A DNA stretch of 64,000 bases from a candidate division FCPU426 bacterium (GTDB lineage: Bacteria > Oederibacteriota > Muellerivitia > Muellerivitales > Muellerivitaceae): NCBI GenBank assembly GCA_003152075.1, contig PLZG01000034.1, forward strand, positions 1-64,000, written 5' to 3'. Of the stretch, positions 1-64,000 are shown piece after piece. The notes under the pieces were generated by a model. That model was not told the DNA's origin and did no database searches. It saw only the letters and a list, made by a program, of their open reading frames with translations. Made by a program: the position numbers and the translations under genes. Within the stretch, counting starts at the first letter, position 1, and each line of letters begins with the position of its first letter.

Positions 1-66
1 AGGCGGAAACCTGGTCGCTCACCAATTGCTGAAAGTACTCATTCTCCATTAGATAAAATTGACCAT

Positions 67-94
67 AGAGACTCAGATATCTCGGTGGTGAAAA
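67..94. repeat. half copy of intergenic repeat family B
   Basis: A short stretch upstream of the GH9 gene reads like the right arm of the inverted-repeat element at 3751-3850 (shared core ATATCTC-GTG-TGAAA). Only one arm is recognisable, so it looks like a decayed or partial copy. The rest of 1-219 holds no gene that I can see. Confidence 0.4.
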
Positions 95-219
95 TCTCAC
101 TATTTTTTCCGAAGCGCTTTCATTCCTTTAAATAGCGTTCAACTCCCCCTTCTTGCTTTTTCGCTTATTGAACCAAATTGCGATATTATTAGCTTCAATT
201 CGCGGCTAAAGGATTAGGG

Positions 220-3042
220 TTGATTCCACTCACGGGTTTCATTTTGCCCCTCAAACGTTTTTTGTTCGCGGGTACCTTTTTTATTTTGGCCCCGGCAATC
301 CTTCCGGCCGCCGTCACGCCGGACATCCAGGTCGACCAGACAGGCTACCTTCCCACGGAAACCAAGCTTGCCATGATTTCCAACGCCTCCGCCACGGGCA
401 CATTTACAGTGCGCCAGGTTTCGGGTGGGGCGACGGTGTTCAACGGAACCCTAAGCGCCTCGGCAGTGGACAGCAATTCGGGCTTAACCCTTCGCAACGC
501 CGATTTTTCCGCCGTAACGGCTACCGGTAACTACTGCCTGGATGTGGCGGGGTTGGGGCAGAGCTATTACTTCACCATTGACCCAGCGACTTTCTCCAAC
601 GCTTTCTACGAAACCATGCGTTTTTACACCGGGCAACGCTGCGGAACTGGTGTGACCATTGTCAACGCTGGAACCACTTGGACCCATGCCGCCTGCCACA
701 CGGCCGATGGGACTTTTGATCCTTCCTCGGGAAAATCCGGCACAAAGGCAGCCACCGAGGGCTGGCACGACGCGGGGGATTACGGAAAGTACGTGGTGAA
801 TTCCGGCATTTCCACCGGTGAATTGCTTTGGACTTACGAGTGGTATGCCAACCGGATCGGCGGGATGAACCTGAATATCCCTGAATCGGGCAATGGCACA
901 CCGGACATCCTAAATGAAATCCGATGGAACCTGGAGTGGTTGCTTACCATGCAAGACGCCGATGGGGGAGTGTGGCACAAACTGACCACGGCGGCTTTCG
1001 ACCCATTTGAGATGCCGGAATTCGACTCAGCAGGAACGCGCCTTATCATCGGGAACAACGCGACGCCCTTTAAGACCACGGCCGCCTCAGCGGATTTTGG
1101 CGCCGTCATGGCCATCGCTTCCCGATTGTTCCAACCCTATGACGCCACTTTTTCCACCACATGCCTGAACGCGGCTGTCAGCGCCTGGGGCTGGGTGCAG
1201 CTGAATCCCAACGTAACTTTCACGGCCAATCCTCCCGGTATCAGCACGGGAACTTATGGCGATGGCACGGTGACGGACGAAATCCTTTGGGCTTCGGCGG
1301 AGCTTTTCCGAGCGACGGGGGGGGCGGCTTATAACACTTATTTCATGGGTCATTACACCAACTGGGCACCCACCGTTAATGGCAACGCCTATCCCCAGGA
1401 TTGGTCCAACCTGCACCAACTGGCCATGTGGACCTATTATTTCTCCGGCCAAGCATCCGCCAGCGCGGCGGCCCGCACTACCATCAAGACCGATACCATT
1501 AACGCCGCCAACGCCATCGTTGCAAGGCAAAACGCGGACGGCTACCGGGTTAGCCTCAGAACGGCCGATTACATTTGGGGTTCCAACGGCGGGGTGGGGA
1601 ACTTTGGCATCCTACTCCTCATGGCCAACGCCATGACTCCCACGGCGAGTTACGTCCAGGCCACCCTGGATGACATCCATTACCTTTTGGGCCGCAATGG
1701 CAACAAGATTTCATTCGTGACCGACTTGGGCACAACCTTTCAAATGCATCCCCACCATCGGCCCAGCGGGGCGGATGGCATCACTCTCCCCTGGCCTGGC
1801 ATGCTGGCAGGCGGGCCGAATCAAAATGCGTCAGGTGACGGCATTACTCCAACCTCTCCGGGTACGAAACCCGCTCTTTGTTATGCTGATATTCAAGGGG
1901 CCTATGGTTCCAATGAGGAAGCCATTAATTGGAACGCCCCGCTCGTATTCATTCTGGCCAGCACCCTTCCGACCCCAGGAGGCACACGCACCCCCACACC
2001 AACAAATACGTTTTTTTTTACCCCGACACCGACTTCCACCTCGACTCCAACTTTGACCCCTACCAAAACCGCCTCAAACAGCCCCACCTTAACCTCAACC
2101 AATACGTTGTCCCCTACGGTGACAAGTAGCGCTACGCCCAGCCCTACTCGGACGCCGAGCAACACGCTAACCTTAACCTTTACTATTAGTGCTACTCAAA
2201 CGCCAACGAATACACCAACAAGCACGGCTACCAAAACACCAACCTCTACCGCCACAGCGTCACCAAGCTTTACCCCGACCAACAGGCCCTCAAGCTCGCC
2301 TACGAAGACACCTACGATTACCCCAACCTCTACCGCGACCTCATCGCCGACTAACACAATTACTTTGACGTTTACCTTGACCCCTACTGGAACCCTGAGC
2401 CCCACGAATAGTTTTACCCCTACTAATAGCCCAACGAAAACTACTACGAACAGCCCAACGGATTCACCTTCCTCCACTGCTACCTCAACCCCAACTTCTT
2501 CCCCGACCCCTAGCTTCACGGTAACGGCGACAATGTCCCCGACCAACAGTTCCACCTCGACTGTGACCAGCGTGAATACGGCCACAGCTACCCCTACTTC
2601 CAGCTCCACCTCTTCGCCGACAAAAACCCTCACTTTAACCGTAACCATGACCCCAACGGCCTCGTCTACCAGTTCGCCGACAGCTACGGTTACAATTACT
2701 TCAACGGTAACATTGGCAAATACATCGACCATGACAGCTATCGCAGGTTATTCAGGTCCGGTCACCTTTTCCCCCCCCTATCCCAACCCCTCCAAGGATG
2801 GTTCGCCCATTAATGTAGACATAGGGCTTCCGGGGCCAGCTTCCATGGATTGGGCGGTTTTTACCACGGCTTTCCGTAAGATCAACTCGGGGACTTTGTC
2901 CCTGTCAGGTAGTGGGACTTTCCAATGGGATCTACGGGATAAAACAGGAGCCCAGGCGGCGATGGGGCTTTATTACATCCGCCTGGAAGTGTCGGGGGAC
3001 TTCGGGAAAGTAAAGAAAATCTTGAAGGTTTTAGTTCTTTAG
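220..3042 (+). CDS. secreted GH9 endoglucanase-like protein with Thr-rich linker and PPYPNP C-terminal domain
   Basis: Probable secreted glycoside hydrolase family 9 enzyme (endo-beta-1,4-glucanase type), 940 aa. In order: signal peptide (about 1-31), CelD-type N-terminal Ig-like domain (about 35-120), GH9 catalytic domain (about 125-580), Thr/Ser/Pro linker (about 585-845), C-terminal domain (about 848-940). GH9 hallmarks are GWHDAGDYGKY at 181-191 with the catalytic-base aspartates, HPHHRPSG near 510-517, and NEEAINWN at 565-572 with the acid glutamate. The C-terminal domain (PPYPNP, W.VFTTAFRKI, GLYYIRLEV, KILKVLVL) recurs in the SBBP and GH116 proteins of this window. The start is TTG at 220, preceded by AAAGGA with 6-nt spacing. 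GH9 substrates are usually cellulose or xyloglucan-like beta-glucans; the actual substrate cannot be read from sequence. Confidence 0.9.
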   Translation: MIPLTGFILPLKRFLFAGTFFILAPAILPAAVTPDIQVDQTGYLPTETKLAMISNASATGTFTVRQVSGGATVFNGTLSASAVDSNSGLTLRNADFSAVTATGNYCLDVAGLGQSYYFTIDPATFSNAFYETMRFYTGQRCGTGVTIVNAGTTWTHAACHTADGTFDPSSGKSGTKAATEGWHDAGDYGKYVVNSGISTGELLWTYEWYANRIGGMNLNIPESGNGTPDILNEIRWNLEWLLTMQDADGGVWHKLTTAAFDPFEMPEFDSAGTRLIIGNNATPFKTTAASADFGAVMAIASRLFQPYDATFSTTCLNAAVSAWGWVQLNPNVTFTANPPGISTGTYGDGTVTDEILWASAELFRATGGAAYNTYFMGHYTNWAPTVNGNAYPQDWSNLHQLAMWTYYFSGQASASAAARTTIKTDTINAANAIVARQNADGYRVSLRTADYIWGSNGGVGNFGILLLMANAMTPTASYVQATLDDIHYLLGRNGNKISFVTDLGTTFQMHPHHRPSGADGITLPWPGMLAGGPNQNASGDGITPTSPGTKPALCYADIQGAYGSNEEAINWNAPLVFILASTLPTPGGTRTPTPTNTFFFTPTPTSTSTPTLTPTKTASNSPTLTSTNTLSPTVTSSATPSPTRTPSNTLTLTFTISATQTPTNTPTSTATKTPTSTATASPSFTPTNRPSSSPTKTPTITPTSTATSSPTNTITLTFTLTPTGTLSPTNSFTPTNSPTKTTTNSPTDSPSSTATSTPTSSPTPSFTVTATMSPTNSSTSTVTSVNTATATPTSSSTSSPTKTLTLTVTMTPTASSTSSPTATVTITSTVTLANTSTMTAIAGYSGPVTFSPPYPNPSKDGSPINVDIGLPGPASMDWAVFTTAFRKINSGTLSLSGSGTFQWDLRDKTGAQAAMGLYYIRLEVSGDFGKVKKILKVLVL

Positions 3043-3066
3043 ATGCCTCGGGATTCCGGGGTTCTG

Positions 3067-3147
3067 TGTCATCCTGAGCGAAGCGAAGGATCTATGCTTT
3101 ACAGGAACACATAGATTCTTTACCCGGAAATCGGGTTCAGAATGGCA
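3067..3147. repeat. intergenic inverted repeat, family A
   Basis: An imperfect palindromic element: the left arm begins TGTCATCCTGAGCGAAGCGA and the right arm ends GGGTTCAGAATGGCA, with complementary GGATCTATG/CATAGATTC inner portions. It sits downstream of the GH9 stop and could fold into a long hairpin in RNA. Similar TGTCATCCTGAG elements are widespread between genes of many environmental bacteria; mobility is not evident from one copy. Confidence 0.6.
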
Positions 3148-3248
3148 ACCAAACGCAACCATCCCGGCTGATTTTTCATTTTCCATAGACCCACCCAAAG
3201 AGCTATGATGATGTCTCGCTTATACAATACCTTGCTTATGGGGGCCCC

Positions 3249-3728
3249 ATGGTTATCCGGAAAGAATCAAAAGGTGCTGATTTTTTGAAGGAAGTTAATC
3301 TTTTTGACGGCCTGGACAACAAGGTCATCAATCAGATTTTTCGCCTGGGACTGATTCAAAACTTCCAAGCCGGCGACATGATCATTCGTGAGGGCCAGCA
3401 TGGCGGAAACCTCCATATCCTGATCAATGGGAAAGCTGAAGTGTTCAAATCGATCAAGGGCGGGAGCCCGAAGGGCAAAGAACTCTCCAAGCTGGCCCGG
3501 GGTTCGGTATTCGGCGAAATGAGCGTGTTTGACGGCGCCCCCTATTCGGCCTCGGTCAAAGCGGTCAGCGATTGCGACGTCCATATTATTCGCGGTTCCG
3601 ATTTTGAGGCTTTTCTGAAGGCTAATCCTGGACCTTCTTATTTGATTTTCAAGACCCTCATCGGTTCCATTTCCAACCGCCTGCGCCGCACTAATTTGGC
3701 GCTATCCGCCATGGATAAAAGTAAGTAA
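3249..3728 (+). CDS. cyclic nucleotide-binding-domain protein without DNA-binding domain
   Basis: A 159-residue stand-alone cNMP-binding (CRP/cAMP-effector fold) domain. The beta-roll fits the family (AGDMIIREGQ at 41-50, FGEMSVFDGAPYSASVKA at 88-105). No helix-turn-helix follows, so this is not a CRP-type transcription factor by itself; it could be a regulatory subunit or a degenerate sensor. In the phosphate-binding cassette the usual Pro-Arg-(S/T)-Ala is Pro-Tyr-Ser-Ala, so the arginine that contacts the cyclic phosphate is missing and classical cAMP/cGMP binding is doubtful. The start is ATG at 3249. It is monocistronic, flanked by two repeat elements. Confidence 0.8.
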   Translation: MVIRKESKGADFLKEVNLFDGLDNKVINQIFRLGLIQNFQAGDMIIREGQHGGNLHILINGKAEVFKSIKGGSPKGKELSKLARGSVFGEMSVFDGAPYSASVKAVSDCDVHIIRGSDFEAFLKANPGPSYLIFKTLIGSISNRLRRTNLALSAMDKSK

Positions 3729-3750
3729 CCCAAACTTAAAACCCGGATTT

Positions 3751-3850
3751 ACCACTGAGATACGGAATTCGCGGAGAAAAGCTGAAAATTCGGCCGAAAC
3801 AAAATGCCAAATATTTTTTACCTTCTCCGTGTCCTCCATATCTCCGTGAT
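3751..3850. repeat. intergenic inverted repeat, family B
   Basis: The left arm starts ACCACTGAGATACGGA and runs to GCGGAGAAAA at 3780. The right arm at 3821-3850 (CCTTCTCCGTG...TCTCCGTGAT) is its imperfect reverse complement, and about 40 bases form the loop. It lies between the cNMP-domain gene and the GNAT gene. The ACCAC(T/C)GAGA...CACGGAGA element type is a known class of dispersed intergenic repeats. A half copy is seen at 67-94. Confidence 0.6.
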
Positions 3851-3868
3851 GAAAGATGAGGTTTGTTT

Positions 3869-4390
3869 TTGTCTTCGACCATCCAAACCCAAATCGGCGA
3901 AGTAGTTATCCGCAAAGCTGAAACCAAGGACGCGGATTCGGTCCTGGGTATCATGCGTGACGCGGCAATTTGGCTTGAGGACTGCGGCATCGACCAATGG
4001 AGGGTGATTCTTACCCCGACTTTCCTCAAGGTTGTTCAAGACCGAGTTAACGGCGGTTGCACATACCTCGCTTCCTTTAATGGGCAAGACATCGGAACCA
4101 TCACTATCCAATGGGAGGACCCCTATAGCTGGGGGGAGAAGGGTAAAGATGGTCTGGCGGGTTATATAAGAGGCATGACAGTTTTGCGCAAATATGCTGG
4201 CAAGGGAATCGGCCGGGACATGTTGAACTGGGGTATGCGAGTCATTGCGGAAAACAGACCCTTTGTCCGGTTGGATTGCATGACCGAAAACCAAAGGTTG
4301 TGCCGCTATTACGAAGAGATGGGTTTTCGAAGCGAGGGACAAAAGACGTTGGATAATGGGTTTAGAACTAATTTGTATGAAAAAAATTGA
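3869..4390 (+). CDS. GNAT-family N-acetyltransferase
   Basis: A GCN5-related acetyltransferase of about 173 residues, expected to move an acetyl group from acetyl-CoA to an unknown amine. Motif A, the acetyl-CoA pyrophosphate loop, is clear as RKYAGKGIGRDML, preceded by the beta-strand GYIRGMTVL; the C-terminal part YYEEMGFRSEGQ matches GNAT motif B. The start is a choice of two in-frame TTG codons, 3863 and 3869; the purine-rich GATGAGG just upstream is better spaced for 3869. Substrate unknown. The gene follows a repeat element and has no close partner. Confidence 0.8.
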   Translation: MSSTIQTQIGEVVIRKAETKDADSVLGIMRDAAIWLEDCGIDQWRVILTPTFLKVVQDRVNGGCTYLASFNGQDIGTITIQWEDPYSWGEKGKDGLAGYIRGMTVLRKYAGKGIGRDMLNWGMRVIAENRPFVRLDCMTENQRLCRYYEEMGFRSEGQKTLDNGFRTNLYEKN

Positions 4391-4430
4391 TCGGTTCGAA
4401 CCCCGTCAACCCCGACATCTCTTCATTTCA

Positions 4431-4612
4431 AAAAAAACATCATCCGCCTTTATATCAAAATCGGTCTCATGAGGTTTCGCCAAAAGACATGTTCTTCATG
4501 TTGTTAAAAGTACGAGGGTATTGGGTTCCCCGGGCGGGTTGTGAGAATTTGTTTACGGGATATTCACCAACGACCATTGATCCGGGACCACAAAGTTCGC
4601 CTGCAAATCGCG
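4431..4612 (-). pseudogene. frameshifted remnant of a CBM11/CIA30-like gene (3' end)
   Basis: The + strand here is closely similar to 12866-13065, which is the 3' end of the minus-strand gene at 12861-13610. Read on the minus strand it gives recognisable pieces such as QANFVVPDQWSLVNIP, RTFNNMKNM and TDFDIKADDVFF, matching QADFVAPEQWTLVKIP, RTFNDVKNM and ADFDLKVDDIVF of the intact protein. The pieces lie in different frames: a base is lost just after the IP codons and an in-frame TGA follows. The open frame that covers this stretch on the + strand has no coding support. I read this as a decayed paralogue or the scar of a duplication; the upstream part of the gene is no longer recognisable. 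Confidence 0.75.
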
Positions 4613-5098
4613 CACCCTCATATAAATTTTCGAGCCCCAAGCTGGGCCACTTGAGTTACTTCCGTCGTTTTTACCTCAAAATTCGATTTAAAAACCTTTT
4701 TTGATTCCTGGACCCGACTTGGTTTTGAATTAAAGGACAAAAAAATAGGTTAAATTACGTATGAAAACGATTTCAATAATTGGTTTAACATTAAATCGAT
4801 AAAATTTATGACCAAAAATCGGCAAAGTGATAAACAACCGTTTTTATTGGGGATTTGTTTTAAGTAAAAACAGATGAACATCGACCAAAAATATGAATTC
4901 CGCCCCGGCAGTTCGCAATAACCTCTAGTCATTCCTACTCCAACACCTCACCTGATTAAAAACGTTTTTGGTCAGGGGCGCAAAGGTGCTCCTGAAAGCG
5001 ATGATGAAACCCAAGAATTAAATAAAATTTGACTGGTTAACTGTCGGCCTTGAAATTGACGTTTTAAGGCCAATGAAGCTGATTAGAGGTTCTTTATT
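4613..5098. other. AT-rich intergenic stretch without recognisable gene
   Basis: About 490 bases between the pseudogene remnant and the DUF11 protein gene. It is more AT-rich than the surroundings and contains only short open frames without family resemblance. A strong hairpin lies at 4951-4976. I see no tRNA, rRNA or insertion sequence. It may contain the decayed 5' portion of the remnant gene and the promoter of the 5099 gene. Confidence 0.5.
4951..4976. other. perfect 13-bp stem hairpin
   Basis: A 26-base self-complementary run begins CCTGATTAAAAAC, allowing two G-U pairs on one strand. Its arms CCTGA/TCAGG enclose AAAAACGTTTTT. No U-tract follows on either strand, so it is not a standard intrinsic terminator. 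It could be a protein-binding palindrome or a structured leader element of the downstream gene. Confidence 0.45.
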
Positions 5099-6259
5099 AT
5101 GTTTAATCTGGCCAATAAGATTATTGTAATATCCCGAAAAATATTTTCGTTTCTAATGTTATGCAGATTGACAGCAGTTGGTCCTGCCGGCTCACTTAAA
5201 AAAATCCACCCCCCCCGTTTATCCCGCTTGGTTACCCTTCTTCTAACCCTGATTTTCTTTATTGGAGCAAGCGGTACCTCTTTGGCTTGGGTAAACGGAG
5301 ACTTTGAAACCTGTAACCTCACCGGGTGGACGACTTCCACCAATTCAGGCGGCGCTCTGGTTTGCGGGCCTCCGACCGCGACTTCGGTAACCTCTGGTTG
5401 GGCACCGCTTTCCAACAGCATGCTTAACATGGTTCATGGAGGGAATTGCGCGGCCCAGTTGTACTCGGCGCGGGGCGACACGAACCACGTGGATTGGGCC
5501 CGCATCGAGCAGACAGATGTCGTCCCCACCAACGGCAACGACTGCCTTTCCTTCTGGTTCGCGGCAGTCTTTGAGGATCATCATTATGAAATAGGCCAGT
5601 CGTTGGATACCTACATCGAGGCGGATGTCATTGTGGGCGGCGCCACTGTGGCCGCCCTTATCTATAATTGGGCCAACAGTCTCCCCCTTGTGGTAAACGA
5701 CGGTTTGACGGGGTCCGGGGGGGCGGCCTGCGCGATCACCCCCCTTACCCAAAACCAGTGGGGTTACCTTCCCTGGACCAACTATTACATCAACCTTTGC
5801 CATTACATAGGACAAACGGTGACGCTTCGCTTCACGGATTACGATTGTGGCCAGGGTGGGCACTATGGATGGGGTTACGTGGATGACGTGGCATGGATGA
5901 GCTGTCCGTCTCCTCCCGTGGTGACCTTGACCAAAGCTAATAATCCAACAGGGGCGGTCAACCAAGGGCAGACCATCACCTATACCTTGACCTACTCGAA
6001 TGTTGGCGGCACCGCCGACAACGGAGTGACGGTAACCGACATGGTTCCAGCCGGAACGACCTTGGTCCCCAATTCCCAAACCAGCGTCCCCGCTGTGCCC
6101 ATCACATTCGTGAACGGCAATCAGGTGGGTTGGGACGTCGGTTATTTGGCGGCGGGCGCTTCGGGCACGCTTAGTTTCCAGGTAACGGTAGATGTGACCT
6201 GTACGACTGTTTCCAACCAGGCGGTTTTAACCGATTTAATTCAACCGTGTAATCCTTGA
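5099..6259 (+). CDS. secreted DUF11-domain surface protein
   Basis: A 386-residue exported protein. A hydrophobic segment (LVTLLLTLIFFIGASGTSLAW, roughly residues 43-63) follows an unusually long basic N-terminus, so the true start may be internal. The mature part begins WVNGDFETCNLTGWT, the N-terminal pattern of secreted beta-sandwich proteins with a (G/N)DFE..N.(S/T)GW motif. Residues about 275-380 form one DUF11 repeat (VVTLTKANNPTGAVNQGQTITYTLTYSN...VTVTDMVPAGTTL), a cell-surface Ig-like fold. It carries no PPYPNP C-terminal domain. The stop overlaps the ribosome-binding site of the next gene, so the two are likely co-transcribed. Function unknown; probably structural or adhesive. Confidence 0.75.
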   Translation: MFNLANKIIVISRKIFSFLMLCRLTAVGPAGSLKKIHPPRLSRLVTLLLTLIFFIGASGTSLAWVNGDFETCNLTGWTTSTNSGGALVCGPPTATSVTSGWAPLSNSMLNMVHGGNCAAQLYSARGDTNHVDWARIEQTDVVPTNGNDCLSFWFAAVFEDHHYEIGQSLDTYIEADVIVGGATVAALIYNWANSLPLVVNDGLTGSGGAACAITPLTQNQWGYLPWTNYYINLCHYIGQTVTLRFTDYDCGQGGHYGWGYVDDVAWMSCPSPPVVTLTKANNPTGAVNQGQTITYTLTYSNVGGTADNGVTVTDMVPAGTTLVPNSQTSVPAVPITFVNGNQVGWDVGYLAAGASGTLSFQVTVDVTCTTVSNQAVLTDLIQPCNP

Positions 6260-6267
6260 GGAAAATC

Positions 6268-9200
6268 ATGCGATTTGAATGGCTGTTAAAAAACATGCAT
6301 CGATTTTTCGAAAGGGGTTTGGATCCTATAAAGATAAACTTGGTGACTTTTCGCCCAGATCAATTTATTTCTTTGGGCGTTTCCATTAAAAAAACCGGAA
6401 TCCTTGGGGTTCTTAGCTTGATGCTGGCCTTGGTTTTCCTTTTCCCCGCCGCCAAGGTCCAGGGACAAACTTTCACCACCATCACCGTTACGACGACCAA
6501 TAGTTGTGTCGCGGTGGGGGATAACATCGCCGTCACGGCCGTCTTTGGGCCCACCAACCAACAATTTCAAACGGACGACTACGTCATCGGTTTTGGTAAT
6601 GCCGCGTACCCATTTGGGTCGTCGGGGGCCTGTACCGTGGCCTATAACACCGGATCCCTACCCACCACCGCTCCTGTTACAGTTGTCCAATCCATCACTG
6701 TTCCAGCCACGGTTACGGGAAACTGGACCAACGTCGATGTCGTTGGAATCCAAAACAGCACTTACTTGTGCGGAGGCAGTACCATTATCGGTAGCGTGGC
6801 TATCAATGTTTGCGGGTCCCCCCAACCCACCGATACCTTAACTAAAACGCCGACCCGTACCAATACCCGTACTCCAACACCCTCCGGGCCCACCCACACC
6901 CCAACGGTTACTCCCACCCCGATTCAAAGGTCCATCGTATCGAATATTGTCTCCAATACCGTATTGGGGAACTGTTCGCCGGTTCCGACGGTCACCAGAA
7001 CATCTACGAGCACAAGGACTTCTACCCCCACCTTCTCTTCTACTCCTTCCGCAACCAGCACCTCTACCACTACTAACACTTCCACCAGGACATTTTCATC
7101 CACATCCACTTCCACCAGCACCTCAACCTCCACTTCTACCAGCACATTGACTTCGACCACCACATCTACTTCAACCAGTACCTCAACCAGTACTTCAACC
7201 TCCACTTCGACTAGCACATCCACTTCAACCAGTACTTCGACAGCGACGGCGACTTCCACGGCAACCTCCACTTCAACGTCTACCAAAACCTCAACTTCGA
7301 CGAGCACGTCTACCAGCACATCCACCGCGACGGCCACTTCCACATCCACTTCGACATCGACCAGTACCTCCACCTGGACCTCGACTAACACAGCCACTGT
7401 AACTTCGACTTCCACAAGTACTTCCACATCCACGTCCACTTCTACCTCTACTTCCACCAGAACCTCAACCTCTACCCCGACAGCTACTAACACGTCAACC
7501 TCCACAAATACATTCACGCCCACCCGGACCTTTACTTCCACCAACACCGCGACGGGAACGAAAACGCCAACCAATAGCCCCACCGAGACAGCTACCTTTA
7601 CGAACACCTTTACTGCCACCAACACAGCGACTTCTACGAACAGCTTCACTTCTACCTCGACCTCAACGGACACATCCACGTCCACTTCTACCCGGACTCC
7701 TACCCCTACGTTTACGAGCACGAACACCTTTACAAGCACTTTTACTTGGACCGTTACCAACACGCCGACTCCCACCAATAGCTTCACCTCTACCCGAACC
7801 TTTACTCCCACCAATACCTTTACGGGAACGAGAACGCCGACCAATACCCCCACTCAGACGGCCACCTTCACCAACAGCTTCACCTCAACCAACACCGCAA
7901 CCTCCACCAACACTTTCACCGCTACCTTTACCCGGACCTTTACCAATACCCCAACCTCCACGAATACCCCGACCAACAGTTTCACGGCCACCAACACCCC
8001 TACGGATACATTTACCCCCACCTCGACCAACACGCCGACATCCACCAATAGCGCCACCAATACATTCACTTGGACCAATACCCGGACCTTCACCAACACT
8101 TTCACGGCTACCAACACCCCAACCAGCACCAAAACGGCCACGGATACATTTACCTGGACCAATACCCGAACCTTTACCAACACCTTTACTTCCACAAACA
8201 CGCCCACCGATACCCCTTCTTTCACGTCGACCTTTACTTGGACGAATACCAAGACTTTCACTAACACCTTCACTTCCACCAATACTCAAACCAGTACTAA
8301 CACCCCCACTGATACCTCTACCTCTACCCCAACCTTTACTTGGACCAATTCCCGGACTTTTACTCCCACCTTCACACCCTCTTACACTCCTACCAATACC
8401 AACAGCGCCACTTATACTTCTACGCCTACTCCGACCTTTACCACGACCAATACACACACCTTTACGGACAGCCCCACAGCGACTAATAGCTCCACGAGTA
8501 CCTATACCCCCACCGGGTCTTTCACGCCAACTCCTACCTACACCCTTACCGTGACGAAAACCTTCACCAACACCTTTAGCCCAACCAACAGCTTCACATT
8601 CACGAATACGGCAACATTCACCCTTACCTTTACGCCAACTTTCACGCTTACCATCACGCCAACGCCCAGTCCCAACGTGGATATCAGCAAGACTTCTTCC
8701 GAGTCGGTGGCAAGTTCAGGGGACACTATTATTTACACCCTGACCCTGGTTGTGACGGGAAGCGTCGCCAACACGGTCCATGTCTCGGACGTCCTGCCCA
8801 ATCACTTGATTTTTGTAGCAATGGGCCCGGTGACGATGGGAGGAACCCCTAATTGGAACCCCTCTACGAAGATGCTAACTTGGGATTGGACTTCTTTGGC
8901 ACCTGGAACTTACGCCCTTACCTACCAGGCCACGGTGGATTCCTCCGTTACGACAGGGACGGTCTTGGTCAATAACGCCCAGTTGACCTACGCCGGCCTG
9001 TCAGGCACAAAGTCCGCCTCGGTGAGTGTTTCCTTGTCCAGCCTTTACACGGTTCACATCGCGGTCTACAACGAGGCGGGCGAACTGGTGAAAGACTTAT
9101 GGGTAAAGGAAAGATCCCAGGAAATCGTAAACATAAATTTTGTTGGAAGTCCCACGATTACGAGCGTGAATGGGCAGGTTTACATCGAGTACAAGGGTCA

Positions 9201-9945
9201 ACAAATAGCGACCTGGGATGGCACCAACTCAAACGGCGATCCGGTCTTGAATGGGAAGTACTTCGTGAAGGTAGACAATACGGATTCGGCGGGGAACGTG
9301 ATGGGTGTGACCCAAATGGTGACCGTGAGCCGGTCGATCGCTAAGGTTACGGTAAACATCTATAACGAGGCGGGGGAAATCGTCCGGCATCTGTACAGCT
9401 GGGCGGATGATCCCGGCAATAGCACTTTGTTAGGTGTCCAATTGTCCAGCAACGTCATTGAGCCATCGCTTGTAAACGCCTCCAACGGCACCTTGAAAAT
9501 CACCTCCTCGAATGGGATGGCCTTAGTGTGGGATGGGAGAAGCGATAGCGGGGTGGTTGTGTCCAATGGCCATTACTCCATCGAGATTAATTACGTGGAT
9601 GGAAAGGGCGGGGACCAGGTTATCACTCGTGGGGTTTTGGTGGAATCGGGCAACAAATCCATTACGAAAGGTAACGTGTTTGCGGGGCCGAACATCCTCA
9701 AAAACGGAAATACTTCAACCCTTGTCCAAGTTGTCTCGGACACCAACTTCACCTTGACTGCCCGCTTGTATAACACCGCCGGGGAACGTGTAATAGCCCC
9801 AGTGACAGGCGTGCCGGGGGCTAACAGTGTAAACCTCAATTTAGCCGGGATCGCGAGCGGTCTTTACTTTATCGCTGTTGACTTGGTCACCCCCCAAGGC
9901 GGTTTGGCGGGCCATCAAGTCACCCAGATCGTCATTCAGCATTAA
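6268..9945 (+). CDS. giant Thr/Ser-repeat surface protein with DUF11 and FlgD-like Ig domains
   Basis: A secreted protein of about 1,225 residues. After a long N-terminus with a hydrophobic export segment (around residues 45-65) comes a small Ig-like domain, then about 600 residues of Thr-dominated low complexity. These run from near-perfect Thr-Ser alternation (about 7090-7490) to NTPT/FTNTFT-type repeats (to about 8665). A DUF11 domain follows (NVDISKTSSESVASSGDTIIYTLTL...), then three FlgD-like Ig modules marked by VYNEAGELVKDL, WDGTNSNGDPVLNGKYFVKV, IYNEAGEIVRHL, WDGRSDSGVVVSNGHYSIEI and LYNTAGERV. I chose ATG 6268 because TGAGGA, which contains the upstream stop, sits 6 nt before it; an in-frame TTG at 6256 is less likely. 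The layout suggests a long stalk displaying domains away from the cell surface. Thr-Ser stalks are often O-glycosylated, but that is inference. Confidence 0.8.
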   Translation: MRFEWLLKNMHRFFERGLDPIKINLVTFRPDQFISLGVSIKKTGILGVLSLMLALVFLFPAAKVQGQTFTTITVTTTNSCVAVGDNIAVTAVFGPTNQQFQTDDYVIGFGNAAYPFGSSGACTVAYNTGSLPTTAPVTVVQSITVPATVTGNWTNVDVVGIQNSTYLCGGSTIIGSVAINVCGSPQPTDTLTKTPTRTNTRTPTPSGPTHTPTVTPTPIQRSIVSNIVSNTVLGNCSPVPTVTRTSTSTRTSTPTFSSTPSATSTSTTTNTSTRTFSSTSTSTSTSTSTSTSTLTSTTTSTSTSTSTSTSTSTSTSTSTSTSTSTATATSTATSTSTSTKTSTSTSTSTSTSTATATSTSTSTSTSTSTWTSTNTATVTSTSTSTSTSTSTSTSTSTRTSTSTPTATNTSTSTNTFTPTRTFTSTNTATGTKTPTNSPTETATFTNTFTATNTATSTNSFTSTSTSTDTSTSTSTRTPTPTFTSTNTFTSTFTWTVTNTPTPTNSFTSTRTFTPTNTFTGTRTPTNTPTQTATFTNSFTSTNTATSTNTFTATFTRTFTNTPTSTNTPTNSFTATNTPTDTFTPTSTNTPTSTNSATNTFTWTNTRTFTNTFTATNTPTSTKTATDTFTWTNTRTFTNTFTSTNTPTDTPSFTSTFTWTNTKTFTNTFTSTNTQTSTNTPTDTSTSTPTFTWTNSRTFTPTFTPSYTPTNTNSATYTSTPTPTFTTTNTHTFTDSPTATNSSTSTYTPTGSFTPTPTYTLTVTKTFTNTFSPTNSFTFTNTATFTLTFTPTFTLTITPTPSPNVDISKTSSESVASSGDTIIYTLTLVVTGSVANTVHVSDVLPNHLIFVAMGPVTMGGTPNWNPSTKMLTWDWTSLAPGTYALTYQATVDSSVTTGTVLVNNAQLTYAGLSGTKSASVSVSLSSLYTVHIAVYNEAGELVKDLWVKERSQEIVNINFVGSPTITSVNGQVYIEYKGQQIATWDGTNSNGDPVLNGKYFVKVDNTDSAGNVMGVTQMVTVSRSIAKVTVNIYNEAGEIVRHLYSWADDPGNSTLLGVQLSSNVIEPSLVNASNGTLKITSSNGMALVWDGRSDSGVVVSNGHYSIEINYVDGKGGDQVITRGVLVESGNKSITKGNVFAGPNILKNGNTSTLVQVVSDTNFTLTARLYNTAGERVIAPVTGVPGANSVNLNLAGIASGLYFIAVDLVTPQGGLAGHQVTQIVIQH
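7090..7490 (+). repeat. Thr-Ser dipeptide repeat tract, ACN-TCN type
   Basis: About 130 codons alternate Thr with Ser inside the giant surface protein. The six-base unit is not a clean microsatellite: all four ACN codons and five or more Ser codons, including AGC and AGT, are mixed from unit to unit, so protein periodicity is kept while DNA identity is lost. The minus-strand valine-rich open frames over this stretch are shadows of it. Confidence 0.85.
8062..8360 (+). repeat. degenerate tandem repeats TFTWTNTRTFTNTFT
   Basis: Within the same linker a longer unit containing TFTWTN(T/S)(R/K)TFT(N/P)TFT recurs about four times with variable spacers (NTFTWTNTRTFTNTFTATNTP and relatives). This indicates internal duplication superimposed on the general Thr pattern. 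Confidence 0.7.
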
Positions 9946-10000
9946 TTAAATTGCCTAGACCTTAGCCTTCCTTATCCTTGAAGGAGCCCTGCTTAACCCA

Positions 10001-12778
10001 ATGAAACGCCGAACCGTTATTGTTTTATTTACCGTTCCCGCGCTTTCTTATTTTCTCTTTGGCTTGGGACCGTCTCTCAAGCCCACGCCCCCCGGGGCTA
10101 AACTTTACAACTTGCCTTTGGAACGCCAACTCCGCCAAAATCCAGACTACGGCAAACTGCCACTGGCCTTTGAGCCCAACCAGGGGCAGGCTGATTCCCA
10201 AGCAAAGTTCCTAGCCCGGGATAGGGGTTACAGTCTGTTTATAACAGGGGCTGATGCGGTGCTGATCCTTAAGAAATCACAAAGGGCAGCGAAAGGTGGG
10301 TGGATTCCACCGGACCCTAAGGGTCCGAAAAACCTTTTCGGAATTCATCATCCACATTCCACCCCGGATGATCTATTGCGTTTGAATCTTACGGGCGCCA
10401 ATAAAGCCCTCTCCCCGGAAGGTCTTGAGAAACTTCCTGGCATCAGCAACTACTTTATCGGTAATGATCCCTCGAAATGGCGCACCCAAATCCCCCAATA
10501 CGCGAAAGTGAGGATTCCGGGTGTTTACCCAGGTGTGGACATGGTTTATTACGGCAATCCAGGGAATTTGGAATATGACTTCCAGGTGAAGCCGGGAGCG
10601 GACCCGAATGTGATTCGCGTGAAATATGAGGGCGCGGACCAGGCAGTGGTGGATAGCGAAGGCGGTCTTAACCTTACGGTCGGCGGCAGGAAGGTGGTTT
10701 TCAAGGCGCCAGTTGTTTACCAGGAAGGTTTGTTCGGAAAAAGAACCGTGGTGGGCAGTTACCTTTCCACTGGGGAAAAAGAATTTGGTTTTGAGGTGAA
10801 GGATTACGATAAATCGAAAACCCTCGTAATCGACCCTGTGCTTGATTATTCGACTTACCTGGGCGGAAGCGGCGACGATGGAGCCGAAGTCATCGTGGTG
10901 GATTCCTCGGGGAATGCCTATTTGGCGGGCTTTACCGGCTCTACCGACTTTCCCACGACAGCGGGGACCTATGTTACGGTCGCCCCCGGCGGCGGGCTTA
11001 ACTTTGATGCCTTTGTATCGAAACTCAATCCCTCGGGAACCGCTTTGGTTTATTCGACTTACCTGGGGGGGAACCTTAACGACACCGAGGGCCAGGGACT
11101 GGCGGTGGATTCAAGCGGAAATGCTTATGTGTCGGGATATACGGCCACATCAGATTTTCCCACGACTGCCGGGGCTTATCAGACGATTTTTAGCAGTAGT
11201 GAAGACGCCTTTGTGACAAAGCTGGACGCCACCGGAAGCACTTTGGTCTATTCGACCTTCCTGGGCGGGAGTCTCGCCGATGAAGGCATAGGCCTCGCGG
11301 TGGATTTATCTGGGAATGCCTATTTGACGGGGAATACTTGGGGAGGTTTCCCAACGACTGCCGGGGCTTATCAGACGGCTTTTGGTGGCGGTTCTACCGA
11401 CGCCTTTGTGACGAAACTAAACGCCTCAGGAAGCGCTTTGCTCTATTCGACCTATCTGGGTGGGAGTTTAAAGGTGAACACGAGTGGCGTTACGCTTTGG
11501 TACGGTAACGATAACGGTTTAGGCATCGCGGTGGATTCAATTAGCGGATATGTCTATGTGACCGGTTGGACCGAATCCGGCGATTTTCCCACGACCAGTG
11601 GGGCTTATCAGACATCTTTTCTCGGTCCTTTCCCAGCCCAGGACGTCTTTGTGGCAAAACTGAATCCGGTGGGTGGAGGGACGAGCGATTTGCTCTATTC
11701 CACCTACCTGGGCGGGAGCGCTGGCGATACCGGCAACGCCATCGCGGTGGATTCAAACGGATATGCCCATGTTACCGGGTACACGGATTCAAGTACTTAT
11801 CCCACGACCGCCGGAGCTTTTCAGACGATTTTTCCCGGTGGCATTGGCGCGGCTTTCGTGACGAAGCTGAACAACACCGGAACGGGATTGGTTTATTCGA
11901 CCTACCTCGGCGCAAGTGGCGGGGATTATGGTAATGGCATAGCGGTGGATTCGACGGGGAACGCCTACGTGACCGGATATACGGGCAGTGGTTTTCCAAC
12001 GACTTCGGGGGCTTTTCAGACGGTTTATGGAGGCGGCACTAATGACGCTTTTTTTGCGAATTTAAACGCCAACGGAACGGGGTTGATCTATTCGACTTTT
12101 CTTGGCGGGGCCGGGGCGGATTTTGGCAATGGCATCGCGGTGGACCCTTCGGGAAATGCCTATGTAACAGGCTATACGGAGGGAAGTTTCCCAACGACCT
12201 CGGGATCCTTTCAAACAGCATTTGGGGGAATTTTGTATGACGACGTTTTTGTGACCAAGTTTGACGCTTCCAATTTTTACACACCCACCCCGACCATCAC
12301 CAATACTCCCACCATAACTAATACACCTACTATCACCAACACACCCACAATCACTGCCACGGTGACTAAAACCCCGACTCAAACTCCCAGCTTTACACCC
12401 ACTATCACGGCCACGGCGACTAAAACCCCTACTCAAACTCCCAGTTTAACCCCCACCCCATCCATAACCCCCACGGATAGCCCAACCCCTTTCACCGGTA
12501 CTGCCATTTATCCACCCTACCCAAACCCGGTTCAAGGGGGAAAGGTTTCCTGCCTCGTCAAGGTTCCTGGCCTTTCGGCAGTGCGATGGAAAGTTTTTAC
12601 CTCGTCTTTCCGGAAGATATTCGAGGACCAGCTACAGATTTCATCGGCGGGGACCTTTGGGTGGGGACTGAGGGACCAGGGAGGGGCACCCGTGGCTAAT
12701 GGACTCTACTATATTGAAGTGGAGGTAACAGGTCCCCGGCCATTGACCAAAATTTTGAAAGTAATGGTATTGAGGTGA
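10001..12778 (+). CDS. SBBP seven-bladed beta-propeller secreted protein with PPYPNP C-terminal domain
   Basis: A 925-residue exported protein. After a signal peptide (about 1-24) comes a DUF7948-like N-terminal domain ([31 protein letters not shown]...), typical of SBBP proteins. Seven SBBP repeats follow, each with a YST(Y/F)LG(G/A) strand and a (A/V)VD.(S/N)GN(A/G)Y turn (about 283-750). Seven copies fit one complete seven-bladed propeller; the fourth is enlarged by an insertion. A short Thr/Pro/Ile linker (TITNTP tandem units) leads to the C-terminal PPYPNP domain shared with the GH9 and GH116 proteins ([28 protein letters not shown]). Start ATG 10001 has GAAGGAG upstream, somewhat far. 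Likely a surface-displayed binding or scaffold protein; the ligand is unknown. Confidence 0.85.
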
Positions 12779-12814
12779 TTCGTCTTTTAACTTTGGTTGG
12801 CCTTCGGTTGGAAT

Positions 12815-12845
12815 TAAAAACACCCGAACCTGGCTTCGGGGTTTA
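12815..12845. terminator. bidirectional intrinsic terminator
   Basis: CCCGAA and TTCGGG form a stem around the loop CCTGGC. It is flanked by AAAAAC on the left and GTTT on the right, giving U-tracts in both directions. It lies between the stops of the converging SBBP gene and the minus-strand CBM11-like gene and can serve both. Confidence 0.7.
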
Positions 12846-12860
12846 GTTCCCTTGGATGGC

Positions 12861-13610
12861 TTATTTCACAAAAACAATATCGTCTACTTTCAAATCAAAA
12901 TCAGCCTCGTGGAGTTCCGGCGAAAAGGCCATATTCTTCACGTCGTTGAAAGTCCTGGGGTGTTGAGTGCCCCAGGTGGGTTGAGAGAATTTGTTTAAGG
13001 GTATCTTCACCAAGGTCCATTGTTCCGGGGCCACAAAGTCAGCCTGAAAGTCGCAATAATCCTGCACAATGGCCCGCCTTAGGGAAGTGATGTAATATTT
13101 TCCATCGCCTTTGACAGTGAACCAAAGTTCCTTATATCCGTTTAAATCCACGGTGGTTCCTTGGCTGTTTAAGTTGGTTTGCAAATAGGCCCAGGTCCAA
13201 GGTGCCTCACTAGGGCCAAGGTGACCTTTCATGCCCGCGCAAAATCCTGGTGAAAGGGGAGACCCGCCTACCAGCCTTTGGTAGGGGTTGGGGATAATGG
13301 TAGTTCCCATATTATTGTGGTCAAATTCCAGGGACCAGCCACCTATCCCTGAAGTGGGGGAGGGGCTTTCAAAGTCATCCAACTCCCAAGCATCCTTGGG
13401 AATCTTTACGGAGTTTTTTCCTTTAATCTCGACCGTTTCGCTATAGCCCAGTTTTTCCCGCAAGTCCTGGATTTCTCTGCGCAGACGATAAACTTCAGCT
13501 TTTAATTGGTCGTTGGTCCAACCACCGAGGGAGCCTTCGGGGGGTGAGGCCGCTGCCCACAATAGCCCTACGGCGAAAAAGGAAAGAAGGGAGATTTTGA
13601 GTTTTTGCAT
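12861..13610 (-). CDS. exported CBM11/CIA30-like carbohydrate-binding protein
   Basis: A 249-residue protein: signal peptide (MQKLKISLLSFFAVGLLWAAA), a short coiled-coil (LKAEVYRLRREIQDLREKLG, about 36-55), then a beta-sandwich domain starting DDFES and ending VDDIVFVK. This DxFE...W...W.(T/K)KI...F.QP.WG...(D/F)V layout is that of the CIA30/CBM11-like fold. The same domain forms the C-terminus of the GH18 protein at 17019-18965 (DNFES...DHNNLGT...WVDDVTLVK), and a broken copy lies at 4431-4612. AGGAGG sits 7 nt before the ATG on the minus strand. It is the only intact minus-strand gene in the window. A role in carbohydrate binding is inferred from fold and neighbours. Confidence 0.75.
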   Translation of the reverse strand: MQKLKISLLSFFAVGLLWAAASPPEGSLGGWTNDQLKAEVYRLRREIQDLREKLGYSETVEIKGKNSVKIPKDAWELDDFESPSPTSGIGGWSLEFDHNNMGTTIIPNPYQRLVGGSPLSPGFCAGMKGHLGPSEAPWTWAYLQTNLNSQGTTVDLNGYKELWFTVKGDGKYYITSLRRAIVQDYCDFQADFVAPEQWTLVKIPLNKFSQPTWGTQHPRTFNDVKNMAFSPELHEADFDLKVDDIVFVK

Positions 13611-13670
13611 AAGGCCTCCTGGAAGTGTGAAGACACTATCTTACGCCAAAAAACCTAAACAGAAACCTGT

Positions 13671-13790
13671 TTAGCCATCAAGGCGCCAAGGGCGCCAAGA
13701 AGGAAAAGAAATAAAGCTTAGACAAAATTCTAACGTCAAAAATCGACGTTAATTCTTTATGTTTTCTTGGTGCTCTTGGAAGTCAAATGT
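13671..13790. repeat. intergenic inverted repeat, family C
   Basis: The left arm GCCATCAAGGCGCCAAGGGC continues into GCCAAGAAGGAAAAG (to 13709). The right arm, 13755-13790, reads CTTTATGTTTTCTTGGTGCT and is its imperfect reverse complement. An inner hairpin AACGTC/GACGTT lies at 13732-13751. This is a dispersed intergenic element between divergent genes. Confidence 0.6.
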
Positions 13791-13804
13791 CTTTGGTTAT
13801 AGCC

Positions 13805-13831
13805 TTGTGACCATCCCGAAAAAGGTATATT
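13805..13831 (+). promoter_or_regulatory. candidate promoter of the DUF1800 gene, possibly near-leaderless
   Basis: TTGTGA (13805-13810) and TATATT (13826-13831) with a 15-bp spacer precede ATG 13841 by only 9 nt, and no Shine-Dalgarno sequence is visible. Initiation about 7 nt after the -10 box would leave almost no leader. Confidence 0.4.
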
Positions 13832-13840
13832 CTTTTTTCC

Positions 13841-15460
13841 ATGGCCCATTTAAAACGTTGGCTACCCTTATATTTCCTTCTCTTTGCCCCCTCCGCTTTT
13901 ACCCCTCTTTTCGCCCAAACACAGGCCCTAACCGAAGACCAAAAGTGCCTTCAGGTTCTTAACCGCCTTACCTTTGGCCCTAAACCCGGTGACCTGGAAC
14001 AGGTGAAGAAAATGGGAATAGACGCCTTTCTTAAAGAGCAATTGAATCCTGAAAAACTGGATGATGCCCTTTGCGATAAGGATTTAAAGAGTTACCCCAC
14101 CCTGACGGAAAGCATCAACTCGCTCCTGATGGAATATCCCCAGCCCGGGGTCAACATCATGAGGCCTGATTTGCGCAACAAAGTCCTCTCCCCCAGTGAG
14201 AATGAAAAAGCCTATGGACGCATTTACAGCATGCTGAGCGAGTTATCCGCGGCCAAACTGACGAGGGTTTTGGAAAGCCGCCGGCAACTTTATGAGGTGA
14301 TGGTGGATTTCTGGTTCAACCACTTCAACGTTTCCTTCGACAAGAATGAGGTGGAGTGGTCGATGGGGGTTTACGAAAGGGAAGCGATCCGTCCCTTCGC
14401 CTTGGGCAAGTTTAAGGACCTTCTGCTGGCGGTGGCGAAAAGCCCCGCAATGATGCTGTACCTAGACAATAACGACAACTTTGCCGATCCCAACTTCAAG
14501 CCAGTGGCCGACACCAGCATGGGGGCGAAGGGTGGAAGCATGATGATGATGCAAAGCATGCCGGGGAAAGGCTTGCGTATTAATGAGAACTACGGGCGAG
14601 AGCTATTAGAGCTTCACACCCTAGGTGTGGACGGTGGTTATACCCAACTGGACGTAGTGAATACGGCCCGGGTCTTTACCGGATGGTCGGTGGCCGGCAT
14701 CCAACCAGACTCAGCGCCCCAACCCGTCGAGTTCAAGTTCAAGCCCTGGCACCATGACACTAATGAGAAGGTCATCCTGGGACAAACCTTTGGGCCTAAC
14801 GACGGCGTTAAGGAAGGGGAGGCGGTCATCGAGATGCTTTCCCGTAGGCCTGAAACGGCCCACCGCATCGCCTTGAAGCTTTGCCAAAGGTTCCTGGCCG
14901 ATGACCCGCCCGCCGCCCTGGTTAAGACGGTGGCGGATAAATTTTTAGCTTCGGATGGGGATATTAAGGAAACCCTATTGGCGATCATCAATTCGCCCGA
15001 ATTTTTTGATCCCCAGTATTACCGGGTGAAGGTGAAAACCCCCTTTGAGTTTGTGGCCAGCGCCATGAGGGCGGTTGACGCCCATCTCACCGATTGGAAC
15101 CCTTCCATTCAGGTCCTGGAATCCATGGGTCAGCCCCTTTACCGTTGCGAGGCCCCGACGGGGTACCCTCTTACGGCTAACGCCTGGGTAAGTTCCGCTT
15201 CTTTGCTGGGGAGAACGAATTTCGCGGCCAAGCTTTTTGACCCTGCCGAAAAGAATGCCCCGGTATTCAGTTTGACCCCATTCGAAACAGGTGCCGCCGG
15301 GGGTGGGGGAACTGCCGTGTTACAAAACGTTTCAAAGGTTTTATTGAATGGAGAAATGTCCGATAGCACCCGCCAGGCCCTTTTGAATGGCCAAACTTCC
15401 CTGGATACCAGAAAAATGGCGGCATTGGTCATGGCCTCGCCCGATTTTCAAAGGAGATAA
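13841..15460 (+). CDS. DUF1800-family exported protein
   Basis: A 539-residue protein with a signal peptide (MAHLKRWLPLYFLLFAPSAFTPLFAQT) and full-length DUF1800 signatures: LNRLTFGPKPGDLEQVKKMGIDAFLKEQL near the N-terminus, MVDFWFNHFNV in the middle, ENYGRELLELHTLGVDGGYTQ and LSRRPETAHRIALKLCQRFL later. DUF1800 genes are usually paired with DUF1501 genes, as here (next gene, 137 nt downstream). The biochemical function of the pair is not established; both are exported and often occur near polysaccharide or surface genes. The protein ends in MAALVMASPDFQRR, as usual for the family. Confidence 0.9.
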   Translation: MAHLKRWLPLYFLLFAPSAFTPLFAQTQALTEDQKCLQVLNRLTFGPKPGDLEQVKKMGIDAFLKEQLNPEKLDDALCDKDLKSYPTLTESINSLLMEYPQPGVNIMRPDLRNKVLSPSENEKAYGRIYSMLSELSAAKLTRVLESRRQLYEVMVDFWFNHFNVSFDKNEVEWSMGVYEREAIRPFALGKFKDLLLAVAKSPAMMLYLDNNDNFADPNFKPVADTSMGAKGGSMMMMQSMPGKGLRINENYGRELLELHTLGVDGGYTQLDVVNTARVFTGWSVAGIQPDSAPQPVEFKFKPWHHDTNEKVILGQTFGPNDGVKEGEAVIEMLSRRPETAHRIALKLCQRFLADDPPAALVKTVADKFLASDGDIKETLLAIINSPEFFDPQYYRVKVKTPFEFVASAMRAVDAHLTDWNPSIQVLESMGQPLYRCEAPTGYPLTANAWVSSASLLGRTNFAAKLFDPAEKNAPVFSLTPFETGAAGGGGTAVLQNVSKVLLNGEMSDSTRQALLNGQTSLDTRKMAALVMASPDFQRR

Positions 15461-15478
15461 GGGTCTAGATTTTTCTTT

Positions 15479-15562
15479 AACCCTCGCCCCTTGCTGGAGA
15501 GGGATGTTTACTGGGCCTAAGACGCCCTCATCCCAGCCTTCTCCCCTCTAGGGAGAAGGGGA
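15479..15562. repeat. intergenic repeat, family D, with strong hairpin
   Basis: CCCTCGCCCCTTGCTGGAGA followed by GGG, then CCCTCATCCCAGCCTTCTCC and GGGAGAAGGGG: a CCCTC-rich inverted repeat. It contains a tight hairpin CCTTCTCCC/GGGAGAAGG at 15537-15559 between the DUF1800 and DUF1501 genes, which could attenuate read-through. A related copy lies at 24612-24758. Confidence 0.6.
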
Positions 15563-15597
15563 TTTGCAGTAGAGTTGTAAGGGTAAAAGGAGTCGTC

Positions 15598-16839
15598 ATG
15601 GAATCAAAACATAATCCCCAGATGTCCCGTAGGGATTTCCTGAAATTGGCGGGCACTGTCAGCGCCGGAATGGCGATTTGGTCCATGCCGCCTTGGCTTC
15701 ATGCTGCCGCCAGGATGGCTTCAGGCTCCTCCTCCAAGTCCAAGACCCTGGTGGTGCTCTTTCAAAGAGGGGCTGCCGACGGGCTAAATACGGTTATTCC
15801 CTTCGCGGATCCCAACTATCTAAGGGCCCGGCCTACCATAGGGATGAAGTACCTTACTGGGGAAAAGGGTATTTTGGACTTGGACGGTCATTTTGGCTTC
15901 CACCCCTCTTTGGCCCCTCTTCTGCCGCTTTGGAAGGAGGGGCATTTGGCGGTCATCCATGCTGCGGGGTCGCCGGATAACAGCCGTTCCCACTTTGACG
16001 CCCAGGATTACATGGAAACCGGAACCCCTGGCGTGAAGGGTACGGCGGACGGGTGGCTTAACCGGACTGTGGCTACCTTTCCCAAGGCCGGGGTGGACCC
16101 CTTAAACGCCGTGGCTATTTCGGCCAGGCCCCCCCGGATATTGAGGGGCGAAATCCCGGTTACTTCCATGACCAGCCTGAAGGACTATGCCTTTTCTGAA
16201 GGCCCCGAGGCGGCTAAGGCTTTCGAGGATATGTATTCCCAATCAAGCGGACTTTTAGGCAAGGCGGGAATCGCCACCGCCGAATCCATTAAGAAACTCC
16301 AGGCCCTGTTGGCCTCTGGTTCGAGCACATCGGTTGCAGGATATGGAAACGGGTACTTAGGCCATGCCCTTTCGGACCTGGCTCGAGTTTTGAAATCGGG
16401 CGCGGAAGTGAAGGTGGCCTTTATCGATATTGGCGGGTGGGACCACCATACGGGCGAAAGCTACCGGCTGGGTTCCCTGTTGGAAGATTGGGGCAAGGGT
16501 CTTTCGGCCTTTTGGAAGGACTTGGGTGACAAGGCTCGGGATGTGGTGGTAGTTTCCATGACGGAGTTCGGGCGGACCGTCGCCGAGAACGGTTCCCAAG
16601 GAACGGACCATGGCCATGGCGGTGTCATGTTCGTGCTGGGTGGCCCCGTTAAGGGCGGCAAGGTTTACGGCAAGTGGGCGGGGTTGGAAAAGGAAAACCT
16701 CTATGAGGGACGGGACCTTCCCGTGACTACTGATTTCAGGCAGGTGGTTTGTGATGTTTTGGGGAAACATCTGGGAGTCAAGAACCAGTCAGCGATCTTT
16801 CCGGGGTATAAGCCTGGCCTGGCATTGGGTTTGATTTAA
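15598..16839 (+). CDS. DUF1501-family protein with Tat signal
   Basis: A 413-residue member of DUF1501, a sulfatase/alkaline-phosphatase-like fold. A twin-arginine signal is visible (MSRRDFLKLAGTVSAG) ending near HAAARMA. Family motifs seen: LVVLFQRGAADGLNTVIPF, HPSLAPLLPLWKEGHLAVIHAAG, SRSHFDAQDYME, FIDIGGWDHHTGE, SMTEFGRTVAENGSQGTDHGHGG. The Asp/His residues in these motifs are the candidate metal or active-site residues, but no reaction is proven for the family. Start ATG 15598 has AAAGGAG upstream. Paired with the preceding DUF1800 gene. Confidence 0.9.
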   Translation: MESKHNPQMSRRDFLKLAGTVSAGMAIWSMPPWLHAAARMASGSSSKSKTLVVLFQRGAADGLNTVIPFADPNYLRARPTIGMKYLTGEKGILDLDGHFGFHPSLAPLLPLWKEGHLAVIHAAGSPDNSRSHFDAQDYMETGTPGVKGTADGWLNRTVATFPKAGVDPLNAVAISARPPRILRGEIPVTSMTSLKDYAFSEGPEAAKAFEDMYSQSSGLLGKAGIATAESIKKLQALLASGSSTSVAGYGNGYLGHALSDLARVLKSGAEVKVAFIDIGGWDHHTGESYRLGSLLEDWGKGLSAFWKDLGDKARDVVVVSMTEFGRTVAENGSQGTDHGHGGVMFVLGGPVKGGKVYGKWAGLEKENLYEGRDLPVTTDFRQVVCDVLGKHLGVKNQSAIFPGYKPGLALGLI

Positions 16840-16860
16840 ATTCTCGAGCAGTTTCTTTTT

Positions 16861-16982
16861 TGTCATTGCGAGGAAGTCAAGGCTTTGACTGACGAAGCAA
16901 TCCAAAACAATCCAGAAAATGCATTTTTTTGAATGTTTGGATTGCCGCGTCGGCCCGAAGTCAGGGCCTCCTCGCAATGACA
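16861..16982. repeat. intergenic inverted repeat, family E
   Basis: The left arm (16861-16903) starts TGTCATTGCGAGGAAG and ends GACGAAGCAATCC. The right arm (16939-16982) reads GGATTGCCGCGTCGG and ends CTCGCAATGACA, an imperfect reverse complement. Such TGTCATTGCGAGGAG elements are widespread in environmental genomes. It adds a spurious N-terminal extension to the reading frame of the GH18 gene. Confidence 0.7.
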
Positions 16983-17018
16983 ATATTTAATATTCACTTA
17001 TTAAAAAGAGGGAAACTT

Positions 17019-18965
17019 ATGAAAAGGTGGATTCTTGCAAGCGCTGTTGTAAGTTTTTTGTTGGCCACGGCATTCCCTTCCTGGGCCAAACCCAATAAGG
17101 TGGTGCTGGGTTATTCCGCTTCCTGGTTTGACGGCATCTATCCACCTGAGAGTTACAACTACGATGCCCTCACCCACATTGCCCGGTCATTCCTAATCCC
17201 CAAAGCCAATGGGGACATCACGGTTTCTGGTGATTTTTGGAACGCCGACCTGGAAAAAATGGCCCACGCCCATAAGGTGAAGTTGATTGCTTCCATTGGC
17301 GGGGCGGCGCAGAACGCTAACCATTGGCTGGGCATGGCCCGCGACCCCCAGGCTGAGAAGCACTTCTTTGACGAATTGGAAAAGCTAATCACGGCAAATA
17401 ACTATGACGGCGTGGACATCGATTGGGAGCCTTCGGCTTTGATTGACCCAGACCAGGCCACCTACACGAAATTCATGCAGGATATCCGCGCGAGATTCCC
17501 CAAGTGGATCATTACGACCGCGCTTGGTGGCGGGGAATGGTGGGCCCCTCATGTTTCTTGGTCGGAGATCGTCCAGCAGGTGGATTTCATCAACCTGATG
17601 ACCTATGACTTCGCGGGGGAATGGACGGGCCATTCGGCCCATAACGCTAATCTCTACGCGCCCAGCAACTCCAAAGTGGATGGAGGCATGAACGTTGATG
17701 AGATGGTTCACCGCCTTGAGCATAAATACGCTGTTCCAGCCGATAAGATCGTCCTGGGACTGCCTTTTTATGGCCAGCAATTTAATACTCCCCACATGGG
17801 GGATTCCTTTACGGACGCCGCCAGCAAGACCGTGGCCGAAATACAGTATTACGAAGTGGCCCCATTGCTGGGCAATAAGGACTGGAAAGGCTTCTGGGAT
17901 GAAGGCGCCAAGGTACCTTATCTGGAGAGGGTTGGCGGAGCCCATGTCATTACCTATGACGACCCGAAGTCCATTGGGCTCAAATGCGATTACGCCGTGA
18001 AGGAGGATTTGAAAGGTGTGATGATCTGGAACTTGGGGGCGGATGTGGTGGGAGAGAAAACACCCCTTTTGGATTCCATATGTAAGTCCCTGGCCGCCGG
18101 AACCATGAACATGCCTGCTTCGGGACTTGCCAAGAGCATTTCAACCTTTGTCTCGATTGTCAAAGAAGCCTATGTGAAGTTACAGGCCGCCCAAGCCAAG
18201 CTGTATGCCGCAGGAAAAGCCGAGGATGCCAAGGCTGCCGATCCGGGCCCGGCGCCCGATTTGACCATTCCGGATACCCAAAAGGCCAGCGAATTGGGGA
18301 AGAAGTTATGGGAATTACAGATAGCCTTGAGCAACTACAACCGCAAACTGGAAGAAAGCCAGAAGGCTTTCAATTCCATACCTGTACCGGATGTTTCGGG
18401 GAAGAAGCTCCAGGCCAAGGGAACCAGCCTTTTAATTGATAACTTTGAAAGCGGGGGAACGGCCAATACCCTGGGTGGAAGCTGGTCAACGGATTGCGAC
18501 CACAATAACCTGGGCACGGTGATGAACCCCATGCCCTTCAAACCCGAAGCGGGCGGAAGCAAGGCTTCGCCTAAATACGCGGCCCATATGTATGGACATT
18601 ACGGTAAGAGCATTGCTCCTTGGCCCTATGCCATGCTGACGGGAACCCTGGACCCGGGGCAGGCGACTGTAGACCTAAGCGATTTCAAGACCCTGCAATT
18701 CTGGGCCAAGGGAGACGGGAAGGATTATTCAGTCGTTTTGGCCCGGGCCGCAATTCAGGATTACGCCAACCCCCGAAACGATTTCAAAGCCCCGGCTCAA
18801 TGGACGAAGGTGATGTTGAATCTTGTGGATTTCAAACAGCCCAGCTGGGGGAGACAGGTTGCTCCCAAGTTGAGTGACATTCTTTATATTTCTTACACCC
18901 CGGCAGCTGCCTTCAGTGATGAGGATTTCAATTTGTGGGTGGATGATGTGACGCTGGTGAAATAA
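17019..18965 (+). CDS. GH18 chitinase-like enzyme with C-terminal CBM11/CIA30-like domain
   Basis: An exported glycoside hydrolase family 18 protein, 648 aa, expected to cleave chitin or related beta-1,4-GlcNAc polymers. Signal peptide at 1-23 (MKRWILASAVVSFLLATAFPSWA). GH18 motifs: SIGG in strand 3 and DGVDIDWEP, giving D130, D133, D135 and acid E137; MTYDFAGEW follows and MIWNLGAD closes the barrel. An Ala/Lys-rich helical linker (about 365-455) connects to a C-terminal domain (about 470-648) related to the minus-strand protein at 12861-13610 (DNFES, DHNNLGT, WVDDVTLVK). ATG 17019 is chosen because AGAGGGA precedes it and the upstream extension is repeat E. No PPYPNP domain. Confidence 0.9.
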   Translation: MKRWILASAVVSFLLATAFPSWAKPNKVVLGYSASWFDGIYPPESYNYDALTHIARSFLIPKANGDITVSGDFWNADLEKMAHAHKVKLIASIGGAAQNANHWLGMARDPQAEKHFFDELEKLITANNYDGVDIDWEPSALIDPDQATYTKFMQDIRARFPKWIITTALGGGEWWAPHVSWSEIVQQVDFINLMTYDFAGEWTGHSAHNANLYAPSNSKVDGGMNVDEMVHRLEHKYAVPADKIVLGLPFYGQQFNTPHMGDSFTDAASKTVAEIQYYEVAPLLGNKDWKGFWDEGAKVPYLERVGGAHVITYDDPKSIGLKCDYAVKEDLKGVMIWNLGADVVGEKTPLLDSICKSLAAGTMNMPASGLAKSISTFVSIVKEAYVKLQAAQAKLYAAGKAEDAKAADPGPAPDLTIPDTQKASELGKKLWELQIALSNYNRKLEESQKAFNSIPVPDVSGKKLQAKGTSLLIDNFESGGTANTLGGSWSTDCDHNNLGTVMNPMPFKPEAGGSKASPKYAAHMYGHYGKSIAPWPYAMLTGTLDPGQATVDLSDFKTLQFWAKGDGKDYSVVLARAAIQDYANPRNDFKAPAQWTKVMLNLVDFKQPSWGRQVAPKLSDILYISYTPAAAFSDEDFNLWVDDVTLVK

Positions 18966-18999
18966 CAATCATCGGTAGTTGTCTGTGGCGGGGGCCAAT

Positions 19000-19389
19000 G
19001 TGAAAAAGAAAAATGCATTACAGTTTGTTTCAATACCTATCATTGGTGGCCTAGGTATGCTATCCGGGGGAATCGTTGGTTTTTATTTTCTTTGTTTTAT
19101 TTATCATGTCCCCTTTTCATTGAGTGAACCCATGAATAAATTGGGCATACCAAGCATTTCATTTTTCCTTTTACTTCCTTTTGCAATATTGGGTATACCT
19201 TGTGTTGGAATTCCAGTTTTTCTTTTGTTCCTAAGACCATTTTATTCAAAGGAAAATATTAATCGCCTTATACTTTCCGGCCAAGAAGATGTCATTGATC
19301 CGGGAACAATTGCTTTCAAGAATCTAATGAATAAAATAGCGTTTTTTTGGGTTGATCTTTTGTTTCGCGATGTGAAAAGAAAGAATTAG
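19000..19389 (+). CDS. small hypothetical membrane protein
   Basis: A protein of about 130 residues with two clear hydrophobic segments (IIGGLGMLSGGIVGFYFLCF and SFFLLLPFAILGIPCVGIPV) and a charged C-terminal tail ending DVKRKN. I recognise no family. In-frame TTG 18979 and GTG 18985 are alternative starts; GTG 19000 is preceded by GGCGGGGG. It is more AT-rich than its neighbours and lies just after the GH18 gene, which may point to recent acquisition. Coding status is likely but not certain. Confidence 0.5.
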   Translation: MKKKNALQFVSIPIIGGLGMLSGGIVGFYFLCFIYHVPFSLSEPMNKLGIPSISFFLLLPFAILGIPCVGIPVFLLFLRPFYSKENINRLILSGQEDVIDPGTIAFKNLMNKIAFFWVDLLFRDVKRKN

Positions 19390-19549
19390 AAATAGTTTTT
19401 ATTGTCCGCGACGGTGATCCGTCATGGTCAAAGAATATCTCGATCAGTTGTTCGAGAGTAACACGTGAAAGTCTCCGAATTAGGCTTTAATACTCTCCAA
19501 AATAAAAGCGATCTCAGTTTCCTGACAAAACTTAAGTTCCATTCAAAGT

Positions 19550-22500
19550 GTGGTAAATTTTATATGTAGTTTTCCCCACTTCTTTCGGAACGGACGGTTT
19601 GGATTGCCCCTCAAACAATCGTCTCTGTCTCGACATAAAACTTCCTTAAATCAATTTCTGTTTGTTTCGTCCATTCTTTTACTCATGAGTTCGCCTGTAA
19701 ATGCCGCTACAAACATTCCCGCCCAAGCCTGGAGCCGAGATATAAACGCTGGGGGTTACCTGGACGGGGCACCCCTGGGGGGCTTTGGAGCGGGCACAGT
19801 TACCCGGAATTTCGGGGGGGATTTTTACCTTGGGCGTCTTAATGTCGCAGCAGCCCCCACAACCTGGACCAACAATAGCCCCTATGTCGTGGATGCTAAT
19901 TGTGGCTTTTACATGTACCAAAAACCCTCCGGTGGAGCGGCAGTTACCTACCACTTAAACGCGACCGCGCTTGGTACGGGACAAGCCACCTATTACTCCC
20001 TCTATCCCAAGTCTTGGGTGGATTATTACGGGTCGGATTTCGCCTGTAAGGCCCGGGTGAGCCAGTTCACGCCCATGATTCCGGGGGATTACATCCGGAG
20101 CAGTTTCCCGGAGGGCATCTTTGAGTGGGATATTTACAACCCCACCTGTACCACCACCGATGTGGGTATTATGCTCACTTGGGACAACACGTTTGGCGGG
20201 GCTAACGCGGCGGTAAGCGTTTCGGGCGGCAATACCGGGCTGGTTTTGACCCGGTCAGGGGCGAGTGCCACCACCAAGAGCCAGGGCGAGTTCGCATTGG
20301 CCTGCGCTTCCAGCGCGGGGGTCACGGTAACCTATCAATCGGCCGCGAGCGTGGCCAATCTGCAAACTTCCTTCGGCGCGGCGGGCACCCTGACCAATGC
20401 CGTTGGCGCCAATTCCATCGGCGGCATCGCCTTTAAGGTGACCCTTTCGCCGGGGCAATCCGTGAAGATCCCCATCGTCCTGGCATGGGATATTCCTCTG
20501 GCCCAACCCGGAACTGGGGCCCAATGGTACCGCGAATACACCCGTACCTATGGAAAGACAGGGCTGAACTCCTTTGCCATCGCCAACGACGCCTTGAATA
20601 ACTATGCCGGTTGGGAAACCTCCATTGATAACTGGCAAGGCGGGGTCCTGGGCGGACCCTACCCCGATTGGTTCAAGCAGATGCTCTTCAATGAACTTTA
20701 CTATTACGTCATTGGCGGCACACTTTGGGAGGCTGGACAGTACGGCTCCACTAACTTCGACGCCGGGCCGGACATGTTCAGCAGTTTGGAATCCTACGTT
20801 TACCCCTTTTATGGCACCTCCGACGTTCGCTTTTACAGTTCCTGGGCGCTGGCCCAAAACTGGCCGAACATCGACAAGCAGGAAGTGGAACAGTTTTGCG
20901 ACAGCGTCACGGTGAACGCTTCCCAGGCCTTGCCGAGACCCGCGGCCATCGGGACCTGCGCCCATGATTTCGGGGCCTTGAACGATGTCTACACCCGATG
21001 GAATGCTTACACTTTCCGAGATTCCACCACCTGGAAGGATTTGAATTCCAAGTTGGTTCTCATGGTTTACCGGGATTGGGAAATGACGGGAAAGAGCGAC
21101 TCGACTTTCTTGAACTATTGCTGGCCCGCCGTGCAGATGGCGATGGCCAAGGTGCATAGCCAGTGCGTATCTACCGGGCCTGTCACCTACAACCTGCCCA
21201 TTTCCAACGGCATCGACCAAACTTACGACAACTTAGGGCTTACCGGGGAGACGGCCTATTGCGGAAGCCTTTACCTAGCCGCTTGCGAGGCCGCGCAAGC
21301 CATGGCGACCCAACAAGGGAACGCGGCTTTGGCCACCACCTATAATTCCTGGTTGACCCTAGGCCAGGCTGACTTTGAGGGAAATCTTTGGAACGCAACG
21401 GGTAACTATTACAACATCGACACGGGTAGCGGGGCGGGAGGGGTGACGGGAGTTGCCCGAATCATGAGCGACCAGCTTTGCGGCCAGTGGTACGCCAAGG
21501 CTTGCGGGCTTTCTGATGTGGTACCTGCAGCCCACGCTGTAAGCGCCTGGCAGACAGTTCACGATAACAACTGGGCCAAGTTTGACGCGGGCGCACATGG
21601 GGAAGTGAATGTCATGACCTCGGCCGGGAGCATTGATGCCAGCACTTCCCAAAGCCAGGAAGCCTGGGTGGGCACGACCTGGGGCGCAGTGGCTGGGATG
21701 ATCCAACAGGGAATGTTCACCCAGGCTGTTTCCATTGGGAATAGCCTCTATAACAGTATCTGGAACCTGGGCTCCATGTGGTTTCGCACCCCGGAAGCCT
21801 GGACCACGGGGCTGACCAACATCCGGGCGCCATACTATATGAGGGCCAACGCCATTTGGGGGGCGAAGCATGCTTATGACGTAAATTCCCCTTGTGGCAA
21901 CGCTACCTGCACCCCCATACCCACCCTTATCCCGACCCCAACGGCTATGGTGAGTTGTCCCGGCACGCCAACCTTCACCTTTACCAATACAACCTTTTTG
22001 ACGCCAACAAGGACGCCCACCAATAGTCCTTCGGCTACGCTCACTAGGACGGCGACGAATAGCCCAACGCGGACCGCAACCGCTACGCCAACCCCATCGG
22101 CAAGTAATACTTCCACTAGGACGTCCACCCCAACCCTCACCAATAGCCCGAGCTCATCTCCCACGGCTTCCCTGACTTTGACGCCGCCCTTTACCTCTAC
22201 AGCCTCGGCAACACCCACTAAGACGCCTTCAAACTCCCCTACGAACAGTTTGACCATGACCGTTACCAATACGGTTTCCCGGACTCCCACCAATAGCCCA
22301 ACCCAGACCCCGACTAATTCCCCCGCTAATACCTCTACGGCCACGGCATCGAATAGCCCTACAGGCACACCGACCCATTCCCCTACGCCAACCATTACTT
22401 CGACACCCACCAACACACCCCTGATTACCAATACCTCCACTCAAACCCCAGCGGATTCGATGACGCCGAGTCCCACGAATAGTGCGACTGCGTCCCTCAC

Positions 22501-23497
22501 CGCTACGCCTTCGGCTTCGCCCACGCCCACAAAGACAGAGACTTTAAGCCCGACGAATTCTTTCACCTCTACGGCGTCTTTGACCGCAACCAACAGCCCC
22601 ACAAAGACACCTACCTCAACACCAACCCTTAGCTTTACCAATACGGCGACGCTAAGCCCGACTAATAGTCCCAGTAGCACCAAAACTAACACGGCCACCT
22701 CTAGCCCAACCACCACTCCCACTAATTCATCGACCAATACTTCGACAGTTACCGCCTCGAATACACCTTCGGGGACTCCAACTCAGTCACACACCTCGAC
22801 TATTTCCTCGACCCCCACGAATACGCCATTGATTACCAATACCCCAACTCAAACCCCGACCAGTTCGATGACGCCGACAGCGTCCCTCACCGCAAGCCGG
22901 ACCCCAACCAATACACCTTCCAAAACGCCTACCCAGAGCCCATCAAACTCCCCGACTTTGACTTCAACCAATACCGTGACCTTATCTCCCATAAACACTT
23001 TTACCTTTACAAGCACGTTCACAAGAACATTCACACTTTCAAACACCTTTACTAGTACTCCAACAACCACTAGTACGGCCACGGCGTCTAATACCTCTAC
23101 CCCCACTAACACATTAACTTTCACACCTTCACCCACATCCACATTCACTTCAACCGCCACCTTTACGACGACCCCAACCAATAGCTCCTCGCCCACGGCC
23201 CTGCCCACGATGGTCGTGATATTGCCACCCTATCCCAACCCATCCAGAGATGGGTCTCCGGTGACGATTGGCCTATTACTGCCGGGGCCCGCCAGCCTTC
23301 ATTGGTCGGTCTTCACCACGGCCTTTCGGAAGATAAAGGACGAATCAACCACCCTGAGCGGTAGCGGCAACTTTAGTTGGGACCTCAAGGATAAGCTGGG
23401 TGCCAAGGTGGCCGATGGGCTTTATTACCTGCGGGTGGAAGTTAAAGGGGACTTTGGGAAGGATCAAAAAATCCTAAAGGTTTTAGTTCTGCCTTGA
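19550..23497 (+). CDS. secreted GH116 glycosidase with Thr-rich linker and PPYPNP C-terminal domain
   Basis: A 1,315-residue secreted protein. After the export segment (SLNQFLFVSSILLLMSSPVNA) comes a glycoside hydrolase family 116 (GBA2-like) module: N-terminal GH116 domain from PAQAWSRDINAGGYLDGAPLGGFGAGTV, then the catalytic (alpha/alpha)6 domain. The expected nucleophile is E414 in SSLESYVYPFYGTSDVRFYSS, and the acid aspartate lies in IDQTYDNLGLTGETAYCGS (D556). Characterised bacterial GH116 enzymes are beta-glucosidases or beta-xylosidases. A Thr/Ser/Pro linker of about 420 residues leads to the C-terminal domain (PPYPNP, W.VFTTAFRKI, GLYYLRVEV, KILKVLVLP) shared with the GH9 and SBBP proteins. 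GTG 19550 is the most upstream start; the signal peptide suggests the real one may be later. Confidence 0.85.
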   Translation: MVNFICSFPHFFRNGRFGLPLKQSSLSRHKTSLNQFLFVSSILLLMSSPVNAATNIPAQAWSRDINAGGYLDGAPLGGFGAGTVTRNFGGDFYLGRLNVAAAPTTWTNNSPYVVDANCGFYMYQKPSGGAAVTYHLNATALGTGQATYYSLYPKSWVDYYGSDFACKARVSQFTPMIPGDYIRSSFPEGIFEWDIYNPTCTTTDVGIMLTWDNTFGGANAAVSVSGGNTGLVLTRSGASATTKSQGEFALACASSAGVTVTYQSAASVANLQTSFGAAGTLTNAVGANSIGGIAFKVTLSPGQSVKIPIVLAWDIPLAQPGTGAQWYREYTRTYGKTGLNSFAIANDALNNYAGWETSIDNWQGGVLGGPYPDWFKQMLFNELYYYVIGGTLWEAGQYGSTNFDAGPDMFSSLESYVYPFYGTSDVRFYSSWALAQNWPNIDKQEVEQFCDSVTVNASQALPRPAAIGTCAHDFGALNDVYTRWNAYTFRDSTTWKDLNSKLVLMVYRDWEMTGKSDSTFLNYCWPAVQMAMAKVHSQCVSTGPVTYNLPISNGIDQTYDNLGLTGETAYCGSLYLAACEAAQAMATQQGNAALATTYNSWLTLGQADFEGNLWNATGNYYNIDTGSGAGGVTGVARIMSDQLCGQWYAKACGLSDVVPAAHAVSAWQTVHDNNWAKFDAGAHGEVNVMTSAGSIDASTSQSQEAWVGTTWGAVAGMIQQGMFTQAVSIGNSLYNSIWNLGSMWFRTPEAWTTGLTNIRAPYYMRANAIWGAKHAYDVNSPCGNATCTPIPTLIPTPTAMVSCPGTPTFTFTNTTFLTPTRTPTNSPSATLTRTATNSPTRTATATPTPSASNTSTRTSTPTLTNSPSSSPTASLTLTPPFTSTASATPTKTPSNSPTNSLTMTVTNTVSRTPTNSPTQTPTNSPANTSTATASNSPTGTPTHSPTPTITSTPTNTPLITNTSTQTPADSMTPSPTNSATASLTATPSASPTPTKTETLSPTNSFTSTASLTATNSPTKTPTSTPTLSFTNTATLSPTNSPSSTKTNTATSSPTTTPTNSSTNTSTVTASNTPSGTPTQSHTSTISSTPTNTPLITNTPTQTPTSSMTPTASLTASRTPTNTPSKTPTQSPSNSPTLTSTNTVTLSPINTFTFTSTFTRTFTLSNTFTSTPTTTSTATASNTSTPTNTLTFTPSPTSTFTSTATFTTTPTNSSSPTALPTMVVILPPYPNPSRDGSPVTIGLLLPGPASLHWSVFTTAFRKIKDESTTLSGSGNFSWDLKDKLGAKVADGLYYLRVEVKGDFGKDQKILKVLVLP
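22328..22876 (+). repeat. intragenic duplication with 408-bp offset in the GH116 linker
   Basis: Residues encoded at 22328-22468 and at 22736-22876 align over about 47 positions: NTSTATASNSPTGTPTHSPT continuing to NTPLITNTSTQTP, against NTSTVTASNTPSGTPTQSHT continuing to NTPLITNTPTQTP. The constant offset of 408 bp points to an in-frame segmental duplication within the linker, since partly diverged. Confidence 0.8.
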
Positions 23498-23534
23498 GGT
23501 TTTAATCTGGCCACGAATTCCGACCTGTTTCCGA

Positions 23535-23540
23535 TATAAT
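23535..23540 (+). promoter_or_regulatory. -10 box abutting an ATG (candidate leaderless promoter)
   Basis: A perfect TATAAT lies 6 nt before ATG 23547, with no Shine-Dalgarno sequence between. Transcription would start at or next to the A of the ATG. No good -35 box is seen, so confidence is moderate. Confidence 0.5.
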
Positions 23541-23546
23541 GCCGCC

Positions 23547-24578
23547 ATGAAAATATCCAAACCCATACGTATCGGTGTTATCGGCTTAGGGCAAATCGCC
23601 GTTCGGGCCCACCTTCCGGGTTACGCCAAAGCATCCGGATGCCAGTTAACCGCTGTTTATTCCGCCCGGGAAGCCCACGCCAAGCAGGTGGCGGCCCAAT
23701 TCGGCATTCCCTACATATACAAGGATTGGAACAAGCTTCTCGAGTCGGACCATGTGGACGCCGTTTCCATCTGCACCCCCAATTCAACCCACATGCCCAT
23801 CGCCTTAAAAGCCCTTCAGGAAGGAAAGCATGTCCTGGTAGAAAAACCGATCGCGGTCACAAGCTCGGAGGCCAAAACCCTCATTTCCGCCGCAAAGAAA
23901 TACAAACGGGTTTTGATGGTTCACCACAATATGCGTTTTGACCCCGCCGTCCGGACGGCCGAGAAATTATTGCGGAAGAACACCATTGGGGACGTGTTCG
24001 CTTTCAAATCATCCCTTACCCACCTGGGGCCCCTAGCCTGGAGCCCCAAAGCCAACTGGTTCTTTAACCGAAAATTGGCCGGGGGCGGGGCCTTGATGGA
24101 CCTGGGTCCCCATGTTTTCGACAGTTTGTCCTTTTTGCTGGGGGACCAGGCTTTGATGGTTGGGGCCGTGGCCACCCTTGGAAAAGCCATGTCCCGGGGG
24201 AAAGGCCTGCCGGTCGCGCAAGGGGAGGTTCATTGCGCTTGTTTATTAAGGTTTAAAAAGGGGGCCGTGGGGACGGTCAACGTGGGATGGGTCGATACGG
24301 CTTACCAGAATCGCTTTTACTTTTTTGGGACCAAAGGAACCCTTTCCTTGAATTTGGCCAAGGGGGACCCCATTACCCTGGAATTCCGTAATCAGGAAGG
24401 GAAAATACGCCCTTCCTTGGACAAGGACAGTTTTTACCCTTCTATATATGAGCACTTTATTGATTGTATCCAGCGCGGCAAAACTCCCTGGGCTTCAGGG
24501 GAGGAAGGTTTAAGAACCCTGGAGCTTATCGAGGCCGGATATAGGTTTATTCAACAGAAAAACGTGACAGCCTTTTGA
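23547..24578 (+). CDS. Gfo/Idh/MocA-family oxidoreductase
   Basis: A 343-residue NAD(P)-dependent oxidoreductase. N-terminal Rossmann fold with IGVIGLGQIAVRAHLPGY (GxGxIA type) and the conserved HVLVEKPIAV loop with the catalytic Lys of the EKP motif; the C-terminal alpha/beta domain includes GGGALMDLGPHVFDSLSFLLG. The family oxidises or reduces sugars, sugar nucleotides, inositols and related compounds; the substrate cannot be told. Given the neighbouring glycosidases, a role in sugar catabolism or modification is plausible. The stop overlaps the TTG start of the next frame. Confidence 0.88.
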   Translation: MKISKPIRIGVIGLGQIAVRAHLPGYAKASGCQLTAVYSAREAHAKQVAAQFGIPYIYKDWNKLLESDHVDAVSICTPNSTHMPIALKALQEGKHVLVEKPIAVTSSEAKTLISAAKKYKRVLMVHHNMRFDPAVRTAEKLLRKNTIGDVFAFKSSLTHLGPLAWSPKANWFFNRKLAGGGALMDLGPHVFDSLSFLLGDQALMVGAVATLGKAMSRGKGLPVAQGEVHCACLLRFKKGAVGTVNVGWVDTAYQNRFYFFGTKGTLSLNLAKGDPITLEFRNQEGKIRPSLDKDSFYPSIYEHFIDCIQRGKTPWASGEEGLRTLELIEAGYRFIQQKNVTAF

Positions 24579-26218
24579 GCCTGGTAGTTAATTTACACTG
24601 GTTTTTTTCAAAACTCTCGCCTCTTGCGGGAGAGGGTAGGGTGAGGGGAAGAGTGAGCCGAAGCTTTTTCACCCTCACCCCGGCCCATCTCCCGTACAGC
24701 GCTCATAGGGAACAACTCCTATGTACCCTCAAAACCAAAGCTCTAGGGAGAGGGGGAGAAAATACCTTTAAAATACTTTGGCTTACTGCGTTGGTTTTAA
24801 GTTTGGCTTGGGCCTTGGCGCCCCAAAAAGCCTGGGGCAGCTGTGAAACCTGCCCGGAAGACCAACCACTCGATGAAAAAATCCAAGCCCTTACCCTCCA
24901 ACAAGCGGACGATATTTTTAAAGAGGTCTCGCGGTTAAGGGGTTTGCCTGTCAAGAGTCCAGTAAATAAAACGTTTGAGAACCGGGCTTTTTTTCATGAC
25001 TACTATTTGAAGCTCCTCCAGGAACAGTATCCACCCGCCAAAAAAATAGCTTACGAGAAAGCCTACGTCCTTCTAGGATTGCTTCCGGAAAAAACCGATT
25101 TGATTCAAGCCTACCTGGATTCCTTCCTCGAGGTTGTCCAGGGTCTTTATGATCCTAGAACCAAGACCCTCTATTTGGCCAATTGGATTGACCCGGATAA
25201 AGAGGAACAAACCATGGCCCATGAGCTGACCCATGCCCTTCAAGACCAGTATTACGACCTGCAGGCCTATATGGACCGGGGAAGGGACTCCACTATGGAC
25301 GTCCAGTTTGCCCGGGCCAGCGTGATGGAGGGGGACGCGGTGGCGACCGCCTTGAATTATTCCCTCGAGGATAAGAATGAGAATTTTACCCAATTGGTAA
25401 ATATCGCGGATTGGGTGAGGATGTCCAACCTGTTGGAGGAAAGCGGTGAGAAGGCCTTTGGACGGAAGGTGAACCTACATGATGTCATTAATTTCCCCTA
25501 TATTTACGGAGCATCTTTCCTTCAGAAATATGTCAAGGCCTATGGCTGGCAAGGCATGAAATACCTTTTTGATCATCCCCCTTCCTCCACCCACCAGATC
25601 ATTCACCCCGAGGATTTTTTCCCCAAACGCCAAAAGCCGGTGAGGGTCAAAATTGACGACCTTTCCCAAAACGTGCTCAAGGATTTCTCGAGAATATGGG
25701 AGGAAACCTTTGGTGAATATGGGTTGACGCTATTGATGCGACAGTATCTCCCTGAAAATGAGGCGCGCCATTCGGCAAGTGGTTGGAGGGGGGATCGGAT
25801 CCAGGTTTATGAATCGAGGGACGGGAGCCGTCAGGTATTGACCGGCTATGTGGTATTCAACGACGAAGCTTCCGCGGGAGATTTTTTTAAAAGCTACCGT
25901 TCCCTGTTGGGCAAAAAATATAACTCGGAAATTTTCCGGAGGTCTGATGACACGATCCATTGGATATCCTTGGGGCAGGGAGCCGGTTCCTCTATGGGAC
26001 CGGCACAACTAAACCGTGGACCTCGGCAAGAGGCCTCGGCCCAAGGGGACTTGGAGGCTTACGTGGAGCGTTTGGGGAGAAGGGTTGTTTTTATCGAGGG
26101 AACCACTTCTAGCTTGACCTCGAAAGTCAGGGGCGTATTGTGGGATGTGAGCCGACCCGACTCAAAGTCGGTACAAAAAAATGAAAATATTACCCCGGAG
26201 ACCCCTAGCGGTCCTTGA
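24575..26218 (+). CDS. exported zinc metallopeptidase-like protein; N-terminus overlaps a repeat
   Basis: The 547-codon frame starts at TTG 24575, overlapping the previous stop. Its first 60 codons are encoded by a family D repeat, so the real start may lie downstream near the hydrophobic segment TFKILWLTALVLSLAWALAP (residues 64-83), which looks like a signal peptide ending around QKAWGS. The mature part begins with a CETC pair. TMAHELTHALQDQYYDL carries HExxH at residues 216-220, with a likely third zinc ligand glutamate in SVMEGDAVATAL (E252), a gluzincin-like arrangement. Substrate and family name are not clear. Weak rho-independent spacing to the next gene suggests monocistronic expression. 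Confidence 0.7.
   Translation: MSLVVNLHWFFSKLSPLAGEGRVRGRVSRSFFTLTPAHLPYSAHREQLLCTLKTKALGRGGENTFKILWLTALVLSLAWALAPQKAWGSCETCPEDQPLDEKIQALTLQQADDIFKEVSRLRGLPVKSPVNKTFENRAFFHDYYLKLLQEQYPPAKKIAYEKAYVLLGLLPEKTDLIQAYLDSFLEVVQGLYDPRTKTLYLANWIDPDKEEQTMAHELTHALQDQYYDLQAYMDRGRDSTMDVQFARASVMEGDAVATALNYSLEDKNENFTQLVNIADWVRMSNLLEESGEKAFGRKVNLHDVINFPYIYGASFLQKYVKAYGWQGMKYLFDHPPSSTHQIIHPEDFFPKRQKPVRVKIDDLSQNVLKDFSRIWEETFGEYGLTLLMRQYLPENEARHSASGWRGDRIQVYESRDGSRQVLTGYVVFNDEASAGDFFKSYRSLLGKKYNSEIFRRSDDTIHWISLGQGAGSSMGPAQLNRGPRQEASAQGDLEAYVERLGRRVVFIEGTTSSLTSKVRGVLWDVSRPDSKSVQKNENITPETPSGP
24612..24758. repeat. intergenic repeat family D copy inside the 5' end of a frame
   Basis: CTCTCGCCTCTTGCGGGAGA and GGGTAGGGTGAGGGG are followed by CACCCTCACCCCGGCCCATC and, at the far end, CTCTAGGGAGAGGGGG. 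This is the same CCCTC(A/G)CCCC / GGGAGAGGG pattern as at 15479-15562, but longer. It occupies the first codons of the metallopeptidase frame. Confidence 0.65.
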
Positions 26219-26310
26219 CAGTGGATGGGGTGAAACCTACACTTACCCAAGAACTAAAGGGTTTGTTACTTTTAACTCCTTTCAACGTTATCTAATAAAT
26301 GGAGGATGTC

Positions 26311-26640
26311 ATGGGAGCCGCATTGCACACAACCGACGCTGATTTCAAGAAAGATGTTTTGGATTCCAAGGTTCCCGTGTTGGTGGATTTTTGGGCCGAA
26401 TGGTGCGGGCCTTGCCGCATGGTGGCCCCTGTGTTGGACGAACTGGCCAAGGAATATGACGGAAAAATCAAGATTGCCAAGGTGAACGTGGATGAGAACC
26501 AGCAAGTATCCATGGACTTTCACATCCGCAGTATTCCCACGCTACTTTTCTTCAAGGATGGCCAAATGGTGAAACAGCTCATTGGGGCCCATCCCAAAAC
26601 CAAGCTGGTCACTGAAATCCAAGAATTGATCGGCGGATGA
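26311..26640 (+). CDS. trxA: thioredoxin
   Basis: A 109-residue cytosolic thioredoxin, the general disulfide reductase of the thioredoxin system. The WCGPC active site is intact (C32-G33-P34-C35), followed by the canonical [28 protein letters not shown], with the cis-proline in IPT. I chose ATG 26311 because GGAGG lies 5 nt upstream; ATG 26299 overlaps that site. The next gene also encodes a thioredoxin-fold protein and starts 1 nt after this stop, so the two form an operon. Confidence 0.93.
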
Positions 26641-26641
26641 T

Positions 26642-27169
26642 TTGAAATTATCACAGGTTGGTTCCAGGGCTATTTACTTTTTGCTAGGACTGTTTTTGTT
26701 GGCTTCAGAAAATATGTCCTGCCAGAAAGCGGAGGCACCCCAACCGGCTCCGGTTACAACCTCGGCTCCTCAGGCGCTTCCCCAGGCCCAACCGGCTCAA
26801 AGCGAAAATTCGGAATTAGTGAAAAACGTCACTGATGCGTCCTTTTCAAGTGATGTTGAGAATTCAAGCAGCCCCGTATTGGTGGATTTCTGGGCCACCT
26901 GGTGCGGGCCCTGTCGTATGTTTGGCCCCATCGTTGATAAATTGGCGGAAGATTATAGGGGCAAGCTTAAAGTCGTACGTGTGGATATCGACCAGAATCC
27001 CGGTTTAGCCAGAAACTTCGGCATCCGGGCGATCCCGACCGCCCTTCTTTTTAAAAAAGGTAAAGTCGTCAAGGGTTGGGTTGGATTGGTGTCAGAAGAT
27101 GACCTCAAAGTTGAAGTGAATAAAGTCGTCAAAAAAGCCTCCAAGAAACCCAAACCGTCCCAGTCATAA
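26642..27169 (+). CDS. exported thioredoxin-like protein, possible lipoprotein
   Basis: A 175-residue protein: hydrophobic N-terminal segment (RAIYFLLGLFLLASENMSC) with a cysteine at a position compatible with a weak lipobox, a Pro/Gln/Ala-rich spacer (about 30-60), then a full thioredoxin domain with WCGPC (C88-C91) and the cis-Pro loop AIPTALLF. The Lys-rich tail is KKASKKPKPSQS. The TTG start at 26642 is translationally close to the upstream trxA. It is expected to work in the periplasm or membrane, for example in disulfide reduction or cytochrome c maturation; the partner is not present in this window. Confidence 0.8.
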   Translation: MKLSQVGSRAIYFLLGLFLLASENMSCQKAEAPQPAPVTTSAPQALPQAQPAQSENSELVKNVTDASFSSDVENSSSPVLVDFWATWCGPCRMFGPIVDKLAEDYRGKLKVVRVDIDQNPGLARNFGIRAIPTALLFKKGKVVKGWVGLVSEDDLKVEVNKVVKKASKKPKPSQS

Positions 27170-27207
27170 CAGGATTTTTCAACGAAGGCCCCCAATTACC
27201 TTTTGAA

Positions 27208-27237
27208 TTGACAGTTTTTCCCCAATTTTCCTATACT
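27208..27237 (+). promoter_or_regulatory. sigma-70-type promoter of secD
   Basis: TTGACA (27208-27213) and TATACT (27232-27237) with an 18-bp spacer, 44 nt before the GTG start of secD. This is the best-matching housekeeping promoter I see in the window. Confidence 0.75.
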
Positions 27238-27281
27238 GCCTCCTCTTTTCAGCTCCTTTGAGTCCAATTGAAAGGTTTTAA

Positions 27282-28586
27282 GTGACTTTCCAAAAGTGGA
27301 TGGCTCTCATCGTAATCGCCCTTATTGGGGTGTCGATCTATGGCATCTACCCCCCCACCCAGAAGTTAAAAATGGGCTTGGACATTAAGGGCGGGTTGCA
27401 GATGAACCTGGAAGTTGACAGGGACAAGATGCAGGGTAAATCCGAACAAGAGGTTCAGGAAGGCGCCGATCGCGCCCTGGAAATCCTGCGAAACCGTGTG
27501 GACGGCCTGGGCATCTCCGAACCTGTCTTGCAAAGGGAAGGCCCCTCAGGAATCGTCATCCAGCTACCTGGCTTAACCGAGGTCAAAAGGGCCCGGGACA
27601 TCATCCTCTCCACAGCCCAACTCGAATTCCGAATGGTTTCCACCACATACCATGTCTCCGATTATCTCGACAAAGACAACAAGGTCGATATCTCAAAACT
27701 TCCTAAGGATGTTACTTATTTACCTGGCAAGGAAAAGAGTGATTACCTTTGTGAAAAGGTGCTTTTAACAGGCGAGGCACTGGTAGATGCCCAGGTTGAA
27801 ACGGATGCCTATGGACGACCTCAGGTAGGGTTTGCTTTAAACGCCGAAGGTGGAAAGAAGTTTGGAATCATTACGGGGGACAACCAAGGCAGGAACCTGG
27901 CCATTGTCCTCGACAATAAGGTTTATTCGGCCCCAACCATTCAAAGCCGGATCGGTGGCGGAAAAGGTGTCATCACGGGTAGTTTCTCCGATGAGGAAGC
28001 CAAAGATTTGGCCCTGGTGCTCCGGGCGGGCGCTTTGCCGGCCCCCCTGAAGGTGACAAGCCAATTCGTGGTGGGGCCCACTTTGGGAGCTGATTCGGTT
28101 AAAAAGGGAACAACCGCCGCGGCCTATGGTTTGATTTTAGTCCTCTTTTTCATGGCGATTTATTACCGAGTTTCGGGTGTTATCGCCAACGCCGGGTTGC
28201 TGGTTAACATGATTTACCTGATGGGCATGCTGGCTTTCCTGGGAGTGACCATAACCTTGCCTGGTATTGCGGGTATCATTCTTACCCTTGGGTTATCGGT
28301 GGATTCCAACGTGCTGATTTTCGAAAGAATTCGTGAGGAACTTAAAGTTGGAAAAACTGTCCGGGCCGCTATTGACGCCGGCTACCGACGGGCCTTGGTC
28401 GCCATTATCGATACCCACGTTACCACCTTAATTTCGGCGGCGGTTTTGTTCCAGTTCGGTACGGGCCCCATCAAGGGATTCGCCGTGAACTTGAGCTTGG
28501 GCGTCGCCTTGAGCTTGTTTACCGCCGTGGTAATTACCAAGATGATTTTCGACGCCAGAAAAGAATACCAAGGACTTAGCATCTAA
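27282..28586 (+). CDS. secD: protein translocase subunit SecD
   Basis: SecD of the SecDF-YajC accessory complex of the Sec translocon, which uses proton flow to help pull exported proteins through the inner membrane. 434 aa: TM1 near residues 5-22, a large periplasmic P1 region containing NRVDGLGISEPVLQREGPSGIVIQLPG, then five C-terminal TM helices with VGPTLGADSVKKGTTAAAYGL and LTLGLSVDSNVLIFERIREEL, the RND/SSD signature. The length matches short non-enterobacterial SecD proteins. GTG start. It is followed after 13 nt by secF. Confidence 0.95.
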   Translation: MTFQKWMALIVIALIGVSIYGIYPPTQKLKMGLDIKGGLQMNLEVDRDKMQGKSEQEVQEGADRALEILRNRVDGLGISEPVLQREGPSGIVIQLPGLTEVKRARDIILSTAQLEFRMVSTTYHVSDYLDKDNKVDISKLPKDVTYLPGKEKSDYLCEKVLLTGEALVDAQVETDAYGRPQVGFALNAEGGKKFGIITGDNQGRNLAIVLDNKVYSAPTIQSRIGGGKGVITGSFSDEEAKDLALVLRAGALPAPLKVTSQFVVGPTLGADSVKKGTTAAAYGLILVLFFMAIYYRVSGVIANAGLLVNMIYLMGMLAFLGVTITLPGIAGIILTLGLSVDSNVLIFERIREELKVGKTVRAAIDAGYRRALVAIIDTHVTTLISAAVLFQFGTGPIKGFAVNLSLGVALSLFTAVVITKMIFDARKEYQGLSI

Positions 28587-28599
28587 AGAAAGGTTGACC

Positions 28600-29535
28600 A
28601 TGTTTCGTTGGTTTAATGAACCTAAGATAGATTTCATGAAACCCCGCAGGCTTTTCCTCGGGCTTTCGGCATTGGCTTGTTTAGCAGGGGTTTACGCTTG
28701 CGTGCTTTTGTGGCAGGGAAAAGCCAAATTGGGAACGGATTTCGGGGCGGGAGTCCAGCTTCGTATGTCGTCGGCCAATGACGTTGGAATTGACAAGATT
28801 AGGCAATCCTTAAAAGAGGAAGGGTTTCCGGAAGCTCAAATCCAGGAAGTGAAGGACGACAGCTCCAAAGGGTTTAAGCTCATCATCAAGATCAAACACG
28901 ATCCCACAAAGGCCGTTGGAAGCATTGGGGACGAGGTGTTGGCGCTTTTCAATAAGAACTTCGCGGATTCCAAATTCACCTTGGAAGGAAGCGATGAGGT
29001 GGGGCCGGCGGTTTCCCAAAAACTCCGGGACGATGCCTTTAAGGCATTTATTATCGCCATGATGGGCATCCTTATCTATATCGCATTTCGTTTTGACTTC
29101 AGGTTTGGTGTGGCGGCCATTATCACCACGGTGCATGACATCCTGGTCATTATGGGAATCGTCATTTTATCGGGTCGGGAATTCAACTTGTTGCAGGTAA
29201 CAGCCTTGTTGACTCTGGCTGGTTATTCCTTAAATGACACGGTTGTGACTTTTGACCGAATTCGCGAGAATCTCAAATTCCTGTTGAAAGACCAAACCTT
29301 CACGGATGTGGTGAACAGGAGCGTCAACGAGACCTTGAGCCGGACAATTAACACCAGCGGCACGGTATTCCTAACCCTTTTGCCTTTATGCTTCATGGGA
29401 GGGGATACCCTTAAAGATTTCGCTTTAACCCTGCTTTTGGGCGTGGTGGTTGGGACTTATTCTTCCATTTTTGTGGCTAGCCCCATTCTGGTGGAATGGA
29501 ACCTGATGTCCGGGCCGAAAAGCCAAGGCAAGTAA
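28600..29535 (+). CDS. secF: protein translocase subunit SecF
   Basis: The partner of SecD, about 311 aa: TM1 (RRLFLGLSALACLAGVYACVLLW), a small periplasmic P4 domain, then five TM helices with EVGPAVSQKLRDDAFKAFIIAMMGI and LAGYSLNDTVVTFDRIRENL, the SecF signature matching the SecD one. ATG 28600 is preferred over TTG 28594, with AAAGAAAGG upstream. Co-transcribed with secD. Confidence 0.95.
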   Translation: MFRWFNEPKIDFMKPRRLFLGLSALACLAGVYACVLLWQGKAKLGTDFGAGVQLRMSSANDVGIDKIRQSLKEEGFPEAQIQEVKDDSSKGFKLIIKIKHDPTKAVGSIGDEVLALFNKNFADSKFTLEGSDEVGPAVSQKLRDDAFKAFIIAMMGILIYIAFRFDFRFGVAAIITTVHDILVIMGIVILSGREFNLLQVTALLTLAGYSLNDTVVTFDRIRENLKFLLKDQTFTDVVNRSVNETLSRTINTSGTVFLTLLPLCFMGGDTLKDFALTLLLGVVVGTYSSIFVASPILVEWNLMSGPKSQGK

Positions 29536-29580
29536 GCCGCTCACCTTTTAATTCCCCCGCTTTTCCCTCACAATAGCTAA

Positions 29581-30273
29581 ATGGTCAATCTTTCCGATAT
29601 TCTGGGACATATTCGGGATGTTCAAAAGCGCATCGCCGAGGCGGCGGTACGCGCTAAACGTCAACCCGAAGACATTGCCCTCTTAGCTGTGACCAAAACA
29701 ATGCCGGTTGAGGTTATTAAAAAGGCTTATGAAGGGGGCTTGAGGGATTTTGGGGAAAACCGTGTCCAAGAAGCCGTGGAAAAGGTGGGGAGCCTGCCTT
29801 CCGATATCCGGTGGCATCTCATTGGCCAGCTTCAAAGCAATAAAATCAACAAGATCCTTGGGAAATTCGTCCTGATCCACTCCGTGGATTCGCTTCATTT
29901 AGCCGAGGCCTTGTCAGCGAGGATTGGTTTGGAAAACCAGGAAGTTCTTTTGGAAGTGAATACCTCTGGCGAGATAAGTAAAGCAGGTGTGGCACCAGAA
30001 GAAACGATCGTTACGGCTGAAAAAATTGCGAAATTACCGGGATTGAAATTAAAAGGTCTTATGACCGTTGGTCCTTTGACTGAAGATCCGCAAAAAAAAA
30101 GGGAAGCGTTTAAAAAATTGAAGGGTCTGTTTGAGGAGCTTAAGGGGAAGGGCTTTATGGGAACCGGCTTTTCTATCCTTTCCATGGGGATGAGCGGTGA
30201 TTTTGAAACGGCGATTGAAGAGGGATCCACATTGGTCCGCGTTGGAACGGCTCTCTTTGGCTCAAGAGGTTAA
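29581..30273 (+). CDS. pyridoxal phosphate homeostasis protein (YggS family)
   Basis: A 230-residue single-domain PLP-binding TIM-barrel protein (YggS/PLPBP/YlmE family) that controls free PLP and amino-acid balance rather than catalysing a known reaction. Seen: LLAVTKTMPVEVIKKAYEGG with the PLP-lysine in the VTK motif, DFGENRVQEA, WHLIGQLQSNK, and the C-terminal SMGMSGDFETAIEEGSTLVRVGTALFG. It heads a classic yggS-proC-yggT-yggU cluster. There is no clear Shine-Dalgarno sequence; CACAAT lies 6 nt before the ATG, so a leaderless message is possible. Confidence 0.93.
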   Translation: MVNLSDILGHIRDVQKRIAEAAVRAKRQPEDIALLAVTKTMPVEVIKKAYEGGLRDFGENRVQEAVEKVGSLPSDIRWHLIGQLQSNKINKILGKFVLIHSVDSLHLAEALSARIGLENQEVLLEVNTSGEISKAGVAPEETIVTAEKIAKLPGLKLKGLMTVGPLTEDPQKKREAFKKLKGLFEELKGKGFMGTGFSILSMGMSGDFETAIEEGSTLVRVGTALFGSRG

Positions 30274-30338
30274 AAAAGGTTTGGAAAAGAACCGTGCGTC
30301 ATTAAAATGGGCGGGTTTCATGAAAGGGAACGAATAAC

Positions 30339-31160
30339 ATGAAAGTGAAGCAAAAAACAATCATTCTTGGGATTGGCGCGATGGGCAGTGCCCTTGCGAA
30401 GGGATGGATTGCTTCCAAAATGCTCTCCGCATCCAATATCACCGCTGTCGACGTGGATCCAGAAAAGTGCAAAAAGGCATCCAAACAATTAAAGATCAAG
30501 GCCGTTACCGATCCCTCCAAAGCTCTCGAGGGAGCAGGAGTGATTCTCTTGGCGGTCAAGCCCCAACAAATGAAAGAACTTTTAAGTCGGTCTGGTCCTT
30601 TATTTCCCAAGAGGGCTCTGGTTGTTTCCATCGCTGCTGGCGTTTCGACGGAACAAATTGAAAGGGGTCTGCCACAGGGTTGCCCGGTGGTGCGGGTGAT
30701 GCCCAATACACCCGCCCTCTTAGGAGCTGGGATGGCGGCGGTGGCTCCTGGTAGCAGGGCCAAAAACCCCGACGTAAAAATAGTTCTGGCTCTTTTCGCG
30801 GCGGTCGGAAAAGCGGTCCAAGTCACGGAAGACCAAATGGATTTGGTGACGGCGGTATCGGGAAGCGGTCCCGCCTACATTTTTCACATGGTTGAAGCCA
30901 TGACCGAAGCGGCCATTAAGGGCGGGCTTGCCCCCGACGTGGCCCTTAAATTGGTTTCCCAGACAGTTTATGGGGCGGCTCGAATGGTGCTGGAAACGGG
31001 GAAGAGCCCCGAGGAATTGCGGGTGCAAGTGACTTCCCCCGGCGGAACAACACAAGCGGCCCTGACGGTGATGTCTGAAAAGGGATTCAAGGAAACCGTG
31101 GGTGCGGCCATTGAGGCGGCTACCCGGCGTGGGGCCGAGTTAAGACTGGGAAACAAATGA
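30339..31160 (+). CDS. proC: pyrroline-5-carboxylate reductase
   Basis: ProC, 273 aa: the last step of proline synthesis, NAD(P)H-dependent reduction of pyrroline-5-carboxylate. N-terminal Rossmann motif IILGIGAMGSALAKGWI; VILLAVKPQQM and VVRVMPNTPALLGAGM mid-protein; C-terminal dimerisation domain with AVSGSGPAYIFHMVEAM and VTSPGGTTQAAL. All expected motifs are intact and the length is normal. It follows yggS and overlaps the yggT-like gene by 4 nt (ATGA). Confidence 0.95.
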   Translation: MKVKQKTIILGIGAMGSALAKGWIASKMLSASNITAVDVDPEKCKKASKQLKIKAVTDPSKALEGAGVILLAVKPQQMKELLSRSGPLFPKRALVVSIAAGVSTEQIERGLPQGCPVVRVMPNTPALLGAGMAAVAPGSRAKNPDVKIVLALFAAVGKAVQVTEDQMDLVTAVSGSGPAYIFHMVEAMTEAAIKGGLAPDVALKLVSQTVYGAARMVLETGKSPEELRVQVTSPGGTTQAALTVMSEKGFKETVGAAIEAATRRGAELRLGNK

Positions 31161-31453
31161 TAGCCTACTTTGTTGCGGATATCGCTTATTTGGGAATCGT
31201 GTTATGTGATTTGGGCGCCTTGCTATTGGCGTTGGAATGGCTAACCCATTTCTTGCCTGGGGAAACACTCAATCCACTTCGACGAGTCCTCTTCCGTATT
31301 ACTTTTCCTTTTCTCAAGTTCGGTGACCAGTTTTTCCCTACCAAATGGGGAAAATTCAATTCCAGGGGTCTTATAATGGCTGTCTTTCTAATTGTGATCA
31401 GCCGTTACGGCATGCCTTGGCTGGTTCTTTTGAGCTTTTCCATGCGCGGTTAA
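31157..31453 (+). CDS. YggT-family membrane protein
   Basis: A 98-residue integral membrane protein with two TM segments (about 10-30 and 73-95) and the family-typical stretch between them (LTHFLPGETLNPLRRVLFRITFPFLKFGDQ). YggT proteins are implicated in osmotic tolerance and envelope or division processes in various bacteria; the mechanism is not settled. It overlaps proC by 4 nt and the following DUF167 gene by 1 nt (TAATG). Confidence 0.85.
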   Translation: MIAYFVADIAYLGIVLCDLGALLLALEWLTHFLPGETLNPLRRVLFRITFPFLKFGDQFFPTKWGKFNSRGLIMAVFLIVISRYGMPWLVLLSFSMRG

Positions 31454-31761
31454 TGGATTTCACGGGAATTGAACTTCGGGAAAAAGATGGAAATTGTTCT
31501 ATTTCGCTGAAAGTGATTCCTAAATCTTCGCGAAATCAAGTGGTTGGGGTGGAAGGCGGGGTTCTCAAGATAAAAATTCAAGCTCCACCGGTGGAGGGGG
31601 CCGCCAACGAGGCGGTTGTGGAATTTTTGTCGGGGATTTTTAAAAAGCCCAAAAGTTCCATTCTTCTGATGAAGGGGCAATTGTCCCGATATAAAGTGAT
31701 CAAGATCAAAGGCGTTCGGGCGAAAGACGTTTTAGAATCGCTGGCAAAATTCAAAGGCTAA
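31453..31761 (+). CDS. DUF167 (YggU) family protein
   Basis: A 102-residue DUF167 protein: LKVIPKSSRNQVVGVEGGVLKIKIQAPPVEGAANEAVVEFLSG is the family core with the PPVEGKAN-type motif, and ends with SSILLMKGQLSRYKVIKIKG. The function is unknown in general. The start ATG 31453 overlaps the yggT stop; the longer open frame upstream merely shadows yggT. Its stop overlaps the ATG of the phosphorylase gene. Confidence 0.88.
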   Translation: MDFTGIELREKDGNCSISLKVIPKSSRNQVVGVEGGVLKIKIQAPPVEGAANEAVVEFLSGIFKKPKSSILLMKGQLSRYKVIKIKGVRAKDVLESLAKFKG

Positions 31762-32600
31762 TGGGGGTAACGATGGCTGAATTATTCGACCAAATCCAGG
31801 AATCGGTTAAGGAAATTCGAAAAACAACCCAGGCAACACCTAAAGTGGGGATCATTTTGGGAACGGGTTTGGGGGCCTTAGCCCATGAAATCAAGGAAAC
31901 TACCGTAATCCCTTACGGGAAGATCCCCCATTTTCCCCTTTCAACTGTGGAGTCCCACGCGGGGGAGTTGGTTTTCGGGAAGTTGGGCAATACGTCGGTG
32001 GTAGCCATGAAGGGCCGGTTCCACCGCTACGAGGGCTATACGTTACAACAGGTGTCTTATCCCGTGAGGGTCATGAAGGCTTTGGGCATTAAGTACCTCC
32101 TGATTTCGAACGCCTGCGGGGGTATGAACCGCGCCTATAACCCTGGGGATTTGATGATTATTGAGGACCACGTGAACCTGATGGGGGATAACCCACTGAT
32201 AGGGAAAAATGACGATCGTCTGGGACCCCGCTGGCCCGATATGATCGAACCCTATTCCAAGGAACTTATCGCGCTGACAGAGAAGATTGCCTGGGAGAAG
32301 CGGATTCCCGTTCAAAAGGGCGTTTATGTTGCGGTAACGGGGCCTAATTTGGAGACCAGGGCCGAATATCGCTGGCTTTCCACCTTCGCTGACGTGGTGG
32401 GCATGTCCACTGTGCCGGAAGTGGTTGTGGCGATCCATAGCGACCTAAAAGTTCTGGGGATTTCGGTGGTAACGGACAAGTGTCTCGCGGACATACTGGA
32501 ACCGGCGGATATTCAGAAAATCATCAAGCACGCACAGGAAGCTGAACCGAAATTGACGATTTTGATGAAGGAAGTGGCAATCGCTTTGGAGAAGAAATAG
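31761..32600 (+). CDS. purine nucleoside phosphorylase
   Basis: A type I (trimeric) purine nucleoside phosphorylase, 279 aa, which cleaves purine ribonucleosides with phosphate to base and ribose-1-phosphate. Motifs in order: GIILGTGLGALAHEI (phosphate loop), STVESHAGELVFG, MKGRFHRYEGY, ISNACGGMN, IEDHVNLMGDNPLIG, YVAVTGPNLETRAEYR, VVGMSTVPEVVVA. Followed immediately by mtnA, suggesting purine and methylthioribose salvage together; methylthioadenosine phosphorylase specificity is possible, but the motifs look more like inosine/guanosine PNP. ATG 31773 is an alternative start with GGGGG 5 nt upstream. Confidence 0.92.
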   Translation: MGVTMAELFDQIQESVKEIRKTTQATPKVGIILGTGLGALAHEIKETTVIPYGKIPHFPLSTVESHAGELVFGKLGNTSVVAMKGRFHRYEGYTLQQVSYPVRVMKALGIKYLLISNACGGMNRAYNPGDLMIIEDHVNLMGDNPLIGKNDDRLGPRWPDMIEPYSKELIALTEKIAWEKRIPVQKGVYVAVTGPNLETRAEYRWLSTFADVVGMSTVPEVVVAIHSDLKVLGISVVTDKCLADILEPADIQKIIKHAQEAEPKLTILMKEVAIALEKK

Positions 32601-32607
32601 GAACCCT

Positions 32608-33678
32608 ATGCCCAAAAAACTAAGACCGATTCGCTGGAAAAACAAAACCCTTTACCTTTTAGAGCAACGGCTTCTTCCCCTTAAGGAAACATGGGTTCGG
32701 TGTGAAAGTGTGGAAAAAGTTGCAAGGGCTATTGAGGATATGAGCGTACGGGGAGCCCCTGCGATTGGCATTACGGCCGCTTATGGCGTGGCTGTAGCCG
32801 CAGTTCGCTCAAAGGTTAAGTCCCCCCGAGATTTCAAGGTTGAAATGGAAAGGGCGATCGCCCGGCTTCGGAAAACCAGACCAACGGCCGTGAATCTTTT
32901 CTGGGCGCTGGATCGAATGAAAAAAAAAGTTGGGCAATTGGCCGGGGCTGATGTTGCCAAACAAAAGTTTTGGCTAGAAAAAGAAGCTTTACTTATCCAC
33001 CGTGAAGATGAGGCCGTGTGCGCCCAGTTGGGAAAACATGGAGCAAAGTTATTATCCGGATGCCGTAATGTCCTAACCCATTGCAACACGGGGGCATTGG
33101 CCACGGGTGGTGATGGAACGGCCTTAGCCGCCATTACCGAAGCGGCGAAGAAAAATAAAAAACTTCATGTTTGGGTAGATGAGACCCGGCCTTACCTGCA
33201 GGGCGCGCGTTTGACGGCTTATGAAGTGGACCACGCGGGCATTGATTATCACCTGATCACGGACAACATGTCTGCTGACTTGATGAAGCGAAAGAAAGTG
33301 GACGCCATTATCGTGGGCGCGGACCGGATCGTGGCGAATGGAGACACGGCAAATAAGATTGGGACTTACGCTTTGGCGGTCCTAGCGAAAGCCCATGGAA
33401 TTCCTTTTTACGTTTCGGCCCCCACTAGCACGCTGGATTTGTCGAAAAAAACCGGTAAGGAAATTGTCATCGAGCAAAGGAATCCCCGAGAGGTCACCCA
33501 CCCGCAAGGAATCGCCATCGCAAAAGAGGGGACTCCAGTTTACAACCCCTCTTTTGACGTGACCCCGGGCAAATTGATTAGGGCCATTGTTCTCGAAACG
33601 GGGATTTGCCGATTCCCCTACACCCGGTCACTGAAAGCCGCGTTGGGCCGAAAGAATAAAAATCTGGTATACGGATGA
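32608..33678 (+). CDS. mtnA: S-methyl-5-thioribose-1-phosphate isomerase
   Basis: MtnA, 356 aa, of the eIF2B-related isomerase family, which converts 5-methylthioribose-1-phosphate to 5-methylthioribulose-1-phosphate in methionine salvage. Seen: SVRGAPAIGITAAYGVA, LTHCNTGALATGGDGTALAAI with the catalytic cysteine, WVDETRPYLQGARLTAYE, and IIVGADRIVANGDTANKIGTY with the catalytic aspartate. The gene lies 7 nt behind the phosphorylase and overlaps the next gene by 4 nt. Later pathway enzymes are not in this window. Confidence 0.94.
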   Translation: MPKKLRPIRWKNKTLYLLEQRLLPLKETWVRCESVEKVARAIEDMSVRGAPAIGITAAYGVAVAAVRSKVKSPRDFKVEMERAIARLRKTRPTAVNLFWALDRMKKKVGQLAGADVAKQKFWLEKEALLIHREDEAVCAQLGKHGAKLLSGCRNVLTHCNTGALATGGDGTALAAITEAAKKNKKLHVWVDETRPYLQGARLTAYEVDHAGIDYHLITDNMSADLMKRKKVDAIIVGADRIVANGDTANKIGTYALAVLAKAHGIPFYVSAPTSTLDLSKKTGKEIVIEQRNPREVTHPQGIAIAKEGTPVYNPSFDVTPGKLIRAIVLETGICRFPYTRSLKAALGRKNKNLVYG

Positions 33679-34091
33679 CAACCGAAAGTTTCAATTGTGA
33701 CCCTTTCGCCGACGACCACTATTGCCTTTGTTGCGGCGAGAAAAATCCCATGGGATTGAGGATGAAGTTTCGTTATGAAGATGACAAGATTATTTCCGAG
33801 GTGATTATTCCGAAAGAGTTCCAGGGTTTCGCCGACGTAGTTCATGGGGGAATTTTAGGGACCCTTTTGGATGAAGTTATGGTGAACCTTTATTGGTTGA
33901 GGGGCGAAAAGGCCGTGACGGTGGAATACCAAGTGAGGCTAAAAGCGCCTTGTCCTGTGAATCGGAAGGTTCTTTTTTCGGCTTGGAAAGTGGAAACGAA
34001 AAGGAATATTCATTTCACTGAGGCGGAAGCCCGTTTGGAAGACGGAATGGTTGTGGCCGAAGCCTCGGCCAAGTGCATGAAGGTTAAGTAG
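33675..34091 (+). CDS. PaaI-type hotdog-fold thioesterase
   Basis: A 138-residue hotdog domain of the PaaI/4HBT class, expected to hydrolyse an acyl-CoA thioester. The active-site loop GFADVVHGGILGTLLDEVM (HGG motif with the downstream acidic residue) is present, as is the dimer-strand pattern EYQVRLKAPCPVNRKVLFSAW. The N-terminal CLCCGEKNPMGL is typical of one PaaI subgroup. It is translationally coupled to mtnA (ATGA overlap). Substrate unknown. Confidence 0.85.
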   Translation: MTTESFNCDPFADDHYCLCCGEKNPMGLRMKFRYEDDKIISEVIIPKEFQGFADVVHGGILGTLLDEVMVNLYWLRGEKAVTVEYQVRLKAPCPVNRKVLFSAWKVETKRNIHFTEAEARLEDGMVVAEASAKCMKVK

Positions 34092-34171
34092 CAGTTGCGG
34101 GAAATTCGTTTCCTGTTAAACTGTCCAAGCTGAGTGTTGGATGACCTATTCTTACTATGGAGGATTTTCGA

Positions 34172-34276
34172 ATGCCTAATGGTCGCAAACGCCACCGCCA
34201 GAAGATTAAAACCCACAAGCGCAAGAAGCACCGCCGTAAAATGCGCGCCTTGAAGCGCCGGCAGGGCCGGCTCTAA
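34172..34276 (+). CDS. very small basic bS22/AURKAIP1-COX24-like ribosomal protein
   Basis: A 34-codon gene: MPNGRKRHRQKIKTHKRKKH, then RRKMRALKRRQGRL and TAA. More than half the residues are Lys, Arg or His. The KIKTHKRKK(H/R)R pattern is that of the tiny AURKAIP1/COX24-domain proteins of bacterial ribosomes (bS22 in mycobacteria). GGAGG lies 8 nt before the ATG, a textbook site. It sits 80 nt after the thioesterase gene and 6 nt before the diguanylate cyclase start. It probably binds 16S rRNA in the small subunit. Confidence 0.8.
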   Translation: MPNGRKRHRQKIKTHKRKKHRRKMRALKRRQGRL

Positions 34277-34282
34277 GCTGAA

Positions 34283-36427
34283 TTGGCGTTGGTGAACCCG
34301 GTTTCCTGGTTTTCCCACCGAAGAGCCACGATTTGGCTGTCTTTGGCCGGGATCGCCGCAGCTTCTTATTTGGCAGTTAGCGGTATTTGCATCCGCCAGC
34401 TGGAGGATATATCTTCCAGCTGGTTGGTTGCTTCCTGGATCATCGCTTTCACGTGGCTGTTCCTTCTCATTCGCTTCAAAATCTTCTCCCGTCCGCAACG
34501 CTTTTTGTTCCTCCTCGGCACCATTGTCGGCCTCAATTTGCTCGCCCAGAGTACGGGTGGGGAGCAATCACCCCTTATTTTTAGTGTTTTTCTATTGATG
34601 GGAATAGCTGCCTGGGAGGGGGATGCCAAATATGGTTTTTGGGTGGCCATCCTCTTCAGCCTCCTTGAGGCATTTTACCTGCGAAAAGAAGACACCCCCC
34701 ATGGCATTTACCTTTATCTACGATGGGCTGCTTTTTTGGTTTCGGCAATATTTTTGGCCAAAATCGTTAAGACCAGGAAAGAAAAGGAACTTCTCGACCA
34801 CCATTTGGAATCCTTGAAAAATGAAGCTGATCAACTAGCCTCCCACGCTGAGCCTTCTTCTTTTAATGTCCCCAAGGACAAACTGCTCATGGAAGAAAGC
34901 CGGCTTTCGGCCAGAATGGGAACGGTCATGGAACTGGAGGAGGCCCTTACCAGGCAACTTTCCTTGTTTCAAAAATCCCTTCCCGTTCACACGGTTGTTT
35001 TTTTCCTTTTAACCTCAATTCAAGAAAAAGCGGTTCTTCGTTTGCGGGCCTTCTCAAGCGATTCAAAAGATATCGCGGCGGATGTAACCCTTCTTCCGGG
35101 TGAAACCTTGGTGGGTCTCGCCGCGAAAGAAGGGCGGCGGGTTCTTTTGGATCAAGTCGCTCCCGATAGCTCGAAGGCATTGCCCTATTACTTAAAACCG
35201 AATTCTATAGGTTCTTTTTTGGCACAGCCTATTTACCTCAAGAACCCATCCCCCGAAACAAATTCGGAAACGGAAATGGAAATGGTTGGAGTTTTAGTAC
35301 TGGACCATACGGAGCCCCATTACTTTAAAGAACGAGAACTGGGGCTCATCGAACAATTCAGTAACCTGTTGGGGGAAACCATTCATGTAGCTCGCATCAT
35401 GCATTTTTCCAGGACGAAAACACGGAATTTACATGCCTTATATGAAGTTTCGCATTCTTTTTCCACCTTGCTCGATACTAATCGAGTCCTTCAGACATCC
35501 TTAAATACAGCCAAAGAAATTTCAGCTTGCGACTCGGCTTACATTGCGATAGCTGAAGATGGAAAGAACTTTATTGTGCGAGCCTGGTGGTGGCCGGTTA
35601 AGAATTTGGAAAAGCCTGAAAAATTAGAGGAGGAACTTGCTTCGTGGGTTTTGGAAAACAAAAAGCCGATTAGGTACACGCGGGGCCAAAAGGACAAAAG
35701 CCTTTCGGCGTTTTCCAAAAGAGATGGAATGTTGGGTTCGATTCAATCTTTCTTAATGGTTCCGCTTCTTGCTGGAGAAAATGTTCTTGGGGTTATTCGG
35801 CTTAACAGCCAAAAGCCAGATTCCTTTCAGGAATATGACCAGGATGTATTAACGACTTTGGCAAACCAAACGGCTGTTGTATTGGAAAACACCTGGCATG
35901 TTCAACAAATCCGGGAAATGGCCACCCGTGATGGGTTAACCGGGCTTTACAACCACCGTTATTTCCAAGAAAAACTAGGGGAAGAACTTACCAAGGCGGA
36001 ACGATATAACAAAGACTTAAGCCTTGCTTTGTTGGACGTGGATTTTTTTAAAAAATTCAATGACACTTATGGCCATCAGGAAGGTGACAAAGTTTTAAAA
36101 ATTGTTTCTGAAATCATCCAAACCACGGTTAGAAATAAAATAGATACAGTAGCCCGTTACGGGGGGGAGGAATTCGCTGTTATTCTTCCGGAGGCGGATG
36201 GTAACGTTGGGAAAGAATTGGCTGAAAGAATAAGGAAAAATGTTGAGAGCCATCTCTTTGAGAATAACGGCAAAACCCTGTATAGGGTTACGGTATCTAT
36301 AGGATTAGCTTCTTACCCCTTTGATGCCAGGGATCAAAAAACGCTAATTCAATTGTCGGATCAGGCTCTTTATTCCGCCAAGGAAGGGGGGCGGAATTGC
36401 GTGCGAAGGTTTAAATCGGCTACTTAA
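34283..36427 (+). CDS. membrane-anchored GAF-GAF-GGDEF diguanylate cyclase
   Basis: A 714-residue probable diguanylate cyclase making c-di-GMP from two GTP. Five or so N-terminal TM segments (residues about 10-165), a short coiled-coil, two GAF-like sensor domains (about 220-375 and 385-540), then a GGDEF domain (about 550-712). The catalytic signature RYGGEEF is intact (G627-F631), as is the metal-binding DVDFFKKFND. An RxxD inhibitory site is not obvious upstream of it. The TTG start 34283 follows the bS22-like gene by 6 nt; GTG 34292 is an alternative. Located just upstream of the flagellar cluster, so an effect on motility/attachment switching is plausible. Confidence 0.9.
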   Translation: MALVNPVSWFSHRRATIWLSLAGIAAASYLAVSGICIRQLEDISSSWLVASWIIAFTWLFLLIRFKIFSRPQRFLFLLGTIVGLNLLAQSTGGEQSPLIFSVFLLMGIAAWEGDAKYGFWVAILFSLLEAFYLRKEDTPHGIYLYLRWAAFLVSAIFLAKIVKTRKEKELLDHHLESLKNEADQLASHAEPSSFNVPKDKLLMEESRLSARMGTVMELEEALTRQLSLFQKSLPVHTVVFFLLTSIQEKAVLRLRAFSSDSKDIAADVTLLPGETLVGLAAKEGRRVLLDQVAPDSSKALPYYLKPNSIGSFLAQPIYLKNPSPETNSETEMEMVGVLVLDHTEPHYFKERELGLIEQFSNLLGETIHVARIMHFSRTKTRNLHALYEVSHSFSTLLDTNRVLQTSLNTAKEISACDSAYIAIAEDGKNFIVRAWWWPVKNLEKPEKLEEELASWVLENKKPIRYTRGQKDKSLSAFSKRDGMLGSIQSFLMVPLLAGENVLGVIRLNSQKPDSFQEYDQDVLTTLANQTAVVLENTWHVQQIREMATRDGLTGLYNHRYFQEKLGEELTKAERYNKDLSLALLDVDFFKKFNDTYGHQEGDKVLKIVSEIIQTTVRNKIDTVARYGGEEFAVILPEADGNVGKELAERIRKNVESHLFENNGKTLYRVTVSIGLASYPFDARDQKTLIQLSDQALYSAKEGGRNCVRRFKSAT

Positions 36428-36583
36428 GGCAATAAAACCTTGAAATATTAAAGGGAAAATTGTCCACCACCATATCTAGTATGGTTTAATTCAACCCTAC
36501 CAAAATATGTATTCCTAATTAAAATAAATGCTTCATTACCTTCCTTTGGTTCTTCTTTATGTCCATTTCCAACTCCCTTCTTA

Positions 36584-36600
36584 CAATGACACTGTCATTG
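36584..36600. promoter_or_regulatory. 17-bp palindrome upstream of the MerR-type gene
   Basis: CAATGACA-C-TGTCATTG, a perfect dyad apart from its central base, lies 43 nt before the chosen MerR start. The AATGACACT core is repeated at the flgB promoter (37011-37018). A likely operator for autoregulation by the MerR-type protein. Confidence 0.55.
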
Positions 36601-36642
36601 AGTTTAGCAGGGTATTGTCAACCTCCTTTATTAGGGTATGGA

Positions 36643-36903
36643 ATGATTCTTACCATCAGAGAAATTGCGACAAAGCTTGGCGTTCATGAACAAACCCTCC
36701 GCAATTGGGAACGCTTAGGTTTATTGAAGATTTCCCGCCTTGGGGGAAACCGTACCCGTATTTATAACGAAAAAGACCTCATCCTTTGTAAAAAAATAGC
36801 CAGTTTTTCAGACCAGGGAATTAACCTTCGCGGGATAAAGGTCTTGCTTGCTCGTGAAAAAAGTGAGAGACCCAAGTTAATGGCGACGAATCATCGTCAT
36901 TAA
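36643..36903 (+). CDS. MerR-family DNA-binding regulator
   Basis: An 87-residue single-domain regulator: winged helix-turn-helix TIREIATKLGVHEQTLRNWERLGLLKISRLGGNRTRIYNEKDL, followed by a short IxxxL(R/K)(G/I) helix (GINLRGIKVLLARE). No effector domain, so it resembles HspR/RacA-like short MerR proteins. ATG 36643 is preferred, with AGGG 6 nt upstream; ATG 36559 gives an extra 28 residues that do not fit the family and would cover the palindrome at 36584. It immediately precedes the flagellar operon and its promoter palindrome, so regulation of that operon is likely but unproven. Confidence 0.8.
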   Translation: MILTIREIATKLGVHEQTLRNWERLGLLKISRLGGNRTRIYNEKDLILCKKIASFSDQGINLRGIKVLLAREKSERPKLMATNHRH

Positions 36904-36984
36904 TTTTAAAAATTAATGTCAAGTTTTAAACGACGGGAGGAACGAAAAGACCTTAAAAATGAAGGGTTTTTGGGAGGTTATTTC

Positions 36985-37012
36985 TTGACAGAGGAAAAAG
37001 CTTTGTCATAAT
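36985..37012 (+). promoter_or_regulatory. candidate sigma-70-type promoter of the flagellar operon
   Basis: TTGACA (36985-36990) and CATAAT (37007-37012) with a 16-bp spacer, 138 nt before the GTG of flgB. The -10 box lies inside the palindrome 37004-37016, so a bound protein would block or remodel the promoter. I see neither a sigma-54 site nor a sigma-28 site here. Confidence 0.6.
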
Positions 37013-37016
37013 GACA
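37004..37016. promoter_or_regulatory. operator-like palindrome TGTCAT-A-ATGACA
   Basis: A perfect 6+1+6 dyad overlaps the -10 box of the presumed flgB promoter. It uses the same half-site (TGTCAT/ATGACA) as the palindrome at 36584-36600, in the opposite arrangement. Candidate binding site of the adjacent MerR-type regulator. Confidence 0.55.
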
Positions 37017-37150
37017 CTAATTTTTCGCCAGTGACGAAATTTTTTTCCAATTTTTCTTCATTTGAATCGTGCCTCAGCATCGTTTAAAAACGCCGTCCGA
37101 TTAAATAAAAGATTATTGTTTGGGCTGAAATATCTCCAACAGGAGTTAAC

Positions 37151-37573
37151 GTGGTAAACCCAATTACCTATATCGACCCTTTGGCTATTTTACAAAAAAG
37201 CCTCGACGCCCTCTCTACCCAACACCAAGTCATCGCTAACAATTTAGCCAACATCGATACCCCCCAATTCAAACGATCGGTAGTTTCTTTTCAGGATAAG
37301 CTGAGAGCCGCTCTTAATATTAATGAACCCTCCCCTCTTTGGAGGACCCACGAGATGCATTTTCCAATTACTCAAAAAGTTTCGTTAGACAATTTCAAGC
37401 CGGATGTTCAAACCTTGACCGATACTATTGGCCGAAATGACGGGAACAATGTGGATTTGGAAATGGAATCCGGCCTTTTGGCTGAAAATAATCTTTTGTT
37501 CAACAGCATGTCTGATGTGACCAGCCGATATTTCGCAAACCTTCGCCACGCCATTTCTGAAGGGAGGCAGTAA
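37151..37573 (+). CDS. flgB: flagellar basal-body rod protein FlgB
   Basis: A proximal rod subunit, 140 aa. The N-terminus ALSTQHQVIANNLANIDTPQFKR is the conserved rod/hook motif (ANN.AN..TP.(F/Y)), and NDGNNVDLEMESGLLAENNLLFNSM is the FlgB C-terminal signature. GTG start with AGGAG upstream. First gene of the flagellar operon. Confidence 0.95.
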   Translation: MVNPITYIDPLAILQKSLDALSTQHQVIANNLANIDTPQFKRSVVSFQDKLRAALNINEPSPLWRTHEMHFPITQKVSLDNFKPDVQTLTDTIGRNDGNNVDLEMESGLLAENNLLFNSMSDVTSRYFANLRHAISEGRQ

Positions 37574-37576
37574 TCC

Positions 37577-38035
37577 ATGGGGGCTCTTTCGGGAGTTTTT
37601 GCGCCTTTTTCAATCACCGCATCCGCTTTAACGGCGGAAAGGTTGCGCATGGACGTGATTTCCAACAACATTGCCAACGCAAATACGACAAGGACCCTTC
37701 AAGGGGGCCCCTATATTCGTCAACGCGTGATTTTTGCCCCGCGGTTTGATCCCTCCCCGGCCTTTTCCCCGTTAATGTCGTTGATGACGCCGGAAGGATT
37801 GCCGGTAGGCGTAAGGGCGGTTGGCATTCAAAAAGATCCGTCGCCTCCTCGAATGGTTTATGATCCGGGACATCCGGACGCTAACACCGAAGGTTATGTG
37901 GCTTATCCTAACGTCAACACTGTGAATGAAATGGTGGATATGATTTCCGCGACGCGGGCCTATGAAGCCAACATCACCGTTTTTAACGCAACAAAATCGA
38001 TGGCCTTACAGGCGCTGAACATAGGGAAAGCTTAA
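37577..38035 (+). CDS. flgC: flagellar basal-body rod protein FlgC
   Basis: The second rod subunit, 152 aa, with LTAERLRMDVISNNIANANTTRT at the N-terminus and the C-terminal GYVAYPNVNTVNEMVDMISATRAYEANITVFNATKSM, both diagnostic for FlgC. AGGGAGG lies 9 nt before ATG 37577; 3 nt separate it from flgB. Confidence 0.96.
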   Translation: MGALSGVFAPFSITASALTAERLRMDVISNNIANANTTRTLQGGPYIRQRVIFAPRFDPSPAFSPLMSLMTPEGLPVGVRAVGIQKDPSPPRMVYDPGHPDANTEGYVAYPNVNTVNEMVDMISATRAYEANITVFNATKSMALQALNIGKA

Positions 38036-38075
38036 TTAGATTCGTTGAAACCAAAATCGATTTAAAGGTGAAGTG

Positions 38076-38402
38076 ATGCAAATTCAGCCAATCCAAATGC
38101 CGATTTCTATGACTCAGGGAGGAATCCTGCCGATTCAACCTATTTTGACGGATTCAACTCAGAATGCGGCTGAGGTATCGCCGGCTACCTTTAAAGACCT
38201 TATGAAGAAAGCTTTGACCGATCTTAACGTGAGTCAGGTGGGCGCTAATGACGCCATCAAAAGTTTGGCCACGGGGGGCGAAGAAAACCTACACGATGTT
38301 ATTATTTCTATGGAAAAGGCCAGCATGACATTGCAATACGCCATTCAGATTCGCAATAAAATGTTAGAGGCTTATCAATCCGTCAGTCAAATGCAGATCT
38401 AG
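38076..38402 (+). CDS. fliE: flagellar hook-basal body protein FliE
   Basis: A rod-MS ring junction protein of about 108 residues. The C-terminal half FKDLMKKALTDLNVSQVGANDAIKSLATGGEENLHDVIISMEKASMTLQYAIQIRNKMLEAYQSVSQMQI is typical FliE. ATG 38076 follows an in-frame GTG at 38073; AAAGGTGA lies just upstream. Confidence 0.94.
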   Translation: MQIQPIQMPISMTQGGILPIQPILTDSTQNAAEVSPATFKDLMKKALTDLNVSQVGANDAIKSLATGGEENLHDVIISMEKASMTLQYAIQIRNKMLEAYQSVSQMQI

Positions 38403-38451
38403 ATTCGGGTTTTAAAGTGGATGCTTTTGATCTTAATTTAACGAGGAAAGC

Positions 38452-40104
38452 TTGAACAACTTTTTTCAACAATTGGTCCAACAATTTAAAGAGGTTTGGG
38501 GCCGTTTTAACCGTGTCCAGAGGGTTCTTTTAATCGCCATTCCTTCCGCCCTTTTTATAGCGCTCATGGCCTTTATCCTGTTGTCGTCCCGGTCTCGTTT
38601 CGAAGTTCTTTATTCCCATTTAGAGCAGAAGGACGCTGCGGAAGTTACTGCTGAGCTAAAGAAAAACAACACTCCTTATCAACTGGCATCCAAAGACAAT
38701 CTGGTAATGATTTTGGTCCCTTCTGAAAAAGTATATGACACCAGGTTAACTCTTGCGGGCCAGGGCCTCCCGAGGGGCACGGGAGTGGGTTATGAGATAT
38801 TTGACCAGCCCAAATGGGGTTCAACCGATTTTACGCAAAAAGTGAACTATAAAAGGGCTTTGGAAGGCGAGCTGCAAAGGACTATTGGAAACCTCCAACA
38901 GATTTCCACCGCCAGGGTGAGCATCGTCATGCCCGAACCCGAGTTGTTTACCGAAAAGGAAAAACCCACAACCGCCTCGGTGGTTTTGGAACTGAAATCC
39001 CAAGAACAACTGAAAAGGGAACAGGTTCGCGGCATTGTCCATATGGTGGCTTCCAGCGTTGAGGGTTTGAAACCGGAAAACGTTAATGTCATCGATAGCA
39101 AGGGCAATATCCTTTCGGCCTTTGTTCAAGAAGAGCAACAGGAAAACAATCCGGACCCCTTGAATGGTGGCAGTACCTTGACTCAACAGGCCAAGTTGAC
39201 TTTGCATCAATTGGAGGTCCAACAAAGTTTCGAAAAGGACTTGGAAAGAAAAATTAACGTGATGCTGACTAAGGTTTTGGGCGGGAACAGTCGTTTCGCC
39301 GTGTCGGTTTCGACGGAATTAAATTTCGACAAGACGGAAAATGATTCCGAAATTTTCGAGCCCGTAGTGGATGGCCAGGGCATTGCCCGTTCTCAACAAA
39401 CTGAAAAGGAACAATATGTAGGCGATGGTGGTTTCCCGGCGACCTTGGTGGGTGGTGTTCCGGGGACGGATTCCAATATTCCCGGGTACCAAGCGGTGGC
39501 CGGCGCCAATTCGCAATATTCCAAAGAAAAACAAACAACGAATTATGAAATCAACCGGACGGTGAAACACAACGTTGTGGCGCCAGGTTCTCCCAGGAGA
39601 ATTTCGGTGGGCGTCTTTGTGGATAATCTCCAGCCGCAGCAAGTGACATCGATTAAGCAGGCGGTTGTCGCGGCGGCGGGCATGGATTTAAACCGGGGTG
39701 ATCAAGTGGACGTTGAGAATATGCCCTTTGACAACACCCAGGCTTTGGCGAGTTTGAAGGAGAGTCAGATGGAAACCCAACAGAATTTTTATATGACGTT
39801 AGGAAAAATCGGCCTGTTGGTATTGATGGCCTTTGGGGTTTTGTTATTCCTCAGATCGCTGTTGAAGCCCAAGAGGGAAAAGAAGTACGTGGACACTGTG
39901 GAGGATATGGGTGAAGAGCCCTCCATGATTCCGCAAGTTGAAGATATTATTACCACTGACGTAACGGCTGAAGACTTGGCCCGCGCGGAAGCGGCGCGTG
40001 ACGCGAAGAAACGCCAAGCGGTCCGTGAGGAAGTGTTCGAGATGGCGAATAAGCAGCCTGAAAATGTGGCTCAAATTATCAAGAAATGGCTCTCTGAGGA
40101 GTAG
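38452..40104 (+). CDS. fliF: flagellar MS-ring protein FliF
   Basis: The MS ring, 550 aa, foundation of the basal body and export gate. TM helices at about 23-45 and 446-468; between them the ring-building motifs (YSHLEQKDAAEVTAELKKNNTPYQL, LAGQGLPRGTGVGYEIFDQ, RALEGELQRTIGNLQQISTARVSIVMPE). The C-terminal cytoplasmic tail for FliG binding is present (VAQIIKKWLSEE). TTG start with AGGAAAG upstream. fliG begins 5 nt after its stop. Confidence 0.96.
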   Translation: MNNFFQQLVQQFKEVWGRFNRVQRVLLIAIPSALFIALMAFILLSSRSRFEVLYSHLEQKDAAEVTAELKKNNTPYQLASKDNLVMILVPSEKVYDTRLTLAGQGLPRGTGVGYEIFDQPKWGSTDFTQKVNYKRALEGELQRTIGNLQQISTARVSIVMPEPELFTEKEKPTTASVVLELKSQEQLKREQVRGIVHMVASSVEGLKPENVNVIDSKGNILSAFVQEEQQENNPDPLNGGSTLTQQAKLTLHQLEVQQSFEKDLERKINVMLTKVLGGNSRFAVSVSTELNFDKTENDSEIFEPVVDGQGIARSQQTEKEQYVGDGGFPATLVGGVPGTDSNIPGYQAVAGANSQYSKEKQTTNYEINRTVKHNVVAPGSPRRISVGVFVDNLQPQQVTSIKQAVVAAAGMDLNRGDQVDVENMPFDNTQALASLKESQMETQQNFYMTLGKIGLLVLMAFGVLLFLRSLLKPKREKKYVDTVEDMGEEPSMIPQVEDIITTDVTAEDLARAEAARDAKKRQAVREEVFEMANKQPENVAQIIKKWLSEE

Positions 40105-40109
40105 TCTTC

Positions 40110-41129
40110 ATGGCGGAAACTAAAAAGAAAGCTGCGTTAACGGGTGAGCAGAAGGCTGCCGCTCTTCTCATATCGCTGGGGCCTGAATTGGCTGCCAAGA
40201 TTTACCAGCATTTGAAAGAGGAGACGGTCGAACAGGTCACTCTGCAAATCGCCAATTTACGTAAGATAACACCGGACGAAAAAGACTCGGTGATGCAGGA
40301 GGTCCTGAATATCGCCGCTGCGCAGGAATATATTTCCCAAGGCGGAGTGGAATACGCGCACGAAATCCTGGAGAAGGCCTTAGGCGCAAATAAGGCCATG
40401 GAGATCATCAATCGTCTGCAGGGTTCCTTGCAGATGACTCCTTTTGATTACATCAAGAGAACTGATCCGCAACAGCTTTTAAACTTTATTCAAGCGGAAC
40501 ATCCCCAAACGATCGCCTTAATTTTGGCCCATTTAACCCCTGAGCATGCAGCCATTATTTTGGGAGCCCTTCCGGGAGACGTTCAAGTGGATGTGGCAAC
40601 CCGTATCGCGATATTGGATCGCGCGGCGCCGGATGTGGTTATGGAAATTGAACGGGTTTTGGAGCGCCGAATTTCCTCTATCTTTACCCAGGAATTCACC
40701 GCTGCTGGCGGTGTGAGGTCCTTGGCTGAGGTTTTGAACAGAGCGGACCGTTCCACCGAAAAAGCCATCATGGAAAAATTGGAAGAGTCCAATCCGGAAT
40801 TGGCCGAGGAAGTCAAACGCCTCATGTTCGTCTTTGACGACTTGATCAACCTGGATAACCGAACCATCCAGCAGGTTTTGCGCGAGGTTGACGCGAAGGA
40901 CCTGGCCTTAGCCCTCAAGGGCTGCAAGGATGAGGTGAAGGAACATATTTTGAAGAACATGTCCACCCGCGCGAAAGCCATGATCCTGGAAGACATGGAA
41001 GTCATGGGCCCGGTCCGCTTGAAACACGCGGAAGAAGCGCAGCAAAAGATAGTCAATGTTGTCCGCCAATTGGAGGAAATGGGAGAAATTGTCGTGGCTC
41101 GCGGTGGCGAAGAAGAGGTCATGATTTAA
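40110..41129 (+). CDS. fliG: flagellar motor switch protein FliG
   Basis: The torque-generating switch subunit, 339 aa. Three domains are recognisable: N-terminal (GEQKAAALLISLGPELAAKIYQHLKEE), middle with the EHPQTIALILAHL motif, and C-terminal with MFVFDDLINLDNRTIQQVLREVD followed by the charged motor helix. It lies right after fliF, as usual. Confidence 0.96.
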   Translation: MAETKKKAALTGEQKAAALLISLGPELAAKIYQHLKEETVEQVTLQIANLRKITPDEKDSVMQEVLNIAAAQEYISQGGVEYAHEILEKALGANKAMEIINRLQGSLQMTPFDYIKRTDPQQLLNFIQAEHPQTIALILAHLTPEHAAIILGALPGDVQVDVATRIAILDRAAPDVVMEIERVLERRISSIFTQEFTAAGGVRSLAEVLNRADRSTEKAIMEKLEESNPELAEEVKRLMFVFDDLINLDNRTIQQVLREVDAKDLALALKGCKDEVKEHILKNMSTRAKAMILEDMEVMGPVRLKHAEEAQQKIVNVVRQLEEMGEIVVARGGEEEVMI

Positions 41130-41155
41130 GGATTGCTTGAGGGGTGGAATTAGCA

Positions 41156-42079
41156 ATGAGCCATGAGGTGCTTTCGATAAGTGACTATCAAAAATTGGAG
41201 CAGGGTTACATTGTTGATAATGTTCCTTGGCAAGAAGAAATAAAAAGACGGTTGGAAGAAAAGGTCAAAAGAGTAATCACCGAACCGCGCCCGACTCTTG
41301 GGCCGGAGGAATTCCAGCCTCTTTTGCTGGCAGAAACCCCGGAAGCCATGGAAGAGGTGAAGGCTCCTGAGCCAACTCCAGAAGAGATTATGTTAAAGGC
41401 TCGGGCGGACGCTGAGGAGACGGCAAAGTCGATTGAACAAGCGGCGAAAAAGAACGCCTTTGAGATTGTTGAACAAGCCCGTTGGGAGGCCAACGACCTT
41501 CTCGCGAAGGCGAAGGAAGAAGCGGAAAAAGAAGTTCAACAGATGAAGGAAACGGCCAGTGAAGAGGGGCGCCAGGAAGGTTTAAAAGATGGTTTGAAAA
41601 AAGGTTTGGAAGAAGGTTTTGTTAAAGGCCGGGATGAAGGAAATCGGGAATATTCCGATAGGATCAAGAAGTGGAATGATTTATCGGAAGGGTTGGCCTC
41701 GGAGCGAAAGAAAATTTTAGGGGATATGCAACCCATCCTGGTTGAATTGTTGGGTGAGGCCCTTTACCGGTGTTTAAAAGATGAAGGTGTTAAAAACGGA
41801 CAACTAGCCGTAGCGTTGGCGCAAGAGGCTCTGAAAAAAGCGCAAGACCGGGTAAATTTAAAACTTCACTTGAACCCGGAGGATATTGAGGAAGTGAAGA
41901 CCCAGAAGGAACGGTTGCAGTTGTCGGTGGGGGCAGGACAGCTAGAGTTGGTGCCCGACGCACGCATTGAAAAGGGTGGTTGTTTACTTGAAACCGAAGC
42001 GGGGTCCGTGGATACCCGTCTTTCAACGGTAGTTACCCAGGTGAAAGATTCTCTGGGGTTAGAGATGATTCAAAAGTAA
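41156..42079 (+). CDS. fliH: flagellar export ATPase regulator FliH
   Basis: A FliH-type stator of the export ATPase, about 307 aa. A Glu/Lys/Ala-rich coiled-coil (residues about 70-150) runs into a striking glycine every fourth residue (GRQEGLKDGLKKGLEEG...GRDEG), the GxxxG repeat helix known from FliH. The C-terminal domain contains LVELLGEALYRCLKD and LELVPDARIEKGGCLLETEAGSVDTRL. ATG 41156 is chosen over GTG 41144; GGGGTGG lies upstream. It sits between fliG and fliI. Confidence 0.88.
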   Translation: MSHEVLSISDYQKLEQGYIVDNVPWQEEIKRRLEEKVKRVITEPRPTLGPEEFQPLLLAETPEAMEEVKAPEPTPEEIMLKARADAEETAKSIEQAAKKNAFEIVEQARWEANDLLAKAKEEAEKEVQQMKETASEEGRQEGLKDGLKKGLEEGFVKGRDEGNREYSDRIKKWNDLSEGLASERKKILGDMQPILVELLGEALYRCLKDEGVKNGQLAVALAQEALKKAQDRVNLKLHLNPEDIEEVKTQKERLQLSVGAGQLELVPDARIEKGGCLLETEAGSVDTRLSTVVTQVKDSLGLEMIQK

Positions 42080-42103
42080 TGGTTTATTAGGAGAGGAGGA
42101 GCC

Positions 42104-43444
42104 GTGAATTCAATTTTGAACGAAATTCTTCCCCCGTTGGACCGCATGAAGAAGCGGATGAGTGAAGCGGACATTGCCCGGGTAAATGGGCGAGTTGAGC
42201 AAATAGTGGGTTTGGTGATCGAGTCTTCGGGGCCTTCGGCCTCGGTCGGCGAAGCTTGTTGGATTACGGCGGCCGATGGAACGGGCCAGCCGGTTTTGGC
42301 CGAAGTTGTGGGGTTTCGGCAGCATCATGTGTTACTAATGCCTCTGGGTGAAATGAGGGGGTTGGGGCCGGGCAGCGAAGTGGTTAAAACCGGTGAGCCT
42401 TTCAAGATTCCAGTGGGAGAAGCCTTGTTGGGGCGGGTTATTGACGCCATGGGGAAGCCTATTGATGGGAAGGGTCCTCTGAGGCCCATGAATGAGAAAT
42501 ATCCTATTCATCAGGATCCACCTTCGGCAATGGCGAGAAGGCGCATTGAGACGCCGGTGGCAACTGGGGTTCGGGCCATTGATTCGCTTCTGACACTTGG
42601 TGAGGGGCAAAGGTTGGGGATTTTTTCTGGATCCGGTGTGGGCAAGAGCACATTGCTGGGAATGATCGCGCGAAACACCGAGGCCGATATTAATGTAATC
42701 GCCCTCGTAGGAGAGCGTGGCAGGGAAGTTCGGGATTTTTTAGAAAGAGACCTGGGAGAGAAAGGGCTGGAACGAAGTGTTGTTGTTGTGGCGACCTCGG
42801 ACCAACCCTCTCTCATCCGGATCCAGGCGGCCTTAGTGGCCACCGCTATCGCGGAATATTTCCGGGACCGGGAAAAACGGGTGATGCTAATGATGGATTC
42901 CATCACGCGTTTTGCGATGGCCCAAAGAGAAGTTGGGCTGGCAATCGGGGAACCGCCAACGACGAAAGGGTATACACCCTCGGTTTTCGCCCTTTTGCCA
43001 AAACTTTTGGAAAGGGCGGGGACGACGGCCCACAAGGGAAGTATTACTGGGCTGTATACTATTTTAGTTGAAGCTGATGACATGAACGAGCCTGTGGCTG
43101 ATTCTTGCCGGGCCATCTTAGATGGGCACGTGGTTTTATCGAGGGAGTTGGCCTCGCAAAATCATTATCCCGCGATTGATGTTTTGAATAGTGTTTCACG
43201 CGTTATGCGTGACATTGTGACAACGGAACAATTGGAAGCCGCGGGCAAGATTCGTTCCGTCTTGGCGACTTATAAAAGCGTGGAGGATTTAGTTTCGATT
43301 GGCGCTTACGTGAAGGGGAGTAACCCCAAGGTGGATCAAGCTTTACAGCGATTAGAAGCGGTTCAAGGGTTCTTGAGGCAGACGCGCGAGGAAAATGCCA
43401 CTTGGACGGATACCCTTCAAAAAATGAAGGGCTTTTTGAACTAA
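42104..43444 (+). CDS. fliI: flagellum-specific ATP synthase FliI
   Basis: The flagellar export ATPase, 446 aa. Walker A GSGVGKST at residues 176-183, VALVGERGREVRDFLERDLG, Walker B region VMLMMDSITRFAMAQREVGLAIGEPPTTKGY and HGSI-like HKGSITGLYTILVEADDMNEP are intact. The GTG start has GGAGAGGAGGAG in front. The stop is followed closely by fliJ. Confidence 0.96.
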   Translation: MNSILNEILPPLDRMKKRMSEADIARVNGRVEQIVGLVIESSGPSASVGEACWITAADGTGQPVLAEVVGFRQHHVLLMPLGEMRGLGPGSEVVKTGEPFKIPVGEALLGRVIDAMGKPIDGKGPLRPMNEKYPIHQDPPSAMARRRIETPVATGVRAIDSLLTLGEGQRLGIFSGSGVGKSTLLGMIARNTEADINVIALVGERGREVRDFLERDLGEKGLERSVVVVATSDQPSLIRIQAALVATAIAEYFRDREKRVMLMMDSITRFAMAQREVGLAIGEPPTTKGYTPSVFALLPKLLERAGTTAHKGSITGLYTILVEADDMNEPVADSCRAILDGHVVLSRELASQNHYPAIDVLNSVSRVMRDIVTTEQLEAAGKIRSVLATYKSVEDLVSIGAYVKGSNPKVDQALQRLEAVQGFLRQTREENATWTDTLQKMKGFLN

Positions 43445-43452
43445 GGGGAATT

Positions 43453-43950
43453 ATGGCGAAGCGGTTTGAATTCCGGCTCGAACAGGTTTTGGGCCTGAGA
43501 AAACAAGTGGAGGAAGTCCGGGTAAGGGAACTGGCCCAGGCCAAGGGTCGCCTTTTGCAAATTGAGGAAGCTTTGAAAGAACATTCCAAGAACGAGAACC
43601 AGTTTTTGAAGACTTTTGGAGAATTTGAAAAGACTGGGGAATTCGAAGCTGACCAGGCAATGATTTACTGTGAGTATAAAGATTGGCTTTTAAGGCGTGA
43701 AAAAGAATACCACCGCCAGGAAAAAGAGTGGGTTGACAAGGTGGAACGCCGTCGGCAAATAGCGGTTAAAGCCTCTAGGGAGAAAAAGCTTTTGGAGAAC
43801 TTGAAAGAAAAGAAAAAGCGTGCTCATGGGCAAGAAGTTCTGGGCGAGGAACAACGTTTTCTGGATGAAATTTCGTCGATTGCTTTTGTTCGGCGTGACC
43901 GGGCACAAAATGCCGCCGGCGCTGATTTAACTATCAATTTGGGGAGGTGA
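43453..43950 (+). CDS. fliJ: flagellar export chaperone FliJ
   Basis: A coiled-coil protein of 165 residues, almost entirely helical and charged (FEFRLEQVLGLRKQVEEVRVRELAQAKGRLLQ at the N-terminus, the FliJ signature). It couples FliI to the FlhA gate. ATG 43453 with AAGGGGAA upstream; the longer open frame overlaps fliI and is not used. Here one expects fliK-flgD-flgE, but motA follows after 4 nt. Confidence 0.88.
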   Translation: MAKRFEFRLEQVLGLRKQVEEVRVRELAQAKGRLLQIEEALKEHSKNENQFLKTFGEFEKTGEFEADQAMIYCEYKDWLLRREKEYHRQEKEWVDKVERRRQIAVKASREKKLLENLKEKKKRAHGQEVLGEEQRFLDEISSIAFVRRDRAQNAAGADLTINLGR

Positions 43951-43954
43951 TATT

Positions 43955-44770
43955 GTGGATATAGCAACAGCTGCCGGACTCTTTTTGGGGTTATTCGGTG
44001 TGTTTGGAGGTGCCATTATTGAACAGGTTCCAATGCACGATATTTTTAGCATATCGGCTTTCGTTATTGTTGCGGTGGGATCGGCCGGGGCAACTATTCT
44101 GAGCTTCCCATGGAACAACATGAAAGAATTCATACCCATCCTCAAAAAGGCTTTTAAAAAACAAGAACTGGATCCTGGAGCGATTGTTACCCAATTGGTG
44201 GGATTTGCCACCAAGGCCCGTCGCGAAGGTTTGCTGGGCTTGGAAGAGGAAGCGGAGGCTATCCAGGATCCTTTCCTGAAAAAAGGCTTACAGCTGGTTG
44301 TTGACGGAACGGACATTGAGATGATTCGCAATATCATGGAAACGGATATCGCTTTTCTGGAGTCCAGGCATAAAGTGGGAGAAAGTATTTTTGGAACTTT
44401 CGGTGGGTTTTCCCCGACCCTCGGAATTATTGGAACCGTCTTGGGCCTTATGCACGCTCTGGGGGCGATGGGTGCCGGTAGCAGCGATGCCAAGGAACTC
44501 GTTGCTTCAATCGCAACCGCCTTTATTGCGACTTTTTATGGAATCTCTTTTGCTAACATCATTTTCCTTCCCCTTTCCTTCAAGTTGAAACAAAACAGTC
44601 AACAGGAAGTTCTTCTGAGGGAAGTTATGTTAGAAGGCATCCTGGCGATATCAGCCGGTGATAACCCCCGTATCGTCGAGGAGAAACTGAAAGCCTTCCT
44701 GCCGCCCAAAATGAAGCTGGATATGGAAGCCCAGAAAGCCCAAGGCGAGGGCAAGGAAGAAAAAGAGTAA
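43955..44770 (+). CDS. motA: flagellar motor stator protein MotA
   Basis: A proton- or sodium-channel stator subunit, 271 aa, with four TM segments and the MotA/TolQ/ExbB-type region GGFSPTLGIIGTVLGLMHAL. A cytoplasmic loop with charged residues for FliG contact (EEEAEAIQDPFLKKGLQLVVDGTD). GTG start with GGGGAGGTGA in front. The two-gene motA-motB unit is inserted in the flagellar operon as in spirochetes and clostridia. Confidence 0.94.
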   Translation: MDIATAAGLFLGLFGVFGGAIIEQVPMHDIFSISAFVIVAVGSAGATILSFPWNNMKEFIPILKKAFKKQELDPGAIVTQLVGFATKARREGLLGLEEEAEAIQDPFLKKGLQLVVDGTDIEMIRNIMETDIAFLESRHKVGESIFGTFGGFSPTLGIIGTVLGLMHALGAMGAGSSDAKELVASIATAFIATFYGISFANIIFLPLSFKLKQNSQQEVLLREVMLEGILAISAGDNPRIVEEKLKAFLPPKMKLDMEAQKAQGEGKEEKE

Positions 44771-44809
44771 TTTGTATCCCCACGGGGAAATTGAACGGGA
44801 GAATTTTTA

Positions 44810-45589
44810 ATGCCAAAACGTAAAAAAGGAGGCCATGAAGCAGGGCTTGAGCTCGAATCGGGCGGCATGATGCGGTGGCTTTTGACTTACGCCGACCTGA
44901 TCACGCTTCTTTTGGCAACCTTTGTTATCCTTTATGCATTGGCTTCGACGAAAAGCGCAGTTCAATTACAGGAAGTGATGGCCCAGTTCCGGGCAGTTTT
45001 TGGGCCGATTCCGGGAAACACGCAGATTTTGCCAAACCAAAGCTCTAATCCGGGCGAAACTTATAAAGTGATTCCTGGGGAACCGCAGGAAGGAGGGCCG
45101 GGTGGTCCCAAATCCCCTAGGCCCGTGAAGGGAACAGGAGGAGAGATTGCCAATCAGATCAAGGGTGCCTTACGGCAACAATTGGGTGCCAATAAAGTCA
45201 GCATACGCAAAGAAGCGCGGGGATTGGTGATAAGCCTTGCGACTGATAAGGTTCTCTTCGACTTGGGGGACACGAAAATTAAGCCTGAGATGAAGGAAAT
45301 ACTCAATGAAGTGGCCGGAGTTTTGAAACAATACCCGGATAGGCAAATAGTGGTGGAAGGGCATACCGACGACTTGGCAATCCAAACGACTAAACTGCCC
45401 AGTAACTGGGAGCTGTCCGCTTTGCGGGCCACGGCGGTGGTAAAGTATTTGGTGACAGAAAAGGGGTTGGATCCTAGCCGGTTTTCTGCGGCCGGGTATG
45501 GGGAGTACCAGCCTTTGGTGCCGAACATTAGCGAGGCGAACCGGAGACTCAACCGCCGGGTCGACATAATCATAACGAAGCTGGATTAA
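44810..45589 (+). CDS. motB: flagellar motor stator protein MotB
   Basis: The stator partner, 259 aa: a short basic N-terminus, one TM (MMRWLLTYADLITLLLATFVILYALAS) with the ion-binding aspartate D29, a Pro/Gly-rich plug region, and a C-terminal OmpA-like peptidoglycan-binding domain (RQIVVEGHTDDLAIQT, SNWELSALRATAVVKYLV, RLNRRVDIII). Confidence 0.95.
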   Translation: MPKRKKGGHEAGLELESGGMMRWLLTYADLITLLLATFVILYALASTKSAVQLQEVMAQFRAVFGPIPGNTQILPNQSSNPGETYKVIPGEPQEGGPGGPKSPRPVKGTGGEIANQIKGALRQQLGANKVSIRKEARGLVISLATDKVLFDLGDTKIKPEMKEILNEVAGVLKQYPDRQIVVEGHTDDLAIQTTKLPSNWELSALRATAVVKYLVTEKGLDPSRFSAAGYGEYQPLVPNISEANRRLNRRVDIIITKLD

Positions 45590-45606
45590 TAAAAGGAGGG
45601 GTGAAA

Positions 45607-46080
45607 ATGGCTGATCAAGGAGATAGGGGTTCAAAGGGGTTACTGAATATTTTACTGATTTTAAGTGCGGTAACCGTCTTGGGGATGATCGCCTTAGCGG
45701 CGGGGATGTTCATGCTATACGGCGCCAAGACAGAGCAAAAAGAAGCTAAAATCATCGAGCAAAAGCCTGAACCGGGTAAAACTTACGATTTGGGAACTTT
45801 CATCGTGAATTTAGCCGATGAGGAGGCTTCTCGCTATGTGAGGTGCCAAGTCCAATTGGAATACAGCAAGGTGAACGTGGAATTGGATAAGGAAATCAAA
45901 GATAGGGAACCGCAGTTCAAGGATTTGGTCAACACCCTTTTAAACGACAGGAAAGCAGCTGAATTGTCTACCTCGGAGGGAAAAGAACGTTTCCGCCGGG
46001 AATTGCAATTGAAGATCAATGAGGCTTTGAAGTTTGGGGCTGTGACGAATATTTTCTTGACCACGTTTGCCATTCAATAA
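45607..46080 (+). CDS. fliL: flagellar basal body-associated protein FliL
   Basis: 157 aa, one N-terminal TM (LLNILLILSAVTVLGMIALAAGMFML) and the FliL periplasmic domain with TYDLGTFIVNLADEEASRYVRCQVQLEY and the closing EALKFGAVTNIFLTTFAIQ. It stabilises stators. ATG 45607 is selected (AGGAGG 7 nt upstream) over GTG 45601. Confidence 0.92.
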   Translation: MADQGDRGSKGLLNILLILSAVTVLGMIALAAGMFMLYGAKTEQKEAKIIEQKPEPGKTYDLGTFIVNLADEEASRYVRCQVQLEYSKVNVELDKEIKDREPQFKDLVNTLLNDRKAAELSTSEGKERFRRELQLKINEALKFGAVTNIFLTTFAIQ

Positions 46081-46121
46081 GTTGAACAGTTTGACCTTGA
46101 GAGTAGAAGGGAGGGGTGACA

Positions 46122-47153
46122 ATGGATGATTTATTATCGGACGGAGAGGTAAGCGCCCTACTTTCCGAATTGGATGTGGGCATGATGGGATCCGGCGGCT
46201 CGGATTCGAGCGCCTCGGCCGTTGCCGCTCCTGATGCTGGAATCACGGTGGATGAGCAGGGCCGTAAAATTAAAACATACGATTTCAACCGTCCGAACCG
46301 GTTCTCCAAAGACCATATGCGGACACTTGAAATGCTTCATGAGATATTTTCTCGTGGGTTCACGGCCTCGGTCGCGGCTTATTTGCGTACCGTTGCGGAA
46401 ATTAAGGTGGTGTCAGTCTCCCAATTACCTTTTAGGGAATACACCATGTCCTTACCCCGGCCTGATTGTATTTTTGTCCTGAAGATGGAGCCGTTGGATG
46501 GAGCTTTCCTTCTGGAGATTAACCCGGAATTGGTATTAACCCTGATTGATCGTATTTTGGGAGGCCCTGGAAAAGCTCCGATGGCCGCAAGGGAACTAAC
46601 CCTTATCGAACAATCGGTCATTGAAAAAATTGTCAACCGTGGATTGGAGGCCCTCCAAGAAGCTTGGCTCAAGGTGGGACATTTTCAACCCAAATTGACA
46701 GGATATGAGACGACGGCCCAGTTCGTTCAGGTTGTCGCCCCCAGCGAAATCACGGCGGTCATTGAATTTGAGGTCAAGGTCAATGAAGTGACCGGTAAGA
46801 TGTCCATGTGTATCCCTTATGTTGTCCTTGAACCGATCATCGGGGACTTGTCCGCCCAGAAGTGGTTCACTGTCGGCAAGAAAGAGTCAACGGCGGAAAC
46901 AGTGGAGAGTTTGACGAAAGTTATGAAGGAAACTTATGTTCCCATTGTTGTAAGAACGGGCGCCGCTAAAATCACGGTTCAGGAAATGTTGCGCCTCAAA
47001 GCTGGTGACGTGATTCGTTTAGATACCAGCCCTCATAACGAGATCGATGTATTGATTGAAAATTTGGTTAAACTCAAAGGTCGTCCTGGAGTTTCCTCCA
47101 AGAAAAAAGCGCTTCAGGTCACAAAAGTTTGTTCTCCGAACGATAAAACTTAG
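46122..47153 (+). CDS. fliM: flagellar motor switch protein FliM
   Basis: The C-ring protein that receives CheY-P, 343 aa. The N-terminal peptide LLSDGEVSALLSEL is the EIDALL-type CheY-P site; YDFNRPNRFSKDHMRTLEMLHE, SQLPFREYTMSLPRPDCIFVLKMEPLDGAFLLEINPELVLTLIDRILGG follow. The C-terminal SpoA domain ends with VQEMLRLKAGDVIRLD. ATG 46122 with GGGAGGGG upstream. CheY itself is not in the window. Confidence 0.95.
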   Translation: MDDLLSDGEVSALLSELDVGMMGSGGSDSSASAVAAPDAGITVDEQGRKIKTYDFNRPNRFSKDHMRTLEMLHEIFSRGFTASVAAYLRTVAEIKVVSVSQLPFREYTMSLPRPDCIFVLKMEPLDGAFLLEINPELVLTLIDRILGGPGKAPMAARELTLIEQSVIEKIVNRGLEALQEAWLKVGHFQPKLTGYETTAQFVQVVAPSEITAVIEFEVKVNEVTGKMSMCIPYVVLEPIIGDLSAQKWFTVGKKESTAETVESLTKVMKETYVPIVVRTGAAKITVQEMLRLKAGDVIRLDTSPHNEIDVLIENLVKLKGRPGVSSKKKALQVTKVCSPNDKT

Positions 47154-47168
47154 TTATTAAAGGGTTCC

Positions 47169-48122
47169 ATGGCAGATATGACAATGTTGGAAAATTTAGG
47201 GCAAGAGGCCGCAAAGGGTCTGGCTGAGACCTTGAGTTCCCTAATAGGGAAGGACGTGGCCGTAAGCTTGTCTCAGGTTTCCGAAACCGATCCGGGATCA
47301 TTGGCTTCAACTTTGGGGGCACCTTACTTGTGCGCGACTTTGAAGGGCTCGGGTGGTGTGGATGGAATGGCTTATTTGATGACTAAGGAAAAGGACGCGT
47401 CCATCATCGCGGATCTTTTGATCGGCCAAGACGGGTTAAGCGCTCCCGAAAGTATGACTGAACTTCACCTTTCGGCTTTTGGGGAAGTGGTCCACCAAAT
47501 GGCTGAGGTTCTTACCCGGGAAGCGAAAAAAACGGCGGGTTCCAAAGCCCTTTGGGAAGTGAAAGAAACAATGTCGCAGGATCCCGCCGCTGCGGGTAAT
47601 CGCTTGGCCCAGTTGGGCAAGGTTTTAACGGTTTTTAATTTTAGTATGTTTGCCCAGGATCTTTTATCTGGAGAAATTTTGTTTTGTCTTCCCGAACCGG
47701 TGGCTTCAAGGCTTTCATCCGGCGGGGGGAAATCTGCGGCCAGTGGGGCCGCAGGTAATGTTCAATCCGGTGTTTCTGCTGCAAACACCCAATCGCGAGC
47801 GGGAGGTGCTTCTGTGCAACAATTTGAAAATGAATTTTCGGGTTCGACTCGGCCTACAGGGGGAAACATTGGCTTATTGTTGGATGTCCCCTTGAAGCTC
47901 ACGGTTGAGCTTGGTCGCACCACTAAACTGGTGAAAGAGATACTTGCTTTGGCCCCAGGGTCGGTGGTCGAATTGGACAAATTAGCCGGTGAACCGGTCG
48001 ATATCTTGGTAAATGAAAAATTAATCGCCAAGGGTGAAGTGGTCGTCATTGACGAAAATTTTGGCGTCAGGATCACTGAAATAATTAATCCCGAGGAACG
48101 GTTACACGCGGTCCAGGCCTAA
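47169..48122 (+). CDS. fliN: FliY-like flagellar switch protein (FliN with CheC-like N-terminus)
   Basis: 317 aa, far longer than enterobacterial FliN (about 137). Residues about 1-175 resemble the CheC/FliY fold (DPGSLASTLGAPYLCATLKGSGGVDGMAYLMTKEKDASIIADLLIG, ELHLSAFGEVVHQMAEVL); a Ser/Gly/Ala linker follows; residues about 240-315 are the SpoA/FliN domain (DVPLKLTVELGRTTKLVKEILALAPGSVVELDKLAGEPVDILVNEKLIAKGEVVVIDENFGVRITEII). In Bacillus, FliY is both a C-ring part and a CheY-P phosphatase; whether phosphatase residues survive here is unclear. Confidence 0.9.
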   Translation: MADMTMLENLGQEAAKGLAETLSSLIGKDVAVSLSQVSETDPGSLASTLGAPYLCATLKGSGGVDGMAYLMTKEKDASIIADLLIGQDGLSAPESMTELHLSAFGEVVHQMAEVLTREAKKTAGSKALWEVKETMSQDPAAAGNRLAQLGKVLTVFNFSMFAQDLLSGEILFCLPEPVASRLSSGGGKSAASGAAGNVQSGVSAANTQSRAGGASVQQFENEFSGSTRPTGGNIGLLLDVPLKLTVELGRTTKLVKEILALAPGSVVELDKLAGEPVDILVNEKLIAKGEVVVIDENFGVRITEIINPEERLHAVQA

Positions 48123-48147
48123 AGAGGGTTTTGGCCGGCAAAAATCC

Positions 48148-48834
48148 ATGCCCACGACCTTTGCCTTATCCATGCGCCCCTGGAAACTACCATTTGTTTT
48201 GGTTTTGATTCTAGGGGTTTGGTATTTTCAGCCGTTTTTTGTCTCGAAGGCAATAGGTCTTGACTCCAATAGCGCTCTTTTTGAAAAAAGCCAGAGCACC
48301 CCAACTGATAAAAATATGCCTCCTTTAGCATTACCCGAGGAAACACCCAACCCCTCTCCAGGTCTGTTCTCGACCCTCTTGCGAGTATTTTTCGCGTTGG
48401 CCATTATCGTCGGTCTCATCGTGATCACCATCTGGGGGGTAAAGCTGGTTTGGGAAAAACAGGGGTGGAACAATTTATCGGAGCCGGGAAAGCCGATAAA
48501 AATTTTAAGCGCCACTTATTTAGGGCCTCAAAAATCCATTCAACTTATTGAAATTGGCAAGCGTCTTTTAGTGGTAGGTGTTGGAAAAGAAGAGGTGAAT
48601 TTCCTGGATGTGATTTCCCAGCCTGAGGAAGTTGAGGCATTGAGACAGGCCACGCAACAAGGGTTTCCCAAGATATTTAATCGAATTATTCAAAAGCATG
48701 AGGTGGTTCAACAAGAGGCTGAGACACAAAAAATTATCCTTGAGAGCAGGGATTTGGTGGGTGGTTATGTGGAAAAACTAAAAAAAATATCCAAAAAGAA
48801 AAACCCCGATAACCCGAAGGACAAAGACGCATGA
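48148..48834 (+). CDS. fliO: flagellar biosynthetic protein FliO
   Basis: 228 aa: a signal-like hydrophobic N-terminus, a Pro/Ser-rich spacer, a TM helix (LLRVFFALAIIVGLIVITIWGVKLVW) and the short FliO cytoplasmic domain (IKILSATYLGPQKSIQLIEIGKRLLVVGVGKEEVNFLDVI). FliO assists assembly of the FliP pore. Located directly upstream of fliP with an ATGA overlap. ATG 48172 is another possible start. Confidence 0.85.
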   Translation: MPTTFALSMRPWKLPFVLVLILGVWYFQPFFVSKAIGLDSNSALFEKSQSTPTDKNMPPLALPEETPNPSPGLFSTLLRVFFALAIIVGLIVITIWGVKLVWEKQGWNNLSEPGKPIKILSATYLGPQKSIQLIEIGKRLLVVGVGKEEVNFLDVISQPEEVEALRQATQQGFPKIFNRIIQKHEVVQQEAETQKIILESRDLVGGYVEKLKKISKKKNPDNPKDKDA

Positions 48835-49586
48835 AACATAAAACTTTAATATTCATCGGCTTTTTCATGGCCTTACTCCTCGCAACGGCTTTAGAGTCCA
48901 GGGCCGCCGATATACCTTTTCCCTCCATCAAAATAGGAGTTGACCAGGCAAAGACTCCACAAGACGTTGCCATGAGTATCCAAATTTTACTCGTTCTGAC
49001 AATTTTGTCCTTGGCTCCGGCTATTCTCATAATGATGACGGCTTTTACCCGTATCGTAATTGTCCTGGCTTTTTTAAGGCAGGGGTTGGGTTCGCAACAA
49101 GTTCCCCCGAACCAGGTTTTGATCGGTTTATCCCTGTTTCTCACTTTTTTTATCATGCAACCAACTTTTGAACGCGTGGACAAGGAAGCCCTTGGTCCCT
49201 ATTTAGCCGGAAAGTTGACTACGGCGGAAGCTTTCAAAAAAGCCGAGGATCCGATGCGGCAGTTTATGTTCAAACAAACCCGCGAAAAAGACCTGGCGCT
49301 TTTTGTGGCGCTTTCAAAATCAAGCCGGCCCCGTACCACCGCGGACATTTCCACTTGGGTTTTAATACCCGCTTTCGTCATCGGAGAACTTAAAAAGTCC
49401 TTTGAGATGGGATTCATTATTTTCATTCCCTTTCTCATTATTGACATGGTGGTGGCTTCCGTTTTGATGTCCATGGGAATGCTGATGCTTCCTCCAGTTT
49501 TAATTTCCCTTCCGTTCAAGATTCTTCTTTTCATCATGGTCGACGGCTGGAATCTTATCGTCCGCTCAATAGCCTTAAGTTTTTAG
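48831..49586 (+). CDS. fliP: flagellar export-gate protein FliP
   Basis: Core pore protein of the type III export gate, 251 aa with a cleavable signal (ALLLATALESRAA). Signatures: LVLTILSLAPAILIMMTAFTRIVIVLAFLRQGLGSQQVPPNQVLIGLSLFLTFFIM and FVIGELKKSFEMGFIIFIPFLIIDMVVASVLMSMGMLMLPPVLISLPFKILLFIMVDGW. Complete. Confidence 0.96.
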   Translation: MKHKTLIFIGFFMALLLATALESRAADIPFPSIKIGVDQAKTPQDVAMSIQILLVLTILSLAPAILIMMTAFTRIVIVLAFLRQGLGSQQVPPNQVLIGLSLFLTFFIMQPTFERVDKEALGPYLAGKLTTAEAFKKAEDPMRQFMFKQTREKDLALFVALSKSSRPRTTADISTWVLIPAFVIGELKKSFEMGFIIFIPFLIIDMVVASVLMSMGMLMLPPVLISLPFKILLFIMVDGWNLIVRSIALSF

Positions 49587-49611
49587 TCGAGAGTGAATCT
49601 AGGAGTGAAAC

Positions 49612-49881
49612 ATGACAGTTGAATTTATCGCGGACTTGGCCAATCGGGCTTTGTGGATCACCCTTCTTATTTCGGCCCCCATTTTGGGTCTTGGTTTGGC
49701 AGTCGGCGTGGCGGTGTCTATTTTTCAAGCGGTAACACAAATCCAGGAAATGACACTTACCTTTATCCCGAAAATTATCGCTATTTTCTTTGCCATTCTT
49801 ATTTTCGGGAAATGGATGATGTTGATCCTTTTGAACTTCACCTCGAATTTATGGATTAACCTTCCCAGTTACTTGAAGTGA
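49612..49881 (+). CDS. fliQ: flagellar export-gate protein FliQ
   Basis: 89 aa with two TM helices; SAPILGLGLAVGVAVSIFQAVTQIQEMTLTFIPKIIA is the family core. Part of the FliPQR gate. Confidence 0.95.
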   Translation: MTVEFIADLANRALWITLLISAPILGLGLAVGVAVSIFQAVTQIQEMTLTFIPKIIAIFFAILIFGKWMMLILLNFTSNLWINLPSYLK

Positions 49882-49888
49882 GGATGAA

Positions 49889-50674
49889 ATGCCCCCGAAT
49901 CCCTTTCAATTTGACCCGAAAGATGTGGTGGCCTTTGTTCTTGTACTCATGAGGATGGCGGGTATTTTTTTAACCGCTCCAGTTTTCGCGAGTCGTAACA
50001 TTCCGGTGATGGTCAAGGCGTCTTGGATTCTTTTTATCGCGTTTCTTTTGTTTCCGGTAGTGGAATTCAAAACTGTTGATCTTCCAGCCTCTGGCTTGCC
50101 TTTGGCGATGGCTGTTGTACGCGAAATGCTTATCGGTTTTTCGATTGGACTCGGTGCCACCCTTATTTTTACTGGCATTCAATTGGCGGGTCAGATCGTG
50201 GACATTCAAATGGGTTTGGGAATGGTTAACATAATTGATCCAGTTACGAACAACCAAATTTCAGTCATGGGCCAATATTATTATTTAATCGCCACGTTGG
50301 TATTTATGGCAGTGAATGGCCACCATCTTTTACTCAGGGCCGTTGCGGAAAGTTTCACGGTTATTCCCTTGGGTCATGCCCATTTTTCGGTGGCCCTTGG
50401 GACCAAGATGATGGGCCTTTTTACTCAAGTGTTTTTTATCGCTTTTCGCGTCGGTGCTCCAGTTATTGGGGCTCTTTTTATTACTAATATGGCCTTGGGT
50501 GTTATTGCCCGGACCGTGCCTCAAATGAACGTTTTTATTGTTGGGATGCCCTTAAGCTTGGCGGTTGGATTTCTTGTTACGGCCATCTCGATGAGTTTTT
50601 TTGTGTTCATATTACAAGGATTGTTTAAAGGGATAGGAAGAGATGTGGCTGTTTTAATTGATGCCATGCGCTAA
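49889..50674 (+). CDS. fliR: flagellar export-gate protein FliR
   Basis: 261 aa, six or so TM helices: LVLMRMAGIFLTAPVFASRNIPV, GFSIGLGATLIFTGIQLAGQIVDIQMGLGM (family signature), ALFITNMALGVIARTVPQMNVFIVGMPLSLAVGF. Starts 7 nt after fliQ. Confidence 0.95.
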   Translation: MPPNPFQFDPKDVVAFVLVLMRMAGIFLTAPVFASRNIPVMVKASWILFIAFLLFPVVEFKTVDLPASGLPLAMAVVREMLIGFSIGLGATLIFTGIQLAGQIVDIQMGLGMVNIIDPVTNNQISVMGQYYYLIATLVFMAVNGHHLLLRAVAESFTVIPLGHAHFSVALGTKMMGLFTQVFFIAFRVGAPVIGALFITNMALGVIARTVPQMNVFIVGMPLSLAVGFLVTAISMSFFVFILQGLFKGIGRDVAVLIDAMR

Positions 50675-50737
50675 AGAGGAAAATTTTAGTTTTAAATTTT
50701 ATTAGAGCTAGTAATCCGATTTTAGATAGAGGTAAAA

Positions 50738-51811
50738 GTGGCGGATCCAGGAAAAACAGAAAACGCAACGCCAAAACGCCGGGAAGAAGCTCGCGAAAAA
50801 GGCCAGGTTGTCAGGTCCATTGAAATTAATTCCGCAATTATTCTCCTGACGGCATTATTGACCTTTCGTTATGCGGGACCTTATATGGTCGACTCGATGA
50901 ATCAATTGGCGGTTTTTTCCTACCGAAACATGAATGTTCCCTTAGGCATGGAAACGGTGTATTCGTTCGGATTGTTTTATATGTGGAATGTTTTCAAAAT
51001 CATCGCGCCTGTCCTCGCAGCGATCTTGGCTGTGGGGCTAATGTCGAATTATCTTCAAGTGGGAGTCCTTTTCAGCTTAAAACCTTTGATTCCCAAATTC
51101 AGTAACGTTAATCCGATGTCCGGTTTTTCAAAACTTTTCTCCAGGCGTTCCGGGGTGGAATTCCTAAAGTCTCTTTTAAAACTTACTCTCATCGGTTGGA
51201 TTGTTTATCAAGGCATAAAAACTGCTTTGCCCAATTTGGTGCCCACAATGGATATGCAGAGTACAGAAGCTTTGAAGTATGTGGGAAAATTAACCAGGGA
51301 TATTTTAGATCGGGCTATTTTTGCCCTTTTTGTTTTGGCAATACTTGATTATTTTTACCAACGGTGGGAATACGAGGAAAATTTAAAAATGACTAAACAG
51401 GAAGTTCGGGATGAGTATCGCCAGTCCGAAGGGGACCCAATGATCAAGGCCCGTATCCGACAGATCCAAAGGGAAATGGCCCGAAGGCGGATGTTTGAGG
51501 CAATCCCAAAGGCTGATGTGGTTATAACCAACCCAACTCACGTTGCCGTTGCCTTGGAATACAAAGAGGGTATGAAAGCGCCTATTGTACTGGCAAAGGG
51601 GGAAAGGGTTATCGCCGAGCGAATTAAGGAAATGGCGAAGAAACACAACGTCCCTATTGTTCAAAATCCCCCTTTGGCCCGAGCGCTTCTGAAGCAATGT
51701 CCAGTGGGGGCGCCTATTTCCGCCGACTTGTTTGAGGCGGTAGCTGAGATATTGGCCTTTGTTTACCGGATGAATAAAAAAGGAATGGGGGTCCCGGCCG
51801 TTTCCGGTTGA
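50738..51811 (+). CDS. flhB: flagellar export switch protein FlhB
   Basis: 357 aa. N-terminal ATPKRREEAREKGQV, four TM helices, and a cytoplasmic domain with the self-cleaving NPTH at residues 265-268 (VVITNPTHVAVALEYKEG), needed for the export specificity switch from hook to filament. GTG start, GAGGT upstream. A second partial FlhB-like C-terminal domain lies at 60525. Confidence 0.96.
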   Translation: MADPGKTENATPKRREEAREKGQVVRSIEINSAIILLTALLTFRYAGPYMVDSMNQLAVFSYRNMNVPLGMETVYSFGLFYMWNVFKIIAPVLAAILAVGLMSNYLQVGVLFSLKPLIPKFSNVNPMSGFSKLFSRRSGVEFLKSLLKLTLIGWIVYQGIKTALPNLVPTMDMQSTEALKYVGKLTRDILDRAIFALFVLAILDYFYQRWEYEENLKMTKQEVRDEYRQSEGDPMIKARIRQIQREMARRRMFEAIPKADVVITNPTHVAVALEYKEGMKAPIVLAKGERVIAERIKEMAKKHNVPIVQNPPLARALLKQCPVGAPISADLFEAVAEILAFVYRMNKKGMGVPAVSG

Positions 51812-51984
51812 CCCAAAATAAACATGCTGAAACCAAAAAATGGATTATGCCAAAGGTTTTATGATGGTTGGAAATAAAGGGGTTTTAAAGGTTGATTCCG
51901 CTAATTTAGTGTTGGGGGACTTTGTAAGCATCCTGATACAATATTCATCCGCTCTGACAAGCCTAAAGGAAAGGTCCGATCATA

Positions 51985-54069
51985 ATGGCTGAAGCAACAA
52001 CCATTAATACGATTCAAAAAAACAGCGACTTATTCATGGCTTTCGCTTTAGTCATGATCATTTTTATGCTGTTTATTCCCTTGCCCCCAATCATGTTGGA
52101 TATCCTAATTTCCCTAAACATTACCATGGCTTTGGTGGTGGTCTTGGTCACCATGTATACCCTCGAACCACTTCAATTTTCCATCTTTCCAACATTACTT
52201 CTCATTTCTACACTTTTCAGGCTGGCCTTAAACGTTTCCGCGACCCGCTTAATTTTGCTCAAAGGAAACGAGGGTTCGGCTGCGGCGGGAAAAGTTATTG
52301 AAGCCATCGGCACGGTCGTTGTGGGTGGAAGCTATTGGGTTGGTTTCGTAGTCTTCTTAATTCTTGTCATCATCCAATTTGTCGTCATTACTAACGGTGC
52401 CCAACGTGTCGCGGAAGTTGCGGCTCGATTTACCTTGGACGCCATGCCTGGAAAGCAAATGGCAATTGACGCGGATCTCAATTCGGGACTTATAACCGAT
52501 GACCAGGCTCGTAAACGGCGTAAGGAAGTTGAAAGGGAAGCGGATTTTTATGGTGCAATGGACGGAGCTAGTAAATTCGTTCGAGGGGATGCTATCGCGG
52601 CTATAATCATTGTTATTATTAACGTTTTAGGTGGTTTTGCGGTGGGTTTTATCAACGGAAATATGAGTTGGGCTGAGGTTCTTCAACGTTATACCTTACT
52701 GACTATCGGGGATGGATTGGCGACCCAAATCCCAGCCCTTTTATTGTCAACGGCTACAGGTATCGTGGTAACTAGGGCTGCCTCTGATAGCAATTTGGGT
52801 ACTGACCTTGTCAAACAAATCATTGCTCAACCCCGAGCCCTATGGGTGGCTGCGGTTGTTTTATTTGTCTTTGCCTTGATCCCGAACATGCCTCATGTAG
52901 CTTTCATGGCTGTTTCATTATTAACCGGGGGTTTTGCTTATTACTTGCGGCGGACTATGCAGCAAGAAATGAAAGCCGTGGAAGATGCCAAAGGCCAAGC
53001 CGTTTCCGAGAGGAAAAAAGAACCCGAAAATGTTTCTTCCCTTCTTCAAGTTGACCATTTGGAAGTTGAAATCGGTTATAGCCTTATTCCTTTAGTGGAT
53101 GAGGCCCAGGGCGGGGATTTGCTTGAGCGCATTACGGGCATTAGGCGCCAAATGGCAACTGACTTGGGATTGGTTGTTCCCCCCATTCGTATCAGGGATA
53201 ACATGCAATTGCAACCGGCGGAATATATTATCAAAATTAAAGGCGTTGAGGTCTCTCGGTGGAAAATCATGCCGGGGCACTTATTGGCAATGGCAACGGG
53301 TGGGGAAATGCCGAAAATACAGGGGATTGAAACCAAGGAACCTACTTTCAATTTAACAGCTTATTGGATAACGGATGAGGAAAAGGCGCTGGCCGAACAA
53401 GCGGGTTATTCTGTGGTGGACGCCTCTACCGTGATTGCCACACATCTAACTGAAATTATTCGAAACCATGCACACGAGTTCCTGACTCGGCAAAGTGTTT
53501 CAAGGCTTTTGGACGGGGTCAAAAGGGAATCTCCAGCCGTGGTGGATGAATTGGTCCCCGGTCATATTTCAATCGGTGACCTTCAAAAAGTCCTTCAAAA
53601 CCTATTAAAAGAGCATATTCCCATCCGGGATTTGGAATCCATATTGGAAGCCGTGGCCGACCATGTGCGCGAGACTAAAGATACCCAATTGTTAACCGAA
53701 TACGCACGTAAGGCTTTAGCCCGATCGATAACAAAGCTTCACCAAGCCCCGGATGGCAAAGTTTACGCTTTGACCCTTGACCCTAAATTTGAAAAAAAGA
53801 TCATGGATTCAGTCCAGGCCGCAGAAAGTGGAAACGTTACAGCGATGGAACCCCGTCTTCTCCAACAAATGTTTCGAAGCCTTTCGGCTGGGATTGAAAA
53901 AATGGCGGGAACAAATCGGCAGCCCTTGGTTCTTTGCTCACCTAATGTTAGACCCTATTTTAAAAAATTAATTGAACGGTTTATACCTCATTTGGCCGTG
54001 CTCTCATTCAGCGAACTTTTGCCCCGGACCGAAATTCAATCGGTGGGGATAATTGAGGCTGGCGAATGA
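51985..54069 (+). CDS. flhA: flagellar export-gate protein FlhA
   Basis: 694 aa: eight TM helices in the first half with the FHIPEP-type signature region (RFTLDAMPGKQMAIDADLNSGLI) and a cytoplasmic domain that docks chaperone-substrate complexes. ATG 51985 follows AAGGAAAGG. A 173-nt gap separates it from flhB; TACAAT at 51937-51942 may be part of an internal promoter, but no convincing -35 box is seen. It overlaps flhF by 4 nt. Confidence 0.96.
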   Translation: MAEATTINTIQKNSDLFMAFALVMIIFMLFIPLPPIMLDILISLNITMALVVVLVTMYTLEPLQFSIFPTLLLISTLFRLALNVSATRLILLKGNEGSAAAGKVIEAIGTVVVGGSYWVGFVVFLILVIIQFVVITNGAQRVAEVAARFTLDAMPGKQMAIDADLNSGLITDDQARKRRKEVEREADFYGAMDGASKFVRGDAIAAIIIVIINVLGGFAVGFINGNMSWAEVLQRYTLLTIGDGLATQIPALLLSTATGIVVTRAASDSNLGTDLVKQIIAQPRALWVAAVVLFVFALIPNMPHVAFMAVSLLTGGFAYYLRRTMQQEMKAVEDAKGQAVSERKKEPENVSSLLQVDHLEVEIGYSLIPLVDEAQGGDLLERITGIRRQMATDLGLVVPPIRIRDNMQLQPAEYIIKIKGVEVSRWKIMPGHLLAMATGGEMPKIQGIETKEPTFNLTAYWITDEEKALAEQAGYSVVDASTVIATHLTEIIRNHAHEFLTRQSVSRLLDGVKRESPAVVDELVPGHISIGDLQKVLQNLLKEHIPIRDLESILEAVADHVRETKDTQLLTEYARKALARSITKLHQAPDGKVYALTLDPKFEKKIMDSVQAAESGNVTAMEPRLLQQMFRSLSAGIEKMAGTNRQPLVLCSPNVRPYFKKLIERFIPHLAVLSFSELLPRTEIQSVGIIEAGE

Positions 54070-55271
54070 GAATTAAACGGTATGAAGCTCCTACTATTCA
54101 AGAAGCCCTGATGAAGGTGAAAAAAGATTTGGGGCCGGAGGCTGTGATCCTATACACCAAAACGTTCCGTAAGGGTGGGATGATGGGTCTTTTTGGAAAA
54201 CCTATGGCCGAAATCACCGCCGGGGTCGATTTAAACCTTTTGGACGATGTTTCGAAACGCAAAGGCTCTACAATGGTAGCTTCCCCTATCGTGGAGCGAA
54301 CAGAAGTGCCCGTGACAAAAATTCCCCAGGCACCTCTATTATCCTTGGCGCCCCCTAACATGGGATCGATGGACCCTGCTCGGGTAAAAGTAAAAGCGTT
54401 GCAGAGGGAATTGAACGAAATGAAAACCTCAAGCGTTTCCAGCGTGTTGAGGGAAATTAGCCACACGGACACTAATGCGCTTTTGTCGGAAGGGTTCGCT
54501 AAGATCAAAAAAAAATTAATTAGGCAAGAACTTGAAGATTTCCTTGTGCAAAAAATTATAAAAGGAATGATCGCGGAAAAAATTGATCCCGAAATTCCTG
54601 GTGAAGTAAACAGTTGGCTCAACCGTTTCGTGGCAGGGGCGGTCAAGGTTGCGGTTGCGACTCCCGCATCCAATTTTCAAAAAGTAATAGCCTTTGTTGG
54701 ACCTACGGGAGTTGGGAAAACCACGACTTTGGCCAAATTGGCGGCGCGGTTTAGTTTGATCGAAAGAAAGAAAGTGGCAATGGTGACCGCGGATACATAT
54801 CGTATTGCCGCCACTGAACAATTAAAGACCTATGGCCGCATTATGGGAATCCCCGTCGAAGTGGCTGATTCTTCCGCCGAGATCGGTAATATCCTGTCAA
54901 AGTTTAAAAACATGGATTTGATTTTACTCGATACAGCTGGACGCAGTCCATCCAGCGATGAGCAGTTGGATGAGCTTAAGCAATTCATCGCCCGTAGCCA
55001 GGCAGATGAGATCCATTTGGTTTTATCCGCCACGACAAAGTATTTCGACATGATTCGGATCATCGAAAGGTTTGGCGCTGCGGTGCCAATCAACCGGATG
55101 ATTTTCACCAAATTGGATGAAACGAGGTATTACGGGGCTTTCGTGAATTTGATGAATAATTTTCAAATTCCCTTGTCCTATTACGCAACCGGACAAAATG
55201 TGCCTGATGATCTTGAGATTCCTGATGTTCAATCATTATCGGAAAGAATTACCAAAGCCTTATTAAGTTAG
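54066..55271 (+). CDS. flhF: flagellar SRP-like GTPase FlhF
   Basis: 401 aa SRP-type GTPase controlling the number and site of flagella. N-terminal basic domain with RIKRYEAPTIQEALMKVKKDLGPEAVILYTKTF, then NG domain with P-loop GPTGVGKTT (G212-T220), ADTYRIAATEQLKTYG, LILLDTAGRSPS and FTKLDETRYYGA. ATGA overlap with flhA. Confidence 0.95.
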   Translation: MRIKRYEAPTIQEALMKVKKDLGPEAVILYTKTFRKGGMMGLFGKPMAEITAGVDLNLLDDVSKRKGSTMVASPIVERTEVPVTKIPQAPLLSLAPPNMGSMDPARVKVKALQRELNEMKTSSVSSVLREISHTDTNALLSEGFAKIKKKLIRQELEDFLVQKIIKGMIAEKIDPEIPGEVNSWLNRFVAGAVKVAVATPASNFQKVIAFVGPTGVGKTTTLAKLAARFSLIERKKVAMVTADTYRIAATEQLKTYGRIMGIPVEVADSSAEIGNILSKFKNMDLILLDTAGRSPSSDEQLDELKQFIARSQADEIHLVLSATTKYFDMIRIIERFGAAVPINRMIFTKLDETRYYGAFVNLMNNFQIPLSYYATGQNVPDDLEIPDVQSLSERITKALLS

Positions 55272-55279
55272 GGGGATTC

Positions 55280-56185
55280 TTGCAGGACCAAGCAGAAAGA
55301 CTTCGACAATTAGTGGGCCGTCTTAATTCTCCTGTCGTTTTGGAGAAGTCTGTGCCTATCCCTTCCCATTGCCGGATTATCACGGTGACGAGTGGTAAAG
55401 GGGGCGTCGGAAAAACCAATTTATCGGTTAATTTCGCTTTGGCTTTGGCAGCTAAAGGCAAAAACGTCCTTTTGTTTGATGCGGATATGGGTTTGGCCAA
55501 CGTTGACGTCATGTTGGGAATGATGCCCCAACACACCCTCCTGAATGTGTTGAACGGACAAAAAACACTTTCCGAAATCGTCTTGGAAGGCCCGGGCGGT
55601 ATTCGAGTGGTGGCATCGGGGTCTGGCGGTGTCCAGGAACTTGCTGATTTAAATGAGACTCAACGTGGAAAATTTTTAGAAGCCCTTTTGGAACTTCAGC
55701 ACCAGTCGGATCTAATCCTCATTGATACGGGGGCCGGTTTACACCGTAATGTTTTGGCATTTGCTCTTGCGGCCGAGGAAGTGGTAATCGTGACCACCCC
55801 GGAACCCACCGCCCTTATGGATGCTTATGGAATGATTAAAGTTTTATACCGAGAAAAACATAATCCTGTCATTAGCGTTGTGGTTAATATGGCCGGGAAC
55901 CAAATTGAAGCGGATGAGGCAGGTAAAAAACTTGTCATTCTTTCGAAACGTTTTTTGAACTTGGAGGTGGACTACCTAGGTTTTGTTCCCAGAGACCCGG
56001 CCATGATAAAGGCTGTTCGAGAACAAAAACCGGTACTTTTGGCCGCGCCTTCCTGCCCCGCAGCTATTAGTTTGACTCGACTCGCGGGAATGATTTTGTC
56101 AGGGAAATCTCAGCGCGGTGAAGGAAATCTAATTAACTTTTTCAAAAAGGTAACACAGATTTTTGGCGCGAAAAACCATGGTTGA
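55280..56185 (+). CDS. flhG: flagellar number regulator FlhG (MinD-like ATPase)
   Basis: 301 aa ParA/MinD-like ATPase that activates FlhF GTPase. The N-terminus MQDQAERLRQLVGR holds the DQA..LR activator helix; deviant Walker A GKGGVGKTN starts at residue 39; LLFDADMGLANVDVMLG follows. C-terminal amphipathic membrane-targeting end is likely (LINFFKKVTQIFGAKNHG). TTG start 8 nt behind flhF with GGGG in front. Confidence 0.95.
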   Translation: MQDQAERLRQLVGRLNSPVVLEKSVPIPSHCRIITVTSGKGGVGKTNLSVNFALALAAKGKNVLLFDADMGLANVDVMLGMMPQHTLLNVLNGQKTLSEIVLEGPGGIRVVASGSGGVQELADLNETQRGKFLEALLELQHQSDLILIDTGAGLHRNVLAFALAAEEVVIVTTPEPTALMDAYGMIKVLYREKHNPVISVVVNMAGNQIEADEAGKKLVILSKRFLNLEVDYLGFVPRDPAMIKAVREQKPVLLAAPSCPAAISLTRLAGMILSGKSQRGEGNLINFFKKVTQIFGAKNHG

Positions 56186-56197
56186 GATGAAAAAAGA

Positions 56198-56278
56198 ATG
56201 AAAAGGCTTTTTGTGGACATGATTATGAAATTTATTTTCAAGTATCAAAAAAAAGAAGTTCGCAAAGAAAAAAAATAG
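56198..56278 (+). CDS. possible 26-residue basic peptide (doubtful)
   Basis: An open frame MKRLFVDMIMKFIFKYQKKE then VRKEKK and TAG lies in the 105-nt gap after flhG. Its composition (amphipathic, Lys-rich tail) could be a small membrane peptide, but the start has only a weak purine stretch and no homologue is recognised; it may be chance. Confidence 0.2.
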   Translation: MKRLFVDMIMKFIFKYQKKEVRKEKK

Positions 56279-56290
56279 CGGGAGCGAGAG

Positions 56291-56704
56291 ATGGCGAAAA
56301 AAGAAAAAGACAGGCTGTATTACGAAATCACGAGAGAAAAAGCTTATGGTTCATTTCAAATGCTCATGGTGGGCGGGTCTGCGGGATCGGTGTTAGGTTT
56401 TCTTATCGCTTCCTTAGTGGGAGCCTATGAGGGAATGGAAATGGACAGCTTGGTTCTCGCTTTTTTGATCGCGAGCCTTTTAGGTTTTTTCTTTGGCCTT
56501 CTCTTGATGTGGTTGGCAATTACCTATCTTGAGAACCTCATTCCTTCCTCGTTGATTATTGGCGGATTGCCTGCTCCGGCAGCTCCCGTGGAAAACTTAG
56601 CGGCTGATGAACCACAGCCATTCTCTCCCGTGGAATCGGAAGATGGAAAAGGTAAGTCGGTCGATTTTGTCTTTCCGGAGCTGACACCGGACAATCAGTC
56701 ATAG
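56291..56704 (+). CDS. small membrane protein of the flagellar cluster, unknown
   Basis: 137 aa with two glycine-rich TM helices (about 25-48 and 57-82: GGSAGSVLGFLIASLVGAY and LVLAFLIASLLGFFFGLLLMWL), a cytoplasmic charged N-terminus and a Pro/Glu/Ala-rich acidic tail (PAAPVENLAADEPQPFSPVESEDG). I recognise no family. It starts with GGAG upstream and is tightly packed between flhG and the sigma factor, so a flagellar or motility role is likely. Confidence 0.65.
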   Translation: MAKKEKDRLYYEITREKAYGSFQMLMVGGSAGSVLGFLIASLVGAYEGMEMDSLVLAFLIASLLGFFFGLLLMWLAITYLENLIPSSLIIGGLPAPAAPVENLAADEPQPFSPVESEDGKGKSVDFVFPELTPDNQS

Positions 56705-57523
56705 TTGGGGATGATGTCAGGGGAAAATTTAAACGCGCTTTGGGGACGTTTTTTAAAAAAGAAGAAAGATTTTGCCTCGCGGGATGAGTTGGCCAAGGCT
56801 TATTTTTTTTTAGTGGAAGCTGAGGCGCGGAGATTGCTTGCTCGGCTGCCCTTAAGAGCTTATTGGGAGAAGAAAGAGGATATTGGTTCTTCAGGGGTCA
56901 TTGGACTGTTACAGGCTTTGGATCATTTTACACCGCCAAAAGAAAAGCGGAACGATCCTGGCAGGGCATTTGAGGCTTATGCTCGTTACAGAATTCGTGG
57001 CCAAATGGTTGACGAACTAAGAAACCTGGATTTCGCAAGGCGAAATCTTCGAAAACAAGCCAGGGCAATTCAGGAAGCGGAAAGAAAACTAGAAGCCCGG
57101 TTGGGCAGGGCCCCTCGGGAGGAAGAAACCGCGAAGGCTTTGGGCGTGCCTTTAAGTGAACTGTATGATTGGATTGCCGAGATTAACATGTTAAACCTTC
57201 TCTCGTTAGATGCGGAAATCTCGGAAGTTGGTGACGGGGGCTCTTGGGCGGACATTTTGGCGGATTCAAAAGCCGAGAATCCGCTTGATAAAGTTGAGAA
57301 ACAAGAGAAAATTGAGCGGGTTACTGAAGCTTTAAAAAAATTAGGGGATTCGGAACAAAAGGTTCTTCATCTTTATTATGTCGAGACATTGACGTTTAAG
57401 GAGATTGGCAAGGTCTTAAAGGTAAGTGAGTCCAGGATTTGCCAGATTCACCATATGGCTGTTTTTCGACTGCAAGAGTTAGTTGATGAAAGGAGGAAAC
57501 ATGGCAGGGTCTATAGGTCCTAA
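56705..57523 (+). CDS. fliA: flagellar sigma factor (FliA/SigD type)
   Basis: 272 aa FliA/WhiG-class sigma-28. Region 2 (AYARYRIRGQMVDELRNLDFARRNLRKQARAI), region 3 (RLGRAPREEETAKALGVPLSELYDW) and region 4 (ALKKLGDSEQKVLHLYYVETLTFKEIGKVLKVSESRICQIHHMAVFRLQEL) are all present. TTG 56705 is used as start; ATG 56711 and 56714 are alternatives without a well-spaced site. It likely transcribes late flagellar genes elsewhere on the chromosome; no obvious TAAA-N15-GCCGATAA promoter is seen in this window. Confidence 0.93.
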   Translation: MGMMSGENLNALWGRFLKKKKDFASRDELAKAYFFLVEAEARRLLARLPLRAYWEKKEDIGSSGVIGLLQALDHFTPPKEKRNDPGRAFEAYARYRIRGQMVDELRNLDFARRNLRKQARAIQEAERKLEARLGRAPREEETAKALGVPLSELYDWIAEINMLNLLSLDAEISEVGDGGSWADILADSKAENPLDKVEKQEKIERVTEALKKLGDSEQKVLHLYYVETLTFKEIGKVLKVSESRICQIHHMAVFRLQELVDERRKHGRVYRS

Positions 57524-58988
57524 AACGGAAGGCGCTCAGGAACAAGTTTTCGTTGAAATTAGCGAAGATGAAATGCTCGGCAAGGTGACAATCGTTCCTC
57601 CGCAAAGTGAAACCGACCGCTTCTCCACGATTGATGACGTGCGCAATACTCTTAAACGTCGAAACGTGATTTATGGGGTCGATGAAGCGAGAATGGCCGA
57701 GCTTTCGGCAAAATTATCCCAATTTGCCTCAACGAAAAATATCAATGAACCTATTGAAATCGATCTGGCCTTTGGGACTCCCATGACAAATGGCGAGGAT
57801 GCCCGGGTGGAGTACTTGTACAAGAAAACCGAAGAGGAGGCCCCTGAAGCGGCCGCCTTGGTGGAAGATGAGGAAGGACGCATCGATTATAAGGCAGCCC
57901 ACAAAATCGATAACATCACCAAGGGTACGGTTTTGGCCCGAAAGATTCCACCTACTAAGGGCATGCAAGGTATGACGGTGACTGGCAAAGCGATTGAAGC
58001 GAAGGATGGAAAAGACATCGAAGTGTTCGCTAGCAAGGGCGTGGTGGTTTCACCCGATAATAAAGATGAATTCATCGCAGATACGGATGGCCAGGTAATC
58101 GTCAAGGACAATAAGATTTCGGTTTTAGCCCTTTTTGAAGTTCCGGGCGATGTTAACCTTTCCACCGGCAATATTGATTTCATAGGGACTGTCGTTGTCC
58201 GGGGTGATGTTAAGGAAGGTTTTAAAGTAACTGCGGGCGAAGATCTGATTGTCAACGGGGTTGTGGAAGGCGCGGAATTAAAATGTAATGGAAAGTTAAC
58301 TATCGGTGGGGGTGTTAGTGGAAATGACAAAGCAAAAATTACTTGTCCTGGCGACGCTACCATTAAATACATCCGCAACGCAACGGTTGATGTGGGTGGG
58401 AGTTTGACTACGGCCCAAGCCATCATGCACAGCAAGGTCACCGTGGGAAACAAAGTGACCGTGGCCGGTAAAAAAGGGGTTATTGTAGGGGGGCAAGTCA
58501 TCGCGGGTCGTGAAGTCAATGCGGCGTCAATGGGATCCAATTTCGCCACACCTACGGAAGTTATTGTGGGGGAGGCCGTCGGGTTACGTGACGAACTTCA
58601 AAAAATGGAAGTCGAATTAAAAGCCGCTTTAGAGAATTTGGATAAGACGAAAAAAGGAATCCAATTTTTAAAAGATCTTTCCACGAAAATGGGCGGAACT
58701 CTTCCGCCGGATAAAAAAGAATTGTTGACGAAGTTAACGAGGGCCCAGTTTAAACTTATGGCCGACAGTAAAACGATGGCTGAGAAAAAACAAGACTTGG
58801 AAAAGAAGGAGGCGGAAAGCTCGGAAGAACGCCGCCGTCATGCGAAGGTCATGTGCATGGGAATTATTCACACTGGGGTAAAAATCACTATCAACAAAGC
58901 CTCACGTCAGATTTCGGAAGAATTAAAATACTGCACCTTGACAGAGTCTGACGGGGAAGTGAAGGTTGGACCCTTTAAGGGAAATTAG
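57501..58988 (+). CDS. FapA/DUF342-family protein
   Basis: About 495 aa. FapA-type N-terminal domain (RRNVIYGVDEARMAELSAKL; EDEEGRIDYKAAHKIDNITKGTVLARKIPPTKGMQGMTVTGKAIEAKDGKD), then a right-handed beta-helix with repeated VxGNV-like rungs (VPGDVNLSTGNIDFIGTVVVRGDVKEGFKVTAGEDLIVNG), and a coiled-coil C-terminus (about 375-440). ATG 57501 has AAGGAGG upstream; the gene overlaps the sigma factor 3' end. Families of this type occur in polar flagellar clusters of clostridia, deltaproteobacteria and Vibrio relatives, but their job is not clear. Confidence 0.88.
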   Translation: MAGSIGPKTEGAQEQVFVEISEDEMLGKVTIVPPQSETDRFSTIDDVRNTLKRRNVIYGVDEARMAELSAKLSQFASTKNINEPIEIDLAFGTPMTNGEDARVEYLYKKTEEEAPEAAALVEDEEGRIDYKAAHKIDNITKGTVLARKIPPTKGMQGMTVTGKAIEAKDGKDIEVFASKGVVVSPDNKDEFIADTDGQVIVKDNKISVLALFEVPGDVNLSTGNIDFIGTVVVRGDVKEGFKVTAGEDLIVNGVVEGAELKCNGKLTIGGGVSGNDKAKITCPGDATIKYIRNATVDVGGSLTTAQAIMHSKVTVGNKVTVAGKKGVIVGGQVIAGREVNAASMGSNFATPTEVIVGEAVGLRDELQKMEVELKAALENLDKTKKGIQFLKDLSTKMGGTLPPDKKELLTKLTRAQFKLMADSKTMAEKKQDLEKKEAESSEERRRHAKVMCMGIIHTGVKITINKASRQISEELKYCTLTESDGEVKVGPFKGN

Positions 58989-59114
58989 ACCTTTCGTAAT
59001 GAGGGGATTTGGCGGGGAAATTTTCAATTGTTTCCAGGCGAGGTTAGTCGGTGTGGATCGGGCTCTCTGGGGAAATGGCATAGACGGAAAAATTCAACGA
59101 AATTAAGGGAAGAC

Positions 59115-59777
59115 ATGGACTTTTTTTTAATTTTACAGGTTCTCTTTGACGCCGTCCTATTATTTGGCGTTTTGTTTTTATTTCATTTCTCCGTTAACCA
59201 TTCCCGAAAGAAAAAAGAAGAATCAGACATCCTTAATAACTATCAGGTTCAAGAAATAAAGGAAAATTTGCAAGAGTTATTACTGACGCTTAAACAATTG
59301 GGAAAGGAAGTTTCCGATAATATTCAAGAACAAGTTATGGAAGCCGAAACGAAAACAGAGGCCTTCAAAAAAATACTTTCGACCCTTCAAAAAGATTTAA
59401 ACAAAACAATGGCCTTGGCGGAAGAGGTGGGTAGCGAAAAGACCCGGCTGGAGGAAAAAGTAAAAGTTATTCGAACCTCGAAAAAAGTATCTCCAAAGGC
59501 GTTGTCTTTGATCGAAGAACCCTTTTTGAGGTCAACTCCAAGTGCGTCGACAGCGCCAAATTTGGAGAATGAAAAAACGTTAGACATTAAGAAGAAAAAG
59601 AGGCTCCATGGCTTTGGCTCGGCGGTCGGTTTTTCTTCTGGTCTTGTTCGAGAGATATATCGTTTGGCGGACTTGGACATGGACGTGAACGATATTGTTC
59701 AAAAAACTCAATTGAGCCGAGCGGAAGTGCAGTTGATATTAAATCTACGCGATAACAGGTTTACAACCCCGAATTAA
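59115..59777 (+). CDS. SwrB-like (DUF6115-like) membrane coiled-coil protein
   Basis: 220 aa: one N-terminal TM (FLILQVLFDAVLLFGVLFLFHF), a long coiled-coil (about 40-130), and a C-terminal mini-helix-turn-helix (EIYRLADLDMDVNDIVQKTQLSRAEVQLILNLRD). This layout and its place behind flhF-flhG-sigma match Bacillus SwrB/YlxL, which stimulates flagellar export-gate activation. The family call is tentative and based on architecture plus gene order. ATG 59115 with AAGGGA upstream is preferred over the longer frame from 59028. Confidence 0.65.
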   Translation: MDFFLILQVLFDAVLLFGVLFLFHFSVNHSRKKKEESDILNNYQVQEIKENLQELLLTLKQLGKEVSDNIQEQVMEAETKTEAFKKILSTLQKDLNKTMALAEEVGSEKTRLEEKVKVIRTSKKVSPKALSLIEEPFLRSTPSASTAPNLENEKTLDIKKKKRLHGFGSAVGFSSGLVREIYRLADLDMDVNDIVQKTQLSRAEVQLILNLRDNRFTTPN

Positions 59778-59857
59778 TTTTGGCGGGTGGGTGAATTTTT
59801 GCTGCGATTGATGAGTTTTAGTTCTTGTTTACCACGTTTTGTTGATAACTTGAAGGA

Positions 59858-60520
59858 ATGGCTAGGATGGAATATGTTTTTCCGATAGAGGTGAATGTTC
59901 CTTCGGCCTCTTTAGGGGGCAATAAAGCAAAAGCTTTATTGTTGATCGGAAGTATAAAAGTTGGTGTGGTTGAAAAAGTAATTGAACCCGGCAGGTTCAT
60001 TGTTTCTTTCGCGGATGGGGTTAAAGTTAGGGTCCATGGGTCGGAAGGCCTCAAGTTAGGTAGTAGGGTTCAGGTTCAATTTAGTCTTAATCGATTAAAG
60101 GGTCCTGAAGGGCTTCCTGGTGCTGAAAGATTAGCTCCTCGGGAGGAAAGCGGATTTCAAATGTCGGCATTGTTGCCCTTGGCCTTTGGAGGTAAGGGAG
60201 CAAACGCGCGACTTCAGGTTTTTATTGAGCGGCAATCTAGAAGCGCATTGGATAAGTTTATTCCGGCTATTTATTTTGTTTTTACGGTAAAAACAATAGA
60301 GCTCGGTGAAATCCAATGGAGCATCCATATGAAAGGTCGTCAAGTTTCAATTCAGGTTTTTGCTCCCGGGGCGCAAAAACTACCTGAAAAATTGAGGATG
60401 TTGACTTTGGAGGTTGAAAAGGGACTAAGAAACCGGGGCTTTGTATTGTCCACCCCAACAGTTTATTTAAATCAACGCTTTAAAGTTCCGCCGGGCTTTC
60501 GATTAAATGTGAGGGGCTAA
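59858..60520 (+). CDS. FliK-C-like protein (YlqG type)
   Basis: 220 aa. The C-terminal half (LGEIQWSIHMKGRQVSIQVFAPGAQKLPEKLRMLTLEVEKGLRNRGFVLS) has the pattern of the flagellar hook-length control C-terminal domain; the N-terminal half is a beta-rich domain of unknown family. Followed after 4 nt by a free FlhB C-terminal domain, the same pair as ylqG-ylqH of Bacillus. Since full-length fliK is missing here, it may interact with FlhB/FlhB-C. Start at 59858 lacks a strong Shine-Dalgarno sequence. Confidence 0.6.
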   Translation: MARMEYVFPIEVNVPSASLGGNKAKALLLIGSIKVGVVEKVIEPGRFIVSFADGVKVRVHGSEGLKLGSRVQVQFSLNRLKGPEGLPGAERLAPREESGFQMSALLPLAFGGKGANARLQVFIERQSRSALDKFIPAIYFVFTVKTIELGEIQWSIHMKGRQVSIQVFAPGAQKLPEKLRMLTLEVEKGLRNRGFVLSTPTVYLNQRFKVPPGFRLNVRG

Positions 60521-60524
60521 TAAC

Positions 60525-60827
60525 TTGAGTCCCTTGCCAAGAGGTTCGAAAAAGCGGAGTTTGCGTAAAACGGCGGTAGCCATTAAATATGATAGGGCGT
60601 CCATGTCGGCCCCTGAGGTGGTCGCAAAGGGCAGGGGTGGTGTCGCTGAAAAATTGATCGCGATGGCAAGGGAGAACGGAATACCGATAGTTGAAAATAA
60701 ATTACTTGTGGAAATGCTGGATAATTTAAATTTGAACCAGCTAATTCCTGGCGAGCTTTACCAGGTGGTCGCGGAAATTCTTGTGGCGGTTTATAAAGCT
60801 GAGGCTGGGGTAAAAAAGAAATTTTGA
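60525..60827 (+). CDS. free-standing FlhB C-terminal domain (FlhX/YlqH type)
   Basis: 100 aa that align with the C-terminal part of FlhB after NPTH: AVAIKYDRASMSAPEVVAKGRGGVAEKLIAMARENGIPIVENKLLVEMLDNLNLNQLIPGELYQVVAEILVAVYK versus VAVALEYKEGMKAPIVLAKGERVIAERIKEMAKKHNVPIVQNPPLARAL...ADLFEAVAEILAFVYR. The NPTH and TM parts are missing. In other bacteria such FlhX proteins can substitute for the cleaved FlhB-CC. TTG start. Confidence 0.85.
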   Translation: MSPLPRGSKKRSLRKTAVAIKYDRASMSAPEVVAKGRGGVAEKLIAMARENGIPIVENKLLVEMLDNLNLNQLIPGELYQVVAEILVAVYKAEAGVKKKF

Positions 60828-60836
60828 TGGATTCGA

Positions 60837-60853
60837 TCGCGCCGAAGGCGCGA
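60837..60853. other. 7-bp GC-rich hairpin between FlhX and the barrel gene
   Basis: TCGCGCC-GAA-GGCGCGA, a perfect stem with a 3-nt loop, sits in the 31-nt gap before the GTG start at 60859 and just upstream of AGAAGGG. No U-tract follows. It could slow translation or decay rather than terminate transcription. Confidence 0.45.
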
Positions 60854-60858
60854 GAAGG

Positions 60859-63006
60859 GTGAATGGAAAATTGAGAAAATTACTTTTACTCCTTTTGAGT
60901 TTTTCAGCTTTAAATCGGAAAAAAATATTATTTAGGGGCATAACGCTTGGGGTTATAACCTTGGCTTTGACCTCGACTATGGCATTTTCCCAACAAACCC
61001 CGATTTTCGGTCGACCCGAAATTTTCGGGATTGGCCCCCGGGCGATGGGAATGGGAGGAGCCTTCACCGCCGTGGCTGACGATTCTTCAGCGGCTTATTG
61101 GAACGTTGCGGGTTTAGCCCAACTTCCGGCATTTGAGCTTTCTGTTTCCAGCGCGCCAGTATACTTTACGGATAATGTAAATGGCCATCCGGCCTTTGGT
61201 TTTCCCTGGATCGCCTCTTTGCAATTTATGATGCCGATCGCGCAAGATAACACTCTTGGCATTTCCTTTTTTAGGCCATTTCATCCCCAGATGGATTTTT
61301 ACGCGGGGAACCCAACCATAAGCTCAAGTGATCGGGCTGAGGGAAGTTACCTCCAAAACCCAAGTTTCCAGCAAGACGAATTGGTCTTGTCCTACGCGGC
61401 CCGGTTTTCGGCTGTGAAAAATTTCTCCCTTGGGGTAAATGTGAAAAGATTATCAAACGACCCTTACTACATCCGCTATTTTGGAGACCCTGCCAGCGTG
61501 GTTGGCCGACAATTATCAAATCCAGTGCGGGTTGTTGGTTTTGGCGTGGATGTTGGGCTCTTATATCGCATTCCCATAACTAAATATTCGGAGGAGTTCC
61601 GGGTGGGGTTGGCTTTGAACGATTTGGTAACGCTTGTCCAATATTCCAACGGGGTCTCCCTGACCGCCGGTATTGGAACTTATAACCTAACTTATACAGA
61701 TGGGCCTGGATTTGAAGTTCCTGTGCCCCCTCAAATTACATTGGGTTTAGCCTATAAAAATAACTTTCTTTTCAAAGTCAGGAATATTACTTCTTTCGAT
61801 TTTGATCAAATTTCCGATCCCCGGTTTGGGGCTGGTCAGAATCAAACCATTCGATTTGGGACTGAGTTCTGGCTTTTCAGGGATGTTTTGGGTCTTAGAA
61901 CGGGTTATTCCTCTTTTTTAAGCACTCCCGGGTATGTTCATTTGGGCATGAGTGTTCGAGCTTTGAATGGAGATTTTGAGGTTGACGCGGCTTACATACA
62001 ACCCGTAAGTCCTTCCGCGTCAGTGACGGCGGGGTCGGCTATAGGAAACTACAATACCGGTGGTATTAATTTTGAGCCTTTCCAAATAGGGCTTTCTTAC
62101 CGTTTTGGTGGTGGAGAGGAAATTCCTCCGCCCAAAGTGAAGGCTTTTGTCCGCCCGGCTGCTTTCACGCCTTCACAAGGGGAAAAAGCGACTTTTTATC
62201 TTGATACCACCGAAGACATCGCCCTAAATCGATGGAGTGTCCTTATTTATGACCAGTCTAACCACCTTGTAAGGGGATTAAGGGGCAGGGGCTCACCCGC
62301 GACTAAAATTGTTTGGTCGGGAGAAAATGATCAATACGAACCCCTGCCGCCGGGTGTTTATACTTGGGCATTCCAAGTTCAAGATCAATTGGATCATGTT
62401 GGATCCACCCCAGTGCAAACGGTTGAAATACTAGCGTCACCCTCTCCGGAGGCTGCTAAGGATCCCAGTAAACTGTTAGCCATCCGCCAGCAACAAGCTG
62501 CTTTATTGGCCCAAGAACGTCAGCAATTGACTTCTTTGGCCCAACAAAGTCTTAGGCAATTGCTGGGTACTGCCGAAGCAACTCCAACTACGGCAAATGC
62601 GTCCCAAACACCCGTGGATGCCAGCGGAAATACAATGACCCCCGAGGCCGGGGGGATACCTGCCATAGGGTTTAATAACGTTGCTAAAGATCAAGTTTTA
62701 AACACCCATTTTGATAAAAACGGAAATGGGGACCCGGTTCTAATGGTTAGTTACCGGTCAAATCTCACGTTTGTGCCTTATCTTTACCAGGAAGCCATAG
62801 AAGTTATTAAAACCAGCGTAAATTCGATCGGAACTGGTTTAAAAGAGATCACAACTCGTGTATATTATGGCAAAAATGAGCTTACCCTGGTGACGCCTAC
62901 GCCAGCCGCCGCAAATTACGCATCGGGGAAAATCAGTCAAACTCAGCTATTGCAATTATCTGATATTCATATCAACGGTGAAAAGGTAGGACCGAATGGT
63001 TACTAG
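60859..63006 (+). CDS. PorV/UPF0164-like outer-membrane barrel with FlgD-like Ig domain
   Basis: 715 aa exported protein. Signal segment about 24-45 (RGITLGVITLALTSTMAFSQ); then the PorV/PorQ/UPF0164-type entry (FGIGPRAMGMGGAFTAVADDSSAAYWNVAGLAQLPAFELSVS) and alternating beta-strands to about residue 425 ending ...IGLSYRFG. Next a FlgD-like Ig module (VRPAAFTPSQGEKATFYLDTT...VLIYDQSNHLVRGL...IVWSGENDQYEPLPPGVYTWAFQV), a Gln-rich helix and a C-terminal domain of unknown type (NGNGDPVLMVSYRSNLTFVPYLYQEAI...). GTG 60859 is used; TTG 60871 is an alternative. Paired with another barrel gene that overlaps its stop. Confidence 0.75.
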   Translation: MNGKLRKLLLLLLSFSALNRKKILFRGITLGVITLALTSTMAFSQQTPIFGRPEIFGIGPRAMGMGGAFTAVADDSSAAYWNVAGLAQLPAFELSVSSAPVYFTDNVNGHPAFGFPWIASLQFMMPIAQDNTLGISFFRPFHPQMDFYAGNPTISSSDRAEGSYLQNPSFQQDELVLSYAARFSAVKNFSLGVNVKRLSNDPYYIRYFGDPASVVGRQLSNPVRVVGFGVDVGLLYRIPITKYSEEFRVGLALNDLVTLVQYSNGVSLTAGIGTYNLTYTDGPGFEVPVPPQITLGLAYKNNFLFKVRNITSFDFDQISDPRFGAGQNQTIRFGTEFWLFRDVLGLRTGYSSFLSTPGYVHLGMSVRALNGDFEVDAAYIQPVSPSASVTAGSAIGNYNTGGINFEPFQIGLSYRFGGGEEIPPPKVKAFVRPAAFTPSQGEKATFYLDTTEDIALNRWSVLIYDQSNHLVRGLRGRGSPATKIVWSGENDQYEPLPPGVYTWAFQVQDQLDHVGSTPVQTVEILASPSPEAAKDPSKLLAIRQQQAALLAQERQQLTSLAQQSLRQLLGTAEATPTTANASQTPVDASGNTMTPEAGGIPAIGFNNVAKDQVLNTHFDKNGNGDPVLMVSYRSNLTFVPYLYQEAIEVIKTSVNSIGTGLKEITTRVYYGKNELTLVTPTPAAANYASGKISQTQLLQLSDIHINGEKVGPNGY

Positions 63007-64000
63007 GCTTCTAGCGGCTGTTCTTTTTATCTCGTCCTTATTAATTGTCACGAATGGATATGCCGCTTTTGACAAGGGTGGTATTTCTGGTATCGGGGCA
63101 AGACCTTTAGGTATGGGAGGCGCTTTCGCTACGGTAGCCGATTCGGGTGATGCCATATTTTATAATCCTGCAGGACTTGTACAAGTGCTCCGCCCAGAAG
63201 TTTCTGGAATGGGTGCCGTTCTTCTCAATGGGAAAGAAGATTTATTTGATTTGGCTTATGTACAGCCATTTGGCGATCAAATGGCTTGGGCCATTGCCAC
63301 CCAACAATTATTTTTTACTGATGGTTCAGAAAACGAACGTATTTATTTTGGAACATTTGCGGCGCCTCTTGCCATTGATAAATCCATTTCTTTTGGCTTG
63401 AATATCAAGCTGTTTACAGTGGATTCTGCCACCCAGCCCGGCCAACAAGCCAGTGGAATAGGCTTGGATATGGGTTTTTTATACCACCTGCCTATTTTAA
63501 ATCCCCGTTATGGAAAACAATTGAATCTTGGCTTATCCGCTGAGGATTTGGATACCAAAATACGTTATCAGGCGGGTAATGAAGACCAGATTCCATTGAA
63601 TGTACGTGGCGGTTTCAGCTATGAGTTTACCGATGATTTAGTGGCCGCTTGTGAATGGGAGGATTTTACTGATCCCAATTTGGGTAACCAGAGAACACTT
63701 TTGCATGCAGGCCTTGAAGGTTGGTTTTTTGAAGATCAACTGGGTTTAAGAACGGGTTACAGTGAGTTTGTAACCGAGAACGGGCAGTTTACGGCTGGCA
63801 TTAGCTACCGGTCTAAAACCTGGGGAATTGACTACGCCTATATTGGCCATCCTCAGTTTCTTGGATCGTCCCACCGTATTTCGGCGACTTGGAGATTTGG
63901 TGATTCTTTCTTGGGCAAAGTGAAAAGCTTCATACCTGAGGGCGTCACGGCTTATGTAGAAGGTGACATTATCACTTTGCGATGGAATAACTCTCCGTCA
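62996..64000 (+). CDS. PorV/UPF0164-like outer-membrane protein (partial, runs off window)
   Basis: At least 335 codons, open at the window end. ATG 62996 lies inside the previous gene's last codons in another frame, with AAGGTAGG upstream. Signal peptide VTRLLAAVLFISSLLIVTNGYA; then FDKGGISGIGARPLGMGGAFATVADSGDAIFYNPAGLVQV, the same PorV-type N-terminal pattern as its neighbour, and barrel strands to about residue 305 (HRISATWRFGDSFLGKV). A further domain seems to begin at VTAYVEGDIITLRWNNS, fibronectin-III-like. The long frame at 63147-63401 in another phase is a shadow. Confidence 0.8.
   Translation, partial: MVTRLLAAVLFISSLLIVTNGYAAFDKGGISGIGARPLGMGGAFATVADSGDAIFYNPAGLVQVLRPEVSGMGAVLLNGKEDLFDLAYVQPFGDQMAWAIATQQLFFTDGSENERIYFGTFAAPLAIDKSISFGLNIKLFTVDSATQPGQQASGIGLDMGFLYHLPILNPRYGKQLNLGLSAEDLDTKIRYQAGNEDQIPLNVRGGFSYEFTDDLVAACEWEDFTDPNLGNQRTLLHAGLEGWFFEDQLGLRTGYSEFVTENGQFTAGISYRSKTWGIDYAYIGHPQFLGSSHRISATWRFGDSFLGKVKSFIPEGVTAYVEGDIITLRWNNSPS

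Follow-up and report, generated by a model that had tools for sequence, protein, structure and literature searches.

A stalk with threonine or serine at every second residue, encoded by mixed codons, in a predicted secreted protein of a candidate division FCPU426 bacterium

The stretch of candidate division FCPU426 DNA analysed here (64,000 nucleotides, contig PLZG01000034.1, positions 1 to 64,000; hereafter, the window) encodes a 1229-aa protein in which Thr or Ser occupies every second position (the register) along 560 consecutive residues, on DNA whose synonymous codons are mixed. Such stalks recur in this genome and across the phylum, lie between diverse modules and C-termini that are often of the sorting type, and contain duplicated units; between copies, the register codons differ almost only at the third base. 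The window stalk probably serves as a long spacer in a protein that is secreted and probably held at the surface, with the Thr/Ser register kept by selection and the length increased by the copying of mixed units. What makes the case instructive is a low-complexity protein region in which the conserved object is the pattern, not the DNA, and the 7625 steps in the 72 longer stalks from the sample of one genome are enough to gauge selection per repeat base.

Anatomy of the stalk protein

The features of the protein and of its stalk are as follows.

6256..9945, + strand: open reading frame bearing the stalk, 1229 aa (TTG at 6256, in-frame ATG at 6268)
6268..6468, + strand: N-terminal segment containing a hydrophobic stretch; resembles a signal peptide by eye
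6469..6987, + strand: N-terminal region, no recognised family
6829..6888, + strand: short separate Thr-X stretch, 9–10 steps
6988..8667, + strand: main stalk, 280 [T/S]-X steps, 560 aa (residues 244–803, counted from 0)
7090..7479, + strand: segment of the stalk rich in Thr-Ser; 49 TS among 65 steps, 18 distinct hexamers
8230..8453, + strand: mixed 102-nt unit within the stalk, duplicated in tandem and since diverged; 2.2 copies, 76% match
8668..9942, + strand: C-terminal 425-aa region, predicted all-beta, with 23 matching places in the genome including itself
8689..8820, + strand: DUF11-type repeat (TIGR01451, 27.4 bits, cut-off 24)
9193..9285, + strand: FlgD Ig-like domain (PF13860, 34.5 bits, cut-off 27)
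9712..9879, + strand: T9SS type A sorting domain (TIGR04183, 28.2 bits, cut-off 23)

The preliminary description of this DNA had reported a Thr-Ser stalk at 7090–8665, with about 130 residues of alternating Thr and Ser. The stalk is present and larger than claimed (560 residues at 6988–8667, the start having been placed about 100 nt too late), but the Thr/Ser alternation proper is confined to 7090–7479, where 49 of the 65 steps are TS, the remainder being Thr-X. The register residue is Thr in 262 and Ser in 18 of the 280 steps, with no other residue; the stalk caller tolerates an isolated non-T/S residue at the register if T comes next, and none is met in 6988–8667. The other position, by comparison, accommodates 18 amino acids (S 85, F 43, N 42, P 36, A 22, R 12, with 12 other types making up the rest). 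The frame runs without a stop codon through the whole stalk. Long antisense open reading frames of a Val-Glu-Val-type composition overlie it on the − strand (6924–7853 and 7854–8282); these are a mechanical outcome of the ACN/TCN codons and not evidence of genes.

The Pfam matches of the protein are confined to its C-terminus, and an NCBIfam search of 6256–6987 yields none. The C-terminal sorting domain that characterizes T9SS type A cargo is recognized in the window protein by TIGR04183, whereas PF18962, the Pfam counterpart of this model, stays below its cut-off (19.7 versus 27). The structural model of the C-terminus, built from an 8-sequence alignment, is all-beta (mean pLDDT 84.4, pTM 0.50). 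Its clearest single-domain structural match is the CLIPPER domain of a fibrillar adhesin (9ifr, TMt 0.85, 27% identity); the whole-model fold matches, with a TM to the query of 0.13–0.26 among the best 50 of 1919, are set aside, the low values resulting from the model being a string of domains. Seven named loci have a related C-terminus, six of them labelled candidate division FCPU426 and one Proteobacteria.

Stalks in the window, the genome and the phylum

Three further open reading frames in the window bear Thr-X stalks.

220..3042, + strand: GH9 cellulase with a 100-aa tail; stalks at 1972–2283 and 2302–2739
10001..12778, + strand: DUF7948/SBBP propeller protein; stalk at 12281–12490
19550..23497, + strand: large open reading frame; stalks at 21965–22450 and 22463–23200; tail weak against the T9SS models (best E 0.00018, below the cut-offs)

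In the genome as a whole, a nucleotide pattern for 12 Thr codons, (ACNNNN)x11-AC, has 3219 matches compared with 3 for a reversed control, and a 21-Thr-codon pattern has 1759 compared with 0 in the control, overlapping matches being included in these counts. The first sample of this genome contains 90 stalks in 46 open reading frames, with register fractions of 0.868 for T and 0.108 for S. The enlarged sample (1,194,376 bases, picked partly for stalks and holding 1841 of the 3219 pattern matches) contains 70 stalk-bearing open reading frames, 63 with complete frames; the longest stalk sampled in this genome has 362 steps. The part that follows the stalk is 81–452 aa long in 61 of the 63 complete frames, and 2 and 1954 aa long in the other two.

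The 12-Thr pattern is found in 34 of 45 phylum genomes (this one included) and in 1 of 14 other genomes; the 11 phylum genomes that lack it are the sampled members of three families (f4, f5 and f12). With a 26-Thr-codon pattern, among genomes at least 80% complete, 31 of 42 phylum genomes have matches and 7 of 189 outside the phylum do. The phylum FCPU426 is equated with Goldbacteria, and cellulose degradation has been reported in it (PMC7031533). Among the literature matches listed, no description of such stalks in FCPU426/Goldbacteria was found in open-access publications.

The stalk proteins have the architecture of a low-complexity, Thr-rich spacer between modules, and the modules vary. 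When the pre-stalk regions of 39 of the 57 complete frames in single loci are scanned, DUF7948 and SBBP are found 6 times each (among the families listed, the best 25 of 37), and GH9, GH16, GH18, GH64, GH116, subtilase, kelch, malectin and ice-binding domains in one region each (among the matches listed). Of the 52 complete stalk frames in which the stalk is preceded by more than 60 aa, 40 have a hydrophobic window of 15 aa within their first 110 aa. The post-stalk tails, scanned for 55 of the same 57 frames, match TIGR04183 in 24 cases, PF18962 in 23 and FlgD_ig in 32 at E ≤ 0.01, 31 of the 55 thus falling short of TIGR04183 at this threshold. A profile built from three window tails detects 17 of 63 stalk tails (presumably including those three), as against 3 of 879 other frames. 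For PF18962, the genome has 17 matching places, 9 of them over the cut-off, 2 of these only together with neighbouring matches. Five of the 55 post-stalk regions (genome G000) match an ice-binding-like domain, PF11999.

A 1988-aa SprA-like frame in the genome (G000:C39) has four collinear matches to SprA, the best with an E-value of 3.2e-31, which is under the curated 200-bit cut-off. SprA matches are found in 39 of 44 genomes, only 3 of them over the curated cut-off, and in 0 of 14 controls. The 11 phylum genomes of families f4, f5 and f12 have SprA matches and no 12-Thr stalk pattern, which indicates that T9SS needs no such stalk.

Codon mixture in the window stalk

The preliminary description held that neighbouring units use different codons and that the stalk is not the product of fresh slippage, and for the window stalk both points are borne out. 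The 49 TS steps are spelled by 18 hexamers, with no identical adjacent hexamers in 7090–7479, i.e. a slippage-type hexanucleotide array (identical adjacent units) is not found there. In the same part, the codon entropy is 1.78 bits for T and 2.45 bits for S, compared with 1.71 and 2.35 bits in the usage of ordinary genes. The Thr codons of the stalk (ACC 0.48, ACT 0.22, ACG 0.18, ACA 0.12) are close in frequency to those of ordinary genes of the same genome (ACC 0.53, ACT 0.15, ACG 0.22, ACA 0.10), and stalk codon usage resembles that of ordinary genes in all three genomes compared. For genome G014, the impression that stalk codons are far more diverse than the rest of the genome is rejected (Thr codon homozygosity is 0.318 for the stalks as against 0.283 for ordinary genes), since the apparent difference stems from a different amino-acid composition.

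The identity of codons for the same residue, computed over the whole stalk and compared with synonymous shuffling within the stalk, is 0.309 versus 0.301 at a lag of 2 codons, 0.315 versus 0.311 at lag 4 and 0.293 versus 0.315 at lag 6. It is raised at a lag of 34 codons (0.365 versus 0.319, a value reached by 5 of 300 shuffles), and there are 87 repeated 12-mers compared with 52 after shuffling (6 of 300 shuffles reach 87); both excesses agree with the 102-nt unit at 8230–8453. Tandem Repeats Finder detects weak arrays at 7054–7332 (period 12–30 nt, 64–90% matches), and the stalk-versus-stalk DNA comparison yields no segment pairs with a score of at least 28 within the Thr-Ser part. With codon identity at the level of the shuffles and only faint traces of unit duplication, the window stalk is old and nearly saturated. 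A natural contrast between uniform and scrambled Thr-Ser stalks is provided by a genome outside the phylum, where G096:C1:399438-399631 is, as far as listed, a run of ACCAGC copies; this run looks like fresh slippage, a look that is missing in the window stalk.

Unit copying and the substitution pattern

Stalks are related to each other at the DNA level. Among 126 stalks, 239 pairs of stalk-to-stalk repeats score at least 40, compared with a mean of 0.8 in five shuffled-step controls, and 208 stalk pairs with 70–100% identity are kept once two loci that repeat other records are dropped; the identity of the stalk-copy pairs listed ranges from 74 to 100%. Low-stringency stalk alignments are discarded, 53–61% identity being typical of any two stalks among the long alignments listed. 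Copy shifts within one stalk include 66, 84, 102, 132, 138, 150, 198, 204 and 252 nt, and within open reading frames the shift is 0 mod 6 in 1155 of 1164 cases and 3 mod 6 in 9. The multiples of 6 nt are not taken as proof of selection because break-point homology alone would yield the same.

The case that the preliminary description had set against its own reading, the recent expansion of a longer mixed unit, is observed in sister stalks, where copies are up to 100% identical; within the window stalk, it is seen only in much diverged form, at 8230–8453. Given the mixed-unit copies in both places, the codon mixture probably arose through growth by mixed units.

The pattern of substitutions was obtained by comparing the stalks of three genomes with raw DNA, where the partner of a stalk need not be a called stalk: of the 172 strong matches, 170 fall inside called stalks, 2 partly so and 0 outside. 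Over 5246 aligned steps, the mismatch of register codons between copies is 1.5%, 2.1% and 38.9% at the first, second and third base, respectively, compared with 17.6%, 11.7% and 34.9% for the other codon. Third bases of the register thus differ about 20 times more than the first two, and the 190 register replacements consist of 167 T↔S, 11 T↔I, 4 T↔N and 8 others, when single-base neighbours of ACN would by our own estimate give Ser a share of about 28%. These counts are not independent (the copies form multi-copy families, pairs are counted from both sides and the query is always a stalk), so no exact probability is stated. The excess of third-base mismatches together with the predominance of T↔S supports purifying selection on the register Thr/Ser, with looser selection on the other residue, and on this point the earlier proposal of selection for the amino acids holds. 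A global two-fold register, however, is rejected: of the short interruptions, 51 preserve the phase and 50 alter it, that is, the phase flips freely across short breaks. Several of the best 12 of 50 phase-flipping interruptions in G000 stalk open reading frames (e.g. on contigs C13 and C89) resemble T-L-P-P-G-T-N-T.

Origin and likely role of the stalks

In the explanation preferred here, an N-terminal module would precede the stalk, and behind it would lie a beta-sandwich C-terminus with a T9SS-type sorting domain at its end. The target of selection would be Thr (or Ser) at every second residue, with the residue in between loosely constrained; the length of the stalk would shift by gain and loss of mixed units in multiples of 6 nt, probably when ACN-rich segments recombine unequally, after which each copy would drift at synonymous sites until its codons look random. 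Unit copying followed by synonymous drift would suffice to place a conserved protein pattern on scrambled DNA, so that codon selection is unneeded. Judging from the sequence, the protein would be exported by T9SS and positioned at the cell surface, the stalk acting as a spacer that holds the cargo off the outer membrane; it may be extended, with one Thr-lined face, as alternating beta-branched Thr would favour an extended strand with such a face.

Retention of Thr could also reflect a role as glycan acceptor in a mucin-like, O-glycosylated brush, in line with the dominance of T↔S among the register replacements (167 of 190) and with the 7 matches to PMT-family glycosyltransferases in this genome. 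PMT matches, however, are present in 41 of 44 genomes (8 of the 11 stalkless ones among them) and in 8 of 14 controls, so no link between PMT and stalks emerges and their co-occurrence is uninformative as evidence of glycosylation; moreover, the strong preference for Thr over Ser and the spacing at every second residue are not accounted for by an acceptor role alone. The brush is a tenable but rather doubtful explanation, and the Thr residues of the stalk may or may not be glycosylated. It is highly unlikely that the pattern is maintained at the DNA level, as a six-base AC phase, rather than for the protein: an AC dinucleotide does recur every 6 nt and copies shift in multiples of 6, but register codons change to TCN/AGY serine codons, which break the AC phase and keep the hydroxyl residue, and no strong raw-DNA matches of stalks lie outside the called stalks (stalks being called in long open frames only). 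The chance that the stalk is a recent slippage or expansion product of a simple unit, its codon mixture being sequencing or assembly noise, is close to negligible: uniform hexamer arrays exist elsewhere, as in the ACCAGC copies listed at G096:C1:399438, but 18 hexamers in 49 TS steps with adjacent ones never identical, the codon mixture of many other stalks and the frame open all along the stalk speak against it.

Is the codon mixture itself selected?

The preliminary description had further suggested selection against the instability of DNA repeats. In this scenario, synonymous codons would be actively dispersed over about 20 nt and identical adjacent units avoided, as short perfect repeats slip or recombine. 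In the stalks of this genome, the re-use of codons at the variable position, relative to expectation, is 0.77, 0.90, 0.85, 0.96, 0.97 and 1.02 at 1 to 6 steps; at 1–3 steps it amounts to 816 of 3099 compared with 960 expected in the first set (ratio 0.85) and to 288 of 974 compared with 326 expected in the set fetched later (0.88), and 42 of 59 informative stalks are under the expectation. Ordinary genes of this genome have a slight excess of re-use at 2, 4 and 6 codons (z +3.1, +1.0 and +2.9); at lag 1, they have a deficit. Exact repeats of at least 10 nt spaced 6–24 nt apart number 63 in the stalks of this genome compared with 105 expected (copies unmasked), and in the Thr-Ser part of the window stalk, 2 of 117 near identical-dipeptide pairs share a hexamer compared with 6.4 expected (P 0.04). 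Asn (z −3.9) shares in the deficit, as does Phe (z −2.0); with one tRNA for each of these amino acids, alternation between tRNAs would not account for it.

Much of this signal fades under closer comparison. When shared copies are masked, the ratio at three thresholds is 0.898, 0.913 and 0.904 in this genome and 0.97–1.02 in two groups of other genomes, but the masked values at 7 and 8 steps scatter as widely (0.74–0.84 and 1.10–1.13) and the unmasked ones are low at 7 and 15 steps as well (0.89 and 0.92), which implies that the shuffle null is too narrow. The comparison comprises 15 sets from 14 genomes (G002, G004–G008, G014 twice, G019, G022, G025, G028, G031, G034 and G037). Pooled and unmasked, these genomes give 0.94 for the variable codon, yet 1.05 for whole identical steps; five sets lie above expectation (the first set of G014, G006, G028, G034 and G007), and near exact repeats are undepleted (1.00 at 10 nt and longer), with an excess from 14 nt upward. 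Ordinary genes of G014 (z −1.2, −1.2 and +2.2) and G019 (z −1.0, +2.1 and −3.0) have no clear excess of re-use, there is no synergy between the re-use deficit and register-codon identity, and the near-neighbour tests on the window stalk alone, taken over its full length, are at chance, the sole low value occurring at the control distance of 8–15 steps (P 0.04). What survives of the suggestion is about 10% less nearby re-use in this genome after masking; in the 14 other genomes, none is detected. Anti-repeat codon choice is thus a weak signal limited to this lineage and is rejected as a general rule, and active dispersal is an improbable cause of the mixture. The stalks could also serve to test whether coding repeats stay scrambled against instability.

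A still broader picture can be drawn, of a phylum-wide modular system in which secreted enzymes and binding modules would be fitted with interchangeable, length-tunable stalks with Thr at every second residue; these would spread and change length when stalks recombine with one another, selection keeping the Thr face frozen and leaving the other free and, in this lineage, the codons dispersed against short-range instability; taken as a whole, this picture is speculative and unlikely to hold.

Relation to known systems

Thr-rich linkers and T9SS cargo are already known kinds of sequence; new here are the length of the stalks, their strict alternation and their number per genome. Pro/Thr-rich linkers are known in secreted bacterial glycoside hydrolases, e.g. 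those of Cellulomonas, and, like the stalks, are low-complexity Thr-rich spacers between modules, here also on a GH9 enzyme. Unlike such linkers, the stalks reach 362 steps, are found on dozens of proteins in one genome (70 open reading frames in the sample) and in several cases, the window stalk included, do not have mainly Pro at the alternate position. With the T9SS type A cargo of Bacteroidota (TIGR04183/PF18962), the stalk proteins share a passenger and a C-terminal beta-sandwich sorting domain, and the signal-like N-terminus and the SprA-like frame in the genome may be further likenesses; they differ in the phylum (FCPU426/Goldbacteria), in the Thr-X stalk between the passenger and the sorting domain and in the SprA matches being below the curated cut-off. 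Fungal adhesins have Ser/Thr-rich stalks, and the resemblance lies in a long Thr/Ser-rich stalk on a surface protein (here a predicted one); the present stalks are, in contrast, bacterial and strictly alternating.

Fibrillar adhesins are described as surface proteins with repeated stalk domains (PMC8286594). The likeness consists in a (predicted) surface protein with a length-variable stalk, a DUF11-type repeat and the CLIPPER domain 9ifr as a structural neighbour, and the difference in a two-residue alternation instead of folded repeat domains and in the absence of a detected adhesive domain. The Pfam and NCBIfam matches of the 6256–9945 protein include no adhesive domain, and the combination of an adhesive domain with folded stalk domains that marks fibrillar adhesins is not found with these databases.

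If the spacer reading is true, a common stalk would keep many different enzymes, and binding proteins too, on the cell surface in a little-known phylum, and a T9SS-like route would operate outside the Bacteroidota.

Other features of the window

At 13841–16839, two adjacent open reading frames resemble what we take to be a DUF1800/DUF1501 pair. Within a coding region at 41576–41619, a 12-nt tandem repeat, GAAGGTTTGAAA, is present in 3.7 copies, and by eye its surroundings resemble a cluster of flagellar genes.
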